Part shown: piece after piece, positions 1 through 64,000 of the stretch
Position numbering within the stretch: position 1 is the stretch's first letter
How the letters are laid out: each line of letters starts with the position of its first letter
Assembly: GCF_029892845.1 (NCBI RefSeq)
Contig: NZ_JARXVT010000006.1
Span: 1-64,000, forward strand
Direction of reading: 5' to 3'
Length of the DNA stretch: 64,000 nucleotides
From: Aurantimicrobium minutum
Lineage (GTDB): Bacteria; Actinomycetota; Actinomycetes; Actinomycetales; Microbacteriaceae
Notes under the pieces: generated by a model
Told to the model about the DNA's origin: nothing
The model's input: only the letters and a program-made list of their open reading frames with translations
The model's database searches: none
Position numbers and translations under genes: made by a program

Positions 1-31
1 ATCGATCCACACAAGAACTATCAACCCAAGA

Positions 32-73
32 AATAAAAAGACACCTGAACCCCGTTTCGGGGGTTCAGGTGTC
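32..73 (-). terminator. Rho-independent terminator after tRNA-Tyr
   Basis: A long GC-rich hairpin: the arm GACACCTGAACCCC (40-53) pairs with GGGGTTCAGGTGTC (60-73) around a short loop. Read on the minus strand it follows the tRNA gene and is followed by CTTTTTAT (complement of 32-39), the U-rich tract of an intrinsic terminator. It closes the tRNA transcript. Confidence 0.85.
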
Positions 74-96
74 CACGATGTCCTGGAACATCACAA

Positions 97-181
97 TGGT
101 GGCGTGTGAGGGATTCGAACCCCCGAATGCTGAGCAGTCTGATTTACAGTCAGATCCCTTTGGCCGCTTGGGTAACACGCC
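97..181 (-). tRNA. tRNA-Tyr (anticodon GTA)
   Basis: On the minus strand the sequence folds as a cloverleaf. The acceptor arm GGCGTGT (175-181) pairs with ACACGCC (101-107), followed by discriminator A and an encoded CCA (97-99). The T arm carries GGTTCGAATCC. The anticodon stem encloses CTGTAAA, giving anticodon GTA for tyrosine. At 85 bases with an extended variable arm it fits the bacterial class II tRNA-Tyr form. A strong terminator lies 24 bases downstream. No integrase or direct repeat of the tRNA 3' end was seen nearby, so there is no sign that it serves as an attachment site here. Confidence 0.95.
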
Positions 182-263
182 ATCGCATTTCGTCTTGATT
201 ACTCAAGACTCAGTGCCCCTCAACATTACCGGCACAAAGCCAATGTTGAAAATCCTTGTAGGT

Positions 264-1031
264 CTAGTTGGTTGCTGGAACCTTGCTGGCGTATTCATTG
301 GCCTTGTTTGCCACGTCCACCATGTACTTCTGAACTTGATTGTAGGAATAGATCGCATCCTTCCATCCCGGGATAGTGGACAGATCCCCGCCGGAATAGC
401 AGAGGTAGCGGCCAGCTGCGAGGACGGAGTCATCGATGTTCTGTCCGTCTTCGTTGCCGTCGTTATTTCCGTCACTGTGCCAAGCGGCCCAGGTCGGCGG
501 AACAATCTGCATGGGGCCTACAGCGCGATCAAACTCTGCGGTTCCGTCAAAGTTGCCATCATCAAAGTCCGGCAATGCCTTGGTGTCGTTCTTGCCATCA
601 AGAGGAATGCCGAAGATGGGTTCAGACATGTTGCCATTAGGCAAGATCTTCCCGCCAAAGATAGTGCCGTGATGGGACTCCACCCAGCCAATGCCAGCCA
701 AGGTGTTCCAGGATAAGTGGCATTCGGGATCGACAACTGAGAGGCCGATTGTGACTCCGGCATACGCGGTGAGTGCACGCTCAGGGATTCCAGTTTGTTG
801 GGAGGTTTCTTTCACCCAGGTCGGATCCGGCAAATCAGCGATCGCGCTGTGGGCTAATTGGTCCAGTGTTAGGCCTTCAACGTGGGGAGGGGTCGCCAAC
901 GCGGGGGCAAAAGGGCCGGTATCTGGTGTGATTTCACCCGAGGTTGTGCATGACACCAAAGCCCACGTGGCAACACCAAGCACCGCAATCACCATGAGTG
1001 TGCGGTTACGTCGAACTTTCTTGGATGCCAT
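264..1031 (-). CDS. Lytic murein transglycosylase, MltB-like lipoprotein
   Basis: A 255-residue protein predicted to cleave the glycan strands of peptidoglycan outside the membrane. I start it at the ATG at 1031 rather than 57 bases upstream because this places a signal peptide at the N terminus: a basic MASKKVRRNR, a hydrophobic stretch, and the lipobox LVSC with the lipid-modified Cys at about residue 28. The mature part has the SLT_2/MltB pattern: GWVES with the probable catalytic Glu at about 118, then AVGPMQIVPPTWAAW and a late YNQ motif. Length fits single-domain actinobacterial members. It is divergent from yajQ, with a 63-base gap holding a 7-bp hairpin. Family call is firm; the peptidoglycan substrate is inferred from the family. 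Confidence 0.85.
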   Translation of the reverse strand: MASKKVRRNRTLMVIAVLGVATWALVSCTTSGEITPDTGPFAPALATPPHVEGLTLDQLAHSAIADLPDPTWVKETSQQTGIPERALTAYAGVTIGLSVVDPECHLSWNTLAGIGWVESHHGTIFGGKILPNGNMSEPIFGIPLDGKNDTKALPDFDDGNFDGTAEFDRAVGPMQIVPPTWAAWHSDGNNDGNEDGQNIDDSVLAAGRYLCYSGGDLSTIPGWKDAIYSYNQVQKYMVDVANKANEYASKVPATN

Positions 1032-1052
1032 CTGTATCCATTCTCTAAGCCC

Positions 1053-1069
1053 CGGCTGACAATCAGCCG
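1053..1069. promoter_or_regulatory. Small inverted repeat between transglycosylase and yajQ
   Basis: CGGCTGA and TCAGCCG form a perfect 7-bp inverted repeat around CAA, in the 63-base divergent gap. It could be an operator or a short 5' UTR hairpin. No regulator can be assigned. Confidence 0.35.
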
Positions 1070-1094
1070 AGGACGGGCTGGATAACATGGACTC

Positions 1095-1583
1095 ATGGCT
1101 GATTCATCATTTGACGTAGTAAGCAAGGTCGACAAAATGGAGACCGATAACGCCCTCAACCAAGCAATCAAAGAGGTTGAGCAGCGTTACGACTTCAAGA
1201 ACGTTGGCGCCTCCATCGAGTGGAGCGGCGAGAAGGTCCTCATGAAGGCCAACTCGGAAGAGCGCGTGAAGGCAATCCTCGAAGTATTCGAAGCAAAGCT
1301 GATCAAGCGTGGCATCTCCCTGCGCAGCCTGGACGCTGGAGACCCCTTCCCTTCAGGTAAGGAATTCCGCATCGAAGCCAAGATGAAAGAAGGCATCGAC
1401 CAGGAGAACGCCAAGAAGGTCACCAAGCTCATCCGCGACGAAGGCCCCAAGTCGGTCAAGTCTCAGATCCAGGGTGACGAAGTCCGCGTCTCATCCAAGA
1501 GCCGTGACGACCTGCAGGCAACCATGGCCCTGCTCAAGGGAGCAGACCTTCCCGTTGCACTTCAATTTGTGAACTTCCGCTAA
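1095..1583 (+). CDS. YajQ family nucleotide-binding protein
   Basis: A 162-residue member of the YajQ/UPF0234 family, recognised from the N terminus [19 protein letters not shown], the central QRYDFKN segment and the C terminus [11 protein letters not shown], all hallmarks of the family. Members have two RNP-like folds and bind nucleotides; some bind cyclic di-GMP as co-regulators, but no such role can be shown here. Length is normal (about 160). The last four bases overlap the convergent DMT transporter gene. Confidence 0.92.
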
Positions 1584-2518
1584 ACAACCGCATTCTTCAC
1601 GCGCAGCCTGGCTCCTAGCCGGCTGCGCGTGTGCGTTAAGGGCACTGCTGTGCCCCAGAGGTTAGCGATCAAAGCCCCTGAAGAAACCAAAACCAAGCAG
1701 ACTACTGTGCCCATTGCTAGGGTTTCACCCAATAATGGAATGGCGCCCAGCGTTGTCAACACGGGACTCACACTTCCCATCAAGGCTGCGCGACTAGGCC
1801 CCAGGCTTGTTATGGAAAATGAGTACAGCAACGTAGAAATGATTCCAATAACAACTCCTTGGAGCACGGCGTAGGTCAATACATCTGAGAGGTCTGAATT
1901 GCCTGTGAAGAAGGTTGTGTGGAGCAGATCCGTTGAGATGAAGACGCCAGTCATGCCAAATGAGGGAACGGCCAACAAGACCACAATGTCGAGAGGTCGA
2001 TAACGGGTTTTAGAGACAGCTAGGACATAAAGAGACCACAACGCCCCGGCCGTGAGGAGCAATCCCACTCCAGCAAGATGTGCCGATCCGCTTCCTTGCA
2101 TTGCCACAACGACCCCTGCCGCGATGCAGGCGATGCCAAACCATCGGACGGCGGTGAAGTGCGCACCGAGAATTGCACCAAAGATTGTAATGAAGACCGG
2201 AATTGTTCCAGGTGGAATTGTCCCCACCAGAGCAGCAGAAGTTGCCGCACCCCCAAGCTGAACCAGCATGAGGAATGGGAAACCACCCCCGATGATAATC
2301 AGCACTGTCCAGTACCAAGGCTGGCGGATCATGATACGGAAGCTTTGTGGAATTACCGGGATGAGTAGGAGTGTTGGAACGCCGAACCTCAACAGTGCAA
2401 CATCACCTGCAGTAAGGGACGTGTTGCCGGCAGCACGAATGCTCAAGGCAAAAGTTGACCAGATGAGAACGACTGCTCCCATGGCGAGATATCCCCACAC
2501 CATTCGTGTTGTCTTCAT
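1580..2518 (-). CDS. EamA/DMT-family exporter
   Basis: A 312-residue integral membrane protein with about ten hydrophobic segments in two repeated halves, the EamA (DMT superfamily) layout. Glycines and prolines cluster at helix boundaries ([28 protein letters not shown] near the C-terminal end is typical, in pieces). Such proteins usually export metabolites or amino acids. It is transcribed away from the Lrp/AsnC gene across a 90-base gap with two inverted repeats, so the regulator probably controls it in response to an amino acid. Substrate unknown. Confidence 0.85.
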
Positions 2519-2564
2519 GCCTCAACGCTAGGCAAAAACACGAAGCAGTCGATTGCCAGTTATC

Positions 2565-2604
2565 GCGCAAAAAAAGTATTTTGCGCAATATTCTGCCAAT
2601 ATTG
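2565..2604. promoter_or_regulatory. Two adjoining inverted repeats, probable Lrp/AsnC operators
   Basis: GCGCAAAA (2565-2572) and TTTTGCGC (2579-2586) form a perfect 8-bp inverted repeat with a 6-base spacer. CAATATT (2586-2592) and AATATTG (2598-2604) form a second with a 5-base spacer. They share one base and end 4 bases before the regulator start codon. They sit in the gap between exporter and regulator, where an autoregulatory Lrp-type octamer would bind several AT-rich palindromes. Confidence 0.55.
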
Positions 2605-2608
2605 TTAT

Positions 2609-3064
2609 ATGGACAGCATAGATAAGCAGATTTTATGGGAGATTCAGCTAGATGGCCGCTTGAGTAACCAAGATCTCGCTGATCGAGTTGGTCTCTCCCC
2701 CTCACCGTGTCTGCGTCGCGTGAGACAACTCGAAGAAAGTGGCGTGATCACCGGATACACCGCTCGCATCAGTCCACGCGCTGTAGGTCTTGATGTAACG
2801 GCCTTTGTCCGCATAACGATGAACTCACACAGCTCTGATGTGGTTGCTGATTTAGAAGAGCGCATCCGGGGCGTTGTCCGCATCGTTGAGGCACACCTCA
2901 TGTCTGGTGGTGCGGATTATTTACTAAAGGTCATGGTGAAAGACCTCACCGAATTCGAAGAGTTCATACGCGACGATGTTCGGACACTTCCCGGTATTGC
3001 GTCGATTGAAACATCCTTCGCGTTTGGAGTGACGAAGCCCCCCACTCCACTTCCCGTGAACTAG
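2609..3064 (+). CDS. Lrp/AsnC family transcriptional regulator
   Basis: A 151-residue DNA-binding regulator. Residues about 1-60 form the AsnC-type winged helix (LDGRLSNQDLADRVGLSPSP, then CLRRVRQLEESGVI); residues about 65-145 form the ligand-binding RAM domain, with VRIVEAHLMSGGADYLLKVM. Full length for the family. The ATG at 2609 has no purine-rich ribosome-binding site upstream, so the message may be leaderless or weakly translated. It is divergent from the DMT exporter, an arrangement typical of Lrp-type control of amino acid efflux; effector unknown. Confidence 0.92.
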   Translation: MDSIDKQILWEIQLDGRLSNQDLADRVGLSPSPCLRRVRQLEESGVITGYTARISPRAVGLDVTAFVRITMNSHSSDVVADLEERIRGVVRIVEAHLMSGGADYLLKVMVKDLTEFEEFIRDDVRTLPGIASIETSFAFGVTKPPTPLPVN

Positions 3065-4645
3065 TTACTTAAATCCGAGAACTTCTTCGCCCCACGCTTT
3101 GCGAATGTCGCCATCTGGGTCGTTCTCGATGGTGTCAGTTCCGTTGATAATCAACGTGGTGCGAGTGTTTTCGTCATAGCGAGGCCAGGAAAGTTCTTCA
3201 CCTGTTTCACTGTCGATGGTGACCGGGTCTGCCGTTCGAGCAAAGCTCAACCAGCGAGCCATCATGCGCCCTGAGATTTCACGAGCTTCCTTCAGTCCGC
3301 CCAGACGGAACTGGAGTGCCTTCTTTTCAGAGAGCTTGTCGGGCAGGGTGCCAAAGACGTAAGGGAGTTCGGTGGCATGGCTTGCACCAATACCCAGCAG
3401 CTTCATCAACGGTGGCGCTTGGTCAAAGCGATACATCCACGTGGGGGCAACCTTGGAGTGTGCTTCAGCAACCCAGATGGAAGGCATACGGAATCCGGCA
3501 TCGCGCGCAATTTCCATGCCGCCCTTTTGCTTCGGGAAGTTGGGGTACTCAGCGATGATGCCAGGTTCGAGATCCTTGAGCTTGGGGTTGTCTTTGGCCA
3601 CGAGTTCAAACATCTCGTTGATGGAGGATTCACTGATGGGCATCAGTGGCGACTTCATCATCTTGAACAGGGCTGCTTCGTCATGGTTAGTACCAATGAT
3701 CAACGGCACCTTGATCTGCTTACCCGCACGGAACGCCGCCACGGGATAGCCCGGGATCAAGTCCCCGTCCACGATGGGAGCAAATGCAACCGTTCCTGGC
3801 CAGGTGGTTGCCACATGGTCAAGAAGATTCGTGGTCTGCTTGGCCAGCGTGACTGCATCCATCTCGCGCAAGCGCTTGGCAGCATCTTTTGCTTCTACCC
3901 CGATCAAATCGAGATAAGCCTGTGCGACGAGTGCAGCACGCTCGGGCTTGTAGACACTGGTCGCCGGTGAGCTCTCGGCAATGGCACGATGAAAGAGTCC
4001 CTCGGCCGAAGGCATGGTCATCAAGGTGGTGACACATCCAGCTCCGGCGGATTCCCCAAAGATGGTGACGTCGTCTGGGTTACCCCCGAAGGCAGCAATG
4101 TTGTCTTTGACCCAGTTCAGGGCAAGAACAATGTCGCGCATTCCGAGGTTGGACTCAAAGGGGTCAGCTGGATCGCTGAACGTGGTGAAATCCAGAAAGC
4201 CCAGCGCACCAAGGCGGTAGTTGATCGTGACAATGACAACATCGCCAGTCTCGGCGAGCGCCCGTCCGTTATAGACAGGCTGTGCGGAGAAACCGATGAA
4301 ATACGCACCACCATGCAACCAGAACATGACTGGGCGTTGACGAGTGTCCCCCTCTGCGCGAGGGGGTGCCCAGACGTTGAGGTTGAGGCAGTCTTCATCA
4401 ATCTTGACTCCGACCGGAAGTGGGATGACCTTGGTTGGTTCTTGGGGTGCAGCATTGCCAAACTCAATGGCGTCGCGAATACCGGCCCATGGCTCCACAG
4501 CTCGAGGGGATTTCAGGCGCAGGTCGCCCACGGGTGGCTGTGCATAAGGAATGCCGAGCCAGCGGTGGGTATTGCCATCGCGGGAACCGCGAACAATCCC
4601 CGCCTTGGTGGTGACGAGAAGTGTGGGGTCTGCGAATGCGTCCAT
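3065..4645 (-). CDS. Type B carboxylesterase
   Basis: A 526-residue alpha/beta hydrolase of the carboxylesterase type B family. It shows the two family signatures: EDCLNLNVWAP (about residues 84-94) and the nucleophile elbow FGESAGAG, with catalytic Ser near 199; the oxyanion-hole HGGAY is at about 111. No signal peptide is seen, so it probably acts in the cytoplasm on carboxylic esters. I chose the ATG at 4645 because it gives the usual MDAFADPTLLV start and leaves 4 bases to the upstream hydrolase gene, with which it likely forms an operon. The natural ester cannot be read from sequence. Confidence 0.9.
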   Translation of the reverse strand: MDAFADPTLLVTTKAGIVRGSRDGNTHRWLGIPYAQPPVGDLRLKSPRAVEPWAGIRDAIEFGNAAPQEPTKVIPLPVGVKIDEDCLNLNVWAPPRAEGDTRQRPVMFWLHGGAYFIGFSAQPVYNGRALAETGDVVIVTINYRLGALGFLDFTTFSDPADPFESNLGMRDIVLALNWVKDNIAAFGGNPDDVTIFGESAGAGCVTTLMTMPSAEGLFHRAIAESSPATSVYKPERAALVAQAYLDLIGVEAKDAAKRLREMDAVTLAKQTTNLLDHVATTWPGTVAFAPIVDGDLIPGYPVAAFRAGKQIKVPLIIGTNHDEAALFKMMKSPLMPISESSINEMFELVAKDNPKLKDLEPGIIAEYPNFPKQKGGMEIARDAGFRMPSIWVAEAHSKVAPTWMYRFDQAPPLMKLLGIGASHATELPYVFGTLPDKLSEKKALQFRLGGLKEAREISGRMMARWLSFARTADPVTIDSETGEELSWPRYDENTRTTLIINGTDTIENDPDGDIRKAWGEEVLGFK

Positions 4646-4649
4646 AGTT

Positions 4650-5678
4650 CTAAAGGTATGCCTTAAGCCAGCGGGTGAGTTCATCGAATGCGTGTGCTCT
4701 GACCGGGCGTGCAGACAGAACCACGTCGTGCATGGCCCCCTCAATTCGGGAGAGGGTGATGAGCTTGCCCAGTTGGTGAACGCGGGCGGCCACGATGTTC
4801 ACATCGATGGCGATGTCTGCCTTCTTCATGTCCGGGCTCCACTTGGGAACCAACAGGCTTCTTGTAGAGAGCCAGGTGAAGACGGGTTCTTGAATATCCA
4901 GACCAGCAGCAACTTGGGCATGACCGGTGAGGATGGCATTCAGCCAGGCAGGTCGAACAGGGAAGCCGTGCTCTGGGCGCCAGTCGTAGTTGAACTCCCA
5001 CTCGCCGTCTTTGTTCTTGTCCACGGTGCGAGAGTAGAAACCAAAGTCAATGCTGGGCATCTGCGCCTTGGGGTTGATTCTGGTTCCAGCCCGGAGCATG
5101 GGGGCAACCAGTGCTCTAGCTGCAGCAGTGAGTTGGTACTCCAACCAAGGGCTGTTCAGTACAATCGCATCGGCTCGACCGGGATTCCTATTCGCCCACA
5201 AACTGAAGACCAAGCCTCCTGTGGAGTGACCCATCAAGACCAACTTGCGACCTTCGAGCGCTTTGTCGTTGGCTCCCGACTTCTTGGAGCCGTGGCCCAT
5301 TACTTCGAGAGCTGCTTCAATGTCTTCGTCGTAGTCAGCAAGGTTGTCAATGAAGCCGTCTGACTGACCCGGACGAATACTGCGACCATACTTACGCAGA
5401 TCCAGGGCATAGAACTGGGCCCCCTGCGAGCGCCAGTACTCTGCCAAGTTCTTCTGAAAGAAGTAGTCAGACCAACCATGGATATAGAGAACATCTGTAT
5501 TGGCAGCGACCTGTGATGATCTGCCCAGAAGCTTGTTTAAAAAACCAGGTTGCACAGGTGCAGGTGCCTTCACGATGGTGGCAACAACTGGACCTTCGGA
5601 ATCAGGAGCAAGCTCTAGCGTTGACTGGAGGAAGCCGTCCCCCAGGACGTCTTGTTTCCACTCAACTGTCTTTTCCAC
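4650..5678 (-). CDS. Alpha/beta hydrolase (S33/lysophospholipase-like)
   Basis: A 342-residue serine hydrolase. The segment DVLYIHGWSDYFF contains the oxyanion-side HG motif (about 63-75); LVLMGHSTGG holds the nucleophile Ser at about 152; GAMHDV near the C terminus supplies the likely catalytic His. It resembles monoacylglycerol lipase or serine aminopeptidase S33 proteins. No signal peptide. First gene of a two-gene operon with the type B esterase, suggesting linked ester or lipid hydrolysis. Substrate unknown. Confidence 0.85.
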   Translation of the reverse strand: MEKTVEWKQDVLGDGFLQSTLELAPDSEGPVVATIVKAPAPVQPGFLNKLLGRSSQVAANTDVLYIHGWSDYFFQKNLAEYWRSQGAQFYALDLRKYGRSIRPGQSDGFIDNLADYDEDIEAALEVMGHGSKKSGANDKALEGRKLVLMGHSTGGLVFSLWANRNPGRADAIVLNSPWLEYQLTAAARALVAPMLRAGTRINPKAQMPSIDFGFYSRTVDKNKDGEWEFNYDWRPEHGFPVRPAWLNAILTGHAQVAAGLDIQEPVFTWLSTRSLLVPKWSPDMKKADIAIDVNIVAARVHQLGKLITLSRIEGAMHDVVLSARPVRAHAFDELTRWLKAYL

Positions 5679-5771
5679 ATTTCCATTCTGACCTATGAAA
5701 TATGTTGTGTGACTGTGAACCCAGCCAATAGCATCAGAACTGACAAAATCCTCAGGAAAATTGGCTGCGAA

Positions 5772-5787
5772 CTATCATTTTCGATAG
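5772..5787. promoter_or_regulatory. Short inverted repeat upstream of the aminotransferase
   Basis: CTATC and GATAG flank a 6-base AT-rich centre, 46 bases before the aminotransferase start. It could be an operator for a substrate-responsive regulator. No candidate regulator is adjacent. Confidence 0.3.
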
Positions 5788-5833
5788 CGAAAGCACATTC
5801 TTGCCATAGATTTCGCATCCATAAAGGAAAACC

Positions 5834-7159
5834 ATGACTGAATCACCACTGATGCACCCTGCCGACAACGCCAGCGTCCGCGAAGCGGACACCAGCAATG
5901 TCTTCCACTCCTGGTCGGCTCAAGGCACACTCGCGCCTTTTGTCATCGCTGGAGGCAAGGGTGCCCACATTTGGGACTACGAAGGCAACACCTACCTCGA
6001 CTTCTCCTCCATGCTGGTCAACGTCAACATTGGCCACCAGCACCCCAAGGTGATTGAAGCCATCAAGGCTCAAGCTGATGTGCTCACCACGGTGGCACCT
6101 GCACACGCCAACAACATTCGTGCCCTCGCAGCGCAGAAGATTCTCTCTCACGCTCCCAAGGGATTCGAGAAGATCTTCTTTACCAACGGTGGTGCTGACG
6201 CAAACGAAAACGCTATTCGTATGGCACGCCTGCACACCGGCCGCGACAAGGTCATTTCGTTCTACCGCAGCTACCACGGCAACACCGGCGCTGCGATTGT
6301 CTCCACTGGTGACTGGCGTCGAATTCCTAACGAATACTCACGTGGTCACAAGCACGTTTTTGGCCCCTACCTTTACCGCACTGAGTACTGGGCAACCACC
6401 CCTGAGCAGGAAACCGAACGTGCCCTCCACTTCCTCGAGCGCACCATTCAAGCAGAAGGCTCTGCAAGCATTGCGGCCTTCCTGATTGAATCCGTTCCCG
6501 GCACTGCAGGCATTCTGACTCCCCCACCCGGATACCTCAAGGGTGTTCGTGCCCTGGCAGATAAGTACGGCATTGTTCTCATCCTGGATGAGGTCATGGC
6601 TGGCTTCGGTCGCACCGGTGAGTGGTTCGCCTTCAACGCGTTCGATGTGGTTCCTGACCTCATCACCTTCGCTAAGGGCGTGAACTCCGGTTACATCCCC
6701 GTTGGTGGCGTGATTATCAACAACGAGCTTGCTCACGCCTTCGATGAACGCGTCTTCCCCGGTGGTCTCACCTACTCTGGTCACCCTCTGGCATGTGCCA
6801 GCATCGTGGCCACCATCGAAGCGATGGAAGAAGAGAAGATCGTCGAGAACTCCAAGATGATCGGTGAGAAAGTTCTCGGCCCCGGCCTGAACGCTCTCAA
6901 GGACCAGCACCAGATCATTGGTGACGTCCGTGGTTCAGGTGTGTTCTGGGCTGTTGAGTTCGTGACCAACCGCGACACCAAGGAACCCGTTGACGCTGCC
7001 TGGATGGGCAAGCTCAAGGCTGCACTCTTGGCTCACAAGCTTCTGCCCTTCATGGCTGATAACCGCCTCCACGTGGTGCCACCCTGTGTGGTCACCGAGG
7101 ACGAAGCTCGTGAAGGTCTCGCCATCATTGATGCTGTTCTCACGGAACTGAGCGCCTAA
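5834..7159 (+). CDS. Class III PLP-dependent aminotransferase
   Basis: A 441-residue fold-type I aminotransferase. Visible features: TNGGADANENAIRMAR (phosphate-binding), SYHGNT (aromatic stacking on PLP), LDEVMAGFGRTG with the pyridine-binding Asp near 252, and FAKGVNSGYIPVGG with the Schiff-base Lys near 281. The N terminus (FHSWSAQGTLAPFVIAGGKGAHIWDYEG) is like beta-alanine or taurine:pyruvate aminotransferases and putrescine-type enzymes, so an omega-amino acid or amine donor is likely. Preceded by a good Shine-Dalgarno AAAGGAAAA. It stands alone between a divergent esterase operon and a broken NYN gene. Donor amine unresolved. Confidence 0.88.
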   Translation: MTESPLMHPADNASVREADTSNVFHSWSAQGTLAPFVIAGGKGAHIWDYEGNTYLDFSSMLVNVNIGHQHPKVIEAIKAQADVLTTVAPAHANNIRALAAQKILSHAPKGFEKIFFTNGGADANENAIRMARLHTGRDKVISFYRSYHGNTGAAIVSTGDWRRIPNEYSRGHKHVFGPYLYRTEYWATTPEQETERALHFLERTIQAEGSASIAAFLIESVPGTAGILTPPPGYLKGVRALADKYGIVLILDEVMAGFGRTGEWFAFNAFDVVPDLITFAKGVNSGYIPVGGVIINNELAHAFDERVFPGGLTYSGHPLACASIVATIEAMEEEKIVENSKMIGEKVLGPGLNALKDQHQIIGDVRGSGVFWAVEFVTNRDTKEPVDAAWMGKLKAALLAHKLLPFMADNRLHVVPPCVVTEDEAREGLAIIDAVLTELSA

Positions 7160-7237
7160 ACCTGTGGAAAATATTCTTTTATTGTCCGTTAATTGAGTTA
7201 GAATTCAATTACTACGCTCATTCCTCAGGATTGAGTT

Positions 7238-7263
7238 CAGGGCCTCGGGAAACCGGGGCCCTG
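7238..7263 (+). terminator. Hairpin after the aminotransferase
   Basis: CAGGGCCTCGG and CCGGGGCCCTG pair over 11 positions (one T:G) with a GAAA loop, 78 bases after the aminotransferase stop and just before the end of the convergent NYN gene. The U-tract is poor on both strands, so it may be a weak bidirectional terminator or an RNA-stabilising hairpin. Confidence 0.5.
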
Positions 7264-7265
7264 CG

Positions 7266-7922
7266 TCATTTCCACCCTGAAGGTCTCACAATATGGTGTT
7301 GAGGAGTCTGAACTACTCTGGGCAGCTGCGAAGAAGCTAGTTCACTGATTCTGATGAATCGAGTGAACTCAAGAGGGTATTCAGCGAATTTGGTCGAACG
7401 AGAATCTTTCGGATGAACTACACCAACTTTTGAACCAAATCTTGTGGTCGCTACCTCTATGGCTCTAGAAAGATCTGAGTCATTGCTCACCACCACGAGA
7501 CAATCCGCTTTTCGATCTAAAGAGTCCAACACCAGCTGAACTGCAAGTTTGACGTCAGAACCCTACTCCTGGACTTTCCACACAGGTAGCCAGGTTGAGG
7601 GAGGCTCTGGTACGTCCTCCTGGAATAGCCTCGCGCGTCCAGGCATAACTGAAAAATTTGATGTGTGAATTTCTACCCTTGATAGTTGCGAAACCGCGCG
7701 AAGGTAGGTGCTTTGTCGGTCAGGTGCTCCTGGGTCTTCCGGATTTGCTTTCCCTTTGAGCCGTGCAGTGAAGAAATGAATTTTGACTACTGAATATTCG
7801 GGGAGAATTTGATCGAATAAGGCTTCTAAATTGAGCCACTTGAGGTCGCCACGTTTTTCGAGTTTTGATTTGTAGAGATTGAACCCGTCCACATAAACAA
7901 TTGCTGTTGGGCGTTGGGTCAT
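7266..7922 (-). pseudogene. NYN-domain (LabA/PIN-like) RNase gene with in-frame amber stop
   Basis: Two consecutive pieces in one reading frame, 7563-7922 and 7266-7562, together encode one NYN/LabA-type protein of about 218 codons, interrupted only by TAG at 7563-7565 (codon 120). The first half has the start of the fold, TAIVYVDGFNLY with the conserved Asp and Asn; the second half has GSDVKLAVQLVLDSL and VVVSNDSDLSRAIE with the remaining acidic residues of the PIN-like active site. In intact relatives the stop position is normally Lys before GSDV, so AAG to TAG is the simplest change. NYN proteins are predicted RNases. The start lacks a Shine-Dalgarno and directly follows a hairpin. It is either a recent pseudogene, a sequencing error, or a read-through gene. 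Confidence 0.8.
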
Positions 7923-7929
7923 TTAACGA

Positions 7930-7964
7930 AATTAGCTCATAGCCAAAGTGACTATGAGCTAATT
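7930..7964 (-). terminator. 13-bp hairpin after pstB
   Basis: AATTAGCTCATAG (7930-7942) pairs perfectly with CTATGAGCTAATT (7952-7964) across a 9-base loop. It follows the pstB stop by 25 bases and ends 7 bases before the NYN start codon. A clean U-tract is lacking, so termination may be partial; it marks the end of the pst transcript. Confidence 0.6.
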
Positions 7965-7989
7965 CCCAAAGGTGTGGAGAAGTTTCGAT

Positions 7990-8769
7990 TTATCCGAAAC
8001 GACCAGAGATGTAGTCCTCAGTTGCCTGAACGTGAGGGTTCTCAAAAATCGTGGTGGTGTCATCGAACTCGATGAGCTTTCCAGGTTCACCAGTGCCTGC
8101 AATGTTGAAGAAGGCGGTCTTGTCAGAGACACGAGATGCCTGCTGCATGTTGTGGGTCACAATGACGATGGTGTACTTCGCCTTGAGCTCATCAATGAGG
8201 TCTTCAATTGCGAGGGTGGAGATGGGGTCCAGAGCCGAGCAAGGCTCATCCATCAGGATGACCTCGGGAGACACGGCAATCGCACGAGCAATACACAGAC
8301 GCTGCTGCTGACCACCGGAGAGACCAGAACCTGGAAGGTTCAGACGGTCCTTAACCTCTTTCCAGAGGTTGGCACCCTTGAGTGACTTCTCAACCAAGTG
8401 CTCAGCATCTGATTTCGACATTTTGTTGTTGTTGAGCTTCACACCAGCAAGAACGTTGTCGGCAATCGACATGGTGGGGAAAGGGTTGGGGCGCTGGAAC
8501 ACCATGCCCACCTGGCGACGAACCAATACGGGGTCCACGTCTGCGTCATAGAGGTTCTTGCCATCGATCATGACCTCACCTTCAACGCGAGCACCGGGGA
8601 TGACCTCGTGCATGCGGTTCAGAGTGCGGAGGAAGGTGGACTTGCCACAACCGGAAGGGCCAATGAAGGCGGTGACGGTGCGGGGCTCGATGGTGAGCGA
8701 AACGTCTTCGACGGCCTTGAACTTGCCGTAGTACACGTTGAGGTCTTTGACTTCGATGCGCTTAGACAC
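7990..8769 (-). CDS. pstB: Phosphate ABC transporter ATP-binding protein PstB
   Basis: A 259-residue ATPase of the high-affinity phosphate importer, on the cytoplasmic face of PstC/PstA. Walker [10 protein letters not shown] (about 37-45), the signature LSGGQQQR, Walker [14 protein letters not shown] and the switch His in [11 protein letters not shown] are all intact. The PstB-type insert [22 protein letters not shown] is present (seen in pieces). GTG start. Last gene of the pstSCAB operon, 29 bases after pstA, followed by a hairpin. Phosphate starvation control is expected from the PHO-box array before pstS. Confidence 0.97.
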
Positions 8770-8798
8770 GAGATTTCCTTCTTCGGTGGGGGTGAAAC

Positions 8799-9869
8799 TT
8801 AGCGGAGGCCCTTGGGAGCCAAAAGCTTAGATACGAGGCGGGCAATGAGGTTGAGGGCCATCACGATAAAGATCAGCACGAGTGCACCAGTCCAGGCGCG
8901 GTCAATGTATGCCTGGGCATCCGAACCCTGGCTGGCGTACTGGGTGTAGACGAACACGGGCAGGGTAGCCATACGGTCTGAGAACAGGTTGTAGTTCATG
9001 CTCGTGCTCATACCCACGATGATGAGCAAAGGTGCCGTCTCACCGATGATGCGAGAGATGGAGAGCATCACACCGGTGATGATTCCACCGATAGCCGTAG
9101 GGATAACAATCTTCACAATGGTGAGCCACTTGGGAACACCGAGGGCGTAGGACGCCTCACGCAGTTCGTTAGGAACAAGCTTGAGCATTTCCTCGGTGGA
9201 ACGAACCACCACAGGAATCATGAGGATCGAGAGAGCAACAGCGCCACCGATACCGAAGCGGATGCCGGGACCTAAGACAATGGCGAAGAGTGCGAAGGCA
9301 AACAGACCAGCCACGATCGAGGGAATACCGGTCATCACGTCCACGAAGAAGGTGATTGCGCGAGCTAGACGGCCGGTGCCGTACTCAACCAAGTAGATGG
9401 CGGTCATGATTCCGATAGGAACAGAAATAACTGTTGCTGCAAGGGTGATCTCGAGTGTTCCAATGATGGCGTGAAGACCACCACCGCCCTGTCCTACGAC
9501 GTTACGCATGGATGAGCTGAAGAACAGGGGATCAAGGCGAGGAAGACCGTTGACAAATGCCGTGGAGACGAGCGAAACCAGAGGCAACAGCGCAACGATG
9601 AACGCGGTGGTGACCAAGCCCGTAGCGAGGCGGTCAGACGCCTTACGGCGGCCCTCCACGATGCGAGAGAGCACGTAGGACAGAAGAACAAACAAAATGG
9701 CCGAGACAAAGACTGCCGCGACAATGTTGAAGCCTTCAGAGATACCTGCGGCAGAAAGAACAGCAAAGATTCCAAAAGCAACCAGCGCACTCACGCCGGC
9801 AGTGATCCACATCACTGCCTTGGACAGGTGACGTGCACTCGTGGGTGCGGGAACTACGAGGGCGGTCAT
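8799..9869 (-). CDS. pstA: Phosphate ABC transporter permease PstA
   Basis: A 356-residue inner membrane permease. The C-terminal two thirds carry the binding-protein-dependent transport fold, with the EAA-like loop [20 protein letters not shown] that contacts PstB. The first 90 residues add two hydrophobic segments before the usual core, so it is longer than a typical PstA (about 300); such N-terminal extensions occur in actinobacteria. Its ATG overlaps the pstC stop as TAATG, implying translational coupling and equal stoichiometry with PstC. Confidence 0.95.
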
Positions 9870-10813
9870 TAGTTAGCTCCCGAGAATGCCTTGCGGCGGT
9901 TGATCACCATACGAGCAAGTGAGTTCACCAGCAGTGTGATGAGGAACAAAATTAAACCAGTTGCAATCAGTACGTTCACGCCGAGGTCGTGTGCCTCAGG
10001 GAAGTTCAACGCAATGTTGGCAGCAATCGTGGTGGGGTTCTGCGACTGAATCAGTGCGAACGAAATAATCACCGAAGGTGAGAGCACCATAGCCACAGCC
10101 ATGGTCTCGCCGAGAGCACGTCCGAGACCCAGCATGGTGGCGGAGATGATGCCGGGACGACCAAAGGGAAGCACAGCAACCTTGATCATTTCCCAGCGGG
10201 TAGCACCGAGAGCAAGAGCAGCTTCTTCGTGCAGACGAGGAGTCTGCAGGAAAATCTCGCGAGAAAGAGCAGTGATGATCGGCAGGATCATGACGGCCAG
10301 CACAACGGCCACGGTCAAGATGCTGCGACCGGTACCGGAAACGGGGCCGGCGAACAGGGGAATCCAACCCAGGTTGTCCACCAACCAGGAATAGAAAGGC
10401 TGCACAGCGGGAGCCAGAACGGTGATGCCCCAGAGGCCAAAGACGACCGAAGGAACAGCTGCCAGGAGGTCAATGACATATCCCAAACCCTGAGCAAGCT
10501 TGCGGGGCGCGAAGTGGGAGATGAAGAGTGCGATACCGATTGCGAAGGGAAGGGCAATCACGAGTGCGAGGGCGGCAGCCCAGATTGTTCCGAAGACCAA
10601 TGGAATGACGTAGGTCCAGAAACCTTGTCCGTCATTGACATCTGCGGGGTCTGCGAGGAACGCAGGAAGACTTTGTGCAACTAAGAAGATGGCGACTGCA
10701 GCGAGGACGGCAAGGATGAGAGATCCTGCGACGAGGCTAGAGGTCGAGAAGACTTTGTCTCCCATACGACCAGGAGCTTTAGCCTGGGTCGATTCCTGAA
10801 CTTCGATAGCCAC
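9869..10813 (-). CDS. pstC: Phosphate ABC transporter permease PstC
   Basis: A 314-residue permease with about six membrane segments and the EAA-type loop EEAALALGATRWEMIKVAVL; the segment IDLLAAVPSVVFGLWG is typical of PstC. GTG start. Partner of PstA in the phosphate channel. It lies 87 bases after pstS, and that gap holds a strong hairpin likely to lower its expression relative to pstS. Confidence 0.95.
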   Translation of the reverse strand: MAIEVQESTQAKAPGRMGDKVFSTSSLVAGSLILAVLAAVAIFLVAQSLPAFLADPADVNDGQGFWTYVIPLVFGTIWAAALALVIALPFAIGIALFISHFAPRKLAQGLGYVIDLLAAVPSVVFGLWGITVLAPAVQPFYSWLVDNLGWIPLFAGPVSGTGRSILTVAVVLAVMILPIITALSREIFLQTPRLHEEAALALGATRWEMIKVAVLPFGRPGIISATMLGLGRALGETMAVAMVLSPSVIISFALIQSQNPTTIAANIALNFPEAHDLGVNVLIATGLILFLITLLVNSLARMVINRRKAFSGAN

Positions 10814-10848
10814 GAGTCCTTCTTACTGCAAATAGGGGGATTTTGGTA

Positions 10849-10891
10849 ATGCCCGGTCCAGAGAATCTAAGAGATTCCCCAGACCGGGCAT
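10849..10891 (-). terminator. Intra-operon hairpin between pstS and pstC
   Basis: ATGCCCGGTC (10849-10858) pairs perfectly with GACCGGGCAT (10882-10891). The loop itself contains GAATCT/AGATTC, which extends the fold. No clear U-tract follows on the minus strand, so it is probably an attenuator or an mRNA-stabilising 3' end for pstS, a common way to make far more binding protein than permease. Confidence 0.6.
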
Positions 10892-10900
10892 CAAAGGGTG

Positions 10901-11995
10901 TTACTTGATTGCTGAAACGATTGCAGATGCCTTCTTGGCAGTTGCTGCATCGAGTGGAGCGGAACCAGCTGCTGCTGCTGCATCTGCCTGACCCTGCTCG
11001 CTCAGGATGTACTCGAAGTAAGGCTTGACCAGGTCAGCTACACCAGCTTCTGCGTACTCGTTGCAACCGATGAGGTAAGAAACGAGAACGATGGGGTACT
11101 CAGCTGGGTTAGTGGTGGTGCGGTCAATCTTGATTGCCATGTCAGATGCGTCACGGCCGTCAACTGCTGCACCGTTAGCTACAACTGCTGCTGCTGCCTC
11201 AGGGGTGTACTTGATGAACTTGTCGCCCACCTTGATGTTTGCAACAGAAAGCTTTCCAGCCTTCGAAGCGTCTGCGTAACCAATGGTTCCAGTACCGTTC
11301 TTGACTGCGTCAACAACACCCGAGGTGCCCTGTGCGCCTTCACCGGTCTGGAAGGGGAATGGGTCAGCAGGCTTCTCGATTGCCCAGTCAGCCTTAGCGG
11401 TCTGGAAGAGGTAGTCAGAGAAGTTCTTGGTGGTACCCGAGTCATCCGAGCGGTGAACTGCGGTGATTGCGAGTGCAGGAAGCTTTGCCTTGGGGTTGAG
11501 TGCAACGATTGCTGCGTCATCCCATGAGGTGATTGCGCCCGAGAAGATCTTCGCAATGGTGGATGCGTCGAGGTTCAGGTCAGTTACGCCATCTACATTG
11601 TAGATAACTGCGATGGGGGAGATGTAAGCAGGAACCTCGAATGGGAGGGTGCCAGCTGCACATGCTGCGAAGGGAAGAGCGAGCTCTTCGTCCTTGAGGT
11701 AAGAGTCAGAACCAGCGAAGTTAGATCCACCAGCAATGAAGGTCTCGCGACCAGCACCGGAACCGGAGGGGTCGTAAGTGATGGTGACGTCGGGGTTTGC
11801 GGTCTGGAATGCAGCGATCCATGCTTCCTGAGCTGAGCCCTGGCTGGATGCGCCTGCGCCTACGAGAGAACCAGCAAGAGTGCTGACCTCTGCGGGAGCT
11901 GCTTCTTCGTTTGCCGCACAAGAGGAGAGTGCGAGTGCAGCGGTTGCTGCCATTGCAATAGCTGCCATGGGGCGGCCGAAACGCGTGATGTTCAC
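10901..11995 (-). CDS. pstS: Phosphate-binding lipoprotein PstS
   Basis: A 364-residue extracytoplasmic binding protein. The N terminus is a lipoprotein signal with lipobox LSSC, Cys near 26. Phosphate-loop signatures are clear: GAGASSQGSAQEAW, SGSGAGRETF and HRSDDSGTTKNF, which bind phosphate by hydrogen bonds. GTG start at 11995 preceded by GAAAGGAT. It delivers phosphate to PstC/PstA. A control region with phased GTTAACC-type repeats lies 73-134 bases upstream, pointing to phosphate-starvation induction. Confidence 0.96.
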   Translation of the reverse strand: MNITRFGRPMAAIAMAATAALALSSCAANEEAAPAEVSTLAGSLVGAGASSQGSAQEAWIAAFQTANPDVTITYDPSGSGAGRETFIAGGSNFAGSDSYLKDEELALPFAACAAGTLPFEVPAYISPIAVIYNVDGVTDLNLDASTIAKIFSGAITSWDDAAIVALNPKAKLPALAITAVHRSDDSGTTKNFSDYLFQTAKADWAIEKPADPFPFQTGEGAQGTSGVVDAVKNGTGTIGYADASKAGKLSVANIKVGDKFIKYTPEAAAAVVANGAAVDGRDASDMAIKIDRTTTNPAEYPIVLVSYLIGCNEYAEAGVADLVKPYFEYILSEQGQADAAAAAGSAPLDAATAKKASAIVSAIK

Positions 11996-12067
11996 GTGAA
12001 ATCCTTTCAGGATTTTTTCTTGGTGTGTGGACTCTTTTTGAATCCTGAGTTCACTGTAAGAGGGCTT

Positions 12068-12129
12068 GGTGACCTACTGGCACACGCAAGGTTAACAGGA
12101 GATGAACGGTTAATAATTCGCAGGTTAAG
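12068..12129 (-). promoter_or_regulatory. PHO-box-like array before pstS (11-bp phased heptamers)
   Basis: Heptamers related to GGTTAAC (GTTAACC on the coding minus strand) lie at 12068 (GGTGACC), 12090 (GGTTAAC), 12101 (GATGAAC) and 12123 (GGTTAAG), all in exact 11-bp register, with a weak match at 12079. This matches the known Streptomyces PhoP PHO-box layout of 11-bp direct repeats. A possible -10, TACAGT on the minus strand (12053-12058), lies just downstream. The regulator is probably the response regulator at 14154-14837. Confidence 0.75.
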
Positions 12130-12131
12130 CA

Positions 12132-12160
12132 CAAAAACCCCGGGGAAACCGGGGTTTTTG
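12132..12160 (-). terminator. Terminator after phoU
   Basis: CAAAAACCCCGG (12132-12143) pairs perfectly with CCGGGGTTTTTG (12149-12160), loop GGAAA. On the minus strand it follows the phoU stop by 11 bases and ends in GGGGTTTTTG, a classic intrinsic terminator. It separates phoU from the pstS control region. Confidence 0.9.
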
Positions 12161-12171
12161 TTTCAAAGTTT

Positions 12172-12837
12172 TTAGGCCTCTTCAGAAGAAAGTTCAGGAG
12201 CCCATTCACCAGTTGAGAGGTACTTGACCTTGCGTGCAATGGAGATGGCGTGATCTGAGAAGCGCTCGTAGTAGCGGCTTGCCAAGGTGGCATCAACCGT
12301 GTCCATCGAAGTGCCGCCCCAGGCTTCGCTCAGAACCTTGTCGAAGACAGACAAGTGAAGTGCGTCGATCTGGTCATCGATGTCGCGGATGGCATCAACG
12401 AACTTCATGTCCTGGGTCTTGAGCATCTTGATCAGCTTCTCAGCAATCTTGATGTCGAGTTCACCCATCTCTTTAAAGGTTGAACGCAGACCCTTGGCAA
12501 TGACCTTGTCAGGGAAGCGGTAGCGAGTGAGCTGTGCGAGGTGCTCAGCCATGTCACCCATACGTTCGAGAGAAGCGCTCATGCGAAGTGCGCTGACGAC
12601 AACACGAAGGTCGCGCGCTACGGGCTGCTGGCGAGCGAGGATCTGGATAGAAAGTTCGTCGAGAGTGAGTGCAAGCTCGTCGATGCGGGCATCTTCTTCG
12701 ATGACCTGTTCGGCAAGTGCAATGTCACTGGTCTGGAATGCAGTTGTACCTTTACGCATTGCTTCGGCAACAAGTTCGGCAATTTCTACAAGGCGCTGCT
12801 GAACTTCGTGAAGTTCCTGCTGAAATACGTCGCGCAT
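12172..12837 (-). CDS. phoU: Phosphate signalling protein PhoU
   Basis: A 221-residue all-helical protein with two three-helix PhoU repeats; each carries an acidic/hydrophobic motif (DLRVVVSALRMSASLERMGDMAEHLAQ pattern in the first, YYERFSDHAISIARKVKYL in the second, given in pieces). PhoU couples the Pst transporter to the sensor kinase and represses the Pho response when phosphate is plentiful. Length normal. Separate transcription unit from pstSCAB, with its own phased PHO-like repeats upstream and a terminator downstream. Confidence 0.95.
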   Translation of the reverse strand: MRDVFQQELHEVQQRLVEIAELVAEAMRKGTTAFQTSDIALAEQVIEEDARIDELALTLDELSIQILARQQPVARDLRVVVSALRMSASLERMGDMAEHLAQLTRYRFPDKVIAKGLRSTFKEMGELDIKIAEKLIKMLKTQDMKFVDAIRDIDDQIDALHLSVFDKVLSEAWGGTSMDTVDATLASRYYERFSDHAISIARKVKYLSTGEWAPELSSEEA

Positions 12838-12889
12838 GATGGTTCCTTAAATAGTTGTGGTCAACCGCACTCTAAGTAAGCCCCGTGAT

Positions 12890-12940
12890 GGTGAATCCGC
12901 TGTGTCACGAAGGTTAACGTAAAGAGCGAGTCTGGTTAAC
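12890..12940 (-). promoter_or_regulatory. PHO-box-like repeats in the phoU/kinase divergent region (22-bp phase)
   Basis: GGTGAAT at 12890, GGTTAAC at 12912 and GGTTAAC at 12934 are exactly 22 bp apart, two turns of the 11-bp register found before pstS, and use the same heptamer in the same orientation. They lie 53-103 bases upstream of phoU in the 177-base gap shared with the sensor kinase gene. Phosphate-dependent control of phoU, and possibly of the kinase-regulator pair, is inferred. Confidence 0.7.
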
Positions 12941-13014
12941 AGTTGACGTTTCAACCCTACTCCTGCCCTTTTTCTTTTTGAGAGAGGCACGTGGTGGGTT
13001 ACCGTTAGAGCATC

Positions 13015-14157
13015 ATGTCGGCATCTGTTGTATTGCTCGCCCTTGGGGTTGGAGCCATTGCTGGTGTCGCCGTTGTCCTTCTCATTATGTGGGTGCTGCG
13101 CCAACGCAGAATGGACAACGAGAAAACTTCTGGTGACCTTCCTCGCGGAGTCGCGCAATTAGTGAACAAACTCGATGGTGCCGTTCTTGTTCTCGATAAA
13201 TCACTCAACGTCCTGGTTGCCTCCGAAGCAACGAGCCGTCTGGGTCTTTCTGGCAATGGCCGCCTTCTGATTCCCGAACTTGTGTTAATTGCCGAACAAG
13301 CTGCGCAGGGTAAAAGTGTTTCTCGGGAAGATTTCGAGATCTCCCGCGGACCGCTCGGTGACGCCACACTCACGGTGACCGTTCACGCCTCACCGTTTCG
13401 TAACCGTTTCGTGCTGCTCACTGTGATTGATCGCGGCGAATACCAGCGTCTAGATGATGTCCGTCGTGAGTTCGTAGCCAACGTGAGCCACGAACTAAAA
13501 ACACCGATTGCCTCTGTGGGACTTCTTGCTGAAGCACTTGTCGAAGCTGCTGATGAACCAGACACCGTCCGTCACTTCGCAGAACGACTCACGAAAGAAT
13601 CTCAGCGCCTCGGAGCAATCACTCGAGAGATCATCGAACTTTCTCGCCTCCAGGCAGAAGGTGCTCTTGCCGAGTTTGCACCGGTCACGGTCGAAACTGT
13701 GGTGATGAACGCACTGGAACAAAACCGAGTGATGGCTAAGTCCCGCAAGATCAAGCTGGCCACCGGCGGTGATCTAGATGCTGTTATTTATGGTGATGCC
13801 GAAAGCTTGACTGTCGCCCTGAATAACCTCATTGCTAACGCTGTTCATTACTCCCCCGATAACTCTCAGGTTGGCATCGGGGCTGTCCGCCGTAATTCTT
13901 TCATTGAAATTGCCGTCACTGACCAAGGAATCGGCATGACCAAGGATGAGTCAGAGCGTGTGTTTGAACGCTTCTATCGAACTGACCAAGCCCGTTCACG
14001 ATCCACTGGTGGGAGTGGCTTAGGCCTCAGCATTGTGAAGCACATTGTTTCTAACCACGGTGGAGACATCCGCGTGTGGTCTTCCCCCGGCAAGGGCTCT
14101 ACGTTCACCATCAGAATCCCGGAAGCAATAACCCCTGGAAAGGACACCTCCGCGTGA
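13015..14157 (+). CDS. Phosphate-responsive sensor histidine kinase (SenX3/PhoR type)
   Basis: A 380-residue membrane kinase. One N-terminal membrane segment (about 5-28) is followed by a PAS-like sensor region (about 50-140), the HisKA domain with FVANVSHELKTP and phosphoacceptor His near 159, and a HATPase domain with N box NLIANAVHYSP, G1 DQGIGM, F box ERVFERFYRTD and G2 GGSGLGLSIVKHI. The single-helix plus PAS layout is that of SenX3, not of kinases with large external sensors. It overlaps the response regulator gene by 4 bases (GTGA) and sits next to phoU, so a phosphate role is well supported. Confidence 0.92.
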   Translation: MSASVVLLALGVGAIAGVAVVLLIMWVLRQRRMDNEKTSGDLPRGVAQLVNKLDGAVLVLDKSLNVLVASEATSRLGLSGNGRLLIPELVLIAEQAAQGKSVSREDFEISRGPLGDATLTVTVHASPFRNRFVLLTVIDRGEYQRLDDVRREFVANVSHELKTPIASVGLLAEALVEAADEPDTVRHFAERLTKESQRLGAITREIIELSRLQAEGALAEFAPVTVETVVMNALEQNRVMAKSRKIKLATGGDLDAVIYGDAESLTVALNNLIANAVHYSPDNSQVGIGAVRRNSFIEIAVTDQGIGMTKDESERVFERFYRTDQARSRSTGGSGLGLSIVKHIVSNHGGDIRVWSSPGKGSTFTIRIPEAITPGKDTSA

Positions 14158-14837
14158 CCCGCATCCTGCTCGTTGAAGATGAAAGCTCCTTGAGCGAAAC
14201 TCTTTCATTCCTTCTCACCCGCGAAGGCTTTGAAGTTGAGATAGCTGAAGACGGCCAGATGGCCCTCGACATCTTTGCCAATGGCAACTTTGACATCATC
14301 CTGCTCGACCTGATGATCCCCAAGGTCCCGGGCAATGAGGTGTGCCGCCAGATTCGCACAACCTCAAACATCCCCATCATCATGCTCACCGCTAAGGACA
14401 CTGAAGTGGACAAGGTTGTGGGATTGGAACTGGGCGCTGACGACTACGTCACCAAGCCCTACTCAACTCGTGAGCTGCTGGCCCGCATCAAGGCTGTTCT
14501 TCGCCGCAATGTGAAGGATGACGCTTTCGAGGACGACGGTGTCATTGATATCGCAGGTATCCGACTCGATGCAGATCGTCACACCCTTCACGTTCAAGGT
14601 GCTCTTGTTGCTATTCCACTCAAAGAGTTTGAACTCCTGGAGTACCTGATGAGCAACGTGGGCCGCGTCCTCACTCGTGGTCAATTAATTGACCGCGTCT
14701 GGGGTAGTGACTATTACGGAGACACCAAGACGCTTGATGTTCACATCAAGCGCTTGCGCTCCAAGATTGAAGCAGACCCTGCTGAGCCCGTGAACCTGGT
14801 CACGGTGCGTGGTCTGGGATATCGCTTCGACGCTTAA
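14154..14837 (+). CDS. OmpR-family response regulator (RegX3/PhoP type)
   Basis: A 227-residue regulator starting at the GTG at 14154, inside the kinase stop (GTGA), which gives the canonical VTRILLVEDE start; a longer upstream frame is not plausible. Receiver domain: acidic pair near 8-9, phospho-acceptor Asp near 52 in IILLDLMIPK, Thr in MLTAKD, and Lys in YVTKPYS. C-terminal winged helix: LDVHIKRLRSKIE and TVRGLGYRFD. It most likely binds the phased GTTAACC repeats before pstS and phoU. Confidence 0.94.
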   Translation: MTRILLVEDESSLSETLSFLLTREGFEVEIAEDGQMALDIFANGNFDIILLDLMIPKVPGNEVCRQIRTTSNIPIIMLTAKDTEVDKVVGLELGADDYVTKPYSTRELLARIKAVLRRNVKDDAFEDDGVIDIAGIRLDADRHTLHVQGALVAIPLKEFELLEYLMSNVGRVLTRGQLIDRVWGSDYYGDTKTLDVHIKRLRSKIEADPAEPVNLVTVRGLGYRFDA

Positions 14838-14842
14838 GATGC

Positions 14843-15169
14843 TTAGTCAGCGCAGCAGGAATCAGACGTGCTGACTGGTCCCACGTTCAGAGCGATCAAA
14901 ATATTGCTTGCTGCTGGGGTGAGTGAGAAGTAGGCCCACTTGCCTTTTTGGCTACGGGTCAGAAGCCCAGCATCTACCAACAACTTCATGTGGTGGCTCA
15001 CCGTGCTCTGAGCAAGGTTTGTATCTGGTGTCAGATCGCAGATGCACGCGCCATCAACACAGTTGGCACCTGCAATCTTGAGCAAGAGGTTCAACCGGGT
15101 TTCATCACCTAAAGCTTTGAGCTGCTGTGCGAGCAGTGCAGTTGAGGTGAGTTCCTGTGTTGTCGACAT
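14843..15169 (-). CDS. arsR: ArsR-family arsenic-responsive repressor
   Basis: A 108-residue ArsR/SmtB winged-helix repressor, starting at the ATG at 15169 (an upstream ATG would add seven residues). LKALGDETRLNLLL and STVSHHMKLLVDAGLL mark the DNA-binding domain. Three Cys (about 37, 42, 44) in CVDGACIC form a likely As(III) site, and the C terminus ends in a CysCys pair (105-106) that could add ligands. It is divergent from a Cys-rich small peptide gene, an aquaglyceroporin and arsC, which it should repress in the absence of arsenite. Confidence 0.9.
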   Translation of the reverse strand: MSTTQELTSTALLAQQLKALGDETRLNLLLKIAGANCVDGACICDLTPDTNLAQSTVSHHMKLLVDAGLLTRSQKGKWAYFSLTPAASNILIALNVGPVSTSDSCCAD

Positions 15170-15183
15170 AGCAAAAGTATATA

Positions 15184-15231
15184 TTGACATTTATCGATAT
15201 GACAGTGCTACAGTATTAACGAATCGATAAA
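15184..15231 (+). promoter_or_regulatory. ars promoter with paired ArsR operator half-sites
   Basis: TTGACA at 15184-15189 is a consensus -35. TTTATCGAT (15190-15198) and ATCGATAAA (15223-15231) form a perfect 9-bp inverted repeat 33 bp apart centre to centre, flanking the probable -10 region (around 15207-15214). Each arm contains the palindrome ATCGAT. The site overlaps the likely promoters of both arsR and the ars genes, a good position for repression. Confidence 0.65.
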
Positions 15232-15278
15232 CTTCGATTCATGCTCCATTCATCTCAACATGAGAGAAAGGAATAACC

Positions 15279-15344
15279 ATGATCAAGCTCAACGTAATCT
15301 CGGGCGGCGACGGCGGTTGCTGCGGCGACACTGGCTGCTGCTAA
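15279..15344 (+). CDS. 21-residue Cys-rich small peptide in the ars locus
   Basis: A short frame with ATG at 15279 and TAA at 15342-15344. A strong Shine-Dalgarno, GAGAAAGGAA, lies 7-16 bases upstream. The peptide begins MIKLNVIS, has a Gly-rich middle and ends in CCGDTGCC, so four of its last eight residues are Cys. It is the first gene after the ars operator and precedes the aquaglyceroporin. I do not recognise a named family. The paired CysCys tail, mirrored by the CysCys tail of the adjacent ArsR, suggests binding of As(III) or another thiophilic metal; this is inference. Too short for routine gene finders. Confidence 0.6.
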   Translation: MIKLNVISGGDGGCCGDTGCC

Positions 15345-15357
15345 TCACTTGCTGAGT

Positions 15358-15388
15358 AGCCCCACCCGTTCTTGAAACAGATGGGGCT
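15358..15388 (+). terminator. Hairpin between the small peptide and the aquaglyceroporin
   Basis: AGCCCCA (15358-15364) pairs with TGGGGCT (15382-15388), followed by TCACTCTTG. A partial terminator here would leave the small peptide as the most abundant product of the ars transcript. Confidence 0.45.
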
Positions 15389-15431
15389 TCACTCTTGTCC
15401 AAACCAACTCCACTGCACTCAGAATAGAAAT

Positions 15432-16112
15432 ATGAACACTCTCAGACTTGCCCTCGCAGAGTTCTTTGGAACTCTCGTTCTTGTTGCCACCGTCGTGGGC
15501 TCAGGAATCATGGGGACACAGATGTCGAGTGATCCTGGTGTTGCGCTGTTGATCAACACGCTCTCCACCATTTTTGTGCTGGCACTTCTTATCTTGATTC
15601 TGGGACCCATCAGTGGCGCTCACTTTAACCCTGCTGTCACCTTGGTGCTGTGGGCAAAGAAACTACAGCCTGGCGTGAATGTCCTCCCCTACGTCATCGC
15701 CCAGATTGCTGGCGCCATCGGCGGGGCAATCTTGGCGAATGTCATGTTCGACCAGGCACCCATTCAGATCGCGGCAACTGAACGTGTTTCGCCCGGACTT
15801 TTCATCGGCGAGATTGTTGCCACCGCCGGTCTGCTCGTCGTGATTCTGGTTTTCATTGCCCGCGACCAAGCCCGCTTCGTTCCCTTTGCTGTGGCGGCAT
15901 GGATCGGCTCTGCCTACTTCTTTACTTCTTCTACGTCTTTCGCCAACCCTGCCGTGACTATTGGTCGCATCTTCAGCGACAGCTTTGCCGGTATTGCCCC
16001 TGCGTCTGTCGGTCCCTTTGTTCTCGCCCAGCTCATTGGCGCAGCACTCGGTGCTGTGCTGGCCTGGGCCATCATCGACTCCACCAACAAGAAAGAAAAT
16101 CATGTCGGATAA
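15432..16112 (+). CDS. aqpS: Aquaglyceroporin, AqpS-like arsenite channel
   Basis: A 226-residue MIP-family channel with six membrane helices and both half-helix NPA motifs: GAHFNPAVT (Asn near 66) and SFANPAVTIGR (near 172). The start at 15432 gives MNTLRLALAEFFGT, the usual first helix. In rhizobial and actinobacterial ars operons AqpS lets arsenite formed by ArsC leave the cell down its gradient. Neighbours arsR and arsC support that role over plain water or glycerol transport. No ArsB or Acr3 pump is present, so this would be the exit route. It overlaps arsC by 11 bases. Confidence 0.85.
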   Translation: MNTLRLALAEFFGTLVLVATVVGSGIMGTQMSSDPGVALLINTLSTIFVLALLILILGPISGAHFNPAVTLVLWAKKLQPGVNVLPYVIAQIAGAIGGAILANVMFDQAPIQIAATERVSPGLFIGEIVATAGLLVVILVFIARDQARFVPFAVAAWIGSAYFFTSSTSFANPAVTIGRIFSDSFAGIAPASVGPFVLAQLIGAALGAVLAWAIIDSTNKKENHVG

Positions 16113-16512
16113 GAAAGCAACCGTTCTTTTCGTCTGCGTACACAACGCAGGACGCTCACAGATGGCTGCTGGCTACCTCCAGCACCTCGCGGGTGACCGT
16201 GTTGAGGTTCTCTCAGCTGGAACAGAACCTCGCGACCAGGTCAACCCGTCAGCAATTGCTGTCATGGCAGAAGAGGGAATCGACCTCGGCTCGTCCACTC
16301 CTAAGGTTCTGACCGATGAAGCAGTCATTGCATCTGACTACGTCATCACCATGGGCTGCGGCGACAAGTGCCCCTTCTTCCCCGGTAAGAAGTACTTGGA
16401 CTGGCCACTTGCAGATCCCGCAGGCAAGGGCGTTGACGCTGTGCGCCCCATCCGTGATGAGATCCGCGGCAAGATCGAAGCTCTCATCGCTGAGATCGAC
16501 GAGAAGTTCTAG
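16102..16512 (+). CDS. arsC: Arsenate reductase (low-molecular-weight phosphatase fold)
   Basis: A 136-residue ArsC of the LMW-PTP type. The anion loop CVHNAGRSQ (CX5R, Cys near 12 and Arg near 18) binds arsenate; GCGDKCP holds the second and third redox Cys (near 86 and 90); LDWPLADP is the conserved acidic loop. It reduces As(V) to As(III) using thioredoxin or, in many actinobacteria, mycothiol. I start it at the ATG at 16102, which overlaps the aquaglyceroporin stop. The product arsenite would leave through AqpS. Confidence 0.92.
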   Translation: MSDKKATVLFVCVHNAGRSQMAAGYLQHLAGDRVEVLSAGTEPRDQVNPSAIAVMAEEGIDLGSSTPKVLTDEAVIASDYVITMGCGDKCPFFPGKKYLDWPLADPAGKGVDAVRPIRDEIRGKIEALIAEIDEKF

Positions 16513-16525
16513 CAGCAAATAACTT

Positions 16526-16547
16526 TGGCCACCCTGTTGGGTGGCCA
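16526..16547. terminator. Bidirectional terminator between arsC and fprA
   Basis: TGGCCACCC pairs perfectly with GGGTGGCCA around TGTT, between two convergent genes. Short T-containing tails follow on both strands (TAGTTCGTT and AAGTTATTT), so it can serve both. Confidence 0.75.
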
Positions 16548-16565
16548 TAGTTCGTTAAGTACTAC

Positions 16566-17921
16566 TTATTCAGCACGTGAAGCCTTGAGCATGGTCTCGC
16601 GGTCAACGACCTTAATGCGAGCACGTCCCTCTGGTTCACCGAGCTTCTGCTCGTATTCGTCCAGTGCAGACCAGCCCTCAGCGGTGGTGTATTCGATGCC
16701 GCGGCTGTTCATCAGATCCACAATGGCGCCCTCTTCAGGCTCTTCTGGAGTCCACCAGGTTGCCTGATCAGCAAGAACGTGCGCGATGGTTTCCATCGCG
16801 TCGCTCTTCGTGTGACCAATGAGGCCAACTGGGCCACGCTTGATCCAGCCCGTGGCATAGGTACCTGGGATCTGCTTGCCAGATTCGTCAATGACCTGGC
16901 CTTCATGGTTTGGAATAACGCCCTTGGCTGCGTCGAAGGGAACATCCTTCAAGGGAGAGCTGTAGTAACCAATGGCACGGTAGTAGGCCTGGATTTCGAC
17001 TTCGCGGATTTCACCGGTGCCGACCACGCCGCCCTTGCCATCTGGCTTTGTGCGCTCGTAACGGAAACCGGTGACGTTACCGTCAGCATCGCCCAGAACC
17101 TCGAGTGGGTTGGCATAGAAGTGCAGGTGCAGACGGCGTGAGGCCTTGCCGGTCTCACGGGTGCGCCATTCGTTCATCACCTTGTTGAGAACGAATACCT
17201 GCTTGTTGGAATCAATCAGTGCCTGGCTCGCAGGGTCAATGTCGAAGTCTTCGTCATAGACGATCATGTCGACGTCACGCAGTTCACCGAGTTCACGTAA
17301 CTCAAGAGGAGAGAACTTCGCCTGGGCAGGTCCGCGACGACCAAAGACGTGAACATCAGTAACAGGAGAAGCCTTGAGGCCTTGGTAGACGTTATCAGGG
17401 ATCTCGGTCACGAGAAGATCATCAGCGTGCTTGGCCAGCATGCGAGCTGCATCCAGCGCCACGTTGCCGTTACCAATCACGGCAACAGACTGAGCCGTCA
17501 GCGGCCAGGTGCGAGGAACGTCAGGGTGACCGTCATACCAGCTGACAAAGTCAGCTGCGCCGTAGCTGCCCTCAAGTTCGATGCCGGGGATGTTCATGGG
17601 AACATCCTTGGTGGCACCGGTGGAGAAGATGACGGCGTTGTAGTGCTTCTTCAGATCATCCATTGTGATGTCCACGCCGTATTCGACGTTGCCAAAGAGG
17701 CGGATGTCGCCGCGGTCGAGCACCTCACGCAGTGCGCCAATGATGCCCTTGATGCGGGGGTGGTCAGGGGCAACGCCGTAACGAACGAGTCCGTAAGGGG
17801 CAGGAAGGGTTTCGAAGAGATCGATAGAGATATCGAAATCGCGCTCTGCCTTCAGAGCAATATCTGCTGCATAAATACCAGCGGGACCGGCGCCAACAAT
17901 GGCCAGACGAAGCTTGTTCAC
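16566..17921 (-). CDS. fprA: Ferredoxin/flavodoxin-NADP+ reductase, adrenodoxin-reductase type
   Basis: A 451-residue FAD enzyme like mycobacterial FprA. The FAD dinucleotide fold is at the N terminus (AIVGAGPAGIYAAD), the NADP fold is VIGNGNVALDAARML, and YATGWIKRGPVGLIGHTKSD near residue 365-385 is the family signature that positions the flavin. GTG start. It moves electrons between NADPH and ferredoxin. It ends convergently with arsC and has no obvious partner gene here. Confidence 0.9.
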   Translation of the reverse strand: MNKLRLAIVGAGPAGIYAADIALKAERDFDISIDLFETLPAPYGLVRYGVAPDHPRIKGIIGALREVLDRGDIRLFGNVEYGVDITMDDLKKHYNAVIFSTGATKDVPMNIPGIELEGSYGAADFVSWYDGHPDVPRTWPLTAQSVAVIGNGNVALDAARMLAKHADDLLVTEIPDNVYQGLKASPVTDVHVFGRRGPAQAKFSPLELRELGELRDVDMIVYDEDFDIDPASQALIDSNKQVFVLNKVMNEWRTRETGKASRRLHLHFYANPLEVLGDADGNVTGFRYERTKPDGKGGVVGTGEIREVEIQAYYRAIGYYSSPLKDVPFDAAKGVIPNHEGQVIDESGKQIPGTYATGWIKRGPVGLIGHTKSDAMETIAHVLADQATWWTPEEPEEGAIVDLMNSRGIEYTTAEGWSALDEYEQKLGEPEGRARIKVVDRETMLKASRAE

Positions 17922-17990
17922 GGGGTATAAATCCTCTTACGTGTCAGTCAAGTGAATCCCCAGTTTAGCTGGGGGCAATAGGCTTAAGAG

Positions 17991-19259
17991 GTGAAAATCC
18001 TGGTTCTTGGCTCCGGCGCACGTGAGCACGCAATTGTTACCGCCCTGCTCGCCGAAAATGCTGACCACGAGATCACCGTTGCCCCCGGCAACGCAGGCAT
18101 CGCGCACGATGTTCCCTGCGTCACCACAGACATCCTCGACCCTGAAGCTGTGGCCTTCCTCGCTGAAGGTTTAGACGTTGATTTGGTTGTCGTCGGCCCC
18201 GAAGCTCCTTTGGTTGCCGGCGTTGCAGACCCACTGCGCGAGATGGGCATTCCCGTCTTTGGTCCTAACCAAGCTGCTGCTGCTCTCGAGGGCTCGAAGA
18301 CCTTTGCCAAGCGCATCATGGATGAAGCCGGTGTTCCCACCGGTCGCGCCATCAAGGTTTCTACTTTGTTAGATGCTGAGACTGCTCTTGATGACTACGG
18401 CTCCCCCTACGTCATCAAGGCCGACGGCCTTGCAGCTGGTAAAGGTGTGCTGGTCACCCACGACCGCGATGCAGCAGTTGCCCACGCCTCTCACTACCTG
18501 ACCCAGGGCTCGGTGCTGATTGAGGAATTCCTCGATGGCCAAGAAGTTTCCCTGTTCATGTTTGCTGACGGTCACGATGTTCTGCCGCTGTCTCCAGCTC
18601 AGGACTTCAAACGCCTGAAGGACAACGACGAAGGTCCCAACACCGGTGGAATGGGTGCCTACTCACCACTGCCCTGGCTTGCTGATCAGTTCGGCAGCGA
18701 AGAGGCATTCGTGACCGAGGTCATCGAAACTATTGCTCTCCCGACTGTGCGCCAGCTCGAAGCAGAAGGCACCCCCTTCCAGGGTCTGCTCTATTGCGGC
18801 TTGATTCTGACCGCCAAGGGCATCCGCGTCATTGAGTTCAATGCTCGCTTTGGAGACCCTGAGACTCAGGTTGTTCTTCCCCGTTTGAAGACTCCCCTGT
18901 CGGAGCTCATGCTGGCTTCTGCTGAAGGAACTCTCGCTGGACGTCCCCGTCCCGAGTTCTCCGACGAAGCTGTTGTCACCGTTGTTCTCGCCAGCGAGAA
19001 CTATCCCGAGACTCCTGTGACCGGTCGCGTGCTCATCGGCATTGATGACGCCAACAGCATCGAGGGTGTTCACGTCACCCACGCAGCAACCGCTGTCCAG
19101 GATGGTGACCTCATTGCCACCGGTGGTCGCGTCCTGAGCGTGGTCGGCCGCGGCGCGGACTTCGCCGAAGCACGTTCACGTGCGTATGAAGGCCTCGCCA
19201 AGATTCAGCTGGAGGGTGGCCAGTTCCGCACCGACATCGCCAAAAAGGTTGCCAAGTAA
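17991..19259 (+). CDS. purD: Phosphoribosylamine-glycine ligase PurD
   Basis: A 422-residue ATP-grasp enzyme for step 2 of purine synthesis (phosphoribosylamine + glycine + ATP to GAR). N-terminal MKILVLGSGAREHAI, the ATP-grasp VIKADGLAAGKGV, GGMGAYSPLPW and EFNARFGDPETQ are textbook. GTG start preceded by AAGAG. Its stop overlaps the purC start (TAATG), so the two are translationally coupled. Confidence 0.97.
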   Translation: MKILVLGSGAREHAIVTALLAENADHEITVAPGNAGIAHDVPCVTTDILDPEAVAFLAEGLDVDLVVVGPEAPLVAGVADPLREMGIPVFGPNQAAAALEGSKTFAKRIMDEAGVPTGRAIKVSTLLDAETALDDYGSPYVIKADGLAAGKGVLVTHDRDAAVAHASHYLTQGSVLIEEFLDGQEVSLFMFADGHDVLPLSPAQDFKRLKDNDEGPNTGGMGAYSPLPWLADQFGSEEAFVTEVIETIALPTVRQLEAEGTPFQGLLYCGLILTAKGIRVIEFNARFGDPETQVVLPRLKTPLSELMLASAEGTLAGRPRPEFSDEAVVTVVLASENYPETPVTGRVLIGIDDANSIEGVHVTHAATAVQDGDLIATGGRVLSVVGRGADFAEARSRAYEGLAKIQLEGGQFRTDIAKKVAK

Positions 19260-20146
19260 TGTCTGGCTTCACGGGTGGCGAGAAACTTTCTCTGGATGGC
19301 TGGACCCATGCCTATTCCGGCAAGGTCCGTGACCTCTATGTCCCCGCTGGTGAGACGCTGGAGTCCACTCCACGCGTTCTGGTTGTGGCCAGTGATCGCG
19401 TCAGCGCTTTTGATCACGTACTCGAGCCCGGCATTCCTGGCAAGGGTGAACTCCTCACCACGCTGAGCATGTGGTGGTTTGACCAGCTGGGTGTTCCCAA
19501 CCACCTGCGTGAGGGAGACATCCCTGCCGAGGTTCAGGGCAAAGCAATGCTTGTGGCCAACCTGGACATGTTCCCGGTTGAGTGCGTGGTGCGTGGCTAT
19601 CTCTCCGGCAGTGGCTGGCTTGAATACCAGGAGAGCCAAAGCGTGTGTGGCATTGCATTGCCCGCAGGCCTGCAGGACGGCGACAAGCTCCCCGAGCCGA
19701 TCTACACCCCTGCGTGGAAAGCTCCTTTCGGTGAGCACGACGAGAACATCACTTTCGAGCGCACCGTTGAGCTGGTGGGTCTAGAAGATGCGACCGCACT
19801 ACGTGACCTGTCTCTCCTGATTTTCAACAGAGCTACCGAGCTTGCTGCAGCCAAAGGCATCATCCTGGCTGACACCAAGTTCGAGTTCGGTCGCGACCGC
19901 GAGAGTGGTGTGATCACTCTCGCTGATGAAGTTCTCACCTCTGACTCTTCTCGCTACTGGGATGCTGCTGCCTATGCAGCCGGCACCACCGCTGCAGAGA
20001 AGATGACCAGCTTTGATAAGCAGATTGTCCGTAACTGGCTTTCTGCAAACTGGGACAAGACCGGCACACCTCCCGTGCTGCCTGCCGACATTGTCGAGCG
20101 CACTGCAGATCGCTATCGCGAGCTCATCACGCGCATGCTGGGCTAG
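19259..20146 (+). CDS. purC: SAICAR synthase PurC
   Basis: A 295-residue phosphoribosylaminoimidazole-succinocarboxamide synthase (CAIR + aspartate + ATP to SAICAR). YSGKVRDLYVP (Gly-rich ATP loop), SDRVSAFDHVLEPGIPGKG and VECVVRGYLSGSGW are diagnostic; ADTKFEFGRD contains the metal-binding region. Slightly longer than short bacterial PurC because of the C-terminal extension common in actinobacteria. Coupled to purD. Confidence 0.97.
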   Translation: MSGFTGGEKLSLDGWTHAYSGKVRDLYVPAGETLESTPRVLVVASDRVSAFDHVLEPGIPGKGELLTTLSMWWFDQLGVPNHLREGDIPAEVQGKAMLVANLDMFPVECVVRGYLSGSGWLEYQESQSVCGIALPAGLQDGDKLPEPIYTPAWKAPFGEHDENITFERTVELVGLEDATALRDLSLLIFNRATELAAAKGIILADTKFEFGRDRESGVITLADEVLTSDSSRYWDAAAYAAGTTAAEKMTSFDKQIVRNWLSANWDKTGTPPVLPADIVERTADRYRELITRMLG

Positions 20147-20207
20147 TCGCGTAACAATTCTTTGGCGATGTTTTCACTCAGTGCACCACACCGCCTAGCC
20201 TGAGACT

Positions 20208-20864
20208 ATGCGCCGACTGCTCAACGCCATCTTTGAGGTGCCCCGCACGGGTGCCCCATTGTGGAAGCGCGTCATTTTGGTTGAGATAGGCCTCATCGTG
20301 TGCGGCTTGGCTTTTGCCATCATGCTGCGGGCAGCCATCGGCCTGGACCCATGGGATGCATTCCACCAGGGCATTTCTTTCTTGACCGGTGTTTCCATTG
20401 GAACCGTCGTCGTCATAGTTGGCTTTGCTGTGATGTTCCTCTGGATTTTCCTCAAGCAGAAGCTGGGGCTCGGAACCATCATGAATGCCATCACTATTGG
20501 CATTTCCATCAATGTGTTTTATGCCTGGATCCCCACTGCTTCCAACTTCCTCTTCGGTGTTGTGTATTTCGTGGTGGGCATTTTCATTAACGGCGTTGGC
20601 ATTTCGATGTATGTCGGTGGTGGCTTAGGCCCTGGCCCTCGTGATGGCCTGATGACGGGTCTGGTCAAGCGCACAGGAAAGCCACTGTGGCTGATTCGCA
20701 CGGCCATTGAAGTTGTTGTCCTGGGATTGGGCTGGGCCTTCGGTGGCACAATCGGCTTAGGAACAGTTCTTTATGCCTTCACTATTGGTCCCGTGGTTCA
20801 CGTGATGCTCCCCTGGTTCAATCTCGACAAGGTGAAAGAGCCAGAAGATCTCGAAGGCCACTAG
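20208..20864 (+). CDS. YczE/YitT-like membrane protein
   Basis: A 218-residue protein with about five hydrophobic segments. The pattern (AAIGLDPWDAFHQGIS near 45-60; later GGGLGPGPRDGLMTGL) recalls the YczE/YyaS/YitT group of membrane proteins of unknown function, where these two loops are repeated halves. Probably the last gene after purDC or a separate unit 61 bases on. Substrate or role unknown. Confidence 0.7.
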   Translation: MRRLLNAIFEVPRTGAPLWKRVILVEIGLIVCGLAFAIMLRAAIGLDPWDAFHQGISFLTGVSIGTVVVIVGFAVMFLWIFLKQKLGLGTIMNAITIGISINVFYAWIPTASNFLFGVVYFVVGIFINGVGISMYVGGGLGPGPRDGLMTGLVKRTGKPLWLIRTAIEVVVLGLGWAFGGTIGLGTVLYAFTIGPVVHVMLPWFNLDKVKEPEDLEGH

Positions 20865-20906
20865 GCGGAATCGATTCATAGCTCCTTCATAGGTTGTTCT
20901 GTAACA

Positions 20907-21374
20907 ATGTGGACTATGAAACGTCATGCAGGTTTACCCGCGATTTTCGCCATGGTGACTGTGGCGTTCCTTTTTGGCTTGGCGCCAGTATTTCACGCAG
21001 TGTGCTTCTCAGCTCTTGAAGCATCTTCTACATCACCCATGAGTCACATCATGGGTGATGGCACTGTCATGAATATGTCTTCAGATATTGCACCTGAAGT
21101 GATGAACATGGATACCTCAGAATCGAAGACTCTCGTTGCAGTGGGAACAAACCAGAATGCTGAGACAGCAAACATCTTGGGTACCATCATGATTACTGCT
21201 GGACTCAGCCTGCTGACATTTCTTGGCTTGCGCTATTACACACAAGTGCTTGCTCGAAGGTTTGTGATTGCTGTGCCTGAACCAATCCATAAGAAACTTT
21301 CTCGGCTTGGACAGGCACGAGCCAGGCCGCCGAGCCAGGTTGATCTCAACGCTCTCTGTATTTCTCGAACATAA
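20907..21374 (+). CDS. Met-rich two-helix membrane protein next to copper genes
   Basis: A 155-residue protein not assigned to a family. A first membrane segment (about 9-33) is followed by an external loop of about 60 residues rich in Met, His and acids (SPMSHIMGDGTVMNM, then EVMNMDTSE), a second membrane segment (about 90-108), and a basic cytoplasmic tail. Such Met clusters bind Cu(I) in many copper proteins. The DUF305 lipoprotein, multicopper oxidase and CopZ follow directly, so periplasm-side copper sensing or delivery is a reasonable inference. The start may instead be the second Met (three codons later). Confidence 0.6.
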   Translation: MWTMKRHAGLPAIFAMVTVAFLFGLAPVFHAVCFSALEASSTSPMSHIMGDGTVMNMSSDIAPEVMNMDTSESKTLVAVGTNQNAETANILGTIMITAGLSLLTFLGLRYYTQVLARRFVIAVPEPIHKKLSRLGQARARPPSQVDLNALCISRT

Positions 21375-21460
21375 GCCATACGTCACCGTGCACAGGCGAC
21401 GCACGTTGCTTGTGTGCACAAAAATCCACACACTTTTTTATTGACGTAAAGGAAAACACC

Positions 21461-22063
21461 ATGTTTGAAAAGAAATCCCGTATCGCTGGAATCGCTGCCC
21501 TCTCTCTCGCAGGAGCCGTTGCTCTCGCTGGATGCACCATCAATTTGGGCGGAACTAATTCCGACTCAAACGGAATGATGAACGACGGCATGATGGGGAA
21601 CAACCAGAGCGCCTCCGACTTCTCCGGAACAGACATCATGTTCGCGCAGATGATGATTCCTCACCACCAGCAAGCAGTGGACATGTCCACGCTTGCTGAG
21701 ACCCACACCACTAACCCTGAAATCTTGGCTCTTGCCAAGCAAATCAAAGATGCCCAAGCTCCTGAGATTGAACAAATGACGGCATGGATAGATTCAGCAG
21801 GTGCTGGGATGGAGATGGGTCATGACATGGGAATGGGTGGCATGCTCTCCGATGAGCAGATGGCTGCACTGGAGAACGCCCAAGGTGCAGCCTTCGACAA
21901 GCTCTATCTCCAAGGCATGATTGCCCACCATGAGGGTGCAATCCAAATGGCCAAGATGATCACTGACTCCAACAATGCTGAGGCAAAAGAACTTGGTGCC
22001 AACATCGTGACCAGCCAAACCGCTGAAATCGAAAAGATGAAGCAGATGCTGGCGGCGATGTAA
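21461..22063 (+). CDS. DUF305 (CopM-like) lipoprotein
   Basis: A 200-residue DUF305 protein. I place the start at the ATG at 21461 after AAAGGAAAA; this gives a lipoprotein signal with lipobox LAGC (Cys near 25-27). The domain repeats His-His/Met motifs: FAQMMIPHHQQAVDMS and MIAHHEGAIQMAKMI, with a Met-rich linker (MEMGHDMGMGGM). CopM-type DUF305 proteins bind copper outside the cytoplasm. Its stop overlaps the oxidase start as TAATG, so both are made together and probably handle Cu(I). Confidence 0.88.
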   Translation: MFEKKSRIAGIAALSLAGAVALAGCTINLGGTNSDSNGMMNDGMMGNNQSASDFSGTDIMFAQMMIPHHQQAVDMSTLAETHTTNPEILALAKQIKDAQAPEIEQMTAWIDSAGAGMEMGHDMGMGGMLSDEQMAALENAQGAAFDKLYLQGMIAHHEGAIQMAKMITDSNNAEAKELGANIVTSQTAEIEKMKQMLAAM

Positions 22064-23556
22064 TGACTACCGCTGAAACGGGTATTTCTCGCCGAACAGT
22101 TCTTATCGCAGGCGGTACTGCTGTTGGAGCACTCGCCGTACTCGGTGGTGGCTATTGGCTGGGAACCACCGTGGGACAAAATATTGAGGGAACTCCAAAA
22201 GTCGGAACAGAGCTTGGTTCTGGCAAAGAACCAGAGATTCTCCGCAGCTCCGGTGGCAAACTCACCGTGGACCTCATCGCCTCGTATACCGAAGTCACCG
22301 TTGCAGGCAAAGTAGCCAGACTAAAAACCTATAACGGCACCACCCCCGGCCCCACATTGATGGTCAAACCGGGTGACCTGATTACGGTGAACTTCACAAA
22401 TAATCTTGGCGAACCCACAAATCTCCACATGCATGGATTCCATGTCTCCCCCTCTGGAAATAGTGACAACGTTTTTGTTCACATCGCGAACGGTGAAACT
22501 TTCACTTACGAATATCTTCTCGATACAGACCATCCAGCAGGTCCCTATTGGTATCACCCGCATCATCACGGCATGGCCGCTGATCAGGTATTTGCTGGGC
22601 TCTATGGTGCAGTAGTTATTGAGGACCCTAAAGAGATTCCTGTCACCACAGAACGTGTTCTCGTTATCTCAGATATTTCAATCCAGAGTGATGGCAACGT
22701 CTCAGGCGCAAACATGATGAGCAAAATGATGGGTCGCGAAGGCGACATACTTTTGCTCAACGGACAAATTCAGCCCTCGTATTCAACTCAACAAAATGCT
22801 GTTGAACGATGGCGAATTGTGAACTCATGCACGTCTCGGTATCTGTCACTGAGTTTCTCCGGTGGCTCAGCTGTTTTGTTAGGAAAAGACTCTGGTCGCT
22901 TTTCTACTCCCCGCCAGATAACAGAAGTCTCCCTCGCTCCAGGCAACAGGGCGGACCTCCTCATCACCATGGGAGCAGAACCTGTAGCCCTGAGTTACAC
23001 CACGGTGCCACACCCTGACGCCATGATGATGGGCGCATCTACCCAGGAATATTCCAATTACCCGCTCGCAACTTTTACCCCTGACGACTCACAAGCCGGC
23101 TCGGTGGATTCAATTCCGCCACAACAGTCAGGTCCGGATCTTCGATCAAGTGAAATCGCAGCAGAGCGGGCGTTCACCTTAGCCATGCCCGCCATGGGCG
23201 GAATGGGTGGGATGGGAAATATGAATGGCGGCTTCACTATCAATGGTGAACCCTTCAACATGGACACCATTAACACGTCGGTCAGTCTGGGCACCGTGGA
23301 AGAGTGGACGATTGTGAATTCCACCACAATGGATCACCCTTTCCATCTCCACGTGTGGCCGATGCAGGTCCTCTCTATCGGGGACAATTCGGTAACAGAT
23401 GTTGAATACCAAGATGTGGTGAACGTTCCCGCAAATTCGCGCAGTGTGGTTCGCATGAATTTCGACCGATTCGACGGACTAGCTGTTTACCACTGCCACA
23501 TTCTCGATCATGAAGATTTAGGAATGATGGGCATTATTGAAGCCAACCCTGCCTGA
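22063..23556 (+). CDS. Multicopper oxidase (cuprous oxidase type)
   Basis: A 497-residue extracytoplasmic oxidase. The N terminus GISRRTVLIAGGTAVG is a twin-arginine signal followed by a hydrophobic stretch, fitting export of a folded copper enzyme. All four copper-ligand motifs are present: LHMHGFH, WYHPHHHG, HPFHLHVWP and HCHILDHEDLGM, whose last Met is the type 1 copper axial ligand. A Met-rich insert (MPAMGGMGGMGNMNG) resembles the substrate-copper region of CueO/CopA. Likely oxidises Cu(I) to Cu(II) with O2. Operon with DUF305 and copZ. Confidence 0.93.
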   Translation: MTTAETGISRRTVLIAGGTAVGALAVLGGGYWLGTTVGQNIEGTPKVGTELGSGKEPEILRSSGGKLTVDLIASYTEVTVAGKVARLKTYNGTTPGPTLMVKPGDLITVNFTNNLGEPTNLHMHGFHVSPSGNSDNVFVHIANGETFTYEYLLDTDHPAGPYWYHPHHHGMAADQVFAGLYGAVVIEDPKEIPVTTERVLVISDISIQSDGNVSGANMMSKMMGREGDILLLNGQIQPSYSTQQNAVERWRIVNSCTSRYLSLSFSGGSAVLLGKDSGRFSTPRQITEVSLAPGNRADLLITMGAEPVALSYTTVPHPDAMMMGASTQEYSNYPLATFTPDDSQAGSVDSIPPQQSGPDLRSSEIAAERAFTLAMPAMGGMGGMGNMNGGFTINGEPFNMDTINTSVSLGTVEEWTIVNSTTMDHPFHLHVWPMQVLSIGDNSVTDVEYQDVVNVPANSRSVVRMNFDRFDGLAVYHCHILDHEDLGMMGIIEANPA

Positions 23557-23573
23557 CAAATGAGGAGTATTCG

Positions 23574-23786
23574 ATGACAACAGCAACATTCACCGCTACA
23601 GGGATGACCTGTCAACACTGTGTAGCAAGCGTCACCAGGGAAGTGTCCGAGCTTGCACACGTGACATCTGTTTCCATTGACTTACCCAGCGGCACAGTGA
23701 CCGTCGAAAGCGACTCCTCTATTCCTCAAGATGAGATCATCGCTGCTATCGATAAGGCTGGATATCCAGCCGTCGCAATGAACTAA
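23574..23786 (+). CDS. copZ: Copper chaperone CopZ (HMA domain)
   Basis: A 70-residue heavy-metal-associated domain with the GMTCQHC motif (Cys near 13 and 16) that binds Cu(I), and the beta-alpha-beta pattern of Atx1/CopZ. Starts 17 bases after the multicopper oxidase with Shine-Dalgarno GAGGAG. It would carry cytosolic copper, normally to a CopA ATPase; no such ATPase lies in this window. Confidence 0.93.
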   Translation: MTTATFTATGMTCQHCVASVTREVSELAHVTSVSIDLPSGTVTVESDSSIPQDEIIAAIDKAGYPAVAMN

Positions 23787-23795
23787 ACCTGCTCT

Positions 23796-25433
23796 TTAGT
23801 TCTGCAACGTCACGAAAGCTTGCCACGGAGCAAGCGCCTCTGACTTCACACCAAGCACGGCATCGCCTGCGACTGCCCCAGGTAGTGACACCGTCTCATC
23901 AGAGAGGTTCGCAACAACCGTCAACACTCGACCGTTTAGCTCACGCGTGTAAGCGAAGAGCTGCTCATGCTCTATCCAGAGCATGTCAAACGAACCATTG
24001 ACCACTACATCCATGCCATGACGCATGGCGATGAGCTTTTGGTAGTGGTGGAAGACGGAGTCGGCGTCATCAACAGCAGCTGCTGCGTTGATCTCGGGGT
24101 AGTTGGAGTTGACCGAGATCCAAGGTTCACCCGTGGTGAATCCTGCGTTGGCAGAGTCATCCCACTGCACGGGCGTGCGGGCATTGTCGCGGCCCTTGTA
24201 GCCCACGGCTTTGAGGACGTAGTCCTCCGAGATGCCCATCTCTGGAGCCTCTGCAGCCCAGTTGAGGGTTTCCAGATCTCTGTATTGGCTCAGCTTGGTG
24301 AAGTGAGCACTGGTCATGCCAAACTCTTCACCCTGATACACATAGGGCGTTCCTCGCATCAAGTGCAGCACGGTGCCAAAGGCCTTAGCCGAGTTCACCC
24401 GGTGTTCTGCTGAGTCATTACCCCAGCGCGAGACAATACGTGGCTGGTCGTGGTTGTTCCAATACAGTGAATTCCAGCCAACCTGCTCGAGACCCTTCTG
24501 CCACTTATTCAGATTCTCTTTGAGTGCCTTCACGGTGAAGGGAACCAAGTCCCACTTTCCATAGCCGTCAGGGTTGGTGTCAAGATCCATGTGTTCGAAG
24601 GTGAACACCATGTTGAGCTCGTGACGCTCTGGTGCGGTGTAGTGCTGAGCAAGCTCCACCGTGCAGCCGGGCATCTCACCGACGGTAATCAAACCCTTGT
24701 CGCGCAGAACCTCACGGTTCATTTCTTGCAGGAATTCGTGAATACGAGGCCCGTTCATCCAGGGTCCGAACAGGTCATCAGCAGCCGAGAAATCTTGGTG
24801 CTTGGAGATGAGGTTGATCACATCCATCCGGAAGCCATCCACGCCCTGCTCGAGCCACCAATTCATCATCGAATACACAGCTGCGCGGACTTCGGGGTTT
24901 TCCCAGTTCAGGTCAGGCTGCTTCTTGGAAAAGATGTGCAGGAAGTATTGCTGGGTCTTCTCATTCCACTGCCAGACCGAGCCAGAGAAAGCAGCCTGGT
25001 GATCGGTGGGTTCGTGGCCGTCAACAGCATCGCGCCAGATATACCAATCACGCTTGGGGTTATCCAATGAAGAGGAGCTCTCCACAAACCAGGCGTGCTC
25101 ATCAGAAGTGTGATTGACCACCAGGTCCATCACGAGTTTCATGCCGCGGGCATGTGTCTCAGCGATGAGGTGACGCATGTCATCGAGCGTGCCAAAGAGA
25201 GGGTCGATGTCTTGGTAGTCCGAGATGTCGTAACCGTTGTCATCCTGAGGGGACTTGTAGACAGGGGAAAGCCACAGCACATCCACACCCAAGTCAGCCA
25301 GGTAGTCCAGCTTGGAGGTAATACCGGGGATGTCACCGATACCGTCGCCGTTCGAGTCAGCGAACGAGCGAGGGTAGATCTGGTACACGACGGCACCCTT
25401 CCACCAGTCTTCTTTACCCAGGGTGATGCTCAT
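23796..25433 (-). CDS. GH13 alpha-glucosidase (oligo-1,6-glucosidase type)
   Basis: A 545-residue glycoside hydrolase family 13 enzyme. WWKGAVVYQIYPRSFADSNGDGIGD is the start of the GH13_23/31 barrel (in pieces), VMDLVVNHTS is region I, GFRMDVIN carries the nucleophile Asp, ITVGEMPG the acid/base Glu, and NHDQPR region IV. The start at 25433 (MSITLGKEDWW) is preferred over an earlier Met that would run into the next promoter. No signal peptide, so it acts on imported sugars such as isomaltose, maltose or sucrose-like oligosaccharides. Stands alone, convergent with copZ. Confidence 0.9.
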   Translation of the reverse strand: MSITLGKEDWWKGAVVYQIYPRSFADSNGDGIGDIPGITSKLDYLADLGVDVLWLSPVYKSPQDDNGYDISDYQDIDPLFGTLDDMRHLIAETHARGMKLVMDLVVNHTSDEHAWFVESSSSLDNPKRDWYIWRDAVDGHEPTDHQAAFSGSVWQWNEKTQQYFLHIFSKKQPDLNWENPEVRAAVYSMMNWWLEQGVDGFRMDVINLISKHQDFSAADDLFGPWMNGPRIHEFLQEMNREVLRDKGLITVGEMPGCTVELAQHYTAPERHELNMVFTFEHMDLDTNPDGYGKWDLVPFTVKALKENLNKWQKGLEQVGWNSLYWNNHDQPRIVSRWGNDSAEHRVNSAKAFGTVLHLMRGTPYVYQGEEFGMTSAHFTKLSQYRDLETLNWAAEAPEMGISEDYVLKAVGYKGRDNARTPVQWDDSANAGFTTGEPWISVNSNYPEINAAAAVDDADSVFHHYQKLIAMRHGMDVVVNGSFDMLWIEHEQLFAYTRELNGRVLTVVANLSDETVSLPGAVAGDAVLGVKSEALAPWQAFVTLQN

Positions 25434-25563
25434 GTGTCTCCTCGTTGTCTCAAGAAACAACTGTATTGGTGTGTGGGGCTTCATAAACTTTTTCTCGCCA
25501 GCACTGACGAAGAATGAACTGTTCTGGCTAGGGTGAATGAGTTCCCACAAGGAGGTCCCACCC

Positions 25564-26412
25564 ATGGGCGTAGAAAACAACACCCGCGATATTGAAGAAA
25601 CAGTCGTCACCGACTTCACTGACCGCATGAGCTACGGCGGCTATCTCGATCTCGACACTCTTCTCTCAGCGCAGAAGCCCCTGAGTGATCACCACGATGA
25701 ACTGCTGTTCATCATTCAGCATCAGACCACTGAGCTCTGGATGAAGTTGATGGTGCATGAACTTATTGGTGCTGCAAGCTACCTTCGCAACGACGACCTC
25801 GGGCAAGCACTCAAGTGCATGGCTCGTCTCAAACACATCCAGAAGACTCTCACTGAGCAATGGTCTGTCCTCGCCACGCTGACTCCCAGCGAGTATGCCC
25901 AGTTCCGCGACAAGCTCGGTAACTCCAGTGGCTTTCAGTCTTACCAATACCGAGCTATCGAGTTCATGCTGGGCAACAAGAATGAGAAGATGATCCACGT
26001 CTTTGACGCAGATCCTGTTGCGCAAGAACTTCTGGTTACTGCACTGAACTCCCCCAGCATCTATGACGAGTTCCTGCGTTACCTCTCCCGCAAGGGATAC
26101 AACGTTCCTGCCTCCATCTTGGAGCGCGATGTGACCAAAGCATGGACGTTCTCTGAAGAGCTCATGCCGGTCTTTATTGAGATTTACAACAACCACGACG
26201 AGCACTGGGAAGCCTACGAGAGCTGTGAAGAGCTCGTCGACTTGGAAGAGAACTTCCAGTTCTGGCGCTTCCGTCATCTGCGCACCGTGCAACGCATCAT
26301 CGGTATGAAGATGGGGACCGGCGGATCGTCTGGTGCACCCTTCTTACAGAAGGCGCTTGAGCTCACCTTCTTCCCTGAACTCTTTGCCGTGCGCACCGAG
26401 ATTGGCAAGTAG
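25564..26412 (+). CDS. kynA: Tryptophan 2,3-dioxygenase KynA
   Basis: A 282-residue haem dioxygenase that opens tryptophan to N-formylkynurenine. [32 protein letters not shown] (with the distal His) and [10 protein letters not shown] are diagnostic; the C-terminal [25 protein letters not shown] carries the haem His and substrate-binding loop (seen in pieces). The start at 25564 follows a perfect AAGGAGG at 8 bases; a Met nine codons earlier lacks one. First gene of a three-gene operon with the amidohydrolase and kynU. Confidence 0.95.
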
Positions 26413-26421
26413 TTCTCCTTC

Positions 26422-27384
26422 ATGAGCTCCGAAGTTCAGAAACCTGGCAACCCCTATGGGGTTGGGGTTTCTGTGCGCCTGTCATCCGGCGAGCGCGGAA
26501 CACTGTTCCCGCTCTTTGGTGATGCCCATGTGCACCTCGGACTCGTTGAGCCGGAAGGCCTCGCCTCTGGCGGCATCGGTCGTGTTCTGGATTTGGGGTG
26601 GTCCATTCCTGAACAGAAACAATGGGCGTCCGGAAGTATCCCTGGGTTAGACGTGGAATATGCAGGAAACTTCCTTGCGGCTCCCGGCGGCTACCCTTCT
26701 GATCGTTCCTGGGCACCGACGGATGCCACAGTCTTTGTTGAGAACAGCGCAGACGCTGTGGCTGACCAGGTTGTTGCCGGCGTGAAAGCAATCAAGATCA
26801 CTCTCAACGCTGACGCAGGCCCCGTGCATTCTGACGAGGTACTTTCCCAGCTGGTGAGTTCAACGCTAGAGACCGGTCGCTTCCCCGTGATTCATGCCGA
26901 GGGTGCCGGGCAAGCTGAAAGAGCTATCCGCTCTGGTCTAGTCGTTCTGGCTCACACTCCGTTTACTGAGGTTCTCTCGGATGAACTCATTGAATATGCG
27001 GCTCTTCACAACCTGGGTTGGATGAGCACCCTCGATATTCATGGTTATGGCGACTACGGCACTGACTTTGATGTGGCCTGCGCCAATCTACGTAGATTTG
27101 CTGCTGCAGGTGGAACAGTGTTTTATGGCACGGACATGGGTAATGGGCCGTTGCCTCTGGGCATCAATGTTCGTGAGCTCACTGCCCTGCAGGAGTGTGG
27201 GCTCTCCCCTGCACAAGTTGTGGAGTCCATCACCGCGTGGTGGGATCACCAGCCACAACTGCTGGGTGGTTTCTCTCCATGCCGAATGAGTTTTATCTCT
27301 GAGATGTCAGACAACAACTGTGCAGATTTCAGCACGTGGCTAGCTTCTGCGCGTATCGTCGAAAACACTGAAGTGGAGTCATGA
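26422..27384 (+). CDS. Amidohydrolase-superfamily protein in the kynurenine operon
   Basis: A 320-residue metal-dependent hydrolase fold. The full amidohydrolase ligand set can be traced: HVH (His 36 and 38) at strand 1, Lys near 125 in KAIKITL, His near 158 in VIHAEG, His near 178 in LAHTPF, and Asp near 238 in YGTDMGNG. It lies 9 bases after kynA and overlaps kynU by 4, exactly where kynurenine formamidase would be encoded, and no kynB, Kynurenine formamidase-type or arylformamidase gene is seen. Inference: it may hydrolyse N-formylkynurenine to kynurenine and formate. An unrelated amide hydrolase role cannot be excluded. Confidence 0.75.
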   Translation: MSSEVQKPGNPYGVGVSVRLSSGERGTLFPLFGDAHVHLGLVEPEGLASGGIGRVLDLGWSIPEQKQWASGSIPGLDVEYAGNFLAAPGGYPSDRSWAPTDATVFVENSADAVADQVVAGVKAIKITLNADAGPVHSDEVLSQLVSSTLETGRFPVIHAEGAGQAERAIRSGLVVLAHTPFTEVLSDELIEYAALHNLGWMSTLDIHGYGDYGTDFDVACANLRRFAAAGGTVFYGTDMGNGPLPLGINVRELTALQECGLSPAQVVESITAWWDHQPQLLGGFSPCRMSFISEMSDNNCADFSTWLASARIVENTEVES

Positions 27385-28631
27385 TGACTAGTTTCCAAAC
27401 CCGTGCTGCAGAACTTGATGCTGCTGACCCGTTAGCCGCCCACCGTGCCAAGTTCTTTGGCACCGATGAAGCTACCCAGTCTTCAACACCCGGGATGCCT
27501 CTGGCTTACTTCGATGGCAATTCTCTGGGTCGCCCAATGAGTGCCAGCTTTGATCGCATTGCTGCCTTCCTGCGTCACGACTGGGGAACACGTCTCATTC
27601 GCAGCTGGGATGAGCAGTGGTTAGACCTGCCTCTGCAGCTCGGCAACAAGATTGGTTCCTCAGCCCTCGGTGCCGCACCTGGACAGACCTTTGTCGGCGA
27701 CTCCACCAGTGTGCTTCTCTACAAGATGGCACGTGCTGCCATTGGTGCGCGTCCCGGTCGCACGGAGATTGTGCTGGATACCGACAACTTCCCCACCGAC
27801 CGCTACCTCCTGGAAGGTATTGCAGACGAGCTCAAGATGACTCTGGTCTGGATCGAAGCAGACACTCACTCCGGCGTGACCCCTGAGCAGGTTGCTGCCG
27901 TGGTGAACTCCAACACCGCCCTGGTTCTCCTCAGCCACGTTGCCTACCGCTCTGGCTTTATGGCAGATGCTCCAGCCATCACCAAGATCACTCACGATGC
28001 CGGTGCGCTGATTGTCTGGGACCTCAGCCACTCTGTGGGTTCCGTTGTTGTTGAACTAGACAAGTGGAACGTCGATATTGCTGTGGGCTGTTCCTACAAG
28101 TACCTCTGCGGCGGTCCCGGTGCTCCAGCCTGGGCATACGTGCGCAAGGATTTGCAGACCCAGATTGAACAGCCCATCCAAGGCTGGTGGGGCACCAAGA
28201 ACATGTTCCTCATGGGCCCTGGTTATGACCCTGAGAACGACCTGCGCCGCTTCATCACGGGCACGACTCCCGTCGTGGGTATGCAGGCCATGATTGACCC
28301 TGTTGAACTCATCGGCGAGGTCAGTATCGAAGCAGTTCGTGCGAAGTCATTGCTACTGACCCAATACGTGATCGACTACACCGACGAGGTTCTCGCACCT
28401 CTGGGAGTGACTGTAGCAACGCCTCGCGACCCCGCCCAGCGTGGTGGTCACGTCACCTTGAACCACCCTCACATGCGAGAAGTCAATGCGCTGTTGTGGA
28501 AGGAAGACATCATTCCTGACTACCGTGATCCACACGGTTTGCGCATTGGCCTGTCTCCATTGACAACTTCTTTCGAAGAAGTCTTCCTCGGCATGGAAAA
28601 GGTCAAAGAGACACTGCTCTCACTCGGGTAG
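27381..28631 (+). CDS. kynU: Kynureninase KynU
   Basis: A 416-residue PLP enzyme that cleaves kynurenine to anthranilate and alanine. DGNSLGRPM (substrate end), VWDLSHSVGS (PLP-binding Asp and His) and GCSYKYLCGGPGAPAW, with the Schiff-base Lys in SYKYL, identify the family. ATGA overlap with the amidohydrolase. Together with kynA it makes a short tryptophan-to-anthranilate pathway; anthranilate could feed back to tryptophan synthesis or be excreted. Confidence 0.95.
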   Translation: MMTSFQTRAAELDAADPLAAHRAKFFGTDEATQSSTPGMPLAYFDGNSLGRPMSASFDRIAAFLRHDWGTRLIRSWDEQWLDLPLQLGNKIGSSALGAAPGQTFVGDSTSVLLYKMARAAIGARPGRTEIVLDTDNFPTDRYLLEGIADELKMTLVWIEADTHSGVTPEQVAAVVNSNTALVLLSHVAYRSGFMADAPAITKITHDAGALIVWDLSHSVGSVVVELDKWNVDIAVGCSYKYLCGGPGAPAWAYVRKDLQTQIEQPIQGWWGTKNMFLMGPGYDPENDLRRFITGTTPVVGMQAMIDPVELIGEVSIEAVRAKSLLLTQYVIDYTDEVLAPLGVTVATPRDPAQRGGHVTLNHPHMREVNALLWKEDIIPDYRDPHGLRIGLSPLTTSFEEVFLGMEKVKETLLSLG

Positions 28632-28675
28632 GATTGAGGTATTCCCTTACTCGCGAAACCGCTGGAGTCGCCCCC

Positions 28676-28924
28676 ATGCCCACCATCGTCGTCGAGGTAA
28701 TGCCCAAGGCTGAAATTCTTGACCCCCAGGGCAAGGCAGTCGCTGGTGCGCTTACCCGCCTTGGTCACAACCAGTTCTCCGGTGTTCGCATCGGCAAGCG
28801 CTTCGAGCTCACCGTTGACGGCCCCGTCACTGCTGAGACTCTCGCAGCAGCCAAGACCATCGCAGAGGACATCCTCTCGAACTCGGTCATCGAAGATGTC
28901 GTCAGCATCTCCGAGGCCAAGTAA
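28676..28924 (+). CDS. purS: FGAM synthetase subunit PurS
   Basis: An 82-residue subunit of the three-part formylglycinamidine ribonucleotide synthetase. The start is the ATG at 28676 (MPTIVVEVMPKAEILDPQG), 45 bases after kynU; an upstream TTG is unlikely. LDPQGKAV and SGVRIGKRFEL are the family marks. PurS bridges PurQ and PurL for ammonia transfer. Its stop overlaps purQ (TAATG). Confidence 0.95.
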   Translation: MPTIVVEVMPKAEILDPQGKAVAGALTRLGHNQFSGVRIGKRFELTVDGPVTAETLAAAKTIAEDILSNSVIEDVVSISEAK

Positions 28925-29625
28925 TGCGCGTCGGAGTCATCACCTTCCCCGGCTCACTTGATGAGCGTGACGCCCAGCGTGCGGTGAAGCTCGCGGGTGG
29001 AACACCTGTTGCTCTCTGGCACGGTGCACACGACCTCGAAGGCGTTGAAGCCATCATTCTTCCCGGTGGTTTTAGCTACGGCGACTACCTGCGTGCAGGT
29101 TCTATTGCCAGCCACGCTCCCATCATGGCTGAGGTCATTGATGCAGCTCACAAGGGCATGCCTGTCCTGGGTATTTGTAACGGCTTCCAGATGCTTGCTG
29201 AAGCTCGCTTGGTTCCTGGCGCTCACGGCCGTAATGACTGTGGCACTTTTGTTCGCCGCGATCAGAAACTGATTGTGGAAAACAACAACACCGCGTGGAC
29301 CACAGACTTTGCCCAGGGTGAAGAGATCATCATTCCGCTGAAAAATGCAGATGGCCGTTTCGTTGCTAATGCAGACACCATCAAGCGCATTGAAGACAAC
29401 GGTCAGGTCACCTTCCGCTACGTCGGCATGAACCCCAACGGTTCACTCGATGACATTGCGGGTGTTTCTAACGAAGCGGGCAACGTCGTGGGGCTGATGC
29501 CTCACCCCGAGCACGCAGTTGAGCCCGGTTTCGGTCCCGACACTGCTCAGGCCATGCGTTCTGGTCTTGACGGCCTCAAGTTCTTCACCTCTGTCATTCA
29601 GAGCACCATCCTCTCCAAGGCATAA
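28924..29625 (+). CDS. purQ: FGAM synthetase glutaminase subunit PurQ
   Basis: A 233-residue class I glutamine amidotransferase. The nucleophile Cys is in VLGICNGFQ and the catalytic His/Glu in MPHPEHAVE; IILPGGFSYGDYLRAG is typical of PurQ. It supplies ammonia from glutamine to PurL. Coupled to purS and 5 bases before the DUF3817 gene. Confidence 0.97.
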   Translation: MRVGVITFPGSLDERDAQRAVKLAGGTPVALWHGAHDLEGVEAIILPGGFSYGDYLRAGSIASHAPIMAEVIDAAHKGMPVLGICNGFQMLAEARLVPGAHGRNDCGTFVRRDQKLIVENNNTAWTTDFAQGEEIIIPLKNADGRFVANADTIKRIEDNGQVTFRYVGMNPNGSLDDIAGVSNEAGNVVGLMPHPEHAVEPGFGPDTAQAMRSGLDGLKFFTSVIQSTILSKA

Positions 29626-29630
29626 GCGCC

Positions 29631-30113
29631 ATGAGCACATCTACCAAGTCAGGTTTCACTCCTCGCAAGCTCTACTTTGTGCTGGCCATTGCAGAAGCCT
29701 GCACCTGGACCTTGCTCATCACCGGGCTGATCCTTCGCGCAACTACAGGCATTGACCAGACCCTGTTCACCACCATCGGTGGTCTGCACGGTTTGGTGTT
29801 CATTAGCTATGGTGCAACCTCGATCTTGGTTGCATTCAACCAACGTTGGGGTTTCTGGCTGGGTCTACTCGCGGTGATCACCGCGATACTCCCCTATGCC
29901 ACTATTCCTTTTGAGCTGGTTCAGGCCAAGCGAGGAGCACTCGAAGGCCCATGGCGTACTAAGGCAACTGATGACCCACGTGACAAGAAGGCATTGGACC
30001 GACTGTTCCGCTGGTTCCTTGCTCGCCCAGTGCTGCTGATCCTCGTCATTGTGATGGCGATTGTTGCCGTCTTCTCCACCCTGCTCATCCTTGGTCCTCC
30101 TGGAGGACGCTAA
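29631..30113 (+). CDS. DUF3817 membrane protein
   Basis: A 160-residue protein with three N-terminal membrane helices forming a DUF3817 domain (KLYFVLAIAEACTWTLLI, GLHGLVFISYGA, WGFWLGLLAVITAILPYATI in turn) and a fourth helix near the C terminus. Function unknown. Its place between purQ and purL, with tight spacing, suggests cotranscription with purine synthesis genes, an arrangement seen in other actinobacteria. Confidence 0.8.
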   Translation: MSTSTKSGFTPRKLYFVLAIAEACTWTLLITGLILRATTGIDQTLFTTIGGLHGLVFISYGATSILVAFNQRWGFWLGLLAVITAILPYATIPFELVQAKRGALEGPWRTKATDDPRDKKALDRLFRWFLARPVLLILVIVMAIVAVFSTLLILGPPGGR

Positions 30114-30164
30114 AGCCATGGGCTCACACACTTTCCACATCACCCACAACGAAGGGACCGACGC

Positions 30165-32456
30165 GTGAGCACCCACGTCGCCGACACCGTAGACAACGCC
30201 ATCGCAACCCCAGACAAGGTTCAGCCCTATGGCGCCTTGGGACTCAAGGATGACGAGTACGCAGAGATTCGCAAGATCCTCGGCCGCCGCCCCACCTCAG
30301 GTGAGCTGGCGATGTACTCCGTGATGTGGAGTGAGCACTGCTCGTACAAATCTTCAAAGATCTACCTTCGTCAGTTTGGCCAGAAGGTCAGCGAAAAGAT
30401 GAAGGAAAAGCTCATGGTTGGCATGGGCGAGAACGCCGGTGTTGTCGACGTCGGCGAGGGCTGGGCTGTCACCTTCAAGGTGGAGAGCCACAACCACCCC
30501 AGCTACATTGAGCCTTTCCAGGGCGCTGCCACCGGTGTGGGTGGAATCGTCCGTGACATCATCTCGATGGGTGCACGACCCGTTGCTGTGATGGACCAGC
30601 TCCGCTTTGGCGCAATCGACCACCCTGACACTCCTCGTGTTCTGCACGGTGTTGTTGGCGGAATCAGCTTCTACGGCAACTGCCTTGGCCTTCCCAACAT
30701 TGGTGGCGAGACCTACTTCGACTCCTGCTACCAAGGCAACCCTCTGGTGAACGCACTCTCTGTGGGTGTGCTCCGCCACGAAGACCTTCACCTGGCTAAT
30801 GCTTCAGGTGTGGGCAACAAGATTGTTCTGTTCGGGGCGCGCACCGGTGGCGACGGCATCGGTGGCGCATCGATCCTCGCGTCGGACTCATTCGACTCCA
30901 CTGGCCCCACCAAGCGACCTGCTGTCCAGGTGGGTGACCCCTTCGCTGAGAAGGTACTCATTGAGTGCTGCCTCGAGCTTTACCGCGAAGGCCTGGTTGA
31001 AGGTATTCAGGACCTTGGTGCAGCGGGAATCTCTTGCGCCACCAGTGAGCTTGCTTCTAACGGTGACGGCGGTATGTTCGTTGAGCTCGATCACGTTCTG
31101 CTGCGCGACCCCACCCTCACCGCTGAGGAAATCCTCATGTCGGAGAGCCAGGAGCGCATGATGGCTGTGGTCAAGCCTGAGCTGCTGGATCAGTTCATGG
31201 CTGTCGTGAACAAGTGGGATGTGGAAACCAGTGTTCTCGGTGAAGTCACCGACACCGGTCGTCTCGTGATCCACCACGGAGGCGAAGAGATCGTGAACGT
31301 CGACCCCCGCACCGTCGCAATCGACGGTCCTGTTTATGAGCGTCCCGTGGCATACCCCACCTGGATTGATGCTCTGCAGGCAGACTCAGCTGACAAGCTG
31401 GCTCGCCCCCAGAGTGGTGCAGAACTCAAGGACCAGTTCCTCTCCCTCGTTGCCAGCCCTAACCTGGCAGACAAGTCCCTCATCACCACCCAGTATGACT
31501 ACTTCGTCATGGGTAACACGGCACTCAGCTTCCCTGACGATGCCGGCATGATCCGCGTGGATGAAGAATCCGGTCTCGGTTTCGCTATCGCCACCGACGC
31601 CAACGGTCGTTACTGCCAGCTTGACCCCTACCAGGGTGCTCGCTTGGCTCTGGCTGAGGCTTACCGCAACGTGGCAGTATCAGGTGCTGTTCCTGCAGCG
31701 GTCACTGACTGCCTCAACTTCGGTTCTCCTGAGAACCCAGAAGTGATGTGGCAGTTCAAGCGTGCTGTTGAAGGTCTTGCTGATGGTTGCTTGGAACTCG
31801 AGATCCCCGTCACCGGTGGAAACGTCTCCTTCTATAACCAGACCGGTGACGCTCCCATCCACCCCACCCCTGTTGTGGGCGTGCTGGGTGTTATCGATGA
31901 CGTTGCTCGTCGCATTCCTTCTTCCTGGCAGGACGAGGGCAACAACATCTACCTCCTCGGCTACACCCGCACCGAACTTGATGGTTCGGCTTGGGCTGGC
32001 ACCATTCACAACCACTTAGGTGGCGTTCCTCCCGTTGTTGACTTGGCCCAAGAAAAGGAACTGGCAGACCTGCTTCAGGGTGCTGCAATCGAGAGCCTTA
32101 TTCTTTCTGCTCACGACCTCAGTGATGGTGGTCTGGGACAGGCACTGGCTGAGTCCGTCATGCGCTTTGGCGTGGGTGCTCGCGTCTGGCTCGATGAAAT
32201 CATCGAGCGTGACGGCGTAGATGCTGCAACCGCCCTTTTTTCTGAGTCAACCGGTCGCGTCATCGTCTCTGTTCCTCGCGAAGATGACGTGCGCTTCTTG
32301 GGACTCTGCGAAGCTCGCAACTACCCTGTCCTGCGCATCGGTGTTACCGACCAGGGTGGAGAAGATGCCAAGCTCGACGTTCAGGGCTTATTCGAGGTTT
32401 CTGTTGCTGAGATTCGTCAGCGCAGCAACGAGACTCTGCCCAAGTACTTCGGTTAA
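30165..32456 (+). CDS. purL: FGAM synthetase large subunit PurL
   Basis: A 763-residue small-type PurL (no fused glutaminase or PurS). It converts FGAR to FGAM with ATP and PurQ-derived ammonia. [13 protein letters not shown] near the N terminus, [16 protein letters not shown] and [14 protein letters not shown] near 650 are diagnostic. GTG start. The last 93 or so codons have a diverged second copy at 38830-39111 beyond the surface-protein island, so this gene marks the left end of an insertion and its 3' part may itself be of foreign origin. Confidence 0.97.
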
Positions 32457-32485
32457 CTCTTAGATCACTGAGTTCTCTTGGCATG

Positions 32486-32504
32486 CAGGGTTATCCCTGT
32501 GTTT
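32486..32504 (+). terminator. Weak terminator after purL
   Basis: CAGGG (32486-32490) and CCCTG (32495-32499) form a short stem with TTAT loop, followed by TGTTTT. The rest of the 141-base gap before the surface protein gene contains a second hairpin, CTAGGA with TCCTAG around 32538-32555, and a GGGC/GCCC stem near 32565; no known riboswitch pattern was recognised. Confidence 0.4.
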
Positions 32505-32597
32505 TGCTGGCGCCTCCACGCACATCCTTAAGGTCTCTAGGACTCGCTCCTAGCCTGAAATCCTGGGCTTAATGCCCCGGTTTAGGGAGCGTGTTCG

Positions 32598-35500
32598 TTG
32601 CGTCGATTGTTCTTAGTTTTCACCGCATTCACACTCGTCATTTTTGGCGGCGTAGTCATGACACCGACGGCTGCACACGCCACTCCTCCCACCTGTACGT
32701 CTACCCCAACGACGTGGGCAGACCTGCAGATTGCAATGATGAACACGGGCACCAGCGCTTCGCCAAACGTCGTATGCCTTGGGGCAAATCTTGTGGGTCC
32801 CGCAGATCAAAATCTGCGGCTCGGACACTTACAGTATGTAGTGCTTGATCTCAGTGGGTACTCGTTAGCTATTTCGGGTGGGACGGCCGGTGCCGGTATC
32901 GACACCAACGTCGATGGTCACCTTACGATTCAAGACTCTAACCCGGGAAGCAATACTTTAACCGCAACCGGCGGAAATGGCGCAGCAGGGATCGGCGGCG
33001 GAAATGGCGGAAATGGCGGAACCATCACCATCAACTCAGGAACCATCATCGCAACCGGCGCACCCAGCGCAACCAGCGGCGCAGGGATCGGCGGCGGAAA
33101 TGGCGGAAATGGCGGAATGATCACCATCAACGGTGGCAATATCTCGGTAACAGGAGGGGGTTATGCTGCTGGAATTGGCGGGGGAAATGGCGGGGGAAAT
33201 GGCGGAACCATCACCATCAACTCAGGAAACATCACCTCAACTGGCGGATTCGGCGCAGCAGGGGTCGGCGGGGGTAATGGCGGAAATGGCGGAATGATCA
33301 CCATCAACGGTGGAACAATCAGCGCTACTGGCGGTAACCTCGGAGCAGGGATCGGCGGCGGGTGGCTGGGAGATGGCGGAACAATCACCATCAACTCAGG
33401 AAACATCACCTCAACTGGCGGATTCGGCGCAGCAGGGGTCGGCGGGGGTAATAGCGGAAATGGCGGAACCATCACCATCAACGGTGGAACAATCAGCGCT
33501 ACTAGCGGTAACAGCGGCGCAGGGATCGGCGGCGGCGGCGGCGGGACAATCACCATCAGTGGTGGAACAATCAGCGCTACTGGCGGTTTCAGCGGCGCAG
33601 GGATCGGCGGCAGTGCTGGTGAAAATGGCGGAACCATCACCATCAGCGGGGGAACAATCAGCGCTACCGGCGGTGATTTCGGAGCAGGGATCGGCGGCGG
33701 AATTGATGGCGATGGTGGCATCATCGCCATCGGCGGGGGAAATGTTTCCGCAATGGGCGGGTTCTCTGGGGCTGGAATCGGCGGCGGCGGCGGTAACGGT
33801 AACGGCGGCAGCATCACTGTTACCGCTGGAAGCGTCGTTGCCACAGGAGGTGCCGATGCAGCAGGAATCGGCGGCGGAAATGGCGGAGATGGCGGAAATG
33901 TGACCCTTAGTGGTGGACGTATTCAAGCTATTAGGTGGGTGCGTTCATCAGCTGAGATCGGGAGTGGCGCCGGCGGTTCGCAGGGGGGAAGTCTCACTGT
34001 TACCACTGTCAGCCCAATCTCATGGATCAATCTCGATACAAGTGGTACATCTGGACACGCGCCCTCTTCAACAAGTACGACACCGTCGTCAAGTGCCTCC
34101 GCGGCATCGGTAACCAGAACTGAGGGTTACGACTACGTGACTTTTACTTTCAACTACGCGGTGAGCTTCAATACCGGTGGCGGCAGTAGTGTCATCCAGC
34201 AAGATGTGGCATATCGCCAGCGCCCCACCCTACCGGCGCCACCGACACGCGCTGGCTACGCCATGGATACCTGGCACACAGATTCAGCTTCTGGACCCAC
34301 ATACAACTTCAGCTCTGGCACGACCATAACCGCGGCAACCACGCTCTATGCCAGCTGGGGCATGCTCGATACGACCTGTAGCAGCGAGAACAAACCAACG
34401 TCTTGGGCAGAGCTCATCGGGTCGGTTTCGTCGGCAACAAGTAGTAACACTTCGTCTGCAAATCCGAAAGTGGTCTGCCTCGGGGCTATCATCTCTGTGG
34501 CCAACATGCACCTCACTCTGTCCTCCGGCGCATACGTGACGCTTGATTTGAACGGATATTCTCTCTTCGTCACCGACGCGGATGACAACCACGCCGCAAT
34601 TGAAAATACGGGGGCCTATCTCACGATTCAGGATTCACATCCCGGTAGCAATGTATTAATTGTTGTTGGAGGCGCAAACGGTGCTGGGATTGGTGGCGGG
34701 AATGGCGCCACCGGGGGTTCCCTCACTATCAACTCCGGAAACGTCACCACCAGAGGCGGTGCTTTTGCCGCAGGAATCGGCGGCGGAGACGGTGGTATGG
34801 GTGGAGCAACCACAATTAACGGTGGGCAGGTAAATGTCATTGCGGGCTATAGCGGGGCAGGAATTGGCGGCGGCAACGGCGGAGACGGTGGAGCAACCAC
34901 AATTAACGATGGTGTCATCACCGTAACGGCAGCTTGGTACGGTGCTGGAATTGGTGGCGGTGCAGGCTACACCGTATCTGCCAACCGAGGAAACGGTGGT
35001 GTGACCACTATTAACGGCGGCGTCACAACTGCCGTGGGAGGTTCTCGCGCCGCTGGAATCGGCGGGGGGAACAAAGGTCGTGGTGGCATCACCGTAATCA
35101 ACAATGGGTTTGTTTCTGCAACGGCTGGCGCATATGGTGCCGGTATCGGCGGAGGAGAGAACGGGCGAGGTGAGTACATCACTATCAATGGCGGAATCGT
35201 AAATGCCATGGGTGGTGAATTCGGCGCTGGCATCGGCGATGGTGCCATGCCGAGTGCTGGTTTGATCGCTCTGGAGATAAACGGGGGTGCCGTTACTGCA
35301 ACAGGTGGCCCGTATGGAGCTGGAATCGGCTCTGGGTATGCGGCCACAACGTGCGGCAACATTTCGATTAGTGCTGGAAATGTGACAGCGACCGGTGGCC
35401 AGGTTGCGGCTGGAATCGGCGCTGGATTCCTTGGAACCGGCTGTAACGTAACCTTGAGCGGAGGAAAAACCCAGGCGATCGCAACGCCAGGTATTGTCTC

Positions 35501-36407
35501 TGGCGTGCCCGTTAGCGGTGCGGCGATTGGTTCAGGTTACCTACCCCGTTCTTACTCAGACGCTGGAACTCTCACTGTGGTCACTTTGACTTCAAGCCCC
35601 TTCACCCCCATTCCAAATGGGAGCGGCACGACTGGTGGCTTTGCGCCCACAACGTCAAGTTCCACAGCTACTAATGGGGCACCCGCTCGCTCGGTCACAA
35701 AAACAGAAGAAAATGGCACCGTCACATTCACCTTCAACTACGACGTGAGTTTCAACAGCGGTAGCGGCAGTAGTGTCACCCAACAAGAGGTCGGATACGG
35801 TTCGCGACCCGATCGTCCAACTGATCCGACGTTGGCGGGTTATGCCATGGATACGTGGCACACGGGTTCCGCATCCGGCCCCACCTACGACTTCAGTACC
35901 GGCTCAAACATCACAGCGGCAACGACCCTCTACGCCAGCTGGAATGCCATCAATGCAGCACCTCTGAGCATCAACGCAGTCACTCGCGCCGTGAACATAA
36001 CGCAAACCGACCGGCAAGTCGGCTCGTCGTGGAACGTTAAGGTTCACTCGACTCCGGTGACACTGGGTTCAGGTGCGACCGATGGGTCCGCCGCTGTGAT
36101 CTTCAGCGGCACCATTCCTGCAGTGGCAGCCGGAGTGCACCGTGTGGAAGTGAGCTCGACAGCATCGAACAGCGTCACCGAGATTCAAAAACTCTGGTTC
36201 GTATCTGACCAATCCGACACAATAATTGGGGTCTATACGACAGAGGCCGAAGCAAACGCTGCATGGGATGCATTGCAGCCCTCGGTCGCACGCTTGTCGA
36301 ATACCGGTCTAGCCACTGCGCGAGTCTTCACGACCCTCACCGCCGGAGCGCTGCTTCTGCTCGTGGGTATCGCTATAGTCATCTGGCGTCGTCGCAGGAC
36401 ATACTGA
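32598..36407 (+). CDS. Giant Gly-rich beta-helix surface protein with sortase-like anchor
   Basis: A 1269-residue exported protein. TTG start after GGGAG; signal peptide to about residue 28 (AAHA). Two similar halves follow. Each starts with a Cys-containing cap (PTTWADLQ / PTSWAELI, later VVCLGA and LDLSGYSL / LDLNGYSL), then about 12 and 10 turns of a 25-29 residue repeat built on GAGIGGGNGG-GGTITIN-ISATGG, and ends in an InlB/Listeria-Bacteroides-type module (about 510-590 and 1034-1116: VTFTFNY, RAGYAMDTWHT, ATTLYASW). After a C-terminal region come LSNTG (1233-1237), a membrane helix and RRRR, a sortase-like sorting signal. Probably a wall-anchored adhesin or receptor; ligand unknown. 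No sortase gene is in the window. Confidence 0.8.
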   Translation: MRRLFLVFTAFTLVIFGGVVMTPTAAHATPPTCTSTPTTWADLQIAMMNTGTSASPNVVCLGANLVGPADQNLRLGHLQYVVLDLSGYSLAISGGTAGAGIDTNVDGHLTIQDSNPGSNTLTATGGNGAAGIGGGNGGNGGTITINSGTIIATGAPSATSGAGIGGGNGGNGGMITINGGNISVTGGGYAAGIGGGNGGGNGGTITINSGNITSTGGFGAAGVGGGNGGNGGMITINGGTISATGGNLGAGIGGGWLGDGGTITINSGNITSTGGFGAAGVGGGNSGNGGTITINGGTISATSGNSGAGIGGGGGGTITISGGTISATGGFSGAGIGGSAGENGGTITISGGTISATGGDFGAGIGGGIDGDGGIIAIGGGNVSAMGGFSGAGIGGGGGNGNGGSITVTAGSVVATGGADAAGIGGGNGGDGGNVTLSGGRIQAIRWVRSSAEIGSGAGGSQGGSLTVTTVSPISWINLDTSGTSGHAPSSTSTTPSSSASAASVTRTEGYDYVTFTFNYAVSFNTGGGSSVIQQDVAYRQRPTLPAPPTRAGYAMDTWHTDSASGPTYNFSSGTTITAATTLYASWGMLDTTCSSENKPTSWAELIGSVSSATSSNTSSANPKVVCLGAIISVANMHLTLSSGAYVTLDLNGYSLFVTDADDNHAAIENTGAYLTIQDSHPGSNVLIVVGGANGAGIGGGNGATGGSLTINSGNVTTRGGAFAAGIGGGDGGMGGATTINGGQVNVIAGYSGAGIGGGNGGDGGATTINDGVITVTAAWYGAGIGGGAGYTVSANRGNGGVTTINGGVTTAVGGSRAAGIGGGNKGRGGITVINNGFVSATAGAYGAGIGGGENGRGEYITINGGIVNAMGGEFGAGIGDGAMPSAGLIALEINGGAVTATGGPYGAGIGSGYAATTCGNISISAGNVTATGGQVAAGIGAGFLGTGCNVTLSGGKTQAIATPGIVSGVPVSGAAIGSGYLPRSYSDAGTLTVVTLTSSPFTPIPNGSGTTGGFAPTTSSSTATNGAPARSVTKTEENGTVTFTFNYDVSFNSGSGSSVTQQEVGYGSRPDRPTDPTLAGYAMDTWHTGSASGPTYDFSTGSNITAATTLYASWNAINAAPLSINAVTRAVNITQTDRQVGSSWNVKVHSTPVTLGSGATDGSAAVIFSGTIPAVAAGVHRVEVSSTASNSVTEIQKLWFVSDQSDTIIGVYTTEAEANAAWDALQPSVARLSNTGLATARVFTTLTAGALLLLVGIAIVIWRRRRTY
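33208..33509 (+). repeat. 174-bp in-frame tandem duplication inside the surface protein gene
   Basis: The stretch starting near 33208 recurs starting near 33382, an offset of 174 bp (58 codons, two beta-helix turns). About 128 bp, 33208-33335 against 33382-33509, are nearly identical, while neighbouring repeat units agree only at protein level. This points to a recent slippage or recombination event that kept the reading frame. Coordinates are approximate at the ends. Confidence 0.75.
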
Positions 36408-36411
36408 AACA

Positions 36412-37044
36412 GTGAACATTAGAGTGCTCGTTGTTGAAGACGACGACTTCACGCGCCTGAGCATTGCCGCGGCTCTTCGCGAGGAGCACTTCGACGTCTT
36501 TGACACTGCACTGGCCAGCGCCGCTGCCACCAAGGCCGAAGACTGGATGCCCACCGCCGCCGTGCTCGATCTACACCTGGGCCCCGGCCCTACCGGTATC
36601 GACCTGGCCAAAGCTCTGAGGCGGAACGACCCCAGCATCGGAATCGTCATCCTGACCAGTTACGACGATCCCCGCATGCTCAGCGCCACCATGTCGGAGC
36701 CCCCGGCTGGGACCCAGTACATCACCAAGCGTTCCGTGACACACATTGATGACCTCGTGCGAGCCCTTGCAATCGCTGTGCGCTCACATACCGTCAAACC
36801 TGCGCATGCTAATCAGCCGAAACTAGCCAACCTTACTGATACGCAACATGACGTGCTGAGGTTGATCGCGGAGGGTCACACTAACCAGCAAATTGCTAGG
36901 ATTCGCCAGACAACCGTCAAGACGGTCGAATCACTAATTGCACGACTAGTTAAAGCGCTGGAGATTCCCTCCTCGGCAGATGCGAACCAGCGCGTCATGC
37001 TCGCGCGCGCCTATTTCGAAGCCAGTGGTTTAAGTGGCCCGTAG
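36412..37044 (+). CDS. NarL/LuxR-family response regulator
   Basis: A 210-residue two-domain regulator. Receiver: VVEDDDF with the acidic pocket, phosphoacceptor Asp near 53 in AAVLDLHLG, Thr/Ser in ILTSYDD and Lys in YITKRSV. C-terminal LuxR-type helix-turn-helix: LTDTQHDVLRLIAEGHTNQQ then TVKTVESLIARL. GTG start 4 bases after the surface protein stop; it overlaps the kinase gene by 11 bases. Likely controls the surface protein gene or its own operon; no binding site can be assigned. Confidence 0.88.
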   Translation: MNIRVLVVEDDDFTRLSIAAALREEHFDVFDTALASAAATKAEDWMPTAAVLDLHLGPGPTGIDLAKALRRNDPSIGIVILTSYDDPRMLSATMSEPPAGTQYITKRSVTHIDDLVRALAIAVRSHTVKPAHANQPKLANLTDTQHDVLRLIAEGHTNQQIARIRQTTVKTVESLIARLVKALEIPSSADANQRVMLARAYFEASGLSGP

Positions 37045-38737
37045 CACGACTAGATTTTCGCGTCTGAGCGACGAGGCCGGAGGTCGGTGGTTTAACTACC
37101 TTCCGGCCTACCTGTGGGTCGGACCCATCTGGGTCGTGGCATCGGTTTTTGCGACGCCGGGGCTGACCTCGCTTAGCGAGTTTGCCTTGATGGCACTCGC
37201 CAATTCGGCTGGAGTTCTCTCAGCCGTGGGATTGATGGCTCTGTCGAACGCGAGCGTGTTTCGAAACAGTCAGGCGAAGCCAATCCCGCTCTTGCTCGTC
37301 AGTGCGTTTGGAGCTGCTGTCGGTGCCATTAAAGCCGTGGTTACCACTCTCGTCGCCGTCAGCATCACACACGGGCCCCTCGATGGCATCGGCCCGCGAA
37401 TCGCCATTTCTGCCGTACTGGGGGCATGGCTCATTCCCGCCATCTCAGTGTTGTATGCGACGCTCGCCCGCTATGAACGCGAGCGGGATGCCCTGGCTCG
37501 CGAGCTCGTGCTCCGAAAGTTTCGACCCGCCCTCGGTGGCTCTTCAAAGAACCGCTCCTACGACCAAGACATTTCGTCGTTCGTTGAACTCACCCGAACA
37601 TCGGTCTCCCACGCCCGCAACCCGCTCGAACTCAACCGAACACTTAACACCATCATCGACAATGAGCTACGGCCGCTGAGTCGAACTCTTTCTGAGCAAG
37701 TTCGACAGTCGTTGCCCAGCTTCCGCATCCCCGACCTTATTCGCATTGTCTGGAGGGATTACCGTTTCACCCCGGTAGGGACAACCGTTGCCTACGTCAT
37801 CACGTTCATCGCTCCCCAGCTCTGGTACGCAGGGATATTAAACGGACTACTCCGTTTGCTCGTTCAAGCGGTGATCGTATTTGGCATCCTCTGGCTCGCA
37901 CAGTTCCTCCCGAATCGGGGCGGTACCTATGGCGTGATGGCCTTCGCGCTGGTGAACGGCTTTCTTGTTTTTGCTCTTGACGCCATAAGCATTCTTATCT
38001 TCGGCCCTCTGCCCGACTACCCGCGCTGGGGAGCGGTGACCTTCTTGCTTCTCTTTTTTGTCTTGTCTGGCCTGATCCTAGGGACTATTCGTGCAGCCCA
38101 AAATGAGGAGAAGGATGTTCGTGCGCAACTGACCGAGCTCTCAGAACAGACCGCGCAGGCATATTCGATGTCGGCGCAGCAACAATTCGAGAATCGCGAA
38201 TTGGCTCACTACTTGCATAGTCGTGTGCAGAATGGGATGCTCTCAGTGGCTCTGCGCCTGGGGGCGGACGGGGCGCCGGCAGACATCTCACCTGCTCAGG
38301 ATGAGCTATACGCCATTCTCGATGAAGTACTGACAGTCTCATCTCAGCGAGAGTTGTCGGACATTTCGACCGAACTGCAATCAATTCAAGGCCTATGGAA
38401 AGGTCTCGCTGAGGTCCGCTTTTCGGTAGACCCATCAATCGAACGATTACTCAACAGAGACCGCAATCTTCGCAAGACTGCGGTACTGGTAGTCGAGGAA
38501 GGCACGACCAACGCCGTGCGTCACGGTTCGGCAACAGAAATAAACATCTCAATCGGATCGGGTGCCACGACGACTGACGTTTCGATTCACTGCATAGACA
38601 ACGGGAAAGGTCCGGTTGGAAACCATTCAGGGTTGGGAACGACCTTGTTTGATTCAACAGCAAACTCGTGGAGCCTCACGCGACGGGCAGTGAACCAGAC
38701 CGAACTCGAGGTTCTTTTAGAGAGCTCGGCAAGTTAG
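37034..38737 (+). CDS. Polytopic sensor histidine kinase, HisKA_3-like
   Basis: A 567-residue membrane kinase paired with the preceding regulator. Roughly four membrane helices (about 18-145), a cytoplasmic helical stretch (about 150-245), then three or four more helices (about 250-355). The dimerisation region ELAHYLHSRVQNGML has His near 394 where HisKA_3 kinases have the phosphoacceptor, but the following acid is Ser. The ATPase domain keeps the N box VVEEGTTNAVRHG and G box DNGKGPVG. GTG start. Its TAG stop overlaps the stop of a convergent chorismate mutase remnant. Ligand unknown; a cell-envelope or membrane stimulus would fit so many helices. Confidence 0.8.
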   Translation: MARSTTRFSRLSDEAGGRWFNYLPAYLWVGPIWVVASVFATPGLTSLSEFALMALANSAGVLSAVGLMALSNASVFRNSQAKPIPLLLVSAFGAAVGAIKAVVTTLVAVSITHGPLDGIGPRIAISAVLGAWLIPAISVLYATLARYERERDALARELVLRKFRPALGGSSKNRSYDQDISSFVELTRTSVSHARNPLELNRTLNTIIDNELRPLSRTLSEQVRQSLPSFRIPDLIRIVWRDYRFTPVGTTVAYVITFIAPQLWYAGILNGLLRLLVQAVIVFGILWLAQFLPNRGGTYGVMAFALVNGFLVFALDAISILIFGPLPDYPRWGAVTFLLLFFVLSGLILGTIRAAQNEEKDVRAQLTELSEQTAQAYSMSAQQQFENRELAHYLHSRVQNGMLSVALRLGADGAPADISPAQDELYAILDEVLTVSSQRELSDISTELQSIQGLWKGLAEVRFSVDPSIERLLNRDRNLRKTAVLVVEEGTTNAVRHGSATEINISIGSGATTTDVSIHCIDNGKGPVGNHSGLGTTLFDSTANSWSLTRRAVNQTELEVLLESSAS

Positions 38738-38822
38738 GCTTTATCACCGTTAGCGATGGCCTGGTGGTGCTTAATGACCTCCCGGACGACAAAGTGGAAC
38801 CACTTCTCGGCAAAGTCAGGGT
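38734..38822 (-). pseudogene. Chorismate mutase 3'-end remnant
   Basis: Read on the minus strand, this fragment encodes FAEKWFHFVVREVIKHH and a short tail ending at TAA (complement of 38734-38736). The intact chorismate mutase at 39884-40186 ends with FAEKWFHFVVEEVIHHH, so the match is clear; the fragment differs enough, especially in its longer C-terminal tail, to be from another strain or species. It has no start and is cut off around 38822, where purL homology begins. It preserves the gene order of the donor: sensor kinase and chorismate mutase tail to tail. Confidence 0.82.
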
Positions 38823-38829
38823 AAAAGAT

Positions 38830-39111
38830 GGCGCACGCATCTGGCTCGATGAAATCATCGAGCGTGACGGCGTAGACGCTGCCACTGCGCTGTTCTCTGA
38901 GTCCACCGGTCGTGTGATCGTCTCAATTCCTCGAGAAGATGACGTGCGCTTCTTGGGACTCTGTGAAGCCCGCAACTACCCCGTGCTCCGTATCGGTGTG
39001 ACCGATCTGGGAGGGGACGACGCTAAGCTTGACGTACAGGGTCTGTTCGAGGTTTCTGTCGCTGAGATTCGTCAGCGTAGCAACGAGACACTGCCTCAGT
39101 ACTTCGGCTAA
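38830..39111 (+). pseudogene. Second, diverged copy of the purL 3' end
   Basis: About 93 codons matching the last part of purL ([18 protein letters not shown] through YFG and stop, at 32176-32456). By hand I count about 40 differences in 277 bases, nearly all in third positions, with about six amino acid changes. It is fused behind the chorismate mutase remnant, has no start or ATP site and cannot make a working PurL. Purifying-type divergence shows that both copies evolved as real purL genes before being brought together. The native neighbour on this side (small gene at 39130) starts 18 bases later. Confidence 0.9.
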
Positions 39112-39129
39112 CAGCGGTTCGGGGGAACC

Positions 39130-39330
39130 ATGGATCCATTTATTGCCATTCTGATTGGTGTCTTTTGGGCAGCCATTATTGTGGGGCTCGTGGTGCGCTT
39201 CATCAGAGCGAAGAAGGGGCAGCGCCTCAAGGCTGTTGCTGAGCCGCTTGTTGCGGCTGCTGACTCTTACCAGGAGAACCTCATTGGTAAGACAGGAACG
39301 GCGCAGCTCAAGGACTTAGACCAAAACTAA
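39130..39330 (+). CDS. Small single-helix membrane protein
   Basis: A 66-residue protein: one hydrophobic helix (about 4-24, FIAILIGVFWAAIIVGLVV), a basic cluster RFIRAKKGQRLK and a polar tail. GTTCGGGGGAACC just upstream forms a small hairpin that includes the purine-rich ribosome-binding region. No family recognised. Probably the gene that originally followed purL in this lineage. Confidence 0.65.
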   Translation: MDPFIAILIGVFWAAIIVGLVVRFIRAKKGQRLKAVAEPLVAAADSYQENLIGKTGTAQLKDLDQN

Positions 39331-39400
39331 GTACAGGCTTAACGAGCTTCGAGCAGGTCCCATTGCAGGGGCCCACCCGAAGAATTTGAGTTTCTCAGAT

Positions 39401-39427
39401 AAATAACCCTGTTGGCAAGGGTTATTT
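39401..39427. terminator. Bidirectional terminator between the small membrane gene and the HtaA gene
   Basis: AAATAACCCT (39401-39410) pairs perfectly with AGGGTTATTT (39418-39427), loop GTTGGCA. It overlaps the stop codon of the minus-strand HtaA gene and follows the plus-strand gene by 70 bases; A/T-rich arms supply U-tracts on both strands. Confidence 0.8.
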
Positions 39428-39880
39428 AGCAACCAGAGTCACTGTGCTGAGTTCTTGCCCCACACTGTATTGCTCACCCATCACGCCACGGCCTTCTGCC
39501 GTCAATGCAGCTGTCAGCATGAGTGGGTGTGATCCAGGAATGACGTTCACATTCACAAAGGGAACATGAACCTCCGGAGAGAGAATTCCTCCCTGCGCAA
39601 TAGACAACGTTCCATGACCTGAAGTGAGCTCAATACGAGGGTCCTTGATGGTGATGTTCATCATGCCCCAGTGGCCGGTGAAGTGAGCAGTTCCCAGGAA
39701 CTGTAGCTCACCGGTGTGAGTATCAGCGTTGAAGTCTGAAGCAACCTCGTTGAGTGCGAAAGTGAAACCGGACTCTGTTCTGGTCGCAGGCTCGAGAGCT
39801 TCCACGGTGCCATCTTCTAAACCAGAGATGTAGGCAATGAGGCTGTCTTTGACAGACCAGTGCAGTTCAAAGTCGCTCAT
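39422..39880 (-). CDS. Single-domain HtaA-like protein
   Basis: A 152-residue protein matching the HtaA domain pattern: FELHWSVKDSLIAYISG at the start, FTFALNEVASDFNADTHTGELQFLGT, then FTGHWGMMNITIKDPRIEL and HGTLSI (all in order). Corynebacterial HtaA/HtaB use this domain to bind haem at the cell surface, but this one has no signal peptide or anchor and lies 3 bases after chorismate mutase in one operon. Either the domain works in the cytoplasm here or its role is unrelated to haem uptake. Confidence 0.75.
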   Translation of the reverse strand: MSDFELHWSVKDSLIAYISGLEDGTVEALEPATRTESGFTFALNEVASDFNADTHTGELQFLGTAHFTGHWGMMNITIKDPRIELTSGHGTLSIAQGGILSPEVHVPFVNVNVIPGSHPLMLTAALTAEGRGVMGEQYSVGQELSTVTLVAK

Positions 39881-39883
39881 GGT

Positions 39884-40186
39884 TTAGCCCCGAGCTTGTT
39901 CGTGGTGGTGAATGACCTCTTCCACCACGAAGTGGAACCACTTCTCCGCGAAGGTAGGGTCGAGGTTGGCCTCTTCCGCCAGTGCGCGCAGGCGCGCAAC
40001 CTGGCGGGCCTCACGCTCGGGGTCTGAGGGGGGAAGATCGTTGGTGGCCTTGAGCTTGCCCACCTTCTGGGTGAACTTGAAACGCTCAGCGAGCATGTGA
40101 ATGAGAGCTGCATCGATGTTGTCGATGCTCTCGCGAATACCTGCGAGCTCTTGGGCAACCTCAGGGGTCATCTCGTTCTGCGCCAT
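39884..40186 (-). CDS. Chorismate mutase (AroQ type)
   Basis: A 100-residue all-helical chorismate mutase (chorismate to prephenate, for Phe and Tyr). IRESIDNIDAALIHMLAERF holds the N-terminal Arg and the helix 1 pattern, KVGKLKA the Lys, and FAEKWFHFVVEEVI the last helix. Normal length for the stand-alone AroQ form. A truncated relative lies at 38734-38822. It heads a two-gene unit with the HtaA gene. Confidence 0.9.
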   Translation of the reverse strand: MAQNEMTPEVAQELAGIRESIDNIDAALIHMLAERFKFTQKVGKLKATNDLPPSDPEREARQVARLRALAEEANLDPTFAEKWFHFVVEEVIHHHEQARG

Positions 40187-40210
40187 GCTTTCAGGTTAGC
40201 GCAGGAGGGA

Positions 40211-41125
40211 TTAGTTCTTGACCTGCCTGCGCATAATCAGAACACCCAGGATGACAATCGCCCCACCTGTGGGCTCATACCAGTGCAAGGTTTCACCCAA
40301 AAAGACAACGCCCAACATGACACCCACGATGGGCATGACATAGGTCACGGAAGAAGCACGAGTGGGGCCCCATGAATCCAACACATCGTTGAACCAGAGA
40401 TAGGCCAGCCCTGTTCCACCAAAGCCAATAACGCTAATGGCGATGATGGTGGTCCAGTCGATAGTGACAGGTCCCGTGGCAAGGAAGGGGGTCAGCAACA
40501 AGATGAAGATCGCTGCTGCGCCCACTTCAATAATGGAGATGGACTTCGAGGAGACACCTCGAGGGAACACGTATTTCTTGAGGTATGTTCCGGAGAATCC
40601 ATACATCACCGCTGCACCAAGTGCTGCAATCTGGCCCCAGAAGCTGCCGCCTAAGTCAGTAATGGTCCAGGGCGCAATCACAACGACAAGACCTGCAAGT
40701 CCCACAAGTACACCAACTGCTTGATTGCGGTTGAAGTTCTCCACGCGCAATACATAGACCGCAATGATCGCGGTCATGATCGGGGTGAGGCCGTTATAGA
40801 TTGTGGCAACAGCAGAAGTGATGTATTGCTCTGCCCAGGGGAAGAAGATGAAGGGGATTCCAATACCAATGACACCTGCGAAGGCGATGTGTCCCCAGAG
40901 CTTGATGTCTTTGGGAAGTTGCTCACGGCTAATCAGCCAGAACACCAACATGAAAATTCCACCGGCAACAACGCGCGACCACGCGATCTGCCCCCAACTC
41001 AGGGTGTCCAGAGCGATCTTGATAAAGAAGAAGCTCGATCCCCACAACAGCGCTAAGGCAATGAACTTGAACACGACAACGGTGGGCGCCTGGCCAGGCT
41101 TGTGGGCAACAGAAGTGGAGGTCAT
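40211..41125 (-). CDS. EamA/DMT-family transporter
   Basis: A 304-residue protein with ten predicted helices in two EamA halves; LLWGSSFFFIKIAL and LGEGTL-like LGETLHWYEPTGGAIVILGVLI are typical ends of the halves. Probably a metabolite exporter. Located between chorismate mutase and purA without a partner regulator, so substrate is unknown. Confidence 0.85.
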   Translation of the reverse strand: MTSTSVAHKPGQAPTVVVFKFIALALLWGSSFFFIKIALDTLSWGQIAWSRVVAGGIFMLVFWLISREQLPKDIKLWGHIAFAGVIGIGIPFIFFPWAEQYITSAVATIYNGLTPIMTAIIAVYVLRVENFNRNQAVGVLVGLAGLVVVIAPWTITDLGGSFWGQIAALGAAVMYGFSGTYLKKYVFPRGVSSKSISIIEVGAAAIFILLLTPFLATGPVTIDWTTIIAISVIGFGGTGLAYLWFNDVLDSWGPTRASSVTYVMPIVGVMLGVVFLGETLHWYEPTGGAIVILGVLIMRRQVKN

Positions 41126-41209
41126 AACTTCTTCAGCCTAGACCTGACAAGGTTCATTAGGGCATGAACGAACGAGTCAATCTGACCAGCAGGTCAGACG
41201 AGAGAGGTT

Positions 41210-42496
41210 TTAGCCAACGAGGTCGTGCTGAACGATGATTGCATCGCGAGCAGGACCAACACCGATAGCGGAGAATCGAGCACCGCTCATTGCTTCTAGT
41301 GCAGTGACGTAGTCCTGAGCGTTCTTGGGAAGATCGCTGAACTTACGTGCACCGGTGATGTCCTCAGTCCAACCGGGGAAGTATTCCAGGATGGGCTTGG
41401 CGTGGTGGAAGTCGCTCTGGTTCACGGGAACCTCATCGTGACGAACACCGTCGACGTCATAGGCAACACAAACCGGAATCTGCTCGAGGCCAGTAAGAAC
41501 GTCAAGCTTGGTGACGACGAAGTCGGTCACACCATTGATGCGTGCGGTGTAGCGAGCTATCGGGGCGTCATACCAACCACAGCGACGGGGACGTCCAGTG
41601 GTGGTGCCGAACTCGAAGCCTTTGGCACGCAGGTATTCACCGTCTTCATCGAAGAGCTCGGTGGGGAACGGACCTGCGCCCACGCGGGTTGTGTAGGCCT
41701 TGATGACCGCAATCACGCGCTCAATCTTGTTAGGACCAATTCCCGAACCGGTCGATGCACCACCTGCAGTGGCGTTCGACGAGGTGACGAAAGGATAGGT
41801 TCCGTGGTCTATGTCGAGCATGGTTGCCTGGCCACCCTCGAACAGCACAACCTTGTCTGCTTCGAGAGCCTGGTTCAGTTCGAGTGCAGTGTCAGCCACC
41901 ATGGGTGCCAGACGCTCACGGTAGGAAAGTAGTTCTTCAATCACGGCATCAGCCGAGATGGCGCGACGGTTATAGATCTTGGCCAGCAAGTGGTTCTTGA
42001 TCTCGAGCGCTGCTTCGACCTTCTGGCGCAGGATGCCTTCGTCGAAGATGTCTTGGATGCGGATACCCACGCGGTTGATCTTGTCGGCATAGGTGGGACC
42101 AATGCCGCGGCCGGTGGTGCCGATCTGACGCTTGCCGAGGAAGCGCTCGGTGACCTTGTCCAAGGTGCGGTGGTAGTCGGTGATGACGTGAGCGTTTGCG
42201 CTCACGCGCAGCTTCGAGGTGTCGATGCCGCGTGAGTTCAGTGCGTCGAGCTCAGCGAAAAGAACTGAGATGTCGATGACCACACCGTTGGAGATCACGG
42301 GGGTAACGCCGGGAGTCAAAATGCCGGAGGGAAGTAAGTGGAGGGCATACTTCTCGTCGCCAATAACGACGGTGTGACCAGCGTTGTTACCGCCGTTGAA
42401 CTTCACAACGTAGTCGATACGTTCAGCAAGAAGGTCGGTAGCCTTACCCTTACCTTCGTCGCCCCACTGGGCACCAATCAGAACGATTGCTGGCAT
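41210..42496 (-). CDS. purA: Adenylosuccinate synthetase PurA
   Basis: A 428-residue GTP-dependent enzyme joining IMP and aspartate, first step toward AMP. N-terminal [15 protein letters not shown] (P-loop with catalytic Asp), [19 protein letters not shown] and [11 protein letters not shown] are diagnostic. Length standard. Its own transcription unit, fitting regulation separate from IMP synthesis. Confidence 0.98.
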
Positions 42497-42596
42497 GACG
42501 ATATCCCCTCGTCGTTAGAACGGCCTGTGCAACTGCGACCTGCCAGTAATTCATTCTACCGGCTAAATAACGCCTCTTTCTTGCGGTTACTTCAGG

Positions 42597-43217
42597 CTAA
42601 GTAGTGGCAAGTAGCACAACGTCAATGGCCTTGCGCTCTTCGCCACCCGAGACAAAGAAACGATCCCGCAGCGTCAGCGTGTGCACGTTTAATCCGAGGG
42701 CATCACAGGCGGAGCGGAGCTCATCCTGTGTCGGGTTGAGCTCTGGGCTGGGCGGACCACCGAAGCCGTGTTCAAGGTTTTCACGTGCGTGCCACACACC
42801 AAAGAGCGTGCCGCCCGAGCGCAGGCTCTGCGCTGCCGTGGCAATCGCAGCAACGAGGTCTGCAGCAGGAATCTGAAGATAGGCCATCACGGCCAGATCA
42901 ACGGGCTTGGTCACGCAGGACTCAGGGTTGGTGGCATCAACTGCCGTGCCGGTGCAGAGTTCTGTCAGCCCCTCGTGCTCAGCGCGCTGCAAGAACTTGC
43001 CCACGGCCACAGCGGAGAAGTCGGAGTTCTCCACATGCCAACCGCGGCTGGCAAACCAGAGAGCATTGCGGCCTTCACCGCCACCCAGGTCCAGCATCTT
43101 GCCAGCAGGAATATCGGAGAGGTACTCAACGACAAACTCGTTGGGCTCCAACGACCAGACCATCTCTGCCTCGGCATAACGCTTATCCCAGGCTTCAGGA
43201 GAGTTCCGAGTAGTCAT
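42597..43217 (-). CDS. Class I SAM-dependent methyltransferase (TehB-like)
   Basis: A 206-residue methyltransferase. Motif I LDLGGGEGRNALWFASRGW binds SAM; the start WDKRYAEAEMVWSLEPN and this motif resemble TehB/thiopurine-type enzymes. Follows the TrmH-like gene by 9 bases in a pyrE operon. Methyl acceptor unknown. Confidence 0.85.
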   Translation of the reverse strand: MTTRNSPEAWDKRYAEAEMVWSLEPNEFVVEYLSDIPAGKMLDLGGGEGRNALWFASRGWHVENSDFSAVAVGKFLQRAEHEGLTELCTGTAVDATNPESCVTKPVDLAVMAYLQIPAADLVAAIATAAQSLRSGGTLFGVWHARENLEHGFGGPPSPELNPTQDELRSACDALGLNVHTLTLRDRFFVSGGEERKAIDVVLLATT

Positions 43218-43226
43218 GGTGCCCCT

Positions 43227-43862
43227 TTAGAACGTCACGTGCTGCATGACCCATGAGTGCATGGTCACAGCAGCTGCCGCACTGGCATTGATGGAGCGGG
43301 TTGAACCAAACTGCGTGATTTCAATCACTGCTTCTGCAGCTTCGATGGCTTCGGGAGACAGCCCGGGGCCTTCTTGGCCAAACAAGAACAAGCAACGCTC
43401 GGGCAAGTCAAAGGTTTCGATTTTCACGCAGCCAGGAACATTGTCAATGGCGAGGATAGGCATGTTCTCTGCCTTCGCCCACTCGACCAAGTCAGCAACT
43501 GTGTCGTGGTGAACCACGTGTTGGTAGCGGTCGGTGACCATCGCACCGCGCTTGTTCCAGCGACGGCGTCCCACGATGTGGACAGTGTCTGCACCAAAAG
43601 CATTGGCTGAGCGCACGATTGAACCGATGTTCATATCGTGCTGCCAGTTCTCAATGGCGACATGGAACGGGTGACGCTTCTCGTCGAGATCCGCGACAAT
43701 CGCTTCCATGGTCCAGTAGCGATAGCGGTCGATAACGTTACGCGTATCGCCCTTTTCTAGGAGCTCAGGGTCGAACCAGGGGTCTTCCGGGAGTTCACCA
43801 ATCCACGGACCAACACCGGAGGTGCTCAGTTCGTGGGTGGGTGACTCTGGAAGGTCAGTCAC
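43227..43862 (-). CDS. SpoU/TrmH-family RNA 2'-O-methyltransferase
   Basis: A 211-residue SPOUT enzyme. The three motifs of the knotted SAM site are present: NIGSIVRSANAFGAD, LFGQEGPGLS and RSINASAAAAV. It would methylate a ribose 2'-OH of tRNA or rRNA; the target base cannot be told from sequence. A 50-residue N-terminal extension precedes the fold. 2 bases after pyrE, same operon. Confidence 0.9.
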   Translation of the reverse strand: MTDLPESPTHELSTSGVGPWIGELPEDPWFDPELLEKGDTRNVIDRYRYWTMEAIVADLDEKRHPFHVAIENWQHDMNIGSIVRSANAFGADTVHIVGRRRWNKRGAMVTDRYQHVVHHDTVADLVEWAKAENMPILAIDNVPGCVKIETFDLPERCLFLFGQEGPGLSPEAIEAAEAVIEITQFGSTRSINASAAAAVTMHSWVMQHVTF

Positions 43863-43864
43863 GA

Positions 43865-44419
43865 CTACTGAGGTTCGAGACCGAGGTCTTCGAGACCAAT
43901 GGCATAGAAGTAGGGGTAGCCAGCAGTCTCAATGCGCTGACGAGCATCTGTCGCACGGTCGACGACCACAGCAACACCAGCAATCTCGGCGCCAACCTTC
44001 TCGAGAGCTTCAATAGCTTTCAGTGGTGAGCCACCGGTTGTCGAGGTGTCTTCAAGAACAACGACGCGCTTGCCCACCAGGTCGGGTCCTTCAACCTGAC
44101 GACCCCGGCCGTGATCCTTAGGCTCCTTGCGCACAACAAAGGCGTCATAGGTCAGGCCCTGGGCAGCGCCCTGGTGAAGCACTGCGGTTGCGATGGGGTC
44201 TGCGCCCATGGTGAGACCGCCCACAGCGTCCACATCGGGAATCTGCGCCAGCACGTCCAACATGACCTGTCCGATCAGTGGGGCAACGCGGTGATCCAAA
44301 GAAATCTTGCGCATGTCCACGTAATACGTGGCCTTCTTGCCGCTGGTGAGCGTGAAGTCACCGTGGAAGACGGCTTCTTCTTTAATGAAGTTGATCAGCT
44401 GTTCGCGTGCAGAAGTCAT
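43865..44419 (-). CDS. pyrE: Orotate phosphoribosyltransferase PyrE
   Basis: A 184-residue enzyme adding ribose-5-phosphate from PRPP to orotate (pyrimidine step 5). The PRPP motif VVLEDTSTTGGSPLKA and the Lys-rich loop VVRKEPKDHGRGRQVEG are present. First gene of a pyrE, rRNA/tRNA methyltransferase, SAM methyltransferase operon. Confidence 0.96.
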   Translation of the reverse strand: MTSAREQLINFIKEEAVFHGDFTLTSGKKATYYVDMRKISLDHRVAPLIGQVMLDVLAQIPDVDAVGGLTMGADPIATAVLHQGAAQGLTYDAFVVRKEPKDHGRGRQVEGPDLVGKRVVVLEDTSTTGGSPLKAIEALEKVGAEIAGVAVVVDRATDARQRIETAGYPYFYAIGLEDLGLEPQ

Positions 44420-44455
44420 GACTTCAGTTTATCGGCCCCGAGAGAGCCGATATAT

Positions 44456-45376
44456 CTAGTGGGCGAGAGGCTCAAGAGGAACGATGTCCTCATCTTCGGG
44501 ACCGGGGGTTCCTGCGATGTGTTCTTTCCGTCCCCGCGTGGGCATCTCCACGATCACCATGGCGGCGACCATAAATGCCCCGCCGATGATGGTCTTCAGC
44601 GCCAGAACTTCTTGTCCCACACCAACCGAAACAACTGCTGTGAAGACGACCTCGAGGGTCAAGATGATGGCAACTCTAGAGGGCTCCATCTGGGCTTGCG
44701 CCCAGGTCTGAACAAAAAAGCCAATAACGGTGGCAAAGATCGCAGTGAATAGCACTGCCATCCAGACGTCAACCGTGGGTGGGCCTTGATAGCCATCGGG
44801 CAGGGCACCGATCCAACAGACCACTGCGACGAAGAGCAGCTGGACAAATGTCAGCGCATAGGAATCAAGTCCTGAACTAAAGCGCCCCAAGCCCACGATG
44901 TGCAGGGCATAGAGAACAGCACAGATGATTCCCCAGATCTGACCAACCTCGATAGAGACACCCGTGATGGAGATAAGACCCAGACCAATGAGTGCCAGCA
45001 CGGCACCAATTGCTACCTTGATTCCCACCTTGCGGCGGAAGATCAACCAACCCAGCACGGGGGTCAACACAACGTAGGTTCCGGTGAGGAATCCCGTGAT
45101 GGCCGCGGTGGTCATCTCGAGTGCAATGGTCTGGGTGACGTAGGCCAGGCCCAGCACAACTCCCAGCACAGCTCCCACAGCAAGCATCTTGCCCTTGAGT
45201 GCAAGGATCACCTTGGGTTTGATCACCAACATGATTGCGGCAGCAATAGTGAAGCGAATAGCGAGGAAGTCGAAGAAGGGCTGCTGCTCAATTGCCGGCT
45301 TCATCACGACAAAGGCAACGCCCCACATCGCAGCCACTGAAACCAGTGACCACAATGCGAGGCGAGATGTCTTCAT
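44456..45376 (-). CDS. EamA/DMT-family transporter
   Basis: A 306-residue protein with ten helices in two EamA domains (AAMWGVAFVVMKPAIEQQ at the start, GQEVLALKTIIGGAFMVAAMVIVE at the end, in pieces), and a short acidic cytoplasmic tail. Third member of this superfamily in the window. It lies 36 bases upstream of pyrE and may share its transcript. Substrate unknown. Confidence 0.85.
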   Translation of the reverse strand: MKTSRLALWSLVSVAAMWGVAFVVMKPAIEQQPFFDFLAIRFTIAAAIMLVIKPKVILALKGKMLAVGAVLGVVLGLAYVTQTIALEMTTAAITGFLTGTYVVLTPVLGWLIFRRKVGIKVAIGAVLALIGLGLISITGVSIEVGQIWGIICAVLYALHIVGLGRFSSGLDSYALTFVQLLFVAVVCWIGALPDGYQGPPTVDVWMAVLFTAIFATVIGFFVQTWAQAQMEPSRVAIILTLEVVFTAVVSVGVGQEVLALKTIIGGAFMVAAMVIVEMPTRGRKEHIAGTPGPEDEDIVPLEPLAH

Positions 45377-45389
45377 CCCTCCAGCCTAG

Positions 45390-48300
45390 TTAGGCGGAAG
45401 GAGTGCGGCGACGAATGGGAGTGTCATCGTCACCATCGTCGTCAACGACGAGGGTGTCAAAGACGGGCTCCTTGGAGACCGGTGCTGAGGCAGTGACTCC
45501 TGCCTTGGCGGCCTTCTTCTCAGCTCGCTTTGCCTTGCGCTTCTCGCGGCCACCTTCAACCAGGTTGTAGATGGTGGGAAGAACAATCAGGGTCAGCAGG
45601 GTCGAGGAGATCAGACCACCGATAACCACAATGGCCAGCGGCTGCGAGATGAATCCGCCGGAGCCGGTGATACCGACAGCCATAGGAATCAGCGCGAAGA
45701 TGGTTGCCAGTGCGGTCATCAAAATCGGACGCAGACGGCGGATGGCACCCTCACGGAGAGCATCTGAGACGGCCAGACCCTTGTTGCGGTACTGGTTGAC
45801 CAAGTCGATAAGCACGATGGCGTTCGTCACGACGATACCGACCAACATCAGCAGACCGATGAAGGAAGGAACACCGAGTGGAACACCGGTGATGACCTGG
45901 AGACCAATCGCACCAGTTGCTGCGAAGGGAACAGAGATGAGCAGCAACAGTGGCTGCAGCAGAGAACCGAAGGTGGCAACCATGATGATGTAGACCACGA
46001 GGATGGCAACAAGCAGAGCAATACCGAGCGAGCTAAACGCCGCAGCCTGGTCTGCGCTGACGCCACCAATCTTGGCGGATGCACCCGAAGGCAGATCCAC
46101 GTCCTTGAGAGCCTTGGTTACTTCAGCAGTAGCTGTTCCCAAGTCTTCACTGTTAGGTGTAACCGTCACTGTTGCACTGCGCTGACCCTTGACGGTGGTC
46201 ACGGTGGCAGGGCCATCCTTGACCGTGACAGTTGCCAGGGTGTCCAGAGGAACGAGTCCCTTGGCGGTAGGCACGGTCAGAGCAGCAAGCTCTGCTTCTG
46301 TGGTGGGGGGATCATTCGAGGCGATGTAGATGTCCAGGGTGGTTCCCTCGATTACAACAGTGCCGATGGTGGTCGGGCGCATGGCCTGAGCAACATAGCC
46401 GGCGAGCGCGACCTCAGAGAAGCCGGCAGCTGCAGCGTCATCACGGTTGACCGTGACGGCGATGTAGGGGCGAGCCTCGGTGAGGTTGCTGGTGACCTGC
46501 TTGACGGCAGGAAGTGAACGCATGCTCTTGTCGACGGCTGCTGCAGCCTTGTCCAGTGATTCCTGGTTAGGTGCAGTGATGTCGATAGCAATGTCGCTCG
46601 AAGCGCCGAAGCCGCTCTGAGCGCCCACGGTAATGGTGTCCTTGTCAGCTACCTTTTCGACAGCTACGCGAGCAGCGTCCTGAATCTTCTGCTGGTCACC
46701 GCCATCCTTGGTGGTGACGGAGAAGGTGATGGCGGTGTCGCCGCCGCCAACGAAGGCGTCACGCAGTGCGTTTCCGGAAGAACCAATCGAGACCTGAACA
46801 ATCTCAACACCATCTGTATCGAGCAGGGCACCTTCAATATCGGTAGCCATCACGTCCTGAGCTTCCAGGCTGGTGCCGGGCTTGATGGCTTCGGTCACGG
46901 TGAAGGTGTTTTGACCAGAGGAGCCCAAGAAGTTGGTCTTCATCAGCGGCAGAATTGCGCCAGTTCCAACCAGAACCAGGACAGCCAAGATGATCGTGGT
47001 GACCGAGTGCTTGAGGGTCCAATTGATAACGGGCAGGTAGCCCTTCTGGAGGAAGCCAGGCTTCTCTTCTCCAGCAAGCTCAGCAGCCTTTGCCTTCTCA
47101 GCACGCTTACCGGTCTCAGAAGGAGCACGGAGGAACCAGTAGGCCAGCACAGGAACGATGGTGAGAGAGACCAGCAGTGACGCAACAAGTGCGATGGTCA
47201 CGGTCAGTGCAAACGGACGGAACAGCTCACCGGTGATGTCACCGACGAAGGCCAGCGGCAAGAACACAGCAACGGTGGTTGCGGTCGAGGCGGTAATAGC
47301 GCCAGCAACTTCACGGACAGCGTCCACGATGACCGTGGCGCGGTCCACTCCAGGCACCAGACGGCGCTTGATGTTCTCAATGACCACGATGGAGTCATCG
47401 ACCACACGGCCGATGGCAATTGTCAGAGCACCCAGAGTCAGGATGTTGAGGGTGTAGTTCGCTGCCTGGAGACCGATGAAGGTAATCAGCACCGAGGTGG
47501 GGATGGAGATGGCGGTCACCAGGGTGGATCTGATCGACATCAGGAAGATCAGGATGATGATGACAGCGAAGAGCAGACCAAGCAGACCTTCAGTGGTCAG
47601 AGATTCGATCGACTTCTCAATGTAGGGAGCCTGGTCGAAGACGGTGGTGAAGACGGCGTTGTTGCCGAGGCTCTTTTCCAGGGTGGGAAGAACCTTGTTG
47701 ACGGCCTTGGACACATCAACAGTGTTTGCTCCAGGAAGCTTGGTCACCGCAATAGTGAGCGCAGGTTTTCCATTCACGCGAGAAAGAGTGGTGGTGGGTG
47801 CGTCGGTGAGAGCAACAGTCGAGACAGATCCGATGGTGATAACACCAGGACCGTTAGCACCGGTAATAGGCAGAGCGGCAATGGCATCAACAGAGTTGAT
47901 GCGCTCACCAATCTGAACCGAGAGCGTCTGATCGTTCTCGGTGATCTCACCGGCAGGAATCAGGAGGCCGTTGGCATCCAGGGTGTCCTTGATCGACGCG
48001 GTGGTCAGGCCCTGTGCACGGAGTTCTGCCTGGTTGGGCTCGATGGTGACGCGCTTCTCGGGTGCACCGAGGAGTGCAGCATCACGAACGCCTTCGACGT
48101 CCTTGATTTCAGCCAGCGTTGAGGAGCGGAGAATGTCGGCCAGCTCGAGTGTGTCTAGATCGCTGGATACCGCAATCTGCATGACGGGGAAGTCACTGAA
48201 CGATCCGGAAATGACCTGAGGGTCAACATCGGTGGGCAGCTGTGACTTGATGCGGTTGATGGCCTGGTTGATCTTCTGCTCAGAGATGATCAGGTCGGTG

Positions 48301-48602
48301 CCATAGGTAAAGGACACCGAGATGAGGCTCAGGTTGGTGCTGGATGTCGCGGTGGTGTTTTCGATACCCGGAACACCCTGGATAGCTGTTTCGATAGGAC
48401 CAGAGACATCCTGGTTCACGACTTCAGGTGCAGCACCTGGGTAAACAGTGAGGACAGCCAGCTGCGGGAACTGCACGCTGGGTGCCAATTCCTGCTTGAG
48501 GTTGGTTAGTGCAAGCCCTCCGAAGATGGCTACAACAATGGTCACCAGCGCAATGAGGGCGCGGTTTTTCATACTGGCTTTAGCTAAGAAATACACAAAC
48601 AA
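45390..48602 (-). CDS. RND superfamily efflux transporter (HAE1-like)
   Basis: A 1070-residue exporter with two repeats of one plus five membrane helices and large external loops after helices 1 and 7, the AcrB/HAE1 layout. GRVVDDSIVVIENIKRRL carries the proton-relay Asp pair in helix 4, and NAIVLIDLVNQYR its counterpart in the second half. Gram-positive members lack a classic outer-membrane partner and probably move lipids, peptides or drugs across the membrane. No adaptor gene lies nearby. The TTG at 48602 is uncertain: GTG at 48596 or ATG at 48572 (MKNRAL) are alternatives, since no Shine-Dalgarno stands out. Confidence 0.88.
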   Translation of the reverse strand: MFVYFLAKASMKNRALIALVTIVVAIFGGLALTNLKQELAPSVQFPQLAVLTVYPGAAPEVVNQDVSGPIETAIQGVPGIENTTATSSTNLSLISVSFTYGTDLIISEQKINQAINRIKSQLPTDVDPQVISGSFSDFPVMQIAVSSDLDTLELADILRSSTLAEIKDVEGVRDAALLGAPEKRVTIEPNQAELRAQGLTTASIKDTLDANGLLIPAGEITENDQTLSVQIGERINSVDAIAALPITGANGPGVITIGSVSTVALTDAPTTTLSRVNGKPALTIAVTKLPGANTVDVSKAVNKVLPTLEKSLGNNAVFTTVFDQAPYIEKSIESLTTEGLLGLLFAVIIILIFLMSIRSTLVTAISIPTSVLITFIGLQAANYTLNILTLGALTIAIGRVVDDSIVVIENIKRRLVPGVDRATVIVDAVREVAGAITASTATTVAVFLPLAFVGDITGELFRPFALTVTIALVASLLVSLTIVPVLAYWFLRAPSETGKRAEKAKAAELAGEEKPGFLQKGYLPVINWTLKHSVTTIILAVLVLVGTGAILPLMKTNFLGSSGQNTFTVTEAIKPGTSLEAQDVMATDIEGALLDTDGVEIVQVSIGSSGNALRDAFVGGGDTAITFSVTTKDGGDQQKIQDAARVAVEKVADKDTITVGAQSGFGASSDIAIDITAPNQESLDKAAAAVDKSMRSLPAVKQVTSNLTEARPYIAVTVNRDDAAAAGFSEVALAGYVAQAMRPTTIGTVVIEGTTLDIYIASNDPPTTEAELAALTVPTAKGLVPLDTLATVTVKDGPATVTTVKGQRSATVTVTPNSEDLGTATAEVTKALKDVDLPSGASAKIGGVSADQAAAFSSLGIALLVAILVVYIIMVATFGSLLQPLLLLISVPFAATGAIGLQVITGVPLGVPSFIGLLMLVGIVVTNAIVLIDLVNQYRNKGLAVSDALREGAIRRLRPILMTALATIFALIPMAVGITGSGGFISQPLAIVVIGGLISSTLLTLIVLPTIYNLVEGGREKRKAKRAEKKAAKAGVTASAPVSKEPVFDTLVVDDDGDDDTPIRRRTPSA

Positions 48603-48673
48603 CAGTCTGGCAGTTCTTTATAACGAAAAAATGTGAGTTCTCTACCGGGTGAATCGGCGTAAAGTAGCTCTTC

Positions 48674-50728
48674 GTGAGTCCTGAAGATACTGGTACTGGT
48701 TCTATCCCTGAGTCAAAGTCACCTAAGCGTTGGATTATTGGTGACCCGCTGCCGACAGCGATGCTGGAAGGCGAGCTGCTCAAGAAGCGCATCGCGCTTC
48801 CCATCTTCGCGAGTGACCCGCTCTCCTCGGTGGCCTATGCCCCGCAGGAACTCTTGATGATTCTGCTCATCGGTGGCCTCGCATTCCTCAGCTTTGCCCC
48901 CTGGATTGCTGCCTGCGTCATCTTGCTAATGGTTGTGGTCATTGCCAGCTACCGCCAGCTCATCAAGGCTTACCCTTCCGGTGGTGGTGACTACGAAGTA
49001 GCTCACAAGAACTTGGGTGAGAAATCTGGTGTTGTTGTCGCTTCGGCTCTGCTCGTCGACTACGTGATGACCGTGGCAGTGTCGGTCGCCTCTGGTGTCG
49101 ACAACATCATTTCGGCTATTCCAGAACTTGCACCTGAACGTGTGCTGCTGGCCATCGTCTTCGTGATCATCCTGGCTGCTATCAACCTGCGTGGTGTGCG
49201 CGAGTCCGGCAAGGCCTTCGCTATCCCCACCTACTTCTTCGTCACCAGCGTCTTCATCATGATCGTGGTGGGCATCACTCGCACCCTGATGGGTGACGCT
49301 CCCATTGCTGAGTCCGCTCAGTACATGGTCGAGGGAGAAAGCATCGCTCAGGCAGCACTGATTCTGCTGTTGCTGCGTTCCTTCGCCAGTGGGTGTGCTG
49401 CACTGACCGGTGTGGAAGCAATCGCCAACGGTGTTCCTGCTTTCCGCGTTCCCAAGATTAAGAACGCACAGATCACTCTTGTCGTGATGGGCGCTATCGC
49501 CATTACCCTCTTCGCTGGTTTGATCACCATGGCATTCATCTCGAATGTTCACTATGCAGAAAGTGCCTGCCAACTTATTGGATATGCCAACTGTGAAACG
49601 GTGCCTCAGCGCTCGCTGATTGCTCAGATTGCAGCTGCGACCTTCGGTAATAACACCGTGTTCTTCTATGCCATCCAGGCTGGTACTGCACTGGTTCTGT
49701 TGCTAGCTGCGAATACTGCATTCAACGGCTTCCCCCTGCTGGGTTCTGTTCTTGCTCACGATGGTTACGCACCCAAGGCTCTTGAGACCCGCGGTGACCG
49801 TCTCATCTACTCGAACGGTGTGATTGCACTGGGCTTGGCTGCAATTGTGATTCTGGCGGTCTTCCGTGCAGATCTCACTCAGCTCATTCAGCTCTACATC
49901 ATCGGTGTATTCGTTTCCTTCACCCTCGGCCAAACCGGCATGGTGGTGCACTGGACCAAGCTGCTGAAAACCAAGCCTGAAAACTCAGGAAGCATTCATC
50001 GCTCTCGTCTGATCAACATCACCGGAGCCACGTTCACCGCAACCGTTCTCATCATCGTGACGATTACTAAGTTCACGCACGGTGCATGGATTGTGTTCGT
50101 CACAATGCCGATTCTCTACTTCCTCATGATCGGCGTGAACCGTTACTACCGTGACGTCGAAGCAGAAGTCACTGTGGACGCAGAAACTACCTTCGGCGCC
50201 AAGGGTGACCACGCCATCGTGCTGGTTGGCAAAATGCAAAAGCCCATCCTCAAGGCCATCGACTACGCCATCGCTGCCCGTCACGATTCCATCGAGGCTG
50301 TGCACGTGTCGATCAATGAGCTCTCTACGGCCAAGCTGGAACTCGACTGGATCCGTCAGAACATTCACCTGCCGCTGCGCATCATCAGCTCGCCCTATCG
50401 CGACCTGAGCTGGCCACTGATTCAGCACATTCGCGAACACCGTGCAACGCATGGTTCTGAGATTGTGACTGTTTACCTTCCCCAATACATCGTGGGTCAC
50501 TGGTGGGAGCACGCGCTCCACAACCACAAGGCTCGTCGTCTCAAGATGAAGCTCATGATGGAGCACGGCGTTGCCATTGCACTTGTGCCCTGGCTGCTTG
50601 ACTCCACCGACATCATCTACGGTCGCCGTTCACGTCCAGTTCCTGGACAGTCTCGACGCGGTGAGCCCGTGCGCCCCATTGCGCGTAAGCCTGTCACGCC
50701 GGCTAAGCGCACCAAAGACGACCAGTAG
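48674..50728 (+). CDS. APC-superfamily permease, KimA-like potassium transporter
   Basis: A 684-residue membrane protein with about twelve helices and a cytoplasmic C-terminal domain of roughly 180 residues. The early motif FASDPLSSVAYAPQELL matches the KimA (YdaO) group of high-affinity K+/H+ symporters in the APC superfamily; the soluble tail (HAIVLVGKMQKPILKAIDYAI) resembles its universal-stress-like domain. GTG start. Potassium is the best guess; amino acids are possible. 15 bases before the crcB pair. Confidence 0.8.
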   Translation: MSPEDTGTGSIPESKSPKRWIIGDPLPTAMLEGELLKKRIALPIFASDPLSSVAYAPQELLMILLIGGLAFLSFAPWIAACVILLMVVVIASYRQLIKAYPSGGGDYEVAHKNLGEKSGVVVASALLVDYVMTVAVSVASGVDNIISAIPELAPERVLLAIVFVIILAAINLRGVRESGKAFAIPTYFFVTSVFIMIVVGITRTLMGDAPIAESAQYMVEGESIAQAALILLLLRSFASGCAALTGVEAIANGVPAFRVPKIKNAQITLVVMGAIAITLFAGLITMAFISNVHYAESACQLIGYANCETVPQRSLIAQIAAATFGNNTVFFYAIQAGTALVLLLAANTAFNGFPLLGSVLAHDGYAPKALETRGDRLIYSNGVIALGLAAIVILAVFRADLTQLIQLYIIGVFVSFTLGQTGMVVHWTKLLKTKPENSGSIHRSRLINITGATFTATVLIIVTITKFTHGAWIVFVTMPILYFLMIGVNRYYRDVEAEVTVDAETTFGAKGDHAIVLVGKMQKPILKAIDYAIAARHDSIEAVHVSINELSTAKLELDWIRQNIHLPLRIISSPYRDLSWPLIQHIREHRATHGSEIVTVYLPQYIVGHWWEHALHNHKARRLKMKLMMEHGVAIALVPWLLDSTDIIYGRRSRPVPGQSRRGEPVRPIARKPVTPAKRTKDDQ

Positions 50729-50743
50729 CTGAAACCTAGCTTC

Positions 50744-51148
50744 GTGAAAAAAAATCTCCTTCCGGTTGCGATCGGTGGTGCCATTGGCACCGCCTTACGC
50801 ATCTTGTTGGACATCATGCTCAGCCTCATCTTCTTCACGATGTCGCTGGTCAGCTTGATGGTGATCAATGCCATTGGTTCTTTCCTGCTCGGTTTTCTCG
50901 TGGCAGGCATCTGGACCAGGCCGAAGACTCCGCACTGGATGAAGTTGGCTGTGGGCCCTGGTGTGCTGGGTGGCTTCACCACCTTTTCTGGCGTGATGCT
51001 GCAAGCGCTGCTGATTCAAAACCCCTGGACAACCGCTGGCTATCTTGCTCTGTCTATTGGAATGAGCCTGTTCGCAGCCCTTCTGGGCATGTGGGTGGGC
51101 ACACCCTTTGCGAAGAAGAGCATCACGAAGCGAAGGGTGAAACGATGA
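50744..51148 (+). CDS. crcB: Fluoride channel subunit CrcB/Fluc, first copy
   Basis: A 134-residue four-helix protein of the CrcB (Fluc) family that exports fluoride. INAIGSFLLGFL and GVLGGFTTFSGVML carry the conserved Asn and the break in helix 3 near the Na+ site. GTG start. Overlaps the second crcB by 4 bases (ATGA). Actinobacteria commonly encode two unequal subunits that form an antiparallel heterodimer. No fluoride riboswitch was recognised before the operon. Confidence 0.92.
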   Translation: MKKNLLPVAIGGAIGTALRILLDIMLSLIFFTMSLVSLMVINAIGSFLLGFLVAGIWTRPKTPHWMKLAVGPGVLGGFTTFSGVMLQALLIQNPWTTAGYLALSIGMSLFAALLGMWVGTPFAKKSITKRRVKR

Positions 51149-51525
51149 ATTTCATTTCCCTCTTCCTGGCGATCATTGCCGGTGGTGTGGGCGCAGGACT
51201 GCGTTATGCCAGCACGTCCATCCTCCCGACAAAGAAGGACGGCTTCCCTCTTGCGATCTTTGCCGTGAACGCAGTCGGTTCATTGTTGGTGGGCTTACTC
51301 ACAGCACTGATGGCGAATGCCCTCCTCGCTCCCGAAGTGGGGTTTGTGCTGATTGCAGGATTCTGTGGAGGTCTCACCACCATGAGCACCTTCGCGGTGG
51401 AGTCCATTGAGCGGTTACGCGCAGGGCACTGGATGCAAGCCGGTCTCAACATAGTGGGTAGTACTGCGGTTGGCCTTCTCGCTGTCGGAGCTGGTTACCT
51501 TCTTGGTGGCGGTCCCCTCGGCTAA
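51145..51525 (+). CDS. crcB: Fluoride channel subunit CrcB/Fluc, second copy
   Basis: A 126-residue CrcB. The start is the ATG at 51145, inside the ATGA overlap, giving MNFISLFLAIIAGGVGAGLR; a longer frame upstream is an artefact. FAVNAVGSLLVGLL and GFCGGLTTMSTFAVES are the family motifs. Probably the partner of the first copy in one heterodimeric channel. Confidence 0.92.
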   Translation: MNFISLFLAIIAGGVGAGLRYASTSILPTKKDGFPLAIFAVNAVGSLLVGLLTALMANALLAPEVGFVLIAGFCGGLTTMSTFAVESIERLRAGHWMQAGLNIVGSTAVGLLAVGAGYLLGGGPLG

Positions 51526-51616
51526 ACAGGCGAAAGCCAGTGTTAGACTTACGCTTAGATTTTTCCTAATGGTCATCCGGTGAATTTTTCCCGGTTAGCA
51601 AGGTAAGGGGTTACGC

Positions 51617-51811
51617 ATGGGGCGTGGCCGTCAAAAAGCGAAGCACACTAAAGTTGCGCGCGAGCTGAAGTACTTCAGCCCAAACACTGACCTCTCTGCA
51701 CTTGAAAAAGAGATCGGTCACGTTTCTGAAGGTGACGAACTCATCGACAAATGGGCTGACCTCTACCCCGATGACGAAGATGAGGAAAGTGAAGCTGCGG
51801 CTTCCGCCTAA
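51617..51811 (+). CDS. DUF3073 protein
   Basis: A 64-residue actinobacterial DUF3073 protein: basic N terminus MGRGRQKAKHTKVARELKYFSP and a very acidic C terminus (DLYPDDEDEESEAAA), so positive and negative halves are separated. Function unknown. Good Shine-Dalgarno AAGGGG. In many actinobacteria it neighbours purM/purF, as here. Confidence 0.9.
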   Translation: MGRGRQKAKHTKVARELKYFSPNTDLSALEKEIGHVSEGDELIDKWADLYPDDEDEESEAAASA

Positions 51812-52564
51812 CTACTTCTTTTTCAGCCTTCGGACTGAACTCTGAATCGCAACGCCCAGCAACAGCAATCCAAAGAGCTGTGCTGAGAGTTGATCCGGCA
51901 AGATAAATGCCAGCGCGACTCCACCAAACGATGCGGCCACGGCAGCAATGCCCACGATGACTCCATCTGTGAGCACAACGAGACCTGCCCTGAGGTTGGG
52001 GATAGTTCCGGCAATCGCCGTGGGCACCATCGCCAGCAACGAGGTTCCCTTAGCCAGTAACGGAGCTAACCCAAAGAAGCTCATGAAGACCGGCACGGCA
52101 ATAACACCGCCGCCGATGCCGAGCATGCCGGAGGCAACTCCCATAATCAGACCCAAGCCGATCAGTCCAGCACCTGAGAGGAACGTCAGTTCGAAACTGC
52201 CCTGGGTTTGTTCGGTGACAAAGAGCAATCGCGCAGCCTCAATCACCATCATGGTGATGAAGGTCCAGTGAATGACCGCCACGGGAAGAACTCGCAACAA
52301 CTTGGAGCCAAACGGGGCTCCAACAATTGCGCCGATGGCAACGAGCACAGCAACTAAAACATCAACCTGGTGATTGCTGGCATACGTAATCGCGCCCACA
52401 AGCGAAGTGGGAACAATGGCAAGCAGTGATGTGGCAGAAGCTCGCTTCTGGTCAAACTTCGCCCATGCCATGAGCAGCGGAACCATGATGATGCCGCCGC
52501 CAACACCAAAGAAGCCAGAGAGAAACCCTCCGACAGCGCCGGTGATAAGAAGAGGAATCAGCAC
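51812..52564 (-). CDS. TauE/SafE-family anion exporter
   Basis: A 250-residue membrane protein with about eight helices in two halves, each with the family GIGGG/GVGGG loop: SGFFGVGGGIIMVPLL and SGMLGIGGGVIAVPVF. Family members export sulfite, sulfoacetate or organosulfur acids. GTG start. Convergent with and directly abutting the DUF3073 gene; 12 bases after purM, possibly on its transcript. Confidence 0.9.
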   Translation of the reverse strand: MLIPLLITGAVGGFLSGFFGVGGGIIMVPLLMAWAKFDQKRASATSLLAIVPTSLVGAITYASNHQVDVLVAVLVAIGAIVGAPFGSKLLRVLPVAVIHWTFITMMVIEAARLLFVTEQTQGSFELTFLSGAGLIGLGLIMGVASGMLGIGGGVIAVPVFMSFFGLAPLLAKGTSLLAMVPTAIAGTIPNLRAGLVVLTDGVIVGIAAVAASFGGVALAFILPDQLSAQLFGLLLLGVAIQSSVRRLKKK

Positions 52565-52576
52565 GGCAGTGGGGAA

Positions 52577-53683
52577 CTAGTTAGCGTAGTTGCCAACCAG
52601 GCGCACTGCGCCACCGTTGACGCCCTTAGCGCCCTGTTCAAAGCCAGTGAAGTCACGCTCAGAAGTGGAAACCATACCGACAACCCACGAAGGAATACCG
52701 AGGCCAGATAGCTTGCTCACGACGGCAGAAGCAGAACCTGCGCTGACGACGGCGAACATGCCCACGCCCAGGTTCCAGGTTCCTTCCGTGCTCTCGAGAG
52801 TGTCACCAGAGAGAGACGTCAGCACGCGGAAGACGTTGCTAGGTGACCAGGTCGAGCGGTCTACTTCAACCCAGGAACCGACGGGAAGCACACGAGCCAA
52901 GTTAGCTGCAATGCCACCACCGGTGACGTGGCTGAGCGCGTGCACGCTGCCAGCCAGGGCTGGGTCAGCGAGCACCTCAACGAGAGGACCGGTGTAAAGG
53001 CGAGTGGGCTCGAGGAGAACCTCGCCCACCACACCACCAAAGTCAGCAGAGTTGTCGGAGTAACCAAGCTTGTTCTCAGCCAGGATGTGGCGAACAAGCG
53101 AGTAGCCGTTGGAGTGCAGACCGGAAGATTCCATCGCGATAACAACGTCACCGTTGACCACGCGCTCGGCACCCAGAAGATCTACTGCTTCGACAACACC
53201 GACAGCGGCACCCGCTACGTCATAGTCGTCAACACCAAGGAGACCTGGGTGCTCTGCGGTCTCGCCACCGACGAGTGCGGTGCCGGTTGCGGAGCAGGCA
53301 TCGGCGATGCCCTTCACAATGGCGGCAATGCGGTCAGGGTAAACCTTGCCGCAGGCGATGTAGTCAGTCATGAACAAGGGGCGTGCGCCGCAGACGATGA
53401 TGTCGTCCACAACCATGCCGACCAGGTCCTGACCAATGGTGTCGTGCTTGTCCAGAGCCTGAGCGATTGCCACCTTGGTACCCACACCATCAGTGCTGGT
53501 TGCGAGCAAGGGGCGATCAAAAGATTTGAGGAAAGTGACGTCAAAAAGTCCCGCGAAACCGCCTACGCCACCGAGTACTTCAGGGCCATGCGTGGCCTTA
53601 ACCGAGGCCTTCATGAGTTCGACCGCGAGGTCACCGGCAGCGGTGTCTACACCCGCACGTGCGTAGGAAGAATTCTGGCTCAC
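52577..53683 (-). CDS. purM: AIR synthetase PurM
   Basis: A 368-residue phosphoribosylformylglycinamidine cyclo-ligase (FGAM + ATP to AIR). YARAGVDTAAGDLAVELMK is the usual N terminus; DGVGTKVAIA, MVVDDIIVCGARPLFMTDY and GGETAEHPG are active-site motifs. I start it at the GTG at 53683 (MSQNSSYARAG); a longer frame would run over the purF promoter. It is divergent from purF across 97 bases, so both may share control. Confidence 0.95.
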   Translation of the reverse strand: MSQNSSYARAGVDTAAGDLAVELMKASVKATHGPEVLGGVGGFAGLFDVTFLKSFDRPLLATSTDGVGTKVAIAQALDKHDTIGQDLVGMVVDDIIVCGARPLFMTDYIACGKVYPDRIAAIVKGIADACSATGTALVGGETAEHPGLLGVDDYDVAGAAVGVVEAVDLLGAERVVNGDVVIAMESSGLHSNGYSLVRHILAENKLGYSDNSADFGGVVGEVLLEPTRLYTGPLVEVLADPALAGSVHALSHVTGGGIAANLARVLPVGSWVEVDRSTWSPSNVFRVLTSLSGDTLESTEGTWNLGVGMFAVVSAGSASAVVSKLSGLGIPSWVVGMVSTSERDFTGFEQGAKGVNGGAVRLVGNYAN

Positions 53684-53780
53684 AGGGTCAAGTCTATCCT
53701 CAGGAAAGATGTGCCAGACTTGACTAGGAACTCGACAGAGCTCCTTCACGCCCCTCGACTTTCAGGAGCTCCCACCGCAC

Positions 53781-55238
53781 ATGTGTGGCATCGTCGGAAT
53801 CGTCTCTACTGAGCCGGTCAATCAGCAAATCTACGACGCACTGTTGCTTTTGCAGCACCGCGGTCAGGACTCCACCGGTATCGCAACGGCAGATGATTCA
53901 CACCTGCACATGCACAAGACCAAGGGTCAGGTGCGCGAGGGTTTCCGCACACGCGACATGCGCACCCTGGTAGGTAACGTTGGCCTCGGTCACGTCCGCT
54001 ACGCCACTGCTGGTGCTGCGGCTAACGAAGAAGAGGCGCAGCCTTTCTACGTCAATGCCCCCTACGGCATCATCTTGGTTCACAACGGTAACCTCACCAA
54101 CACCCGTGAACTCACCAACGACCTGTTCCGTATTGACCGTCGTCACGTGAACACGTCGAGCGACACTGAGCTTTTGCTCAACGTCCTCGCTACCGAACTC
54201 CAGGGAACTGTCTCGGGAACCGAACTCGGTCCCGAGCACGTCTTCACCGCAGTAGAAAATCTTCACAAGCGCGTGGAGGGCTCTTATGCCACCATCGCGA
54301 TCATTGCAGGTCACGGCCTTTTGGCCTTCCGCGATCCGTTTGGCATCCGCCCGCTCATCTTGGGTCAGCGCGCCAACGAGAAGGGCAAGTTCGACTACGT
54401 CGTTGCGTCCGAATCTCTCGTTTTGGAATCCGGTGGCTACGAAATCGTGCGCGATGTTGAGCCCGGCGAAGCCATCTTCATCACCAAGGATGGTGAACTC
54501 TTCTCACGCCAGTGCGCAGAGAACCCCATTCTTCGTCCCTGCTCGTTCGAGTATGTGTACCTCGCTCGTCCCGACTCCGTGATGAACGGCATCTCGGTTT
54601 ACGAAACTCGTCTACGCATGGGCGACCGCTTGGCAGCCACGGTTGCTCAGTATGCGCCTCTGGGTGACATCGATGTGGTTATGCCTATTCCTGACTCTTC
54701 ACGACCTTCTGCCATGCAGGTGGCTCGCAAGCTGGGGGTGGAATACCGCGAAGGTTTCTTCAAGAACCGTTACGTTGGTCGCACCTTCATCATGCCTGGC
54801 CAGGCTCAGCGCAAGCGTTCCGTCCGCCAGAAGCTCAACGCTATGTCGGCAGAGTTCAAGGGCAAGAACGTCCTCATTGTGGATGACTCGATTGTGCGTG
54901 GCACCACCTCTCGCGAGATCGTGGAGATGGCCCGTGCTGCTGGAGCAAACAAGGTGACCTTCACCTCTGCTGCTCCTCCAGTTCGTTACCCCCACGTCTA
55001 TGGCATCAACATGCCGTCGCGTCAGGAGCTCATCGCTCACGGTCGCAAGATTCCTGAGATTGCTCAGGAACTTGGCGCAGACCACCTGATTTATCAGGAA
55101 GTTGCGGACATGGAAGCGGCCATCATGGAAGGCTCCAAGCTCACCGGTCTTGATGTCAGCTGCTTCACCGGCGACTACGTCACCGGGACCATCACCCCTG
55201 AGTACTTGGACTGGGTCGAGCGTAACCAGCTGAGCTAG
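53781..55238 (+). CDS. purF: Amidophosphoribosyltransferase PurF
   Basis: A 485-residue enzyme for the first committed purine step (PRPP + glutamine to phosphoribosylamine). The nucleophile Cys follows the start Met (MCGIVGIVS) and needs Met removal; no propeptide is seen. The PRPP motif is VLIVDDSIVRGTTSREIV. AGGAG lies 11 bases upstream of ATG. Divergent from purM. Confidence 0.97.
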   Translation: MCGIVGIVSTEPVNQQIYDALLLLQHRGQDSTGIATADDSHLHMHKTKGQVREGFRTRDMRTLVGNVGLGHVRYATAGAAANEEEAQPFYVNAPYGIILVHNGNLTNTRELTNDLFRIDRRHVNTSSDTELLLNVLATELQGTVSGTELGPEHVFTAVENLHKRVEGSYATIAIIAGHGLLAFRDPFGIRPLILGQRANEKGKFDYVVASESLVLESGGYEIVRDVEPGEAIFITKDGELFSRQCAENPILRPCSFEYVYLARPDSVMNGISVYETRLRMGDRLAATVAQYAPLGDIDVVMPIPDSSRPSAMQVARKLGVEYREGFFKNRYVGRTFIMPGQAQRKRSVRQKLNAMSAEFKGKNVLIVDDSIVRGTTSREIVEMARAAGANKVTFTSAAPPVRYPHVYGINMPSRQELIAHGRKIPEIAQELGADHLIYQEVADMEAAIMEGSKLTGLDVSCFTGDYVTGTITPEYLDWVERNQLS

Positions 55239-55249
55239 TTCAAAAAGGA

Positions 55250-55543
55250 CTAGTCCTTGGTGACAGCGATTTTCTCTGCTGTTGCCTGAGTGACGTGGCG
55301 CGAGAAGTAGCGATCCACAATCAACGCGAAGATCAAGCCGAGGGTCCCACCCACGGTTCCCGTGATCAACAGCATGAAGCCGAAGATCTGCGTCAGAGTG
55401 AACTCACTCTCATTTGGCAACGCAAAGGTGAGGATGAGTGCTGCGAGGATACCCAAGATAATTCCGGTGACCATGAAGGTCAGGAATTTAGGGGCTCTGC
55501 GAACAGTGACCTGTTCGGTGGTGACCGTCTCTTTTTCGCTCAT
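55250..55543 (-). CDS. Two-helix membrane protein of unknown function
   Basis: A 97-residue protein with two hydrophobic helices (about 20-42 and 52-72) and polar ends. No family recognised with certainty; similar small actinobacterial proteins sit next to purF. It shares a tight cluster with the sterol-carrier-like gene (1 base gap). Confidence 0.65.
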   Translation of the reverse strand: MSEKETVTTEQVTVRRAPKFLTFMVTGIILGILAALILTFALPNESEFTLTQIFGFMLLITGTVGGTLGLIFALIVDRYFSRHVTQATAEKIAVTKD

Positions 55544-55544
55544 G

Positions 55545-55904
55545 TCACCATTGTGCCAGTGGTAGCTGAGAACTCAGATTGCTGCGCACGCCAGAGGCAC
55601 TGATCTTTCCCTCGTCATAGGCAGCTGCCCAGCTCACTGAGCCCGTTGCCAGCGCAATCCAGGTGGGTGAATCCATCTCCACCACATTCGGTGGGGTTCC
55701 TCGAGTATGTTCTGGCCCTTCCACGCACTGGATAGCACCGAAGGGAGGAACACGGAGTTCCACCGTGTGACCGGGTGCTGCGTCACTCATCAACTGCAAG
55801 AGATATCGAACCGCTCCGGCAACATCTTCTCGCGCTGACGAGCCAGCGAGAACAGCAACAACAGCTGCACGTCCCTCAGTGGGATCAACCCGTGGCTTCG
55901 CCAT
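55545..55904 (-). CDS. Sterol-carrier-like family protein
   Basis: A 119-residue protein resembling the actinobacterial sterol carrier family group found after purF: PRVDPTEGRAAV at the start, VELRVPPFGAIQC in the middle and DSPTWIALATGSVSWAAAY-like end with GVRSNLSSQLPL. SCP-like folds bind hydrophobic ligands; none is known here. 3 bases after the polyprenyl synthase gene, so likely cotranscribed. Confidence 0.78.
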   Translation of the reverse strand: MAKPRVDPTEGRAAVVAVLAGSSAREDVAGAVRYLLQLMSDAAPGHTVELRVPPFGAIQCVEGPEHTRGTPPNVVEMDSPTWIALATGSVSWAAAYDEGKISASGVRSNLSSQLPLAQW

Positions 55905-55907
55905 GGC

Positions 55908-56969
55908 TTAGGCCGAGCGGGATACGACGTGCTCTGCGAAGGCAGAAAGTGCCTGCTTGACAGCACCTGCAGGCAAAATGTCCAAGGCGGCAACAGCTTC
56001 TGCTGCCCAGCGACGAGCCTCTTCGCGAGTGGCCTGAGTAACCGGGTGTGCATAAAGCTCAGCGATAGCGAGCTGAAGGTCAGCATCTGCTTCAGCAGAG
56101 GCGTCATCCGCGTCATCGCGGATGCGAGCGAGCAATGCAGCTGCGGCTGGATCAGTCGCAGCTTGCTGCTCAAGCAAAAGAGTAGGGAGAGTGGGAACGC
56201 CTGCACGCAGGTCAGTACCGGCCTGCTTGCCGGTGGCAGCAGATTCAGGAGAGAGGTCAAGCACGTCATCAGCGAGCTGGAAGGCCACACCGATCTTGTC
56301 GCCGAACTCCACCATGGCGTCTTCGTATTCCAAAGGTGCACCGGAATACACAATGCCGCAGCGAGCTGCTGCAGAAATCAGCGAACCTGTCTTGTCAGCC
56401 AGGACCTGGATGTAGTGGGATACAGGGTCTTCATCGGGTCGAGGACCGATGGTTTCGTGCAGCTGGCCCAAGCACAGGCGCTCAAAAGTCTCTGACTGCA
56501 ACAGCATCGCCTTCTGGCCCAAGCGAGTCATCAGGGTGCTGGCACGAGAGAACAGAAGGTCACCAGTGAGGATCGCTACCGAGTTGCCCCAGACTTCGTG
56601 TGCACTGGGAACACCGCGACGAAGCGGAGCTTCGTCCATGACGTCATCGTGATACAGCGACGCGAGGTGAGTTATCTCGATGGCCTGTGCAGCTGTGATC
56701 ACGTCAGGAGTTGCGCCATTACCCAGTTGAGCAGTGAGCAAAGTGAGCATGGGGCGAACGCGCTTGCCGCCTGCGCCAAACAAATAGCGACCAGAAACAT
56801 CAGCCAGAGCATCAGTGAAGTGAAGCTCTTTGCTCAAGCCTTCTTCAATGGTGGCAACGCCCGCATCGATAGTCTCAGCGAGCTGCTTGGACTCAGGTGA
56901 TGCAAAAAGTCTTTGGCGCAGTGAAAGATGACCGGTGACTCCGGCTACTCCACTCACGCTTGCGTTCAC
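55908..56969 (-). CDS. Trans-polyprenyl diphosphate synthase
   Basis: A 353-residue prenyltransferase that lengthens farnesyl- or geranylgeranyl diphosphate with isopentenyl diphosphate. The two Asp-rich Mg sites are SLYHDDVMDEAPLRRG and FQLADDVLDLS. The GGKRVRPML motif is present. Placed 19 bases after menG in a menaquinone neighbourhood, it should make the quinone side chain (probably octa- or nonaprenyl; chain length cannot be read). Confidence 0.92.
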   Translation of the reverse strand: MNASVSGVAGVTGHLSLRQRLFASPESKQLAETIDAGVATIEEGLSKELHFTDALADVSGRYLFGAGGKRVRPMLTLLTAQLGNGATPDVITAAQAIEITHLASLYHDDVMDEAPLRRGVPSAHEVWGNSVAILTGDLLFSRASTLMTRLGQKAMLLQSETFERLCLGQLHETIGPRPDEDPVSHYIQVLADKTGSLISAAARCGIVYSGAPLEYEDAMVEFGDKIGVAFQLADDVLDLSPESAATGKQAGTDLRAGVPTLPTLLLEQQAATDPAAAALLARIRDDADDASAEADADLQLAIAELYAHPVTQATREEARRWAAEAVAALDILPAGAVKQALSAFAEHVVSRSA

Positions 56970-56988
56970 CCGTTCAGCCTAGTCCTGC

Positions 56989-57696
56989 TCAGGCGACGGG
57001 CTTAATGCCGCGGTGTAGGGCAACCACACCAGCGGTGAGGTTGCGGTAGGCCACGTTCATGAAGCCGGCCTCACGGATCCAGGTCGCCAGCGTGGCTTGG
57101 TTGGGCCAGTCTTCGATCGAGTCTGCGAGGTAGGTATAGGCCTCAGTGTTTGAAGAGGAATACTTTGCCACCATCGGCATGACCTTGCGCAGATAGAAGT
57201 TGTAGCCCGCACGAATAGGTGCAGCAGGTGGGGTCGAGAACTCACAGATCACGATGCGCCCACCAGGCTTGGTCACGCGATAGAGCTCAGCAAGTGCCTT
57301 CTTGGGCTCGACAACATTCCGAAGACCGAAAGACATGGTCACTGCATCAAAGCTGTTGTCGGCAAAAGGAAGCTTGGTGGCGTCAGCTTCGACGAATTCA
57401 ACGAGAGGATTTGATCCGTGCTTCTGGCGGCCCACTTCGAGCATGCCGGGTGAGAAATCTGCAGCAACAACGTGTGCGCCTGACTTTGCCAGTGCCACAG
57501 AGCTCGTGCCGGTGCCTGCTGCAAGGTCCAGGACCCGCTCAGATGCTTGGGGGTTCACTGCACGGGTGGTCGCGATGCGCCACAACAATGCATTTCCTGC
57601 GGAAAGCAGGTTGTTGGTGACGTCATAGCCAGCGGCAACGTCATCAAACATTGCCGAGACGGCTTCGGGCTTCTTAGAAAGGTCAGCTGTAGTCAC
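56989..57696 (-). CDS. menG: Demethylmenaquinone methyltransferase MenG/UbiE
   Basis: A 235-residue SAM methyltransferase for the last menaquinone step. FDDVAAGYDVTNNLLSAG, VLDLAAGTGTSSVALA and DAVTMSFGLRNV are the UbiE/MenG marks. First gene of a unit with the polyprenyl synthase; divergent from menF with a 36-base gap. Confidence 0.95.
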   Translation of the reverse strand: MTTADLSKKPEAVSAMFDDVAAGYDVTNNLLSAGNALLWRIATTRAVNPQASERVLDLAAGTGTSSVALAKSGAHVVAADFSPGMLEVGRQKHGSNPLVEFVEADATKLPFADNSFDAVTMSFGLRNVVEPKKALAELYRVTKPGGRIVICEFSTPPAAPIRAGYNFYLRKVMPMVAKYSSSNTEAYTYLADSIEDWPNQATLATWIREAGFMNVAYRNLTAGVVALHRGIKPVA

Positions 57697-57732
57697 AAGA
57701 GAAGTCTACGGCTCCGGCGTAGGCTGTCTCGG

Positions 57733-59007
57733 GTGAGCTTGTCAGCAACCCGTGGTCTTCGTGTGGAGTCGGTTCGATTAACCGTCTCCCCCGAGTTGCT
57801 CACCCTGCTCAGCGTCGACTCACCACTGCTGTGGTGGCGACGCGGTGACGGCCTGGTCGGCATTGGAGAAGTAGAAACCCTGTCCTTCTCCGGTAAGACC
57901 CGCATCAAGGATGCTGGGGCTGCTTGGCGTGAGGTTGCTGCTGCTGCAACAGTGACCGATTCGGTCAATGTTGCCGGCTCCGGCCTGATGGCGTTTGGAA
58001 CGTTTGCCTTCCGCTCCACCTCTGAAGTGCCCAGCGTGTTGATCATCCCTCGACTGATTGTGGGGCAACGAGCTGGAGTCACGTGGCTGACTCGTATCGG
58101 TTTCGCTGATGAAGCAGCTGATGCTCTTACTGAAAACTTAGCGGAACAACTGTTGGCAGAACACATCACTGCAAGCACACAGCTCGGAGCTGCACCCGTT
58201 GTACATCTCTCCCCTGCTTCGCTCTCTGAAGAGGGCTTCACCTCTGCTGTGAACAAGGCCATTGAGCGCATTGATGCTGGAGAGGTTGAGAAAGTAGTTC
58301 TCGCCCGTGAACTCGAGGGCACGCTTGCGGGCACTCAGGATCTTCGCGTTGCCATCAACCGCCTTGCTGACAGCTACCCCGACTGCTGGACCTTTAGCGT
58401 GGATGGCCTATTTGGTTCCAGCCCCGAAACCCTCATCACAGTGCATGGCCGCAAGGTCACCGCACGCGTGCTGGCAGGTACCGCCCGTCGTGGCAGCGAC
58501 ACTGCCACCGACATTGCGAATGCAGCAGAGCTTGCCTCGAGCCACAAAGACCTGGATGAGCACGGCTTCGCCACTCGCTCGGTAGTCAACGCCTTGACCC
58601 CCTATGCCGAACAACTCACCGTCAGTGACGCCCCTTTCACTCTGAAGCTTCCTAACCTCTGGCACCTCGCCACCGATATTGCGGGCACCCTTGCCAGCGG
58701 ATCTAACTCACTCGACCTTGTCTTTGCTCTTCACCCCACGGCCGCAGTGGCAGGGACACCCACAGTTGCTGCCGTTGAAGTCATTGATGACCTCGAGCCT
58801 TTTGACCGTGGCCGCTATGCCGGCCCCGTCGGCTGGATTGGCGCAGACGGCGATGGCGAATGGGCCATCGCGCTGCGCTGTGCTCAGCTCTCTGGCTCCA
58901 CCGTCACTGCCTATGCAGGCTGCGGAATCGTGTCTGACTCTGTTCCTTCAAAGGAACTGGTGGAAACAGAAATGAAATTCCGTCCCATCGTGGATGCGCT
59001 GAGCTAG
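57733..59007 (+). CDS. menF: Isochorismate synthase MenF
   Basis: A 424-residue chorismate-binding enzyme making isochorismate, first menaquinone step. VEKVVLARELEGTL, SPETLITVHGRKVTARVLAGTARRG and LHPTAAVAGTP carry the Mg and chorismate-binding residues (in pieces). I choose the GTG at 57733 because an earlier start would run through the menG promoter and coding region. Convergent with menD. Confidence 0.92.
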   Translation: MSLSATRGLRVESVRLTVSPELLTLLSVDSPLLWWRRGDGLVGIGEVETLSFSGKTRIKDAGAAWREVAAAATVTDSVNVAGSGLMAFGTFAFRSTSEVPSVLIIPRLIVGQRAGVTWLTRIGFADEAADALTENLAEQLLAEHITASTQLGAAPVVHLSPASLSEEGFTSAVNKAIERIDAGEVEKVVLARELEGTLAGTQDLRVAINRLADSYPDCWTFSVDGLFGSSPETLITVHGRKVTARVLAGTARRGSDTATDIANAAELASSHKDLDEHGFATRSVVNALTPYAEQLTVSDAPFTLKLPNLWHLATDIAGTLASGSNSLDLVFALHPTAAVAGTPTVAAVEVIDDLEPFDRGRYAGPVGWIGADGDGEWAIALRCAQLSGSTVTAYAGCGIVSDSVPSKELVETEMKFRPIVDALS

Positions 59008-59014
59008 AAAGCTT

Positions 59015-60715
59015 CTAGCGCTTGAGTTCGACCTCGACGAGTTCAGGACCATCACCGGCACCCGTTAGTGCGCGTTCCAGCTCACTCACGGTGGAGACTT
59101 TGGTGTATCCCCAGCCATAGGCTGCGGAAAGAGATTCCAAGCTGACCTGTTGTGGGGTCAGGAAGACGCGGTCCATGTTTTCTGCCGAGGCAGTCTGGCC
59201 AACTTCCAGCGCATCAAAGATGGTTCCGCCACCGTCGTTGCCCACGATCACCTGAACGCGAGGGCGTTCTTCCTGAGTTCCAAAAAGCATCGAGCCTGCA
59301 TCATGCAGGGCAGCAAGATCGCCAACCACAATGCGGGTCAGAGCATTCTCTGTTGCTAACGCAATACCAATGCCTGTTCCGATAGTTCCGTCGATGCCGG
59401 CAAGCCCACGGTTGGCGTGGACAGTGATCTTCTTGCCGCCCACAAACTTGTCTGCCACGCGAATCAAACGAGATGCCGCAAAGACAAGACGATCGTGTGG
59501 CCAGGTTGAACGCCAGACGGCATCCACCAGCAACTCCCGAGAAATCTTCACTCTCGAAGCCGCAAGCTCTGCAGCCAAGAATGCCTTCTTCTCGTCGATG
59601 CTCTCAGAGCGTGACGCCGTCACGTTCGGAGCAGTGGCGAGGGCAGCATCAATCGCAGTTGATTCATAGCGCTCAAATGCGTCACGGCCACTGAGGATCC
59701 ACAGGCCGAGCCAGTCAGTGTTTGTCTCACCTGGTTCCACTGTGACGTCATTGACGAAAGAAGAGACATTGAGACCAGGGTTATAGCCCTCGGGTGCTGC
59801 ACCGCGAACAACGATGGTTTGGATGCCGGTGCTGGAGTCCCCAATCAGCGCAGGAATTTCACGACTGAGCGTGGGGTGGCCAAAGACCACAATGCGCTCG
59901 ACGAGTCTGGTGAGCTCAGGATTGGAGAGTAGCTCCCGGTAGGCAGGGATGAGGTTGCGTCCGTAGCGTGAACCACTGGTGACCTCAGCGATGAGAGGCC
60001 ACCCACCTTCATGAGCAACTTCTTCAGCACGTGGACCTGCATCAGCGCCAGCAATGACCAGAGTGTTTGGACCACGGTTGAGCTCCAGAGAAATACCAGG
60101 CTCAACAGGTCGCAAGGACTGAATGAGGAGTTCGACCGGGCGAACGTCAATCGTGCTGGAGAGTGGCTCACGGAATGCCACATTGAGATGAACAGGACCA
60201 GGTGCGTAGTGATCAGTTGCGGCGTAGAAGGCATCATTGGCCAGCTCAGCACCACGGCGTTCTGCAGTCGCACCGGGAACAGGTGCGGGTTCGTCCACGC
60301 TCAAGCGAACAGCGGGTCCAAAAATGTCATGCTGGTGAGTGGTCTGGTTGCTGCCAATTTCACGCAGTTCTTCAGGACGATCAGCGGTGAGAACAATCAT
60401 CGGCACACCTGCATGGTGTGCTTCGAGAACGGCAGGGTGAAGATTCGCCACTGCCGAACCTGAGGTGGTGATCACAACGGCTGCTGTGCGGGTTTCTACC
60501 GCAAGGCCGAGGGCAAGGAACCCAGCAGCGCGCTCATCGATACGCACGTGAAGCTTCACATCGCCGCGACGTTCTAGTTCGGCTGCCACCAAAGCAAGTG
60601 CTTGTGAACGAGCACCTGGAGAAAGAACGATGTGCTGCACGCCGAGTTCCACTACATGAGTAAGGAACTCTGCAGCGAAAACGGAAGCGGGAGCTGGTTT
60701 AGCCACGGGGACCAT
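59015..60715 (-). CDS. menD: SEPHCHC synthase MenD
   Basis: A 566-residue ThDP enzyme joining isochorismate and 2-oxoglutarate. HIVLSPGARSQALAL at the N terminus is the MenD signature; GLAGIDGTIGTGIGIAL with VGDLAALHDAGSML forms the ThDP/Mg site. It overlaps the PLDc_N gene by 17 bases and ends convergently with menF 7 bases apart. Confidence 0.95.
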   Translation of the reverse strand: MVPVAKPAPASVFAAEFLTHVVELGVQHIVLSPGARSQALALVAAELERRGDVKLHVRIDERAAGFLALGLAVETRTAAVVITTSGSAVANLHPAVLEAHHAGVPMIVLTADRPEELREIGSNQTTHQHDIFGPAVRLSVDEPAPVPGATAERRGAELANDAFYAATDHYAPGPVHLNVAFREPLSSTIDVRPVELLIQSLRPVEPGISLELNRGPNTLVIAGADAGPRAEEVAHEGGWPLIAEVTSGSRYGRNLIPAYRELLSNPELTRLVERIVVFGHPTLSREIPALIGDSSTGIQTIVVRGAAPEGYNPGLNVSSFVNDVTVEPGETNTDWLGLWILSGRDAFERYESTAIDAALATAPNVTASRSESIDEKKAFLAAELAASRVKISRELLVDAVWRSTWPHDRLVFAASRLIRVADKFVGGKKITVHANRGLAGIDGTIGTGIGIALATENALTRIVVGDLAALHDAGSMLFGTQEERPRVQVIVGNDGGGTIFDALEVGQTASAENMDRVFLTPQQVSLESLSAAYGWGYTKVSTVSELERALTGAGDGPELVEVELKR

Positions 60716-60986
60716 CGCTGGGTGGATCAGTGTTCAACCCTCGAAGGAAATCGATGTCGTCATCTGGAGCGACGGAACCTCTCTTGGAACCTGGGCCATT
60801 CTTGCGTCCACGTCCCACCGTAAGCCAAAGAATCGATCCCACCACCGGCAGGATCAAGATCAATACGATCCACAAACCCTTGGGAACTCCGCGCACACGG
60901 AAGCGGTCGATGAGAATGGCATCGACAAGACAGAACACCATGAGTGCCACAGCGAGGGCAGCGAGGACGATCAGGACGCGGGTCAT
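60699..60986 (-). CDS. PLDc_N-type membrane protein
   Basis: A 95-residue protein with two helices (about 4-26 and 38-60) and VPKGLWIVLILILPVVGSILWLTVGR, the PLDc_N (cardiolipin synthase N-terminal) pattern without the catalytic HKD domain. Basic then acidic tail. Overlaps menD by 17 bases, so translation is probably coupled. Role unknown. Confidence 0.82.
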   Translation of the reverse strand: MTRVLIVLAALAVALMVFCLVDAILIDRFRVRGVPKGLWIVLILILPVVGSILWLTVGRGRKNGPGSKRGSVAPDDDIDFLRGLNTDPPSDGPRG

Positions 60987-61048
60987 AGTGCTACCAGTCT
61001 AGGTTGGCTCCCGAGTAGCTCACAGCCCCGCCGGTTTAGACTTGGGAT

Positions 61049-61336
61049 GTGAAGAAATCGACATGGTTCTGGTTCAGCCTGATGCGCTTGGCAGCTTTTG
61101 CAGTCCCCCTAGCAATCATGCTTCTGCTGGGAATGACTCCTTGGATTGCAGCTGTGCTCTCCGCCATCATCGGTCTCTGTGTTTCCTACATCTTCTTCGC
61201 GAAAACTCGTAATGCATTATCTGAATCGCTTTATGAGAAGCGGACTGCCAAAGCGGTCAATCCTTACAAGGACGCTGACGCCGAGGATGCAGAAGTTGAA
61301 GCTGGTCTAGCTAAAGAAAGCAAAGGCAAAGCCTAA
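61049..61336 (+). CDS. DUF4229 membrane protein
   Basis: A 95-residue protein with two helices (about 10-28 and 32-50) joined by LGMTPWIAAVLSAIIGL, then ARNALSESLYEKR and an acidic tail, the DUF4229 pattern common next to actinobacterial men genes. GTG start. Its last 30 bases overlap the convergent menA gene. Function unknown. Confidence 0.85.
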   Translation: MKKSTWFWFSLMRLAAFAVPLAIMLLLGMTPWIAAVLSAIIGLCVSYIFFAKTRNALSESLYEKRTAKAVNPYKDADAEDAEVEAGLAKESKGKA

Positions 61337-62227
61337 GCCATACAGCAGTCCAGTCAGGCTGGATAGCTTCAACGCCAGGATGTATTCCTGCGGAGTCTTG
61401 GCCATGACCGTGATCAAGCACGCGGGCAGTGCAGCCAACAGTGCAAACAGGGTCAGCAATGCTGCGGTGTAGAAGAGGCCTACGTAGATGACGATTCCAA
61501 AAGGAATCAACATCAAGATGCAGAACAGAACCGCTGAGGGTGTACGACCCATACGAACGGCAAGAGTTTTCTTTCCAGCCAGAGTGTCAGTGGCAATATC
61601 GCGGATGTTATTCACGACCAGAACGGCACAGGAAATCAATCCAATGCCAATTCCACCCAGCAGGCTTTCCTGACTGAAGGTGCCGGTTTGGACATAGGTC
61701 GTGCCCAGAGTTGCCACTAGTCCGAAGAAAATGAAAACCATTACTTCACCCAGGCCGGCATAGCCATAAGGGCGACGGCCTCCGGTATAGAACCAGGCAG
61801 CAACAATGGCAACAGCACCTACTGCCAACATCCACCAGGCACTGGTGAGAATCACAATGGCAATTCCGGCAACACCTGAGAGAGCAAAGAAGGCGAGTGC
61901 AACGGATAAGACCTTCTTGGGATCTGCGGCACCTGAGCCGGTCAGGCGGGCAGGTCCGACTCGGTAGTCATCAGTGCCCCGCACCCCATCGGAGTAATCG
62001 TTGGAGTAATTGACACCAATCTGCAATGCCAAAGCAACAACCAAACAGAGCAGAGCAACAGGAGCGTTGAACTGCTCGGTGATGGACGCGGCTCCCGAAC
62101 CAATAGCAACAGGGGCAAAGGCGAGAGGAAGGGTTCGAATGCGTGCACCCGAGATCCAATCAGCTGCCGTTGCCTTGCGAGGTTTGTGGGAGACGGAACC
62201 GTGGTGCTTCTTGCTGGTCTTACTCAT
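61307..62227 (-). CDS. menA: 1,4-dihydroxy-2-naphthoate polyprenyltransferase MenA
   Basis: A 306-residue UbiA-family membrane enzyme attaching the polyprenyl chain to DHNA. The first Asp-rich motif is NYSNDYSDGVRGTDD and the second lies in NNIRDIATDTLAGKKTL. About eight or nine helices. Overlaps the convergent DUF4229 gene by 30 bases. Uses the product of the polyprenyl synthase at 55908-56969. Confidence 0.95.
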   Translation of the reverse strand: MSKTSKKHHGSVSHKPRKATAADWISGARIRTLPLAFAPVAIGSGAASITEQFNAPVALLCLVVALALQIGVNYSNDYSDGVRGTDDYRVGPARLTGSGAADPKKVLSVALAFFALSGVAGIAIVILTSAWWMLAVGAVAIVAAWFYTGGRRPYGYAGLGEVMVFIFFGLVATLGTTYVQTGTFSQESLLGGIGIGLISCAVLVVNNIRDIATDTLAGKKTLAVRMGRTPSAVLFCILMLIPFGIVIYVGLFYTAALLTLFALLAALPACLITVMAKTPQEYILALKLSSLTGLLYGLGFAFAFFS

Positions 62228-62237
62228 ACGTTCGAGC

Positions 62238-63401
62238 CTACTTCTGCGTCGCAGCGAATGCAGACAGAGCGAGCAGGTCTGGCTTGCCTGAGCTCAACCG
62301 TGGAATCTCGTCGATGAAGCAGACAATCTTGGGTGCTGCAACGCGACCCAGCTCAGCAACAATGGCGTCATAGATCTGCGCTGAGAGCTCGGCACTGTGT
62401 TCAACACCAGGCACAACAACAGCGGGGCGAACACCCCATTCCGAATCTGGAATATGTATTGCCAACGCCTGAGAACAGCCTGCAATCGCCCGAACTACCG
62501 CCTCCACAGCATCAAGGTCAATCTTGAGACCGCCGGATGTGATCACTCTATCGATACGCCCGAGGACTGTAAGCACGCCGTTTTCTAGGCTTCCTGCATC
62601 TCCAGTGTGATACCAGGTAACTCCATTCCTGTTTTGGAATGTATCTGCAGTGCGCTGTTCATCAGCCACGTATTCAGTCGCAAGCTGTGGTGCTGAGATG
62701 AGGATCTCGCCCGAGTCTTCAGCTATTTCCACACTGACCCCCGCAAGCGGAACACCGTCATAAACACAACCACCGGATGTCTCGCTCGAGCCATAGGTGG
62801 TGACAATCTTGACGCCCAGTGAATCAGCACGCTCGCGCAGTTCAGGTTCAAGAGCTTGTCCGCCAATCAGAACAGCATCAAGGGATCGCAGGAGCTCCAG
62901 AGCATCTGTGCTGTCTTCTGCTTCATCGAGCACACGTGCCAGTTGAACAGGGACAAGTGCTGTGTAGCGGCGCTCTCCGGTCATCTCGCTGACGGAGTGC
63001 AAGAAGGTACGCGCATCAAAAGGACCACTGGGCATGTACACCGGTTCTGTGCCTGACTCAATTGATCTCACAAGTACAGACATGCCTGCGATATAGGTCA
63101 GTGGCAATGCCAGTAACCATTGACCTGCTCCACCCAGACGTTCGTGTGCTGAAACCGCGCTGGAACGAAGTGCCGCTGCGCTCAGTGCCACCGTCTTCGG
63201 TTTTCCTGAGGTGCCCGATGTCTGGATGAGCAAAGCGGTTCCCTCAGGAGCTTCGGTCAGCGGAGTCTCACCTGCAGCAACCATCCGTGAAGCACGTGCA
63301 TCCCGAACGAGTACTGCTGGACCGTTGTTGCCCAGAGCATCAGAGAGTGCGGCAAACACCTGTTGCGGCGCAGCCGCATCACAGAGCACCACAGCTGTCA
63401 T
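62238..63401 (-). CDS. menE: o-Succinylbenzoate-CoA ligase MenE
   Basis: A 387-residue acyl-adenylating ligase. TSGTSGKPKTVALS is the P-loop, YGSSETSGG the AMP motif and YHTGDAG the hinge-side motif; Lys in SSGKPDLLA is the likely catalytic Lys. I start it at the ATG at 63401, 7 bases after menB; a longer frame enters menB. Shorter than the usual 450-500 residues but like other actinobacterial MenE. Confidence 0.92.
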   Translation of the reverse strand: MTAVVLCDAAAPQQVFAALSDALGNNGPAVLVRDARASRMVAAGETPLTEAPEGTALLIQTSGTSGKPKTVALSAAALRSSAVSAHERLGGAGQWLLALPLTYIAGMSVLVRSIESGTEPVYMPSGPFDARTFLHSVSEMTGERRYTALVPVQLARVLDEAEDSTDALELLRSLDAVLIGGQALEPELRERADSLGVKIVTTYGSSETSGGCVYDGVPLAGVSVEIAEDSGEILISAPQLATEYVADEQRTADTFQNRNGVTWYHTGDAGSLENGVLTVLGRIDRVITSGGLKIDLDAVEAVVRAIAGCSQALAIHIPDSEWGVRPAVVVPGVEHSAELSAQIYDAIVAELGRVAAPKIVCFIDEIPRLSSGKPDLLALSAFAATQK

Positions 63402-63408
63402 GTGAGAC

Positions 63409-64000
63409 CTAGTAGTGCCAGGGATAAGGCGACCAGTCAGGTTCGCGCTTCTGTAAGAAGGAGTCGCGTCCTTCCACTGCTTCGTCTGTGCCATAGGCCA
63501 GACGGGTAGCTTCACCAGCGAAGACTTGTTGTCCCAAGATGCCGTCGTCAGTTGCGTTGAGCGCAAACTTCAGCATGCGGATAGCAGTGGGGGACTTTGT
63601 CATGATAGTGCGTGCCATAGCGAGGGCTTCAGTTTCGAGGTCTTCGTGTGCAACAACGCGGTTGACTGCACCCATTTCATACGCACGCTGTGCGCTGTAT
63701 TCCTCGGCAAGGAAGAAGACTTCGCGAGCAAACTTCTGGCCAACCTGCTTGGCAAAATAGGCACTGCCATAACCGGCATCGAATGAGCCCACGTCAGCAT
63801 CGGTCTGCTTGAAGTGTGCGTGCTCACGGCTGGCGATGGAGAGATCGCAGACCACGTGCAGTGAATGTCCGCCACCGGCAGCCCAACCAGGGATCACAGC
63901 AATGACAACCTTGGGCATAGTGCGAATCAAGCGCTGCACTTCAAGAATGTGTAGACGACCGGTTCCGGTGGAGCCGTCGGCGTATTCATAGCCTGCCTTG
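63409..64000 (-). CDS. menB: 1,4-dihydroxy-2-naphthoyl-CoA synthase MenB (5' end outside window)
   Basis: The C-terminal 196 or so residues of a crotonase-fold enzyme that closes the second ring of menaquinone. The frame stays open to the window edge; the upstream part reads YEYADGSTGTGRLHILEVQ. VIAVIPGWAAGGGHSLHVVCD is the oxyanion-hole segment and DVGSFDAGYGSAYFA the MenB-specific active-site loop with Asp. Ends SPYPWHY, as in MenB. Partial only because the window stops. Confidence 0.95.
   Translation of the reverse strand, partial: KAGYEYADGSTGTGRLHILEVQRLIRTMPKVVIAVIPGWAAGGGHSLHVVCDLSIASREHAHFKQTDADVGSFDAGYGSAYFAKQVGQKFAREVFFLAEEYSAQRAYEMGAVNRVVAHEDLETEALAMARTIMTKSPTAIRMLKFALNATDDGILGQQVFAGEATRLAYGTDEAVEGRDSFLQKREPDWSPYPWHY

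Follow-up and report, generated by a model that had tools for sequence, protein, structure and literature searches.

A second purL 3' end beyond an added gene block in Aurantimicrobium minutum, the likely scar of one-sided DNA import

Introduction

The 3' end of purL, an essential purine-biosynthesis gene, is present twice in Aurantimicrobium minutum, once on the intact gene and once, in diverged form, on the far side of a block of other genes, where it abuts a fragment of a chorismate mutase gene. This arrangement raises the question of how a core gene can come to have two different ends, and whether the genes between them were brought in from elsewhere. The window analysed here is the whole stretch of 64,000 nucleotides formed by positions 1 to 64,000 of contig NZ_JARXVT010000006.1, in a genome of 1.76 Mb assembled in 12 contigs. 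An earlier note, made from the letters of the window, had read the arrangement as a scar of imported DNA, and several of its claims are taken up below.

Results and Discussion

Organization of the purL locus

The intact purL gene (30165..32456, plus strand) encodes 763 aa with the Pfam families AIRS, AIRS_C and FGAR-AT_linker, and its product is 97–99% identical to those of seven congeners. Its final 282 nt (32175-32456, plus strand) constitute the left copy of the repeat. They are followed by an inserted block of 6,373 bp (32457..38829), which in a block alignment has no counterpart here in the congeneric genomes G006 and G001. The second purL 3' end, designated purL' or the stub, lies beyond the block (38830..39111, plus strand) and comprises 93 codons and a stop without a frameshift. 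The right flank then consists of a 66-aa ORF (39130..39330, plus strand), 87% identical over 61 aa to the ORF directly 3' of purL in G006, a gene for an HtaA-domain protein (39422..39880, minus strand; PF04213; 89% in G006) and an intact type II chorismate mutase gene (39884..40186, minus strand; PF01817, E 9.6e-23; 97% in G001 and 98% in G006). The joint and the order of these parts are known here from the assembled sequence. The stub is also open in frame from a GTG inside the preceding kinase gene, giving a putative ORF of 147 aa (38668-39111).

The block carries three cargo genes, all on the plus strand. The first (32598..36407) encodes a repeat-rich surface protein of 1269 aa with PF18889 and PF09479, that is, beta-helix and Listeria-Bacteroides repeats; its C-terminal match to the sorting-signal family NF058670 reaches 17.6 bits, below the cut-off of 32. 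Many imperfect repeats, spaced most often by 87 bp, occupy positions 32961-35425 of this gene. The second (36412..37044) encodes a NarL/LuxR-type response regulator (PF00072, PF00196), and the third (37034..38737) a probable membrane histidine kinase that matches no Pfam family and matches NF008649 (UhpB) at E 0.007, far below the cut-off. The kinase is presumably the partner of the response regulator, and relatives of the kinase in the genus adjoin a response regulator as well. In GC content the block (57.3%) hardly differs from its flanks (55.5 and 56.4%), which counts against an import. No integrase family above the cut-off was detected in the three cargo genes, for the response regulator among the 25 of 58 matches listed in one search, and the sole recombinase-like match was a sub-cut-off resolvase HTH in the DNA-binding part of the response regulator. 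When a donor of the block was sought through the kinase in the 397 other genomes of the family, one relative was recovered at E <= 1e-70, in G192 at 36% identity, and no genome with the gene order proposed below for the donor was found.

A chorismate mutase fragment at a non-homologous joint

Between the kinase gene and the stub lies the 3' end of a second chorismate mutase gene, designated CM' (38734..38826, minus strand), which was recognized by self-alignment and by its translated C terminus. Positions 38764-38832 are 77% identical to positions 39902-39970 of the intact gene. The minus-strand frame reads FYPDFAEKWFHFVVREVIKHHQAIANGDKA, followed by a stop codon that ends at 38734, and the corresponding end of the intact chorismate mutase reads FAEKWFHFVVEEVIHHHEQARG. 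The C terminus of CM', VVREVIKHHQAIANGDKA, is unlike those of the genus, which are VVEEVIHHHEQARG or VVEEVIHHHVQARG. In a chorismate mutase protein search of the same genome, CM' scored E 7.3e-6 and is thus not a chance match; the other matches were the intact gene and one weak hit at E 0.06, and the remainder of the CM' parent gene was not found. A DNA search of 398 genomes of the family gave, as its six best non-self matches, stretches of 59–70 nt at 80–85% identity in other genera, which are too short for a donor to be named. The stop codons of the kinase gene and CM' overlap tail to tail, which suggests that the two genes were neighbours in the donor. At about 38823-38830, CM' meets purL' without homology, as judged against purL and chorismate mutase of congeners, so that an illegitimate joint is present.

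We consider it very improbable that this joint is a chimera of the assembly or of a mixed culture. The genome is listed with 0% contamination and 99.96% completeness, neither the rest of the CM' parent gene nor a second purL remainder was found elsewhere in it, and similar stubs occur in three other genomes. Since the two purL ends differ by 14%, the collapse of an exact repeat offers no explanation.

Two purL ends from different lineages

Positions 32175-32457 and 38830-39112 are 86% identical. The two ends differ at 40 of 282 nt, with 4, 1 and 35 differences at codon positions 1, 2 and 3, respectively, and 34 of the 39 differing codons are synonymous. As a PurL protein the stub scores E 3.9e-54, which is not chance, and a PurL protein search of the same genome (E <= 0.001) matched two places only, the intact gene and the stub; no third purL piece was found at this threshold. 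With G001 as the reference, 20 changes are private to the stub, distributed 3/0/17 over the three codon positions (P 2.8e-6 under neutrality), and those private to the left end are distributed 1/1/15. Because private changes lie mostly at third positions in both, each end must have evolved in a working purL gene until recently. Neutral decay of the stub after a duplication is not what these changes describe, as 3 of the 20 private to it lie outside third positions. Judged by their substitutions, the two ends are purL alleles from different lineages rather than products of an old local duplication.

These results bear out most of what the earlier note had read from the letters: a chorismate mutase tail on the minus strand at 38734-38822, a diverged purL C terminus from about 38830, intact parent genes elsewhere in the window, and an origin of the purL copies in different strains. 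Its count of about 40 differences in 277 bases, mostly at third positions, was reproduced closely. It had also proposed that the import would be contradicted if the two copies were each other's closest relatives, and on this point the tree does not discriminate. The best tree of the 279-nt purL ends places the stub with G001 at a support of 71/76, which is not significant; uniting the two window copies in a clade costs 4.1 log units (p-AU 0.29), and uniting the left end with G001 costs 6.4 (p-AU 0.17). Tails of 279 nt are too short for either placement to be significant, and no topology is rejected.

The same tree bears on a competing account, in which the block was inserted by non-homologous joining at both ends, the purL end being duplicated locally in the process, in tandem or as a target site, and the intact purL gene was later replaced by the allele of another strain. 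We give this sequence of events a small but real chance. The clade that it predicts, that of both window copies, is among those not rejected, and allele exchange is seen elsewhere in the window, for example at 26400-28800. The account does require two events, and without the later replacement it fails on the 17 of 20 stub-private changes that lie at third positions.

Which of the two ends is the resident one is indicated less directly. Their identity to G001 is about equal (left end 90.1%, stub 89.0%). Among the eight genomes compared, the residues DLGGDD of the stub recur in G001 alone; the left end reads DQGGED. This hints at the stub as the resident allele. In a tree of its first 1,830 nt, purL groups with G001 (support 96/98), and identity of the window to G001 falls from 96.5% at 31600-32000 to 86.8% at 32000-32400. 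The terminal region of purL also varies between other congeners. Measured against the G001-G006 differences, the left purL end shows a weak surplus of differences to G001 (P no lower than 0.016, reached at one of the 13 split points tried). A split of the two tails by a single crossover gave no significant signal in the predicted direction against seven congeners (permutation p at least 0.40); positional differences in the opposite direction gave MWU p 0.049 (G003) and 0.060 (G006), uncorrected for seven comparisons.

The locus without the block

G006 has the 66-aa ORF, the HtaA gene and chorismate mutase immediately after purL. Window positions 23796-32456 and 38829-50783 each align to G006 in one piece, 50783 being the end of the G006 stretch used in the alignment, and the two aligned pieces overlap by 283 bp in G006. 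This overlap means that the locus was changed by pure addition and duplication, with nothing resident lost relative to G006; a deletion of resident DNA of a size similar to the insert is absent by the same comparison. The insert is flanked by direct repeats of a homologous segment, namely the purL ends.

Across eight genomes of the genus, the interval between purL and chorismate mutase varies in length and content, being shortest in G001 (about 100 bp) and longest in G005 (about 21 kb). In G002, G003 and G007 it holds an ORF that by eye resembles an aldo/keto reductase, and in G004 a different ORF. The interval of G005 (L195:1666-15001 and L196:1-8265) resembles, over some 21 kb, an aromatic-degradation cluster, with ORFs named by eye as IclR-type regulators and dioxygenase-, hydroxylase- and P450-like proteins. 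A mosaic of alleles is visible upstream of purL in the window, at 26400-28800, where identity to G001 drops to about 71% (28000-28400) and identity to G006 rises to 94% (28400-28800); it spans a kynureninase-like ORF (27381-28631, named by eye).

The event may also be viewed from the other side. The resident chromosome would then have carried purL, the block and the CM-like gene, and the imported DNA would have brought purL', the small ORF, HtaA and chorismate mutase. Such a mirror image is rather improbable in our estimate, and, as it concerns the same type of event, its chance overlaps with that of the explanation preferred below. It would agree with an identity to G001 that is lowered on both sides of the block, and with the equal distance of stub and left tail from G001. 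The right-hand chorismate mutase, at 97–98% to G001 and G006, speaks against it, as does CM', which as a resident gene would be unusual in the genus.

A probable one-sided import at purL

A one-sided addition of genes at purL has left a real and legible scar here, and the import reading holds. The explanation that we consider likely is that a donor fragment was imported at purL by one-sided recombination, the block and the duplicated purL end being its scar. The fragment would have carried, in order, a purL 3' part, the surface protein, the response regulator, the histidine kinase and the end of a chorismate mutase gene. It would have entered an Aurantimicrobium cell, probably through natural transformation. 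One side would then have undergone homologous recombination within purL; the opposite end, which lay inside the donor chorismate mutase, would have been linked by a non-homologous joint to purL sequence some 280 nt short of the stop. In this way purL would have been kept intact, 6.4 kb added, and a duplicated purL 3' end left before the small ORF, HtaA and chorismate mutase. Homology at purL is the natural reading of the anchor; the crossover itself was not located.

The likeliest route would be that the donor fragment was joined end to end and then integrated through a single crossover at purL. Next in likelihood would be homology-facilitated illegitimate recombination of the classical kind, or a joint formed between sister chromosomes. 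The first route is favoured because resident DNA was duplicated, not lost. In the description of PMC3240628, homology-facilitated illegitimate recombination generally gives an insertion together with a deletion of similar size, with a microhomology of 3–10 bp in most cases. In the E. coli experiment described there, 56 of 60 selected clones gave the PCR product expected when the homologous segment is duplicated, and 4 of 60 were of the illegitimate kind; 14 sequenced clones had 109–950 bp duplicated, which was attributed to re-circularised DNA and a single crossover (PMC3240628). The 282-nt duplication found here lies inside this range, which also favours a single crossover of end-joined DNA. 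The likeness to the integration of re-circularised linear DNA in E. coli consists in the partial gene duplication and the non-homologous joint, although a laboratory plasmid and conjugation were involved there and a natural chromosome is involved here (PMC3240628).

The earlier note had named homology-facilitated illegitimate recombination as the mechanism. As far as the same source describes this process in Streptococcus, Acinetobacter and Pseudomonas, the locus shares with it one homologous side, one illegitimate joint and a foreign block added; resident DNA is generally deleted there and duplicated here (PMC3240628). Import, an added block and a non-homologous joint thus stand, and the 283-bp duplication departs from the classical type, of which the exact mechanism is probably a neighbour.

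Some features of the genome bear on the proposed steps. CM' is not genus-like and both purL ends are, so that a mixed donor or two steps would be needed. No Ku gene was found in the genome, and end joining would therefore need another route. A crossover inside the tail should have made reciprocal mosaics of the two purL ends; these were not detected, which likewise speaks against a single crossover there. ComEC is present, and as this family also matches in 10 of 14 control genomes it is weak evidence for transformation. A. photophilum is naturally transformable, importing linear DNA and recombining it (PMC11577799).

purL stubs in other genomes

A second match to the purL end was searched for in 398 genomes of the family, 386 of which had a match. 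Two matches were present in 4 of the 386 genomes (G000, G017, G230 and G383). G383 was discounted as a stub case, both of its pieces lying at contig ends. In a control with the end of purA, two matches occurred in 2 of 391 genomes (G198 and G399), and the idea of purL as a preferred site was dropped, given 2/391 against 4/386. Three relatives from two other genera (G017, G230 and G174) have purL stubs beyond other cargo; their sizes are 235 nt (95%) and 92 nt (87%) in G017, 240 nt (88%) in G230 and 69 nt (77%) in G174. The earlier note had called a scar of this kind rarely visible; the joint is indeed legible, and at least three more genomes with such stubs make it less of a rarity.

In G017 (L041:7917-14672), two stubs are stacked downstream of purL, each beyond different cargo, in the order purL, one gene of unknown family, the 92-nt stub, a gene pair and the 235-nt stub, with a type I restriction enzyme further out. 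One gene of the pair encodes a nucleotidyltransferase, and neither matched the defence library. The 235-nt stub encodes the same protein as the left end except at the junction edge, and 11 of its 235 nt differ, 8 of them at third positions. In G230 (L197:2570-12290), the genes after purL are Cas9, Cas1 and a short ORF, identified by eye, where Cas2 would be expected; then come a CRISPR array, the 240-nt stub, which begins about 20 nt after the last CRISPR repeat, and a Fic gene. In this genome 18 of the 26 mismatches of this stub are at third positions, and a frameshift is present. In G174, which belongs to the genus of G017, purL is followed by matches to Abi_2/PD-T4-5 and PD-T7-4 and by the decayed 69-nt stub, with genes for a MutH-like endonuclease and for a DNA methyltransferase further out. 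The defence roles are predicted from library matches. The loci of G230 and G174 were chosen because of, or as relatives of, known stub cases.

A self-comparison of 106 purL loci found such stubs in G017, G230 and G174 only, and short matches of 19–86 bp in other loci were taken as chance. No further purL stub was found in the window or in 13 loci compared later. Repeats of other C-terminal ends also occur among 1,272 ORFs of 119 loci, some of which overlap or share a genome; the set includes loci fetched for their stubs, and no enrichment is claimed. At L160:15364-17378, for instance, a copy of the last 120 bp of another gene, 98% identical, lies 0.9 kb downstream in the same orientation.

Islands at tRNA genes carry a replacement 3' end. 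A further candidate is therefore a site-specific island that used a target within the 3' end of purL and brought a replacement end along. Cargo between purL and a displaced purL end in four genomes would suit such an island, as would the similar lengths of the three longest stubs, 235–282 nt, for which P is about 0.002 if three starts fall uniformly along purL, a calculation made post hoc. The island is nevertheless already disfavoured, and we regard it as quite improbable: the three cargo genes gave no integrase family above the cut-off, the three longest stubs differ in where they start, at 281, 234 and 238 nt before the end, the repeat is 86–95% identical over 235–282 nt rather than a short exact core, and CM' at the joint is left unexplained.

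A bolder proposal, which we regard as doubtful, is that the 3' end of purL acts as an integrase-free docking site in small-genome planktonic Microbacteriaceae. Cassettes would carry a short purL end of their own, recombine, keep purL intact, push the old end downstream and stack in layers, and they could leave by recombination between purL ends. If this were true, the cassettes would comprise CRISPR-Cas9, abortive-infection-like genes and surface signalling, with restriction genes further out. Judged by titles and the openings of abstracts, none of the papers listed concerned purL as an insertion site.

Comparison with known systems and significance

The proposed import at purL resembles several known systems. 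In the T6SS orphan immunity arrays of Vibrio cholerae and in Rhs displaced 3' ends, successive one-sided additions at a conserved anchor leave displaced 3' ends behind, and the authors of the V. cholerae study propose a mechanism akin to homology-facilitated illegitimate recombination (PMC5361080). Unlike in those arrays, the anchor here is a purine-biosynthesis gene and the cargo consists of surface and signalling genes or likely anti-phage genes (PMC5361080). In the core defense hotspots of Pseudomonas aeruginosa, too, the cargo between core genes changes and no clear mobile element is present; transfer by homologous recombination at the flanks was suggested, a route after which those authors do not expect scars of mobile elements, whereas displaced ends of a core gene remain here (PMC10250203). 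Pneumococcal merodiploids demonstrate that transformation can create duplications, although about 100–900 kb lie between the repeats there and the one small case, of 3.3 kb, lacks repeats (PMC3784515).

How blocks of genes are swapped between core genes without obvious mobile elements is an open question, of which core defence hotspots are the prime example. At the locus described here the joint is legible, since a diverged second end of the anchor gene stands beside a fragment of a foreign-looking flanking gene. The host is a freshwater bacterium, and the stubs of its three relatives, in one of them stacked twice, lie beside likely anti-phage genes. Natural transformation of another Aurantimicrobium works in the laboratory, so that the proposed event would be directly testable.
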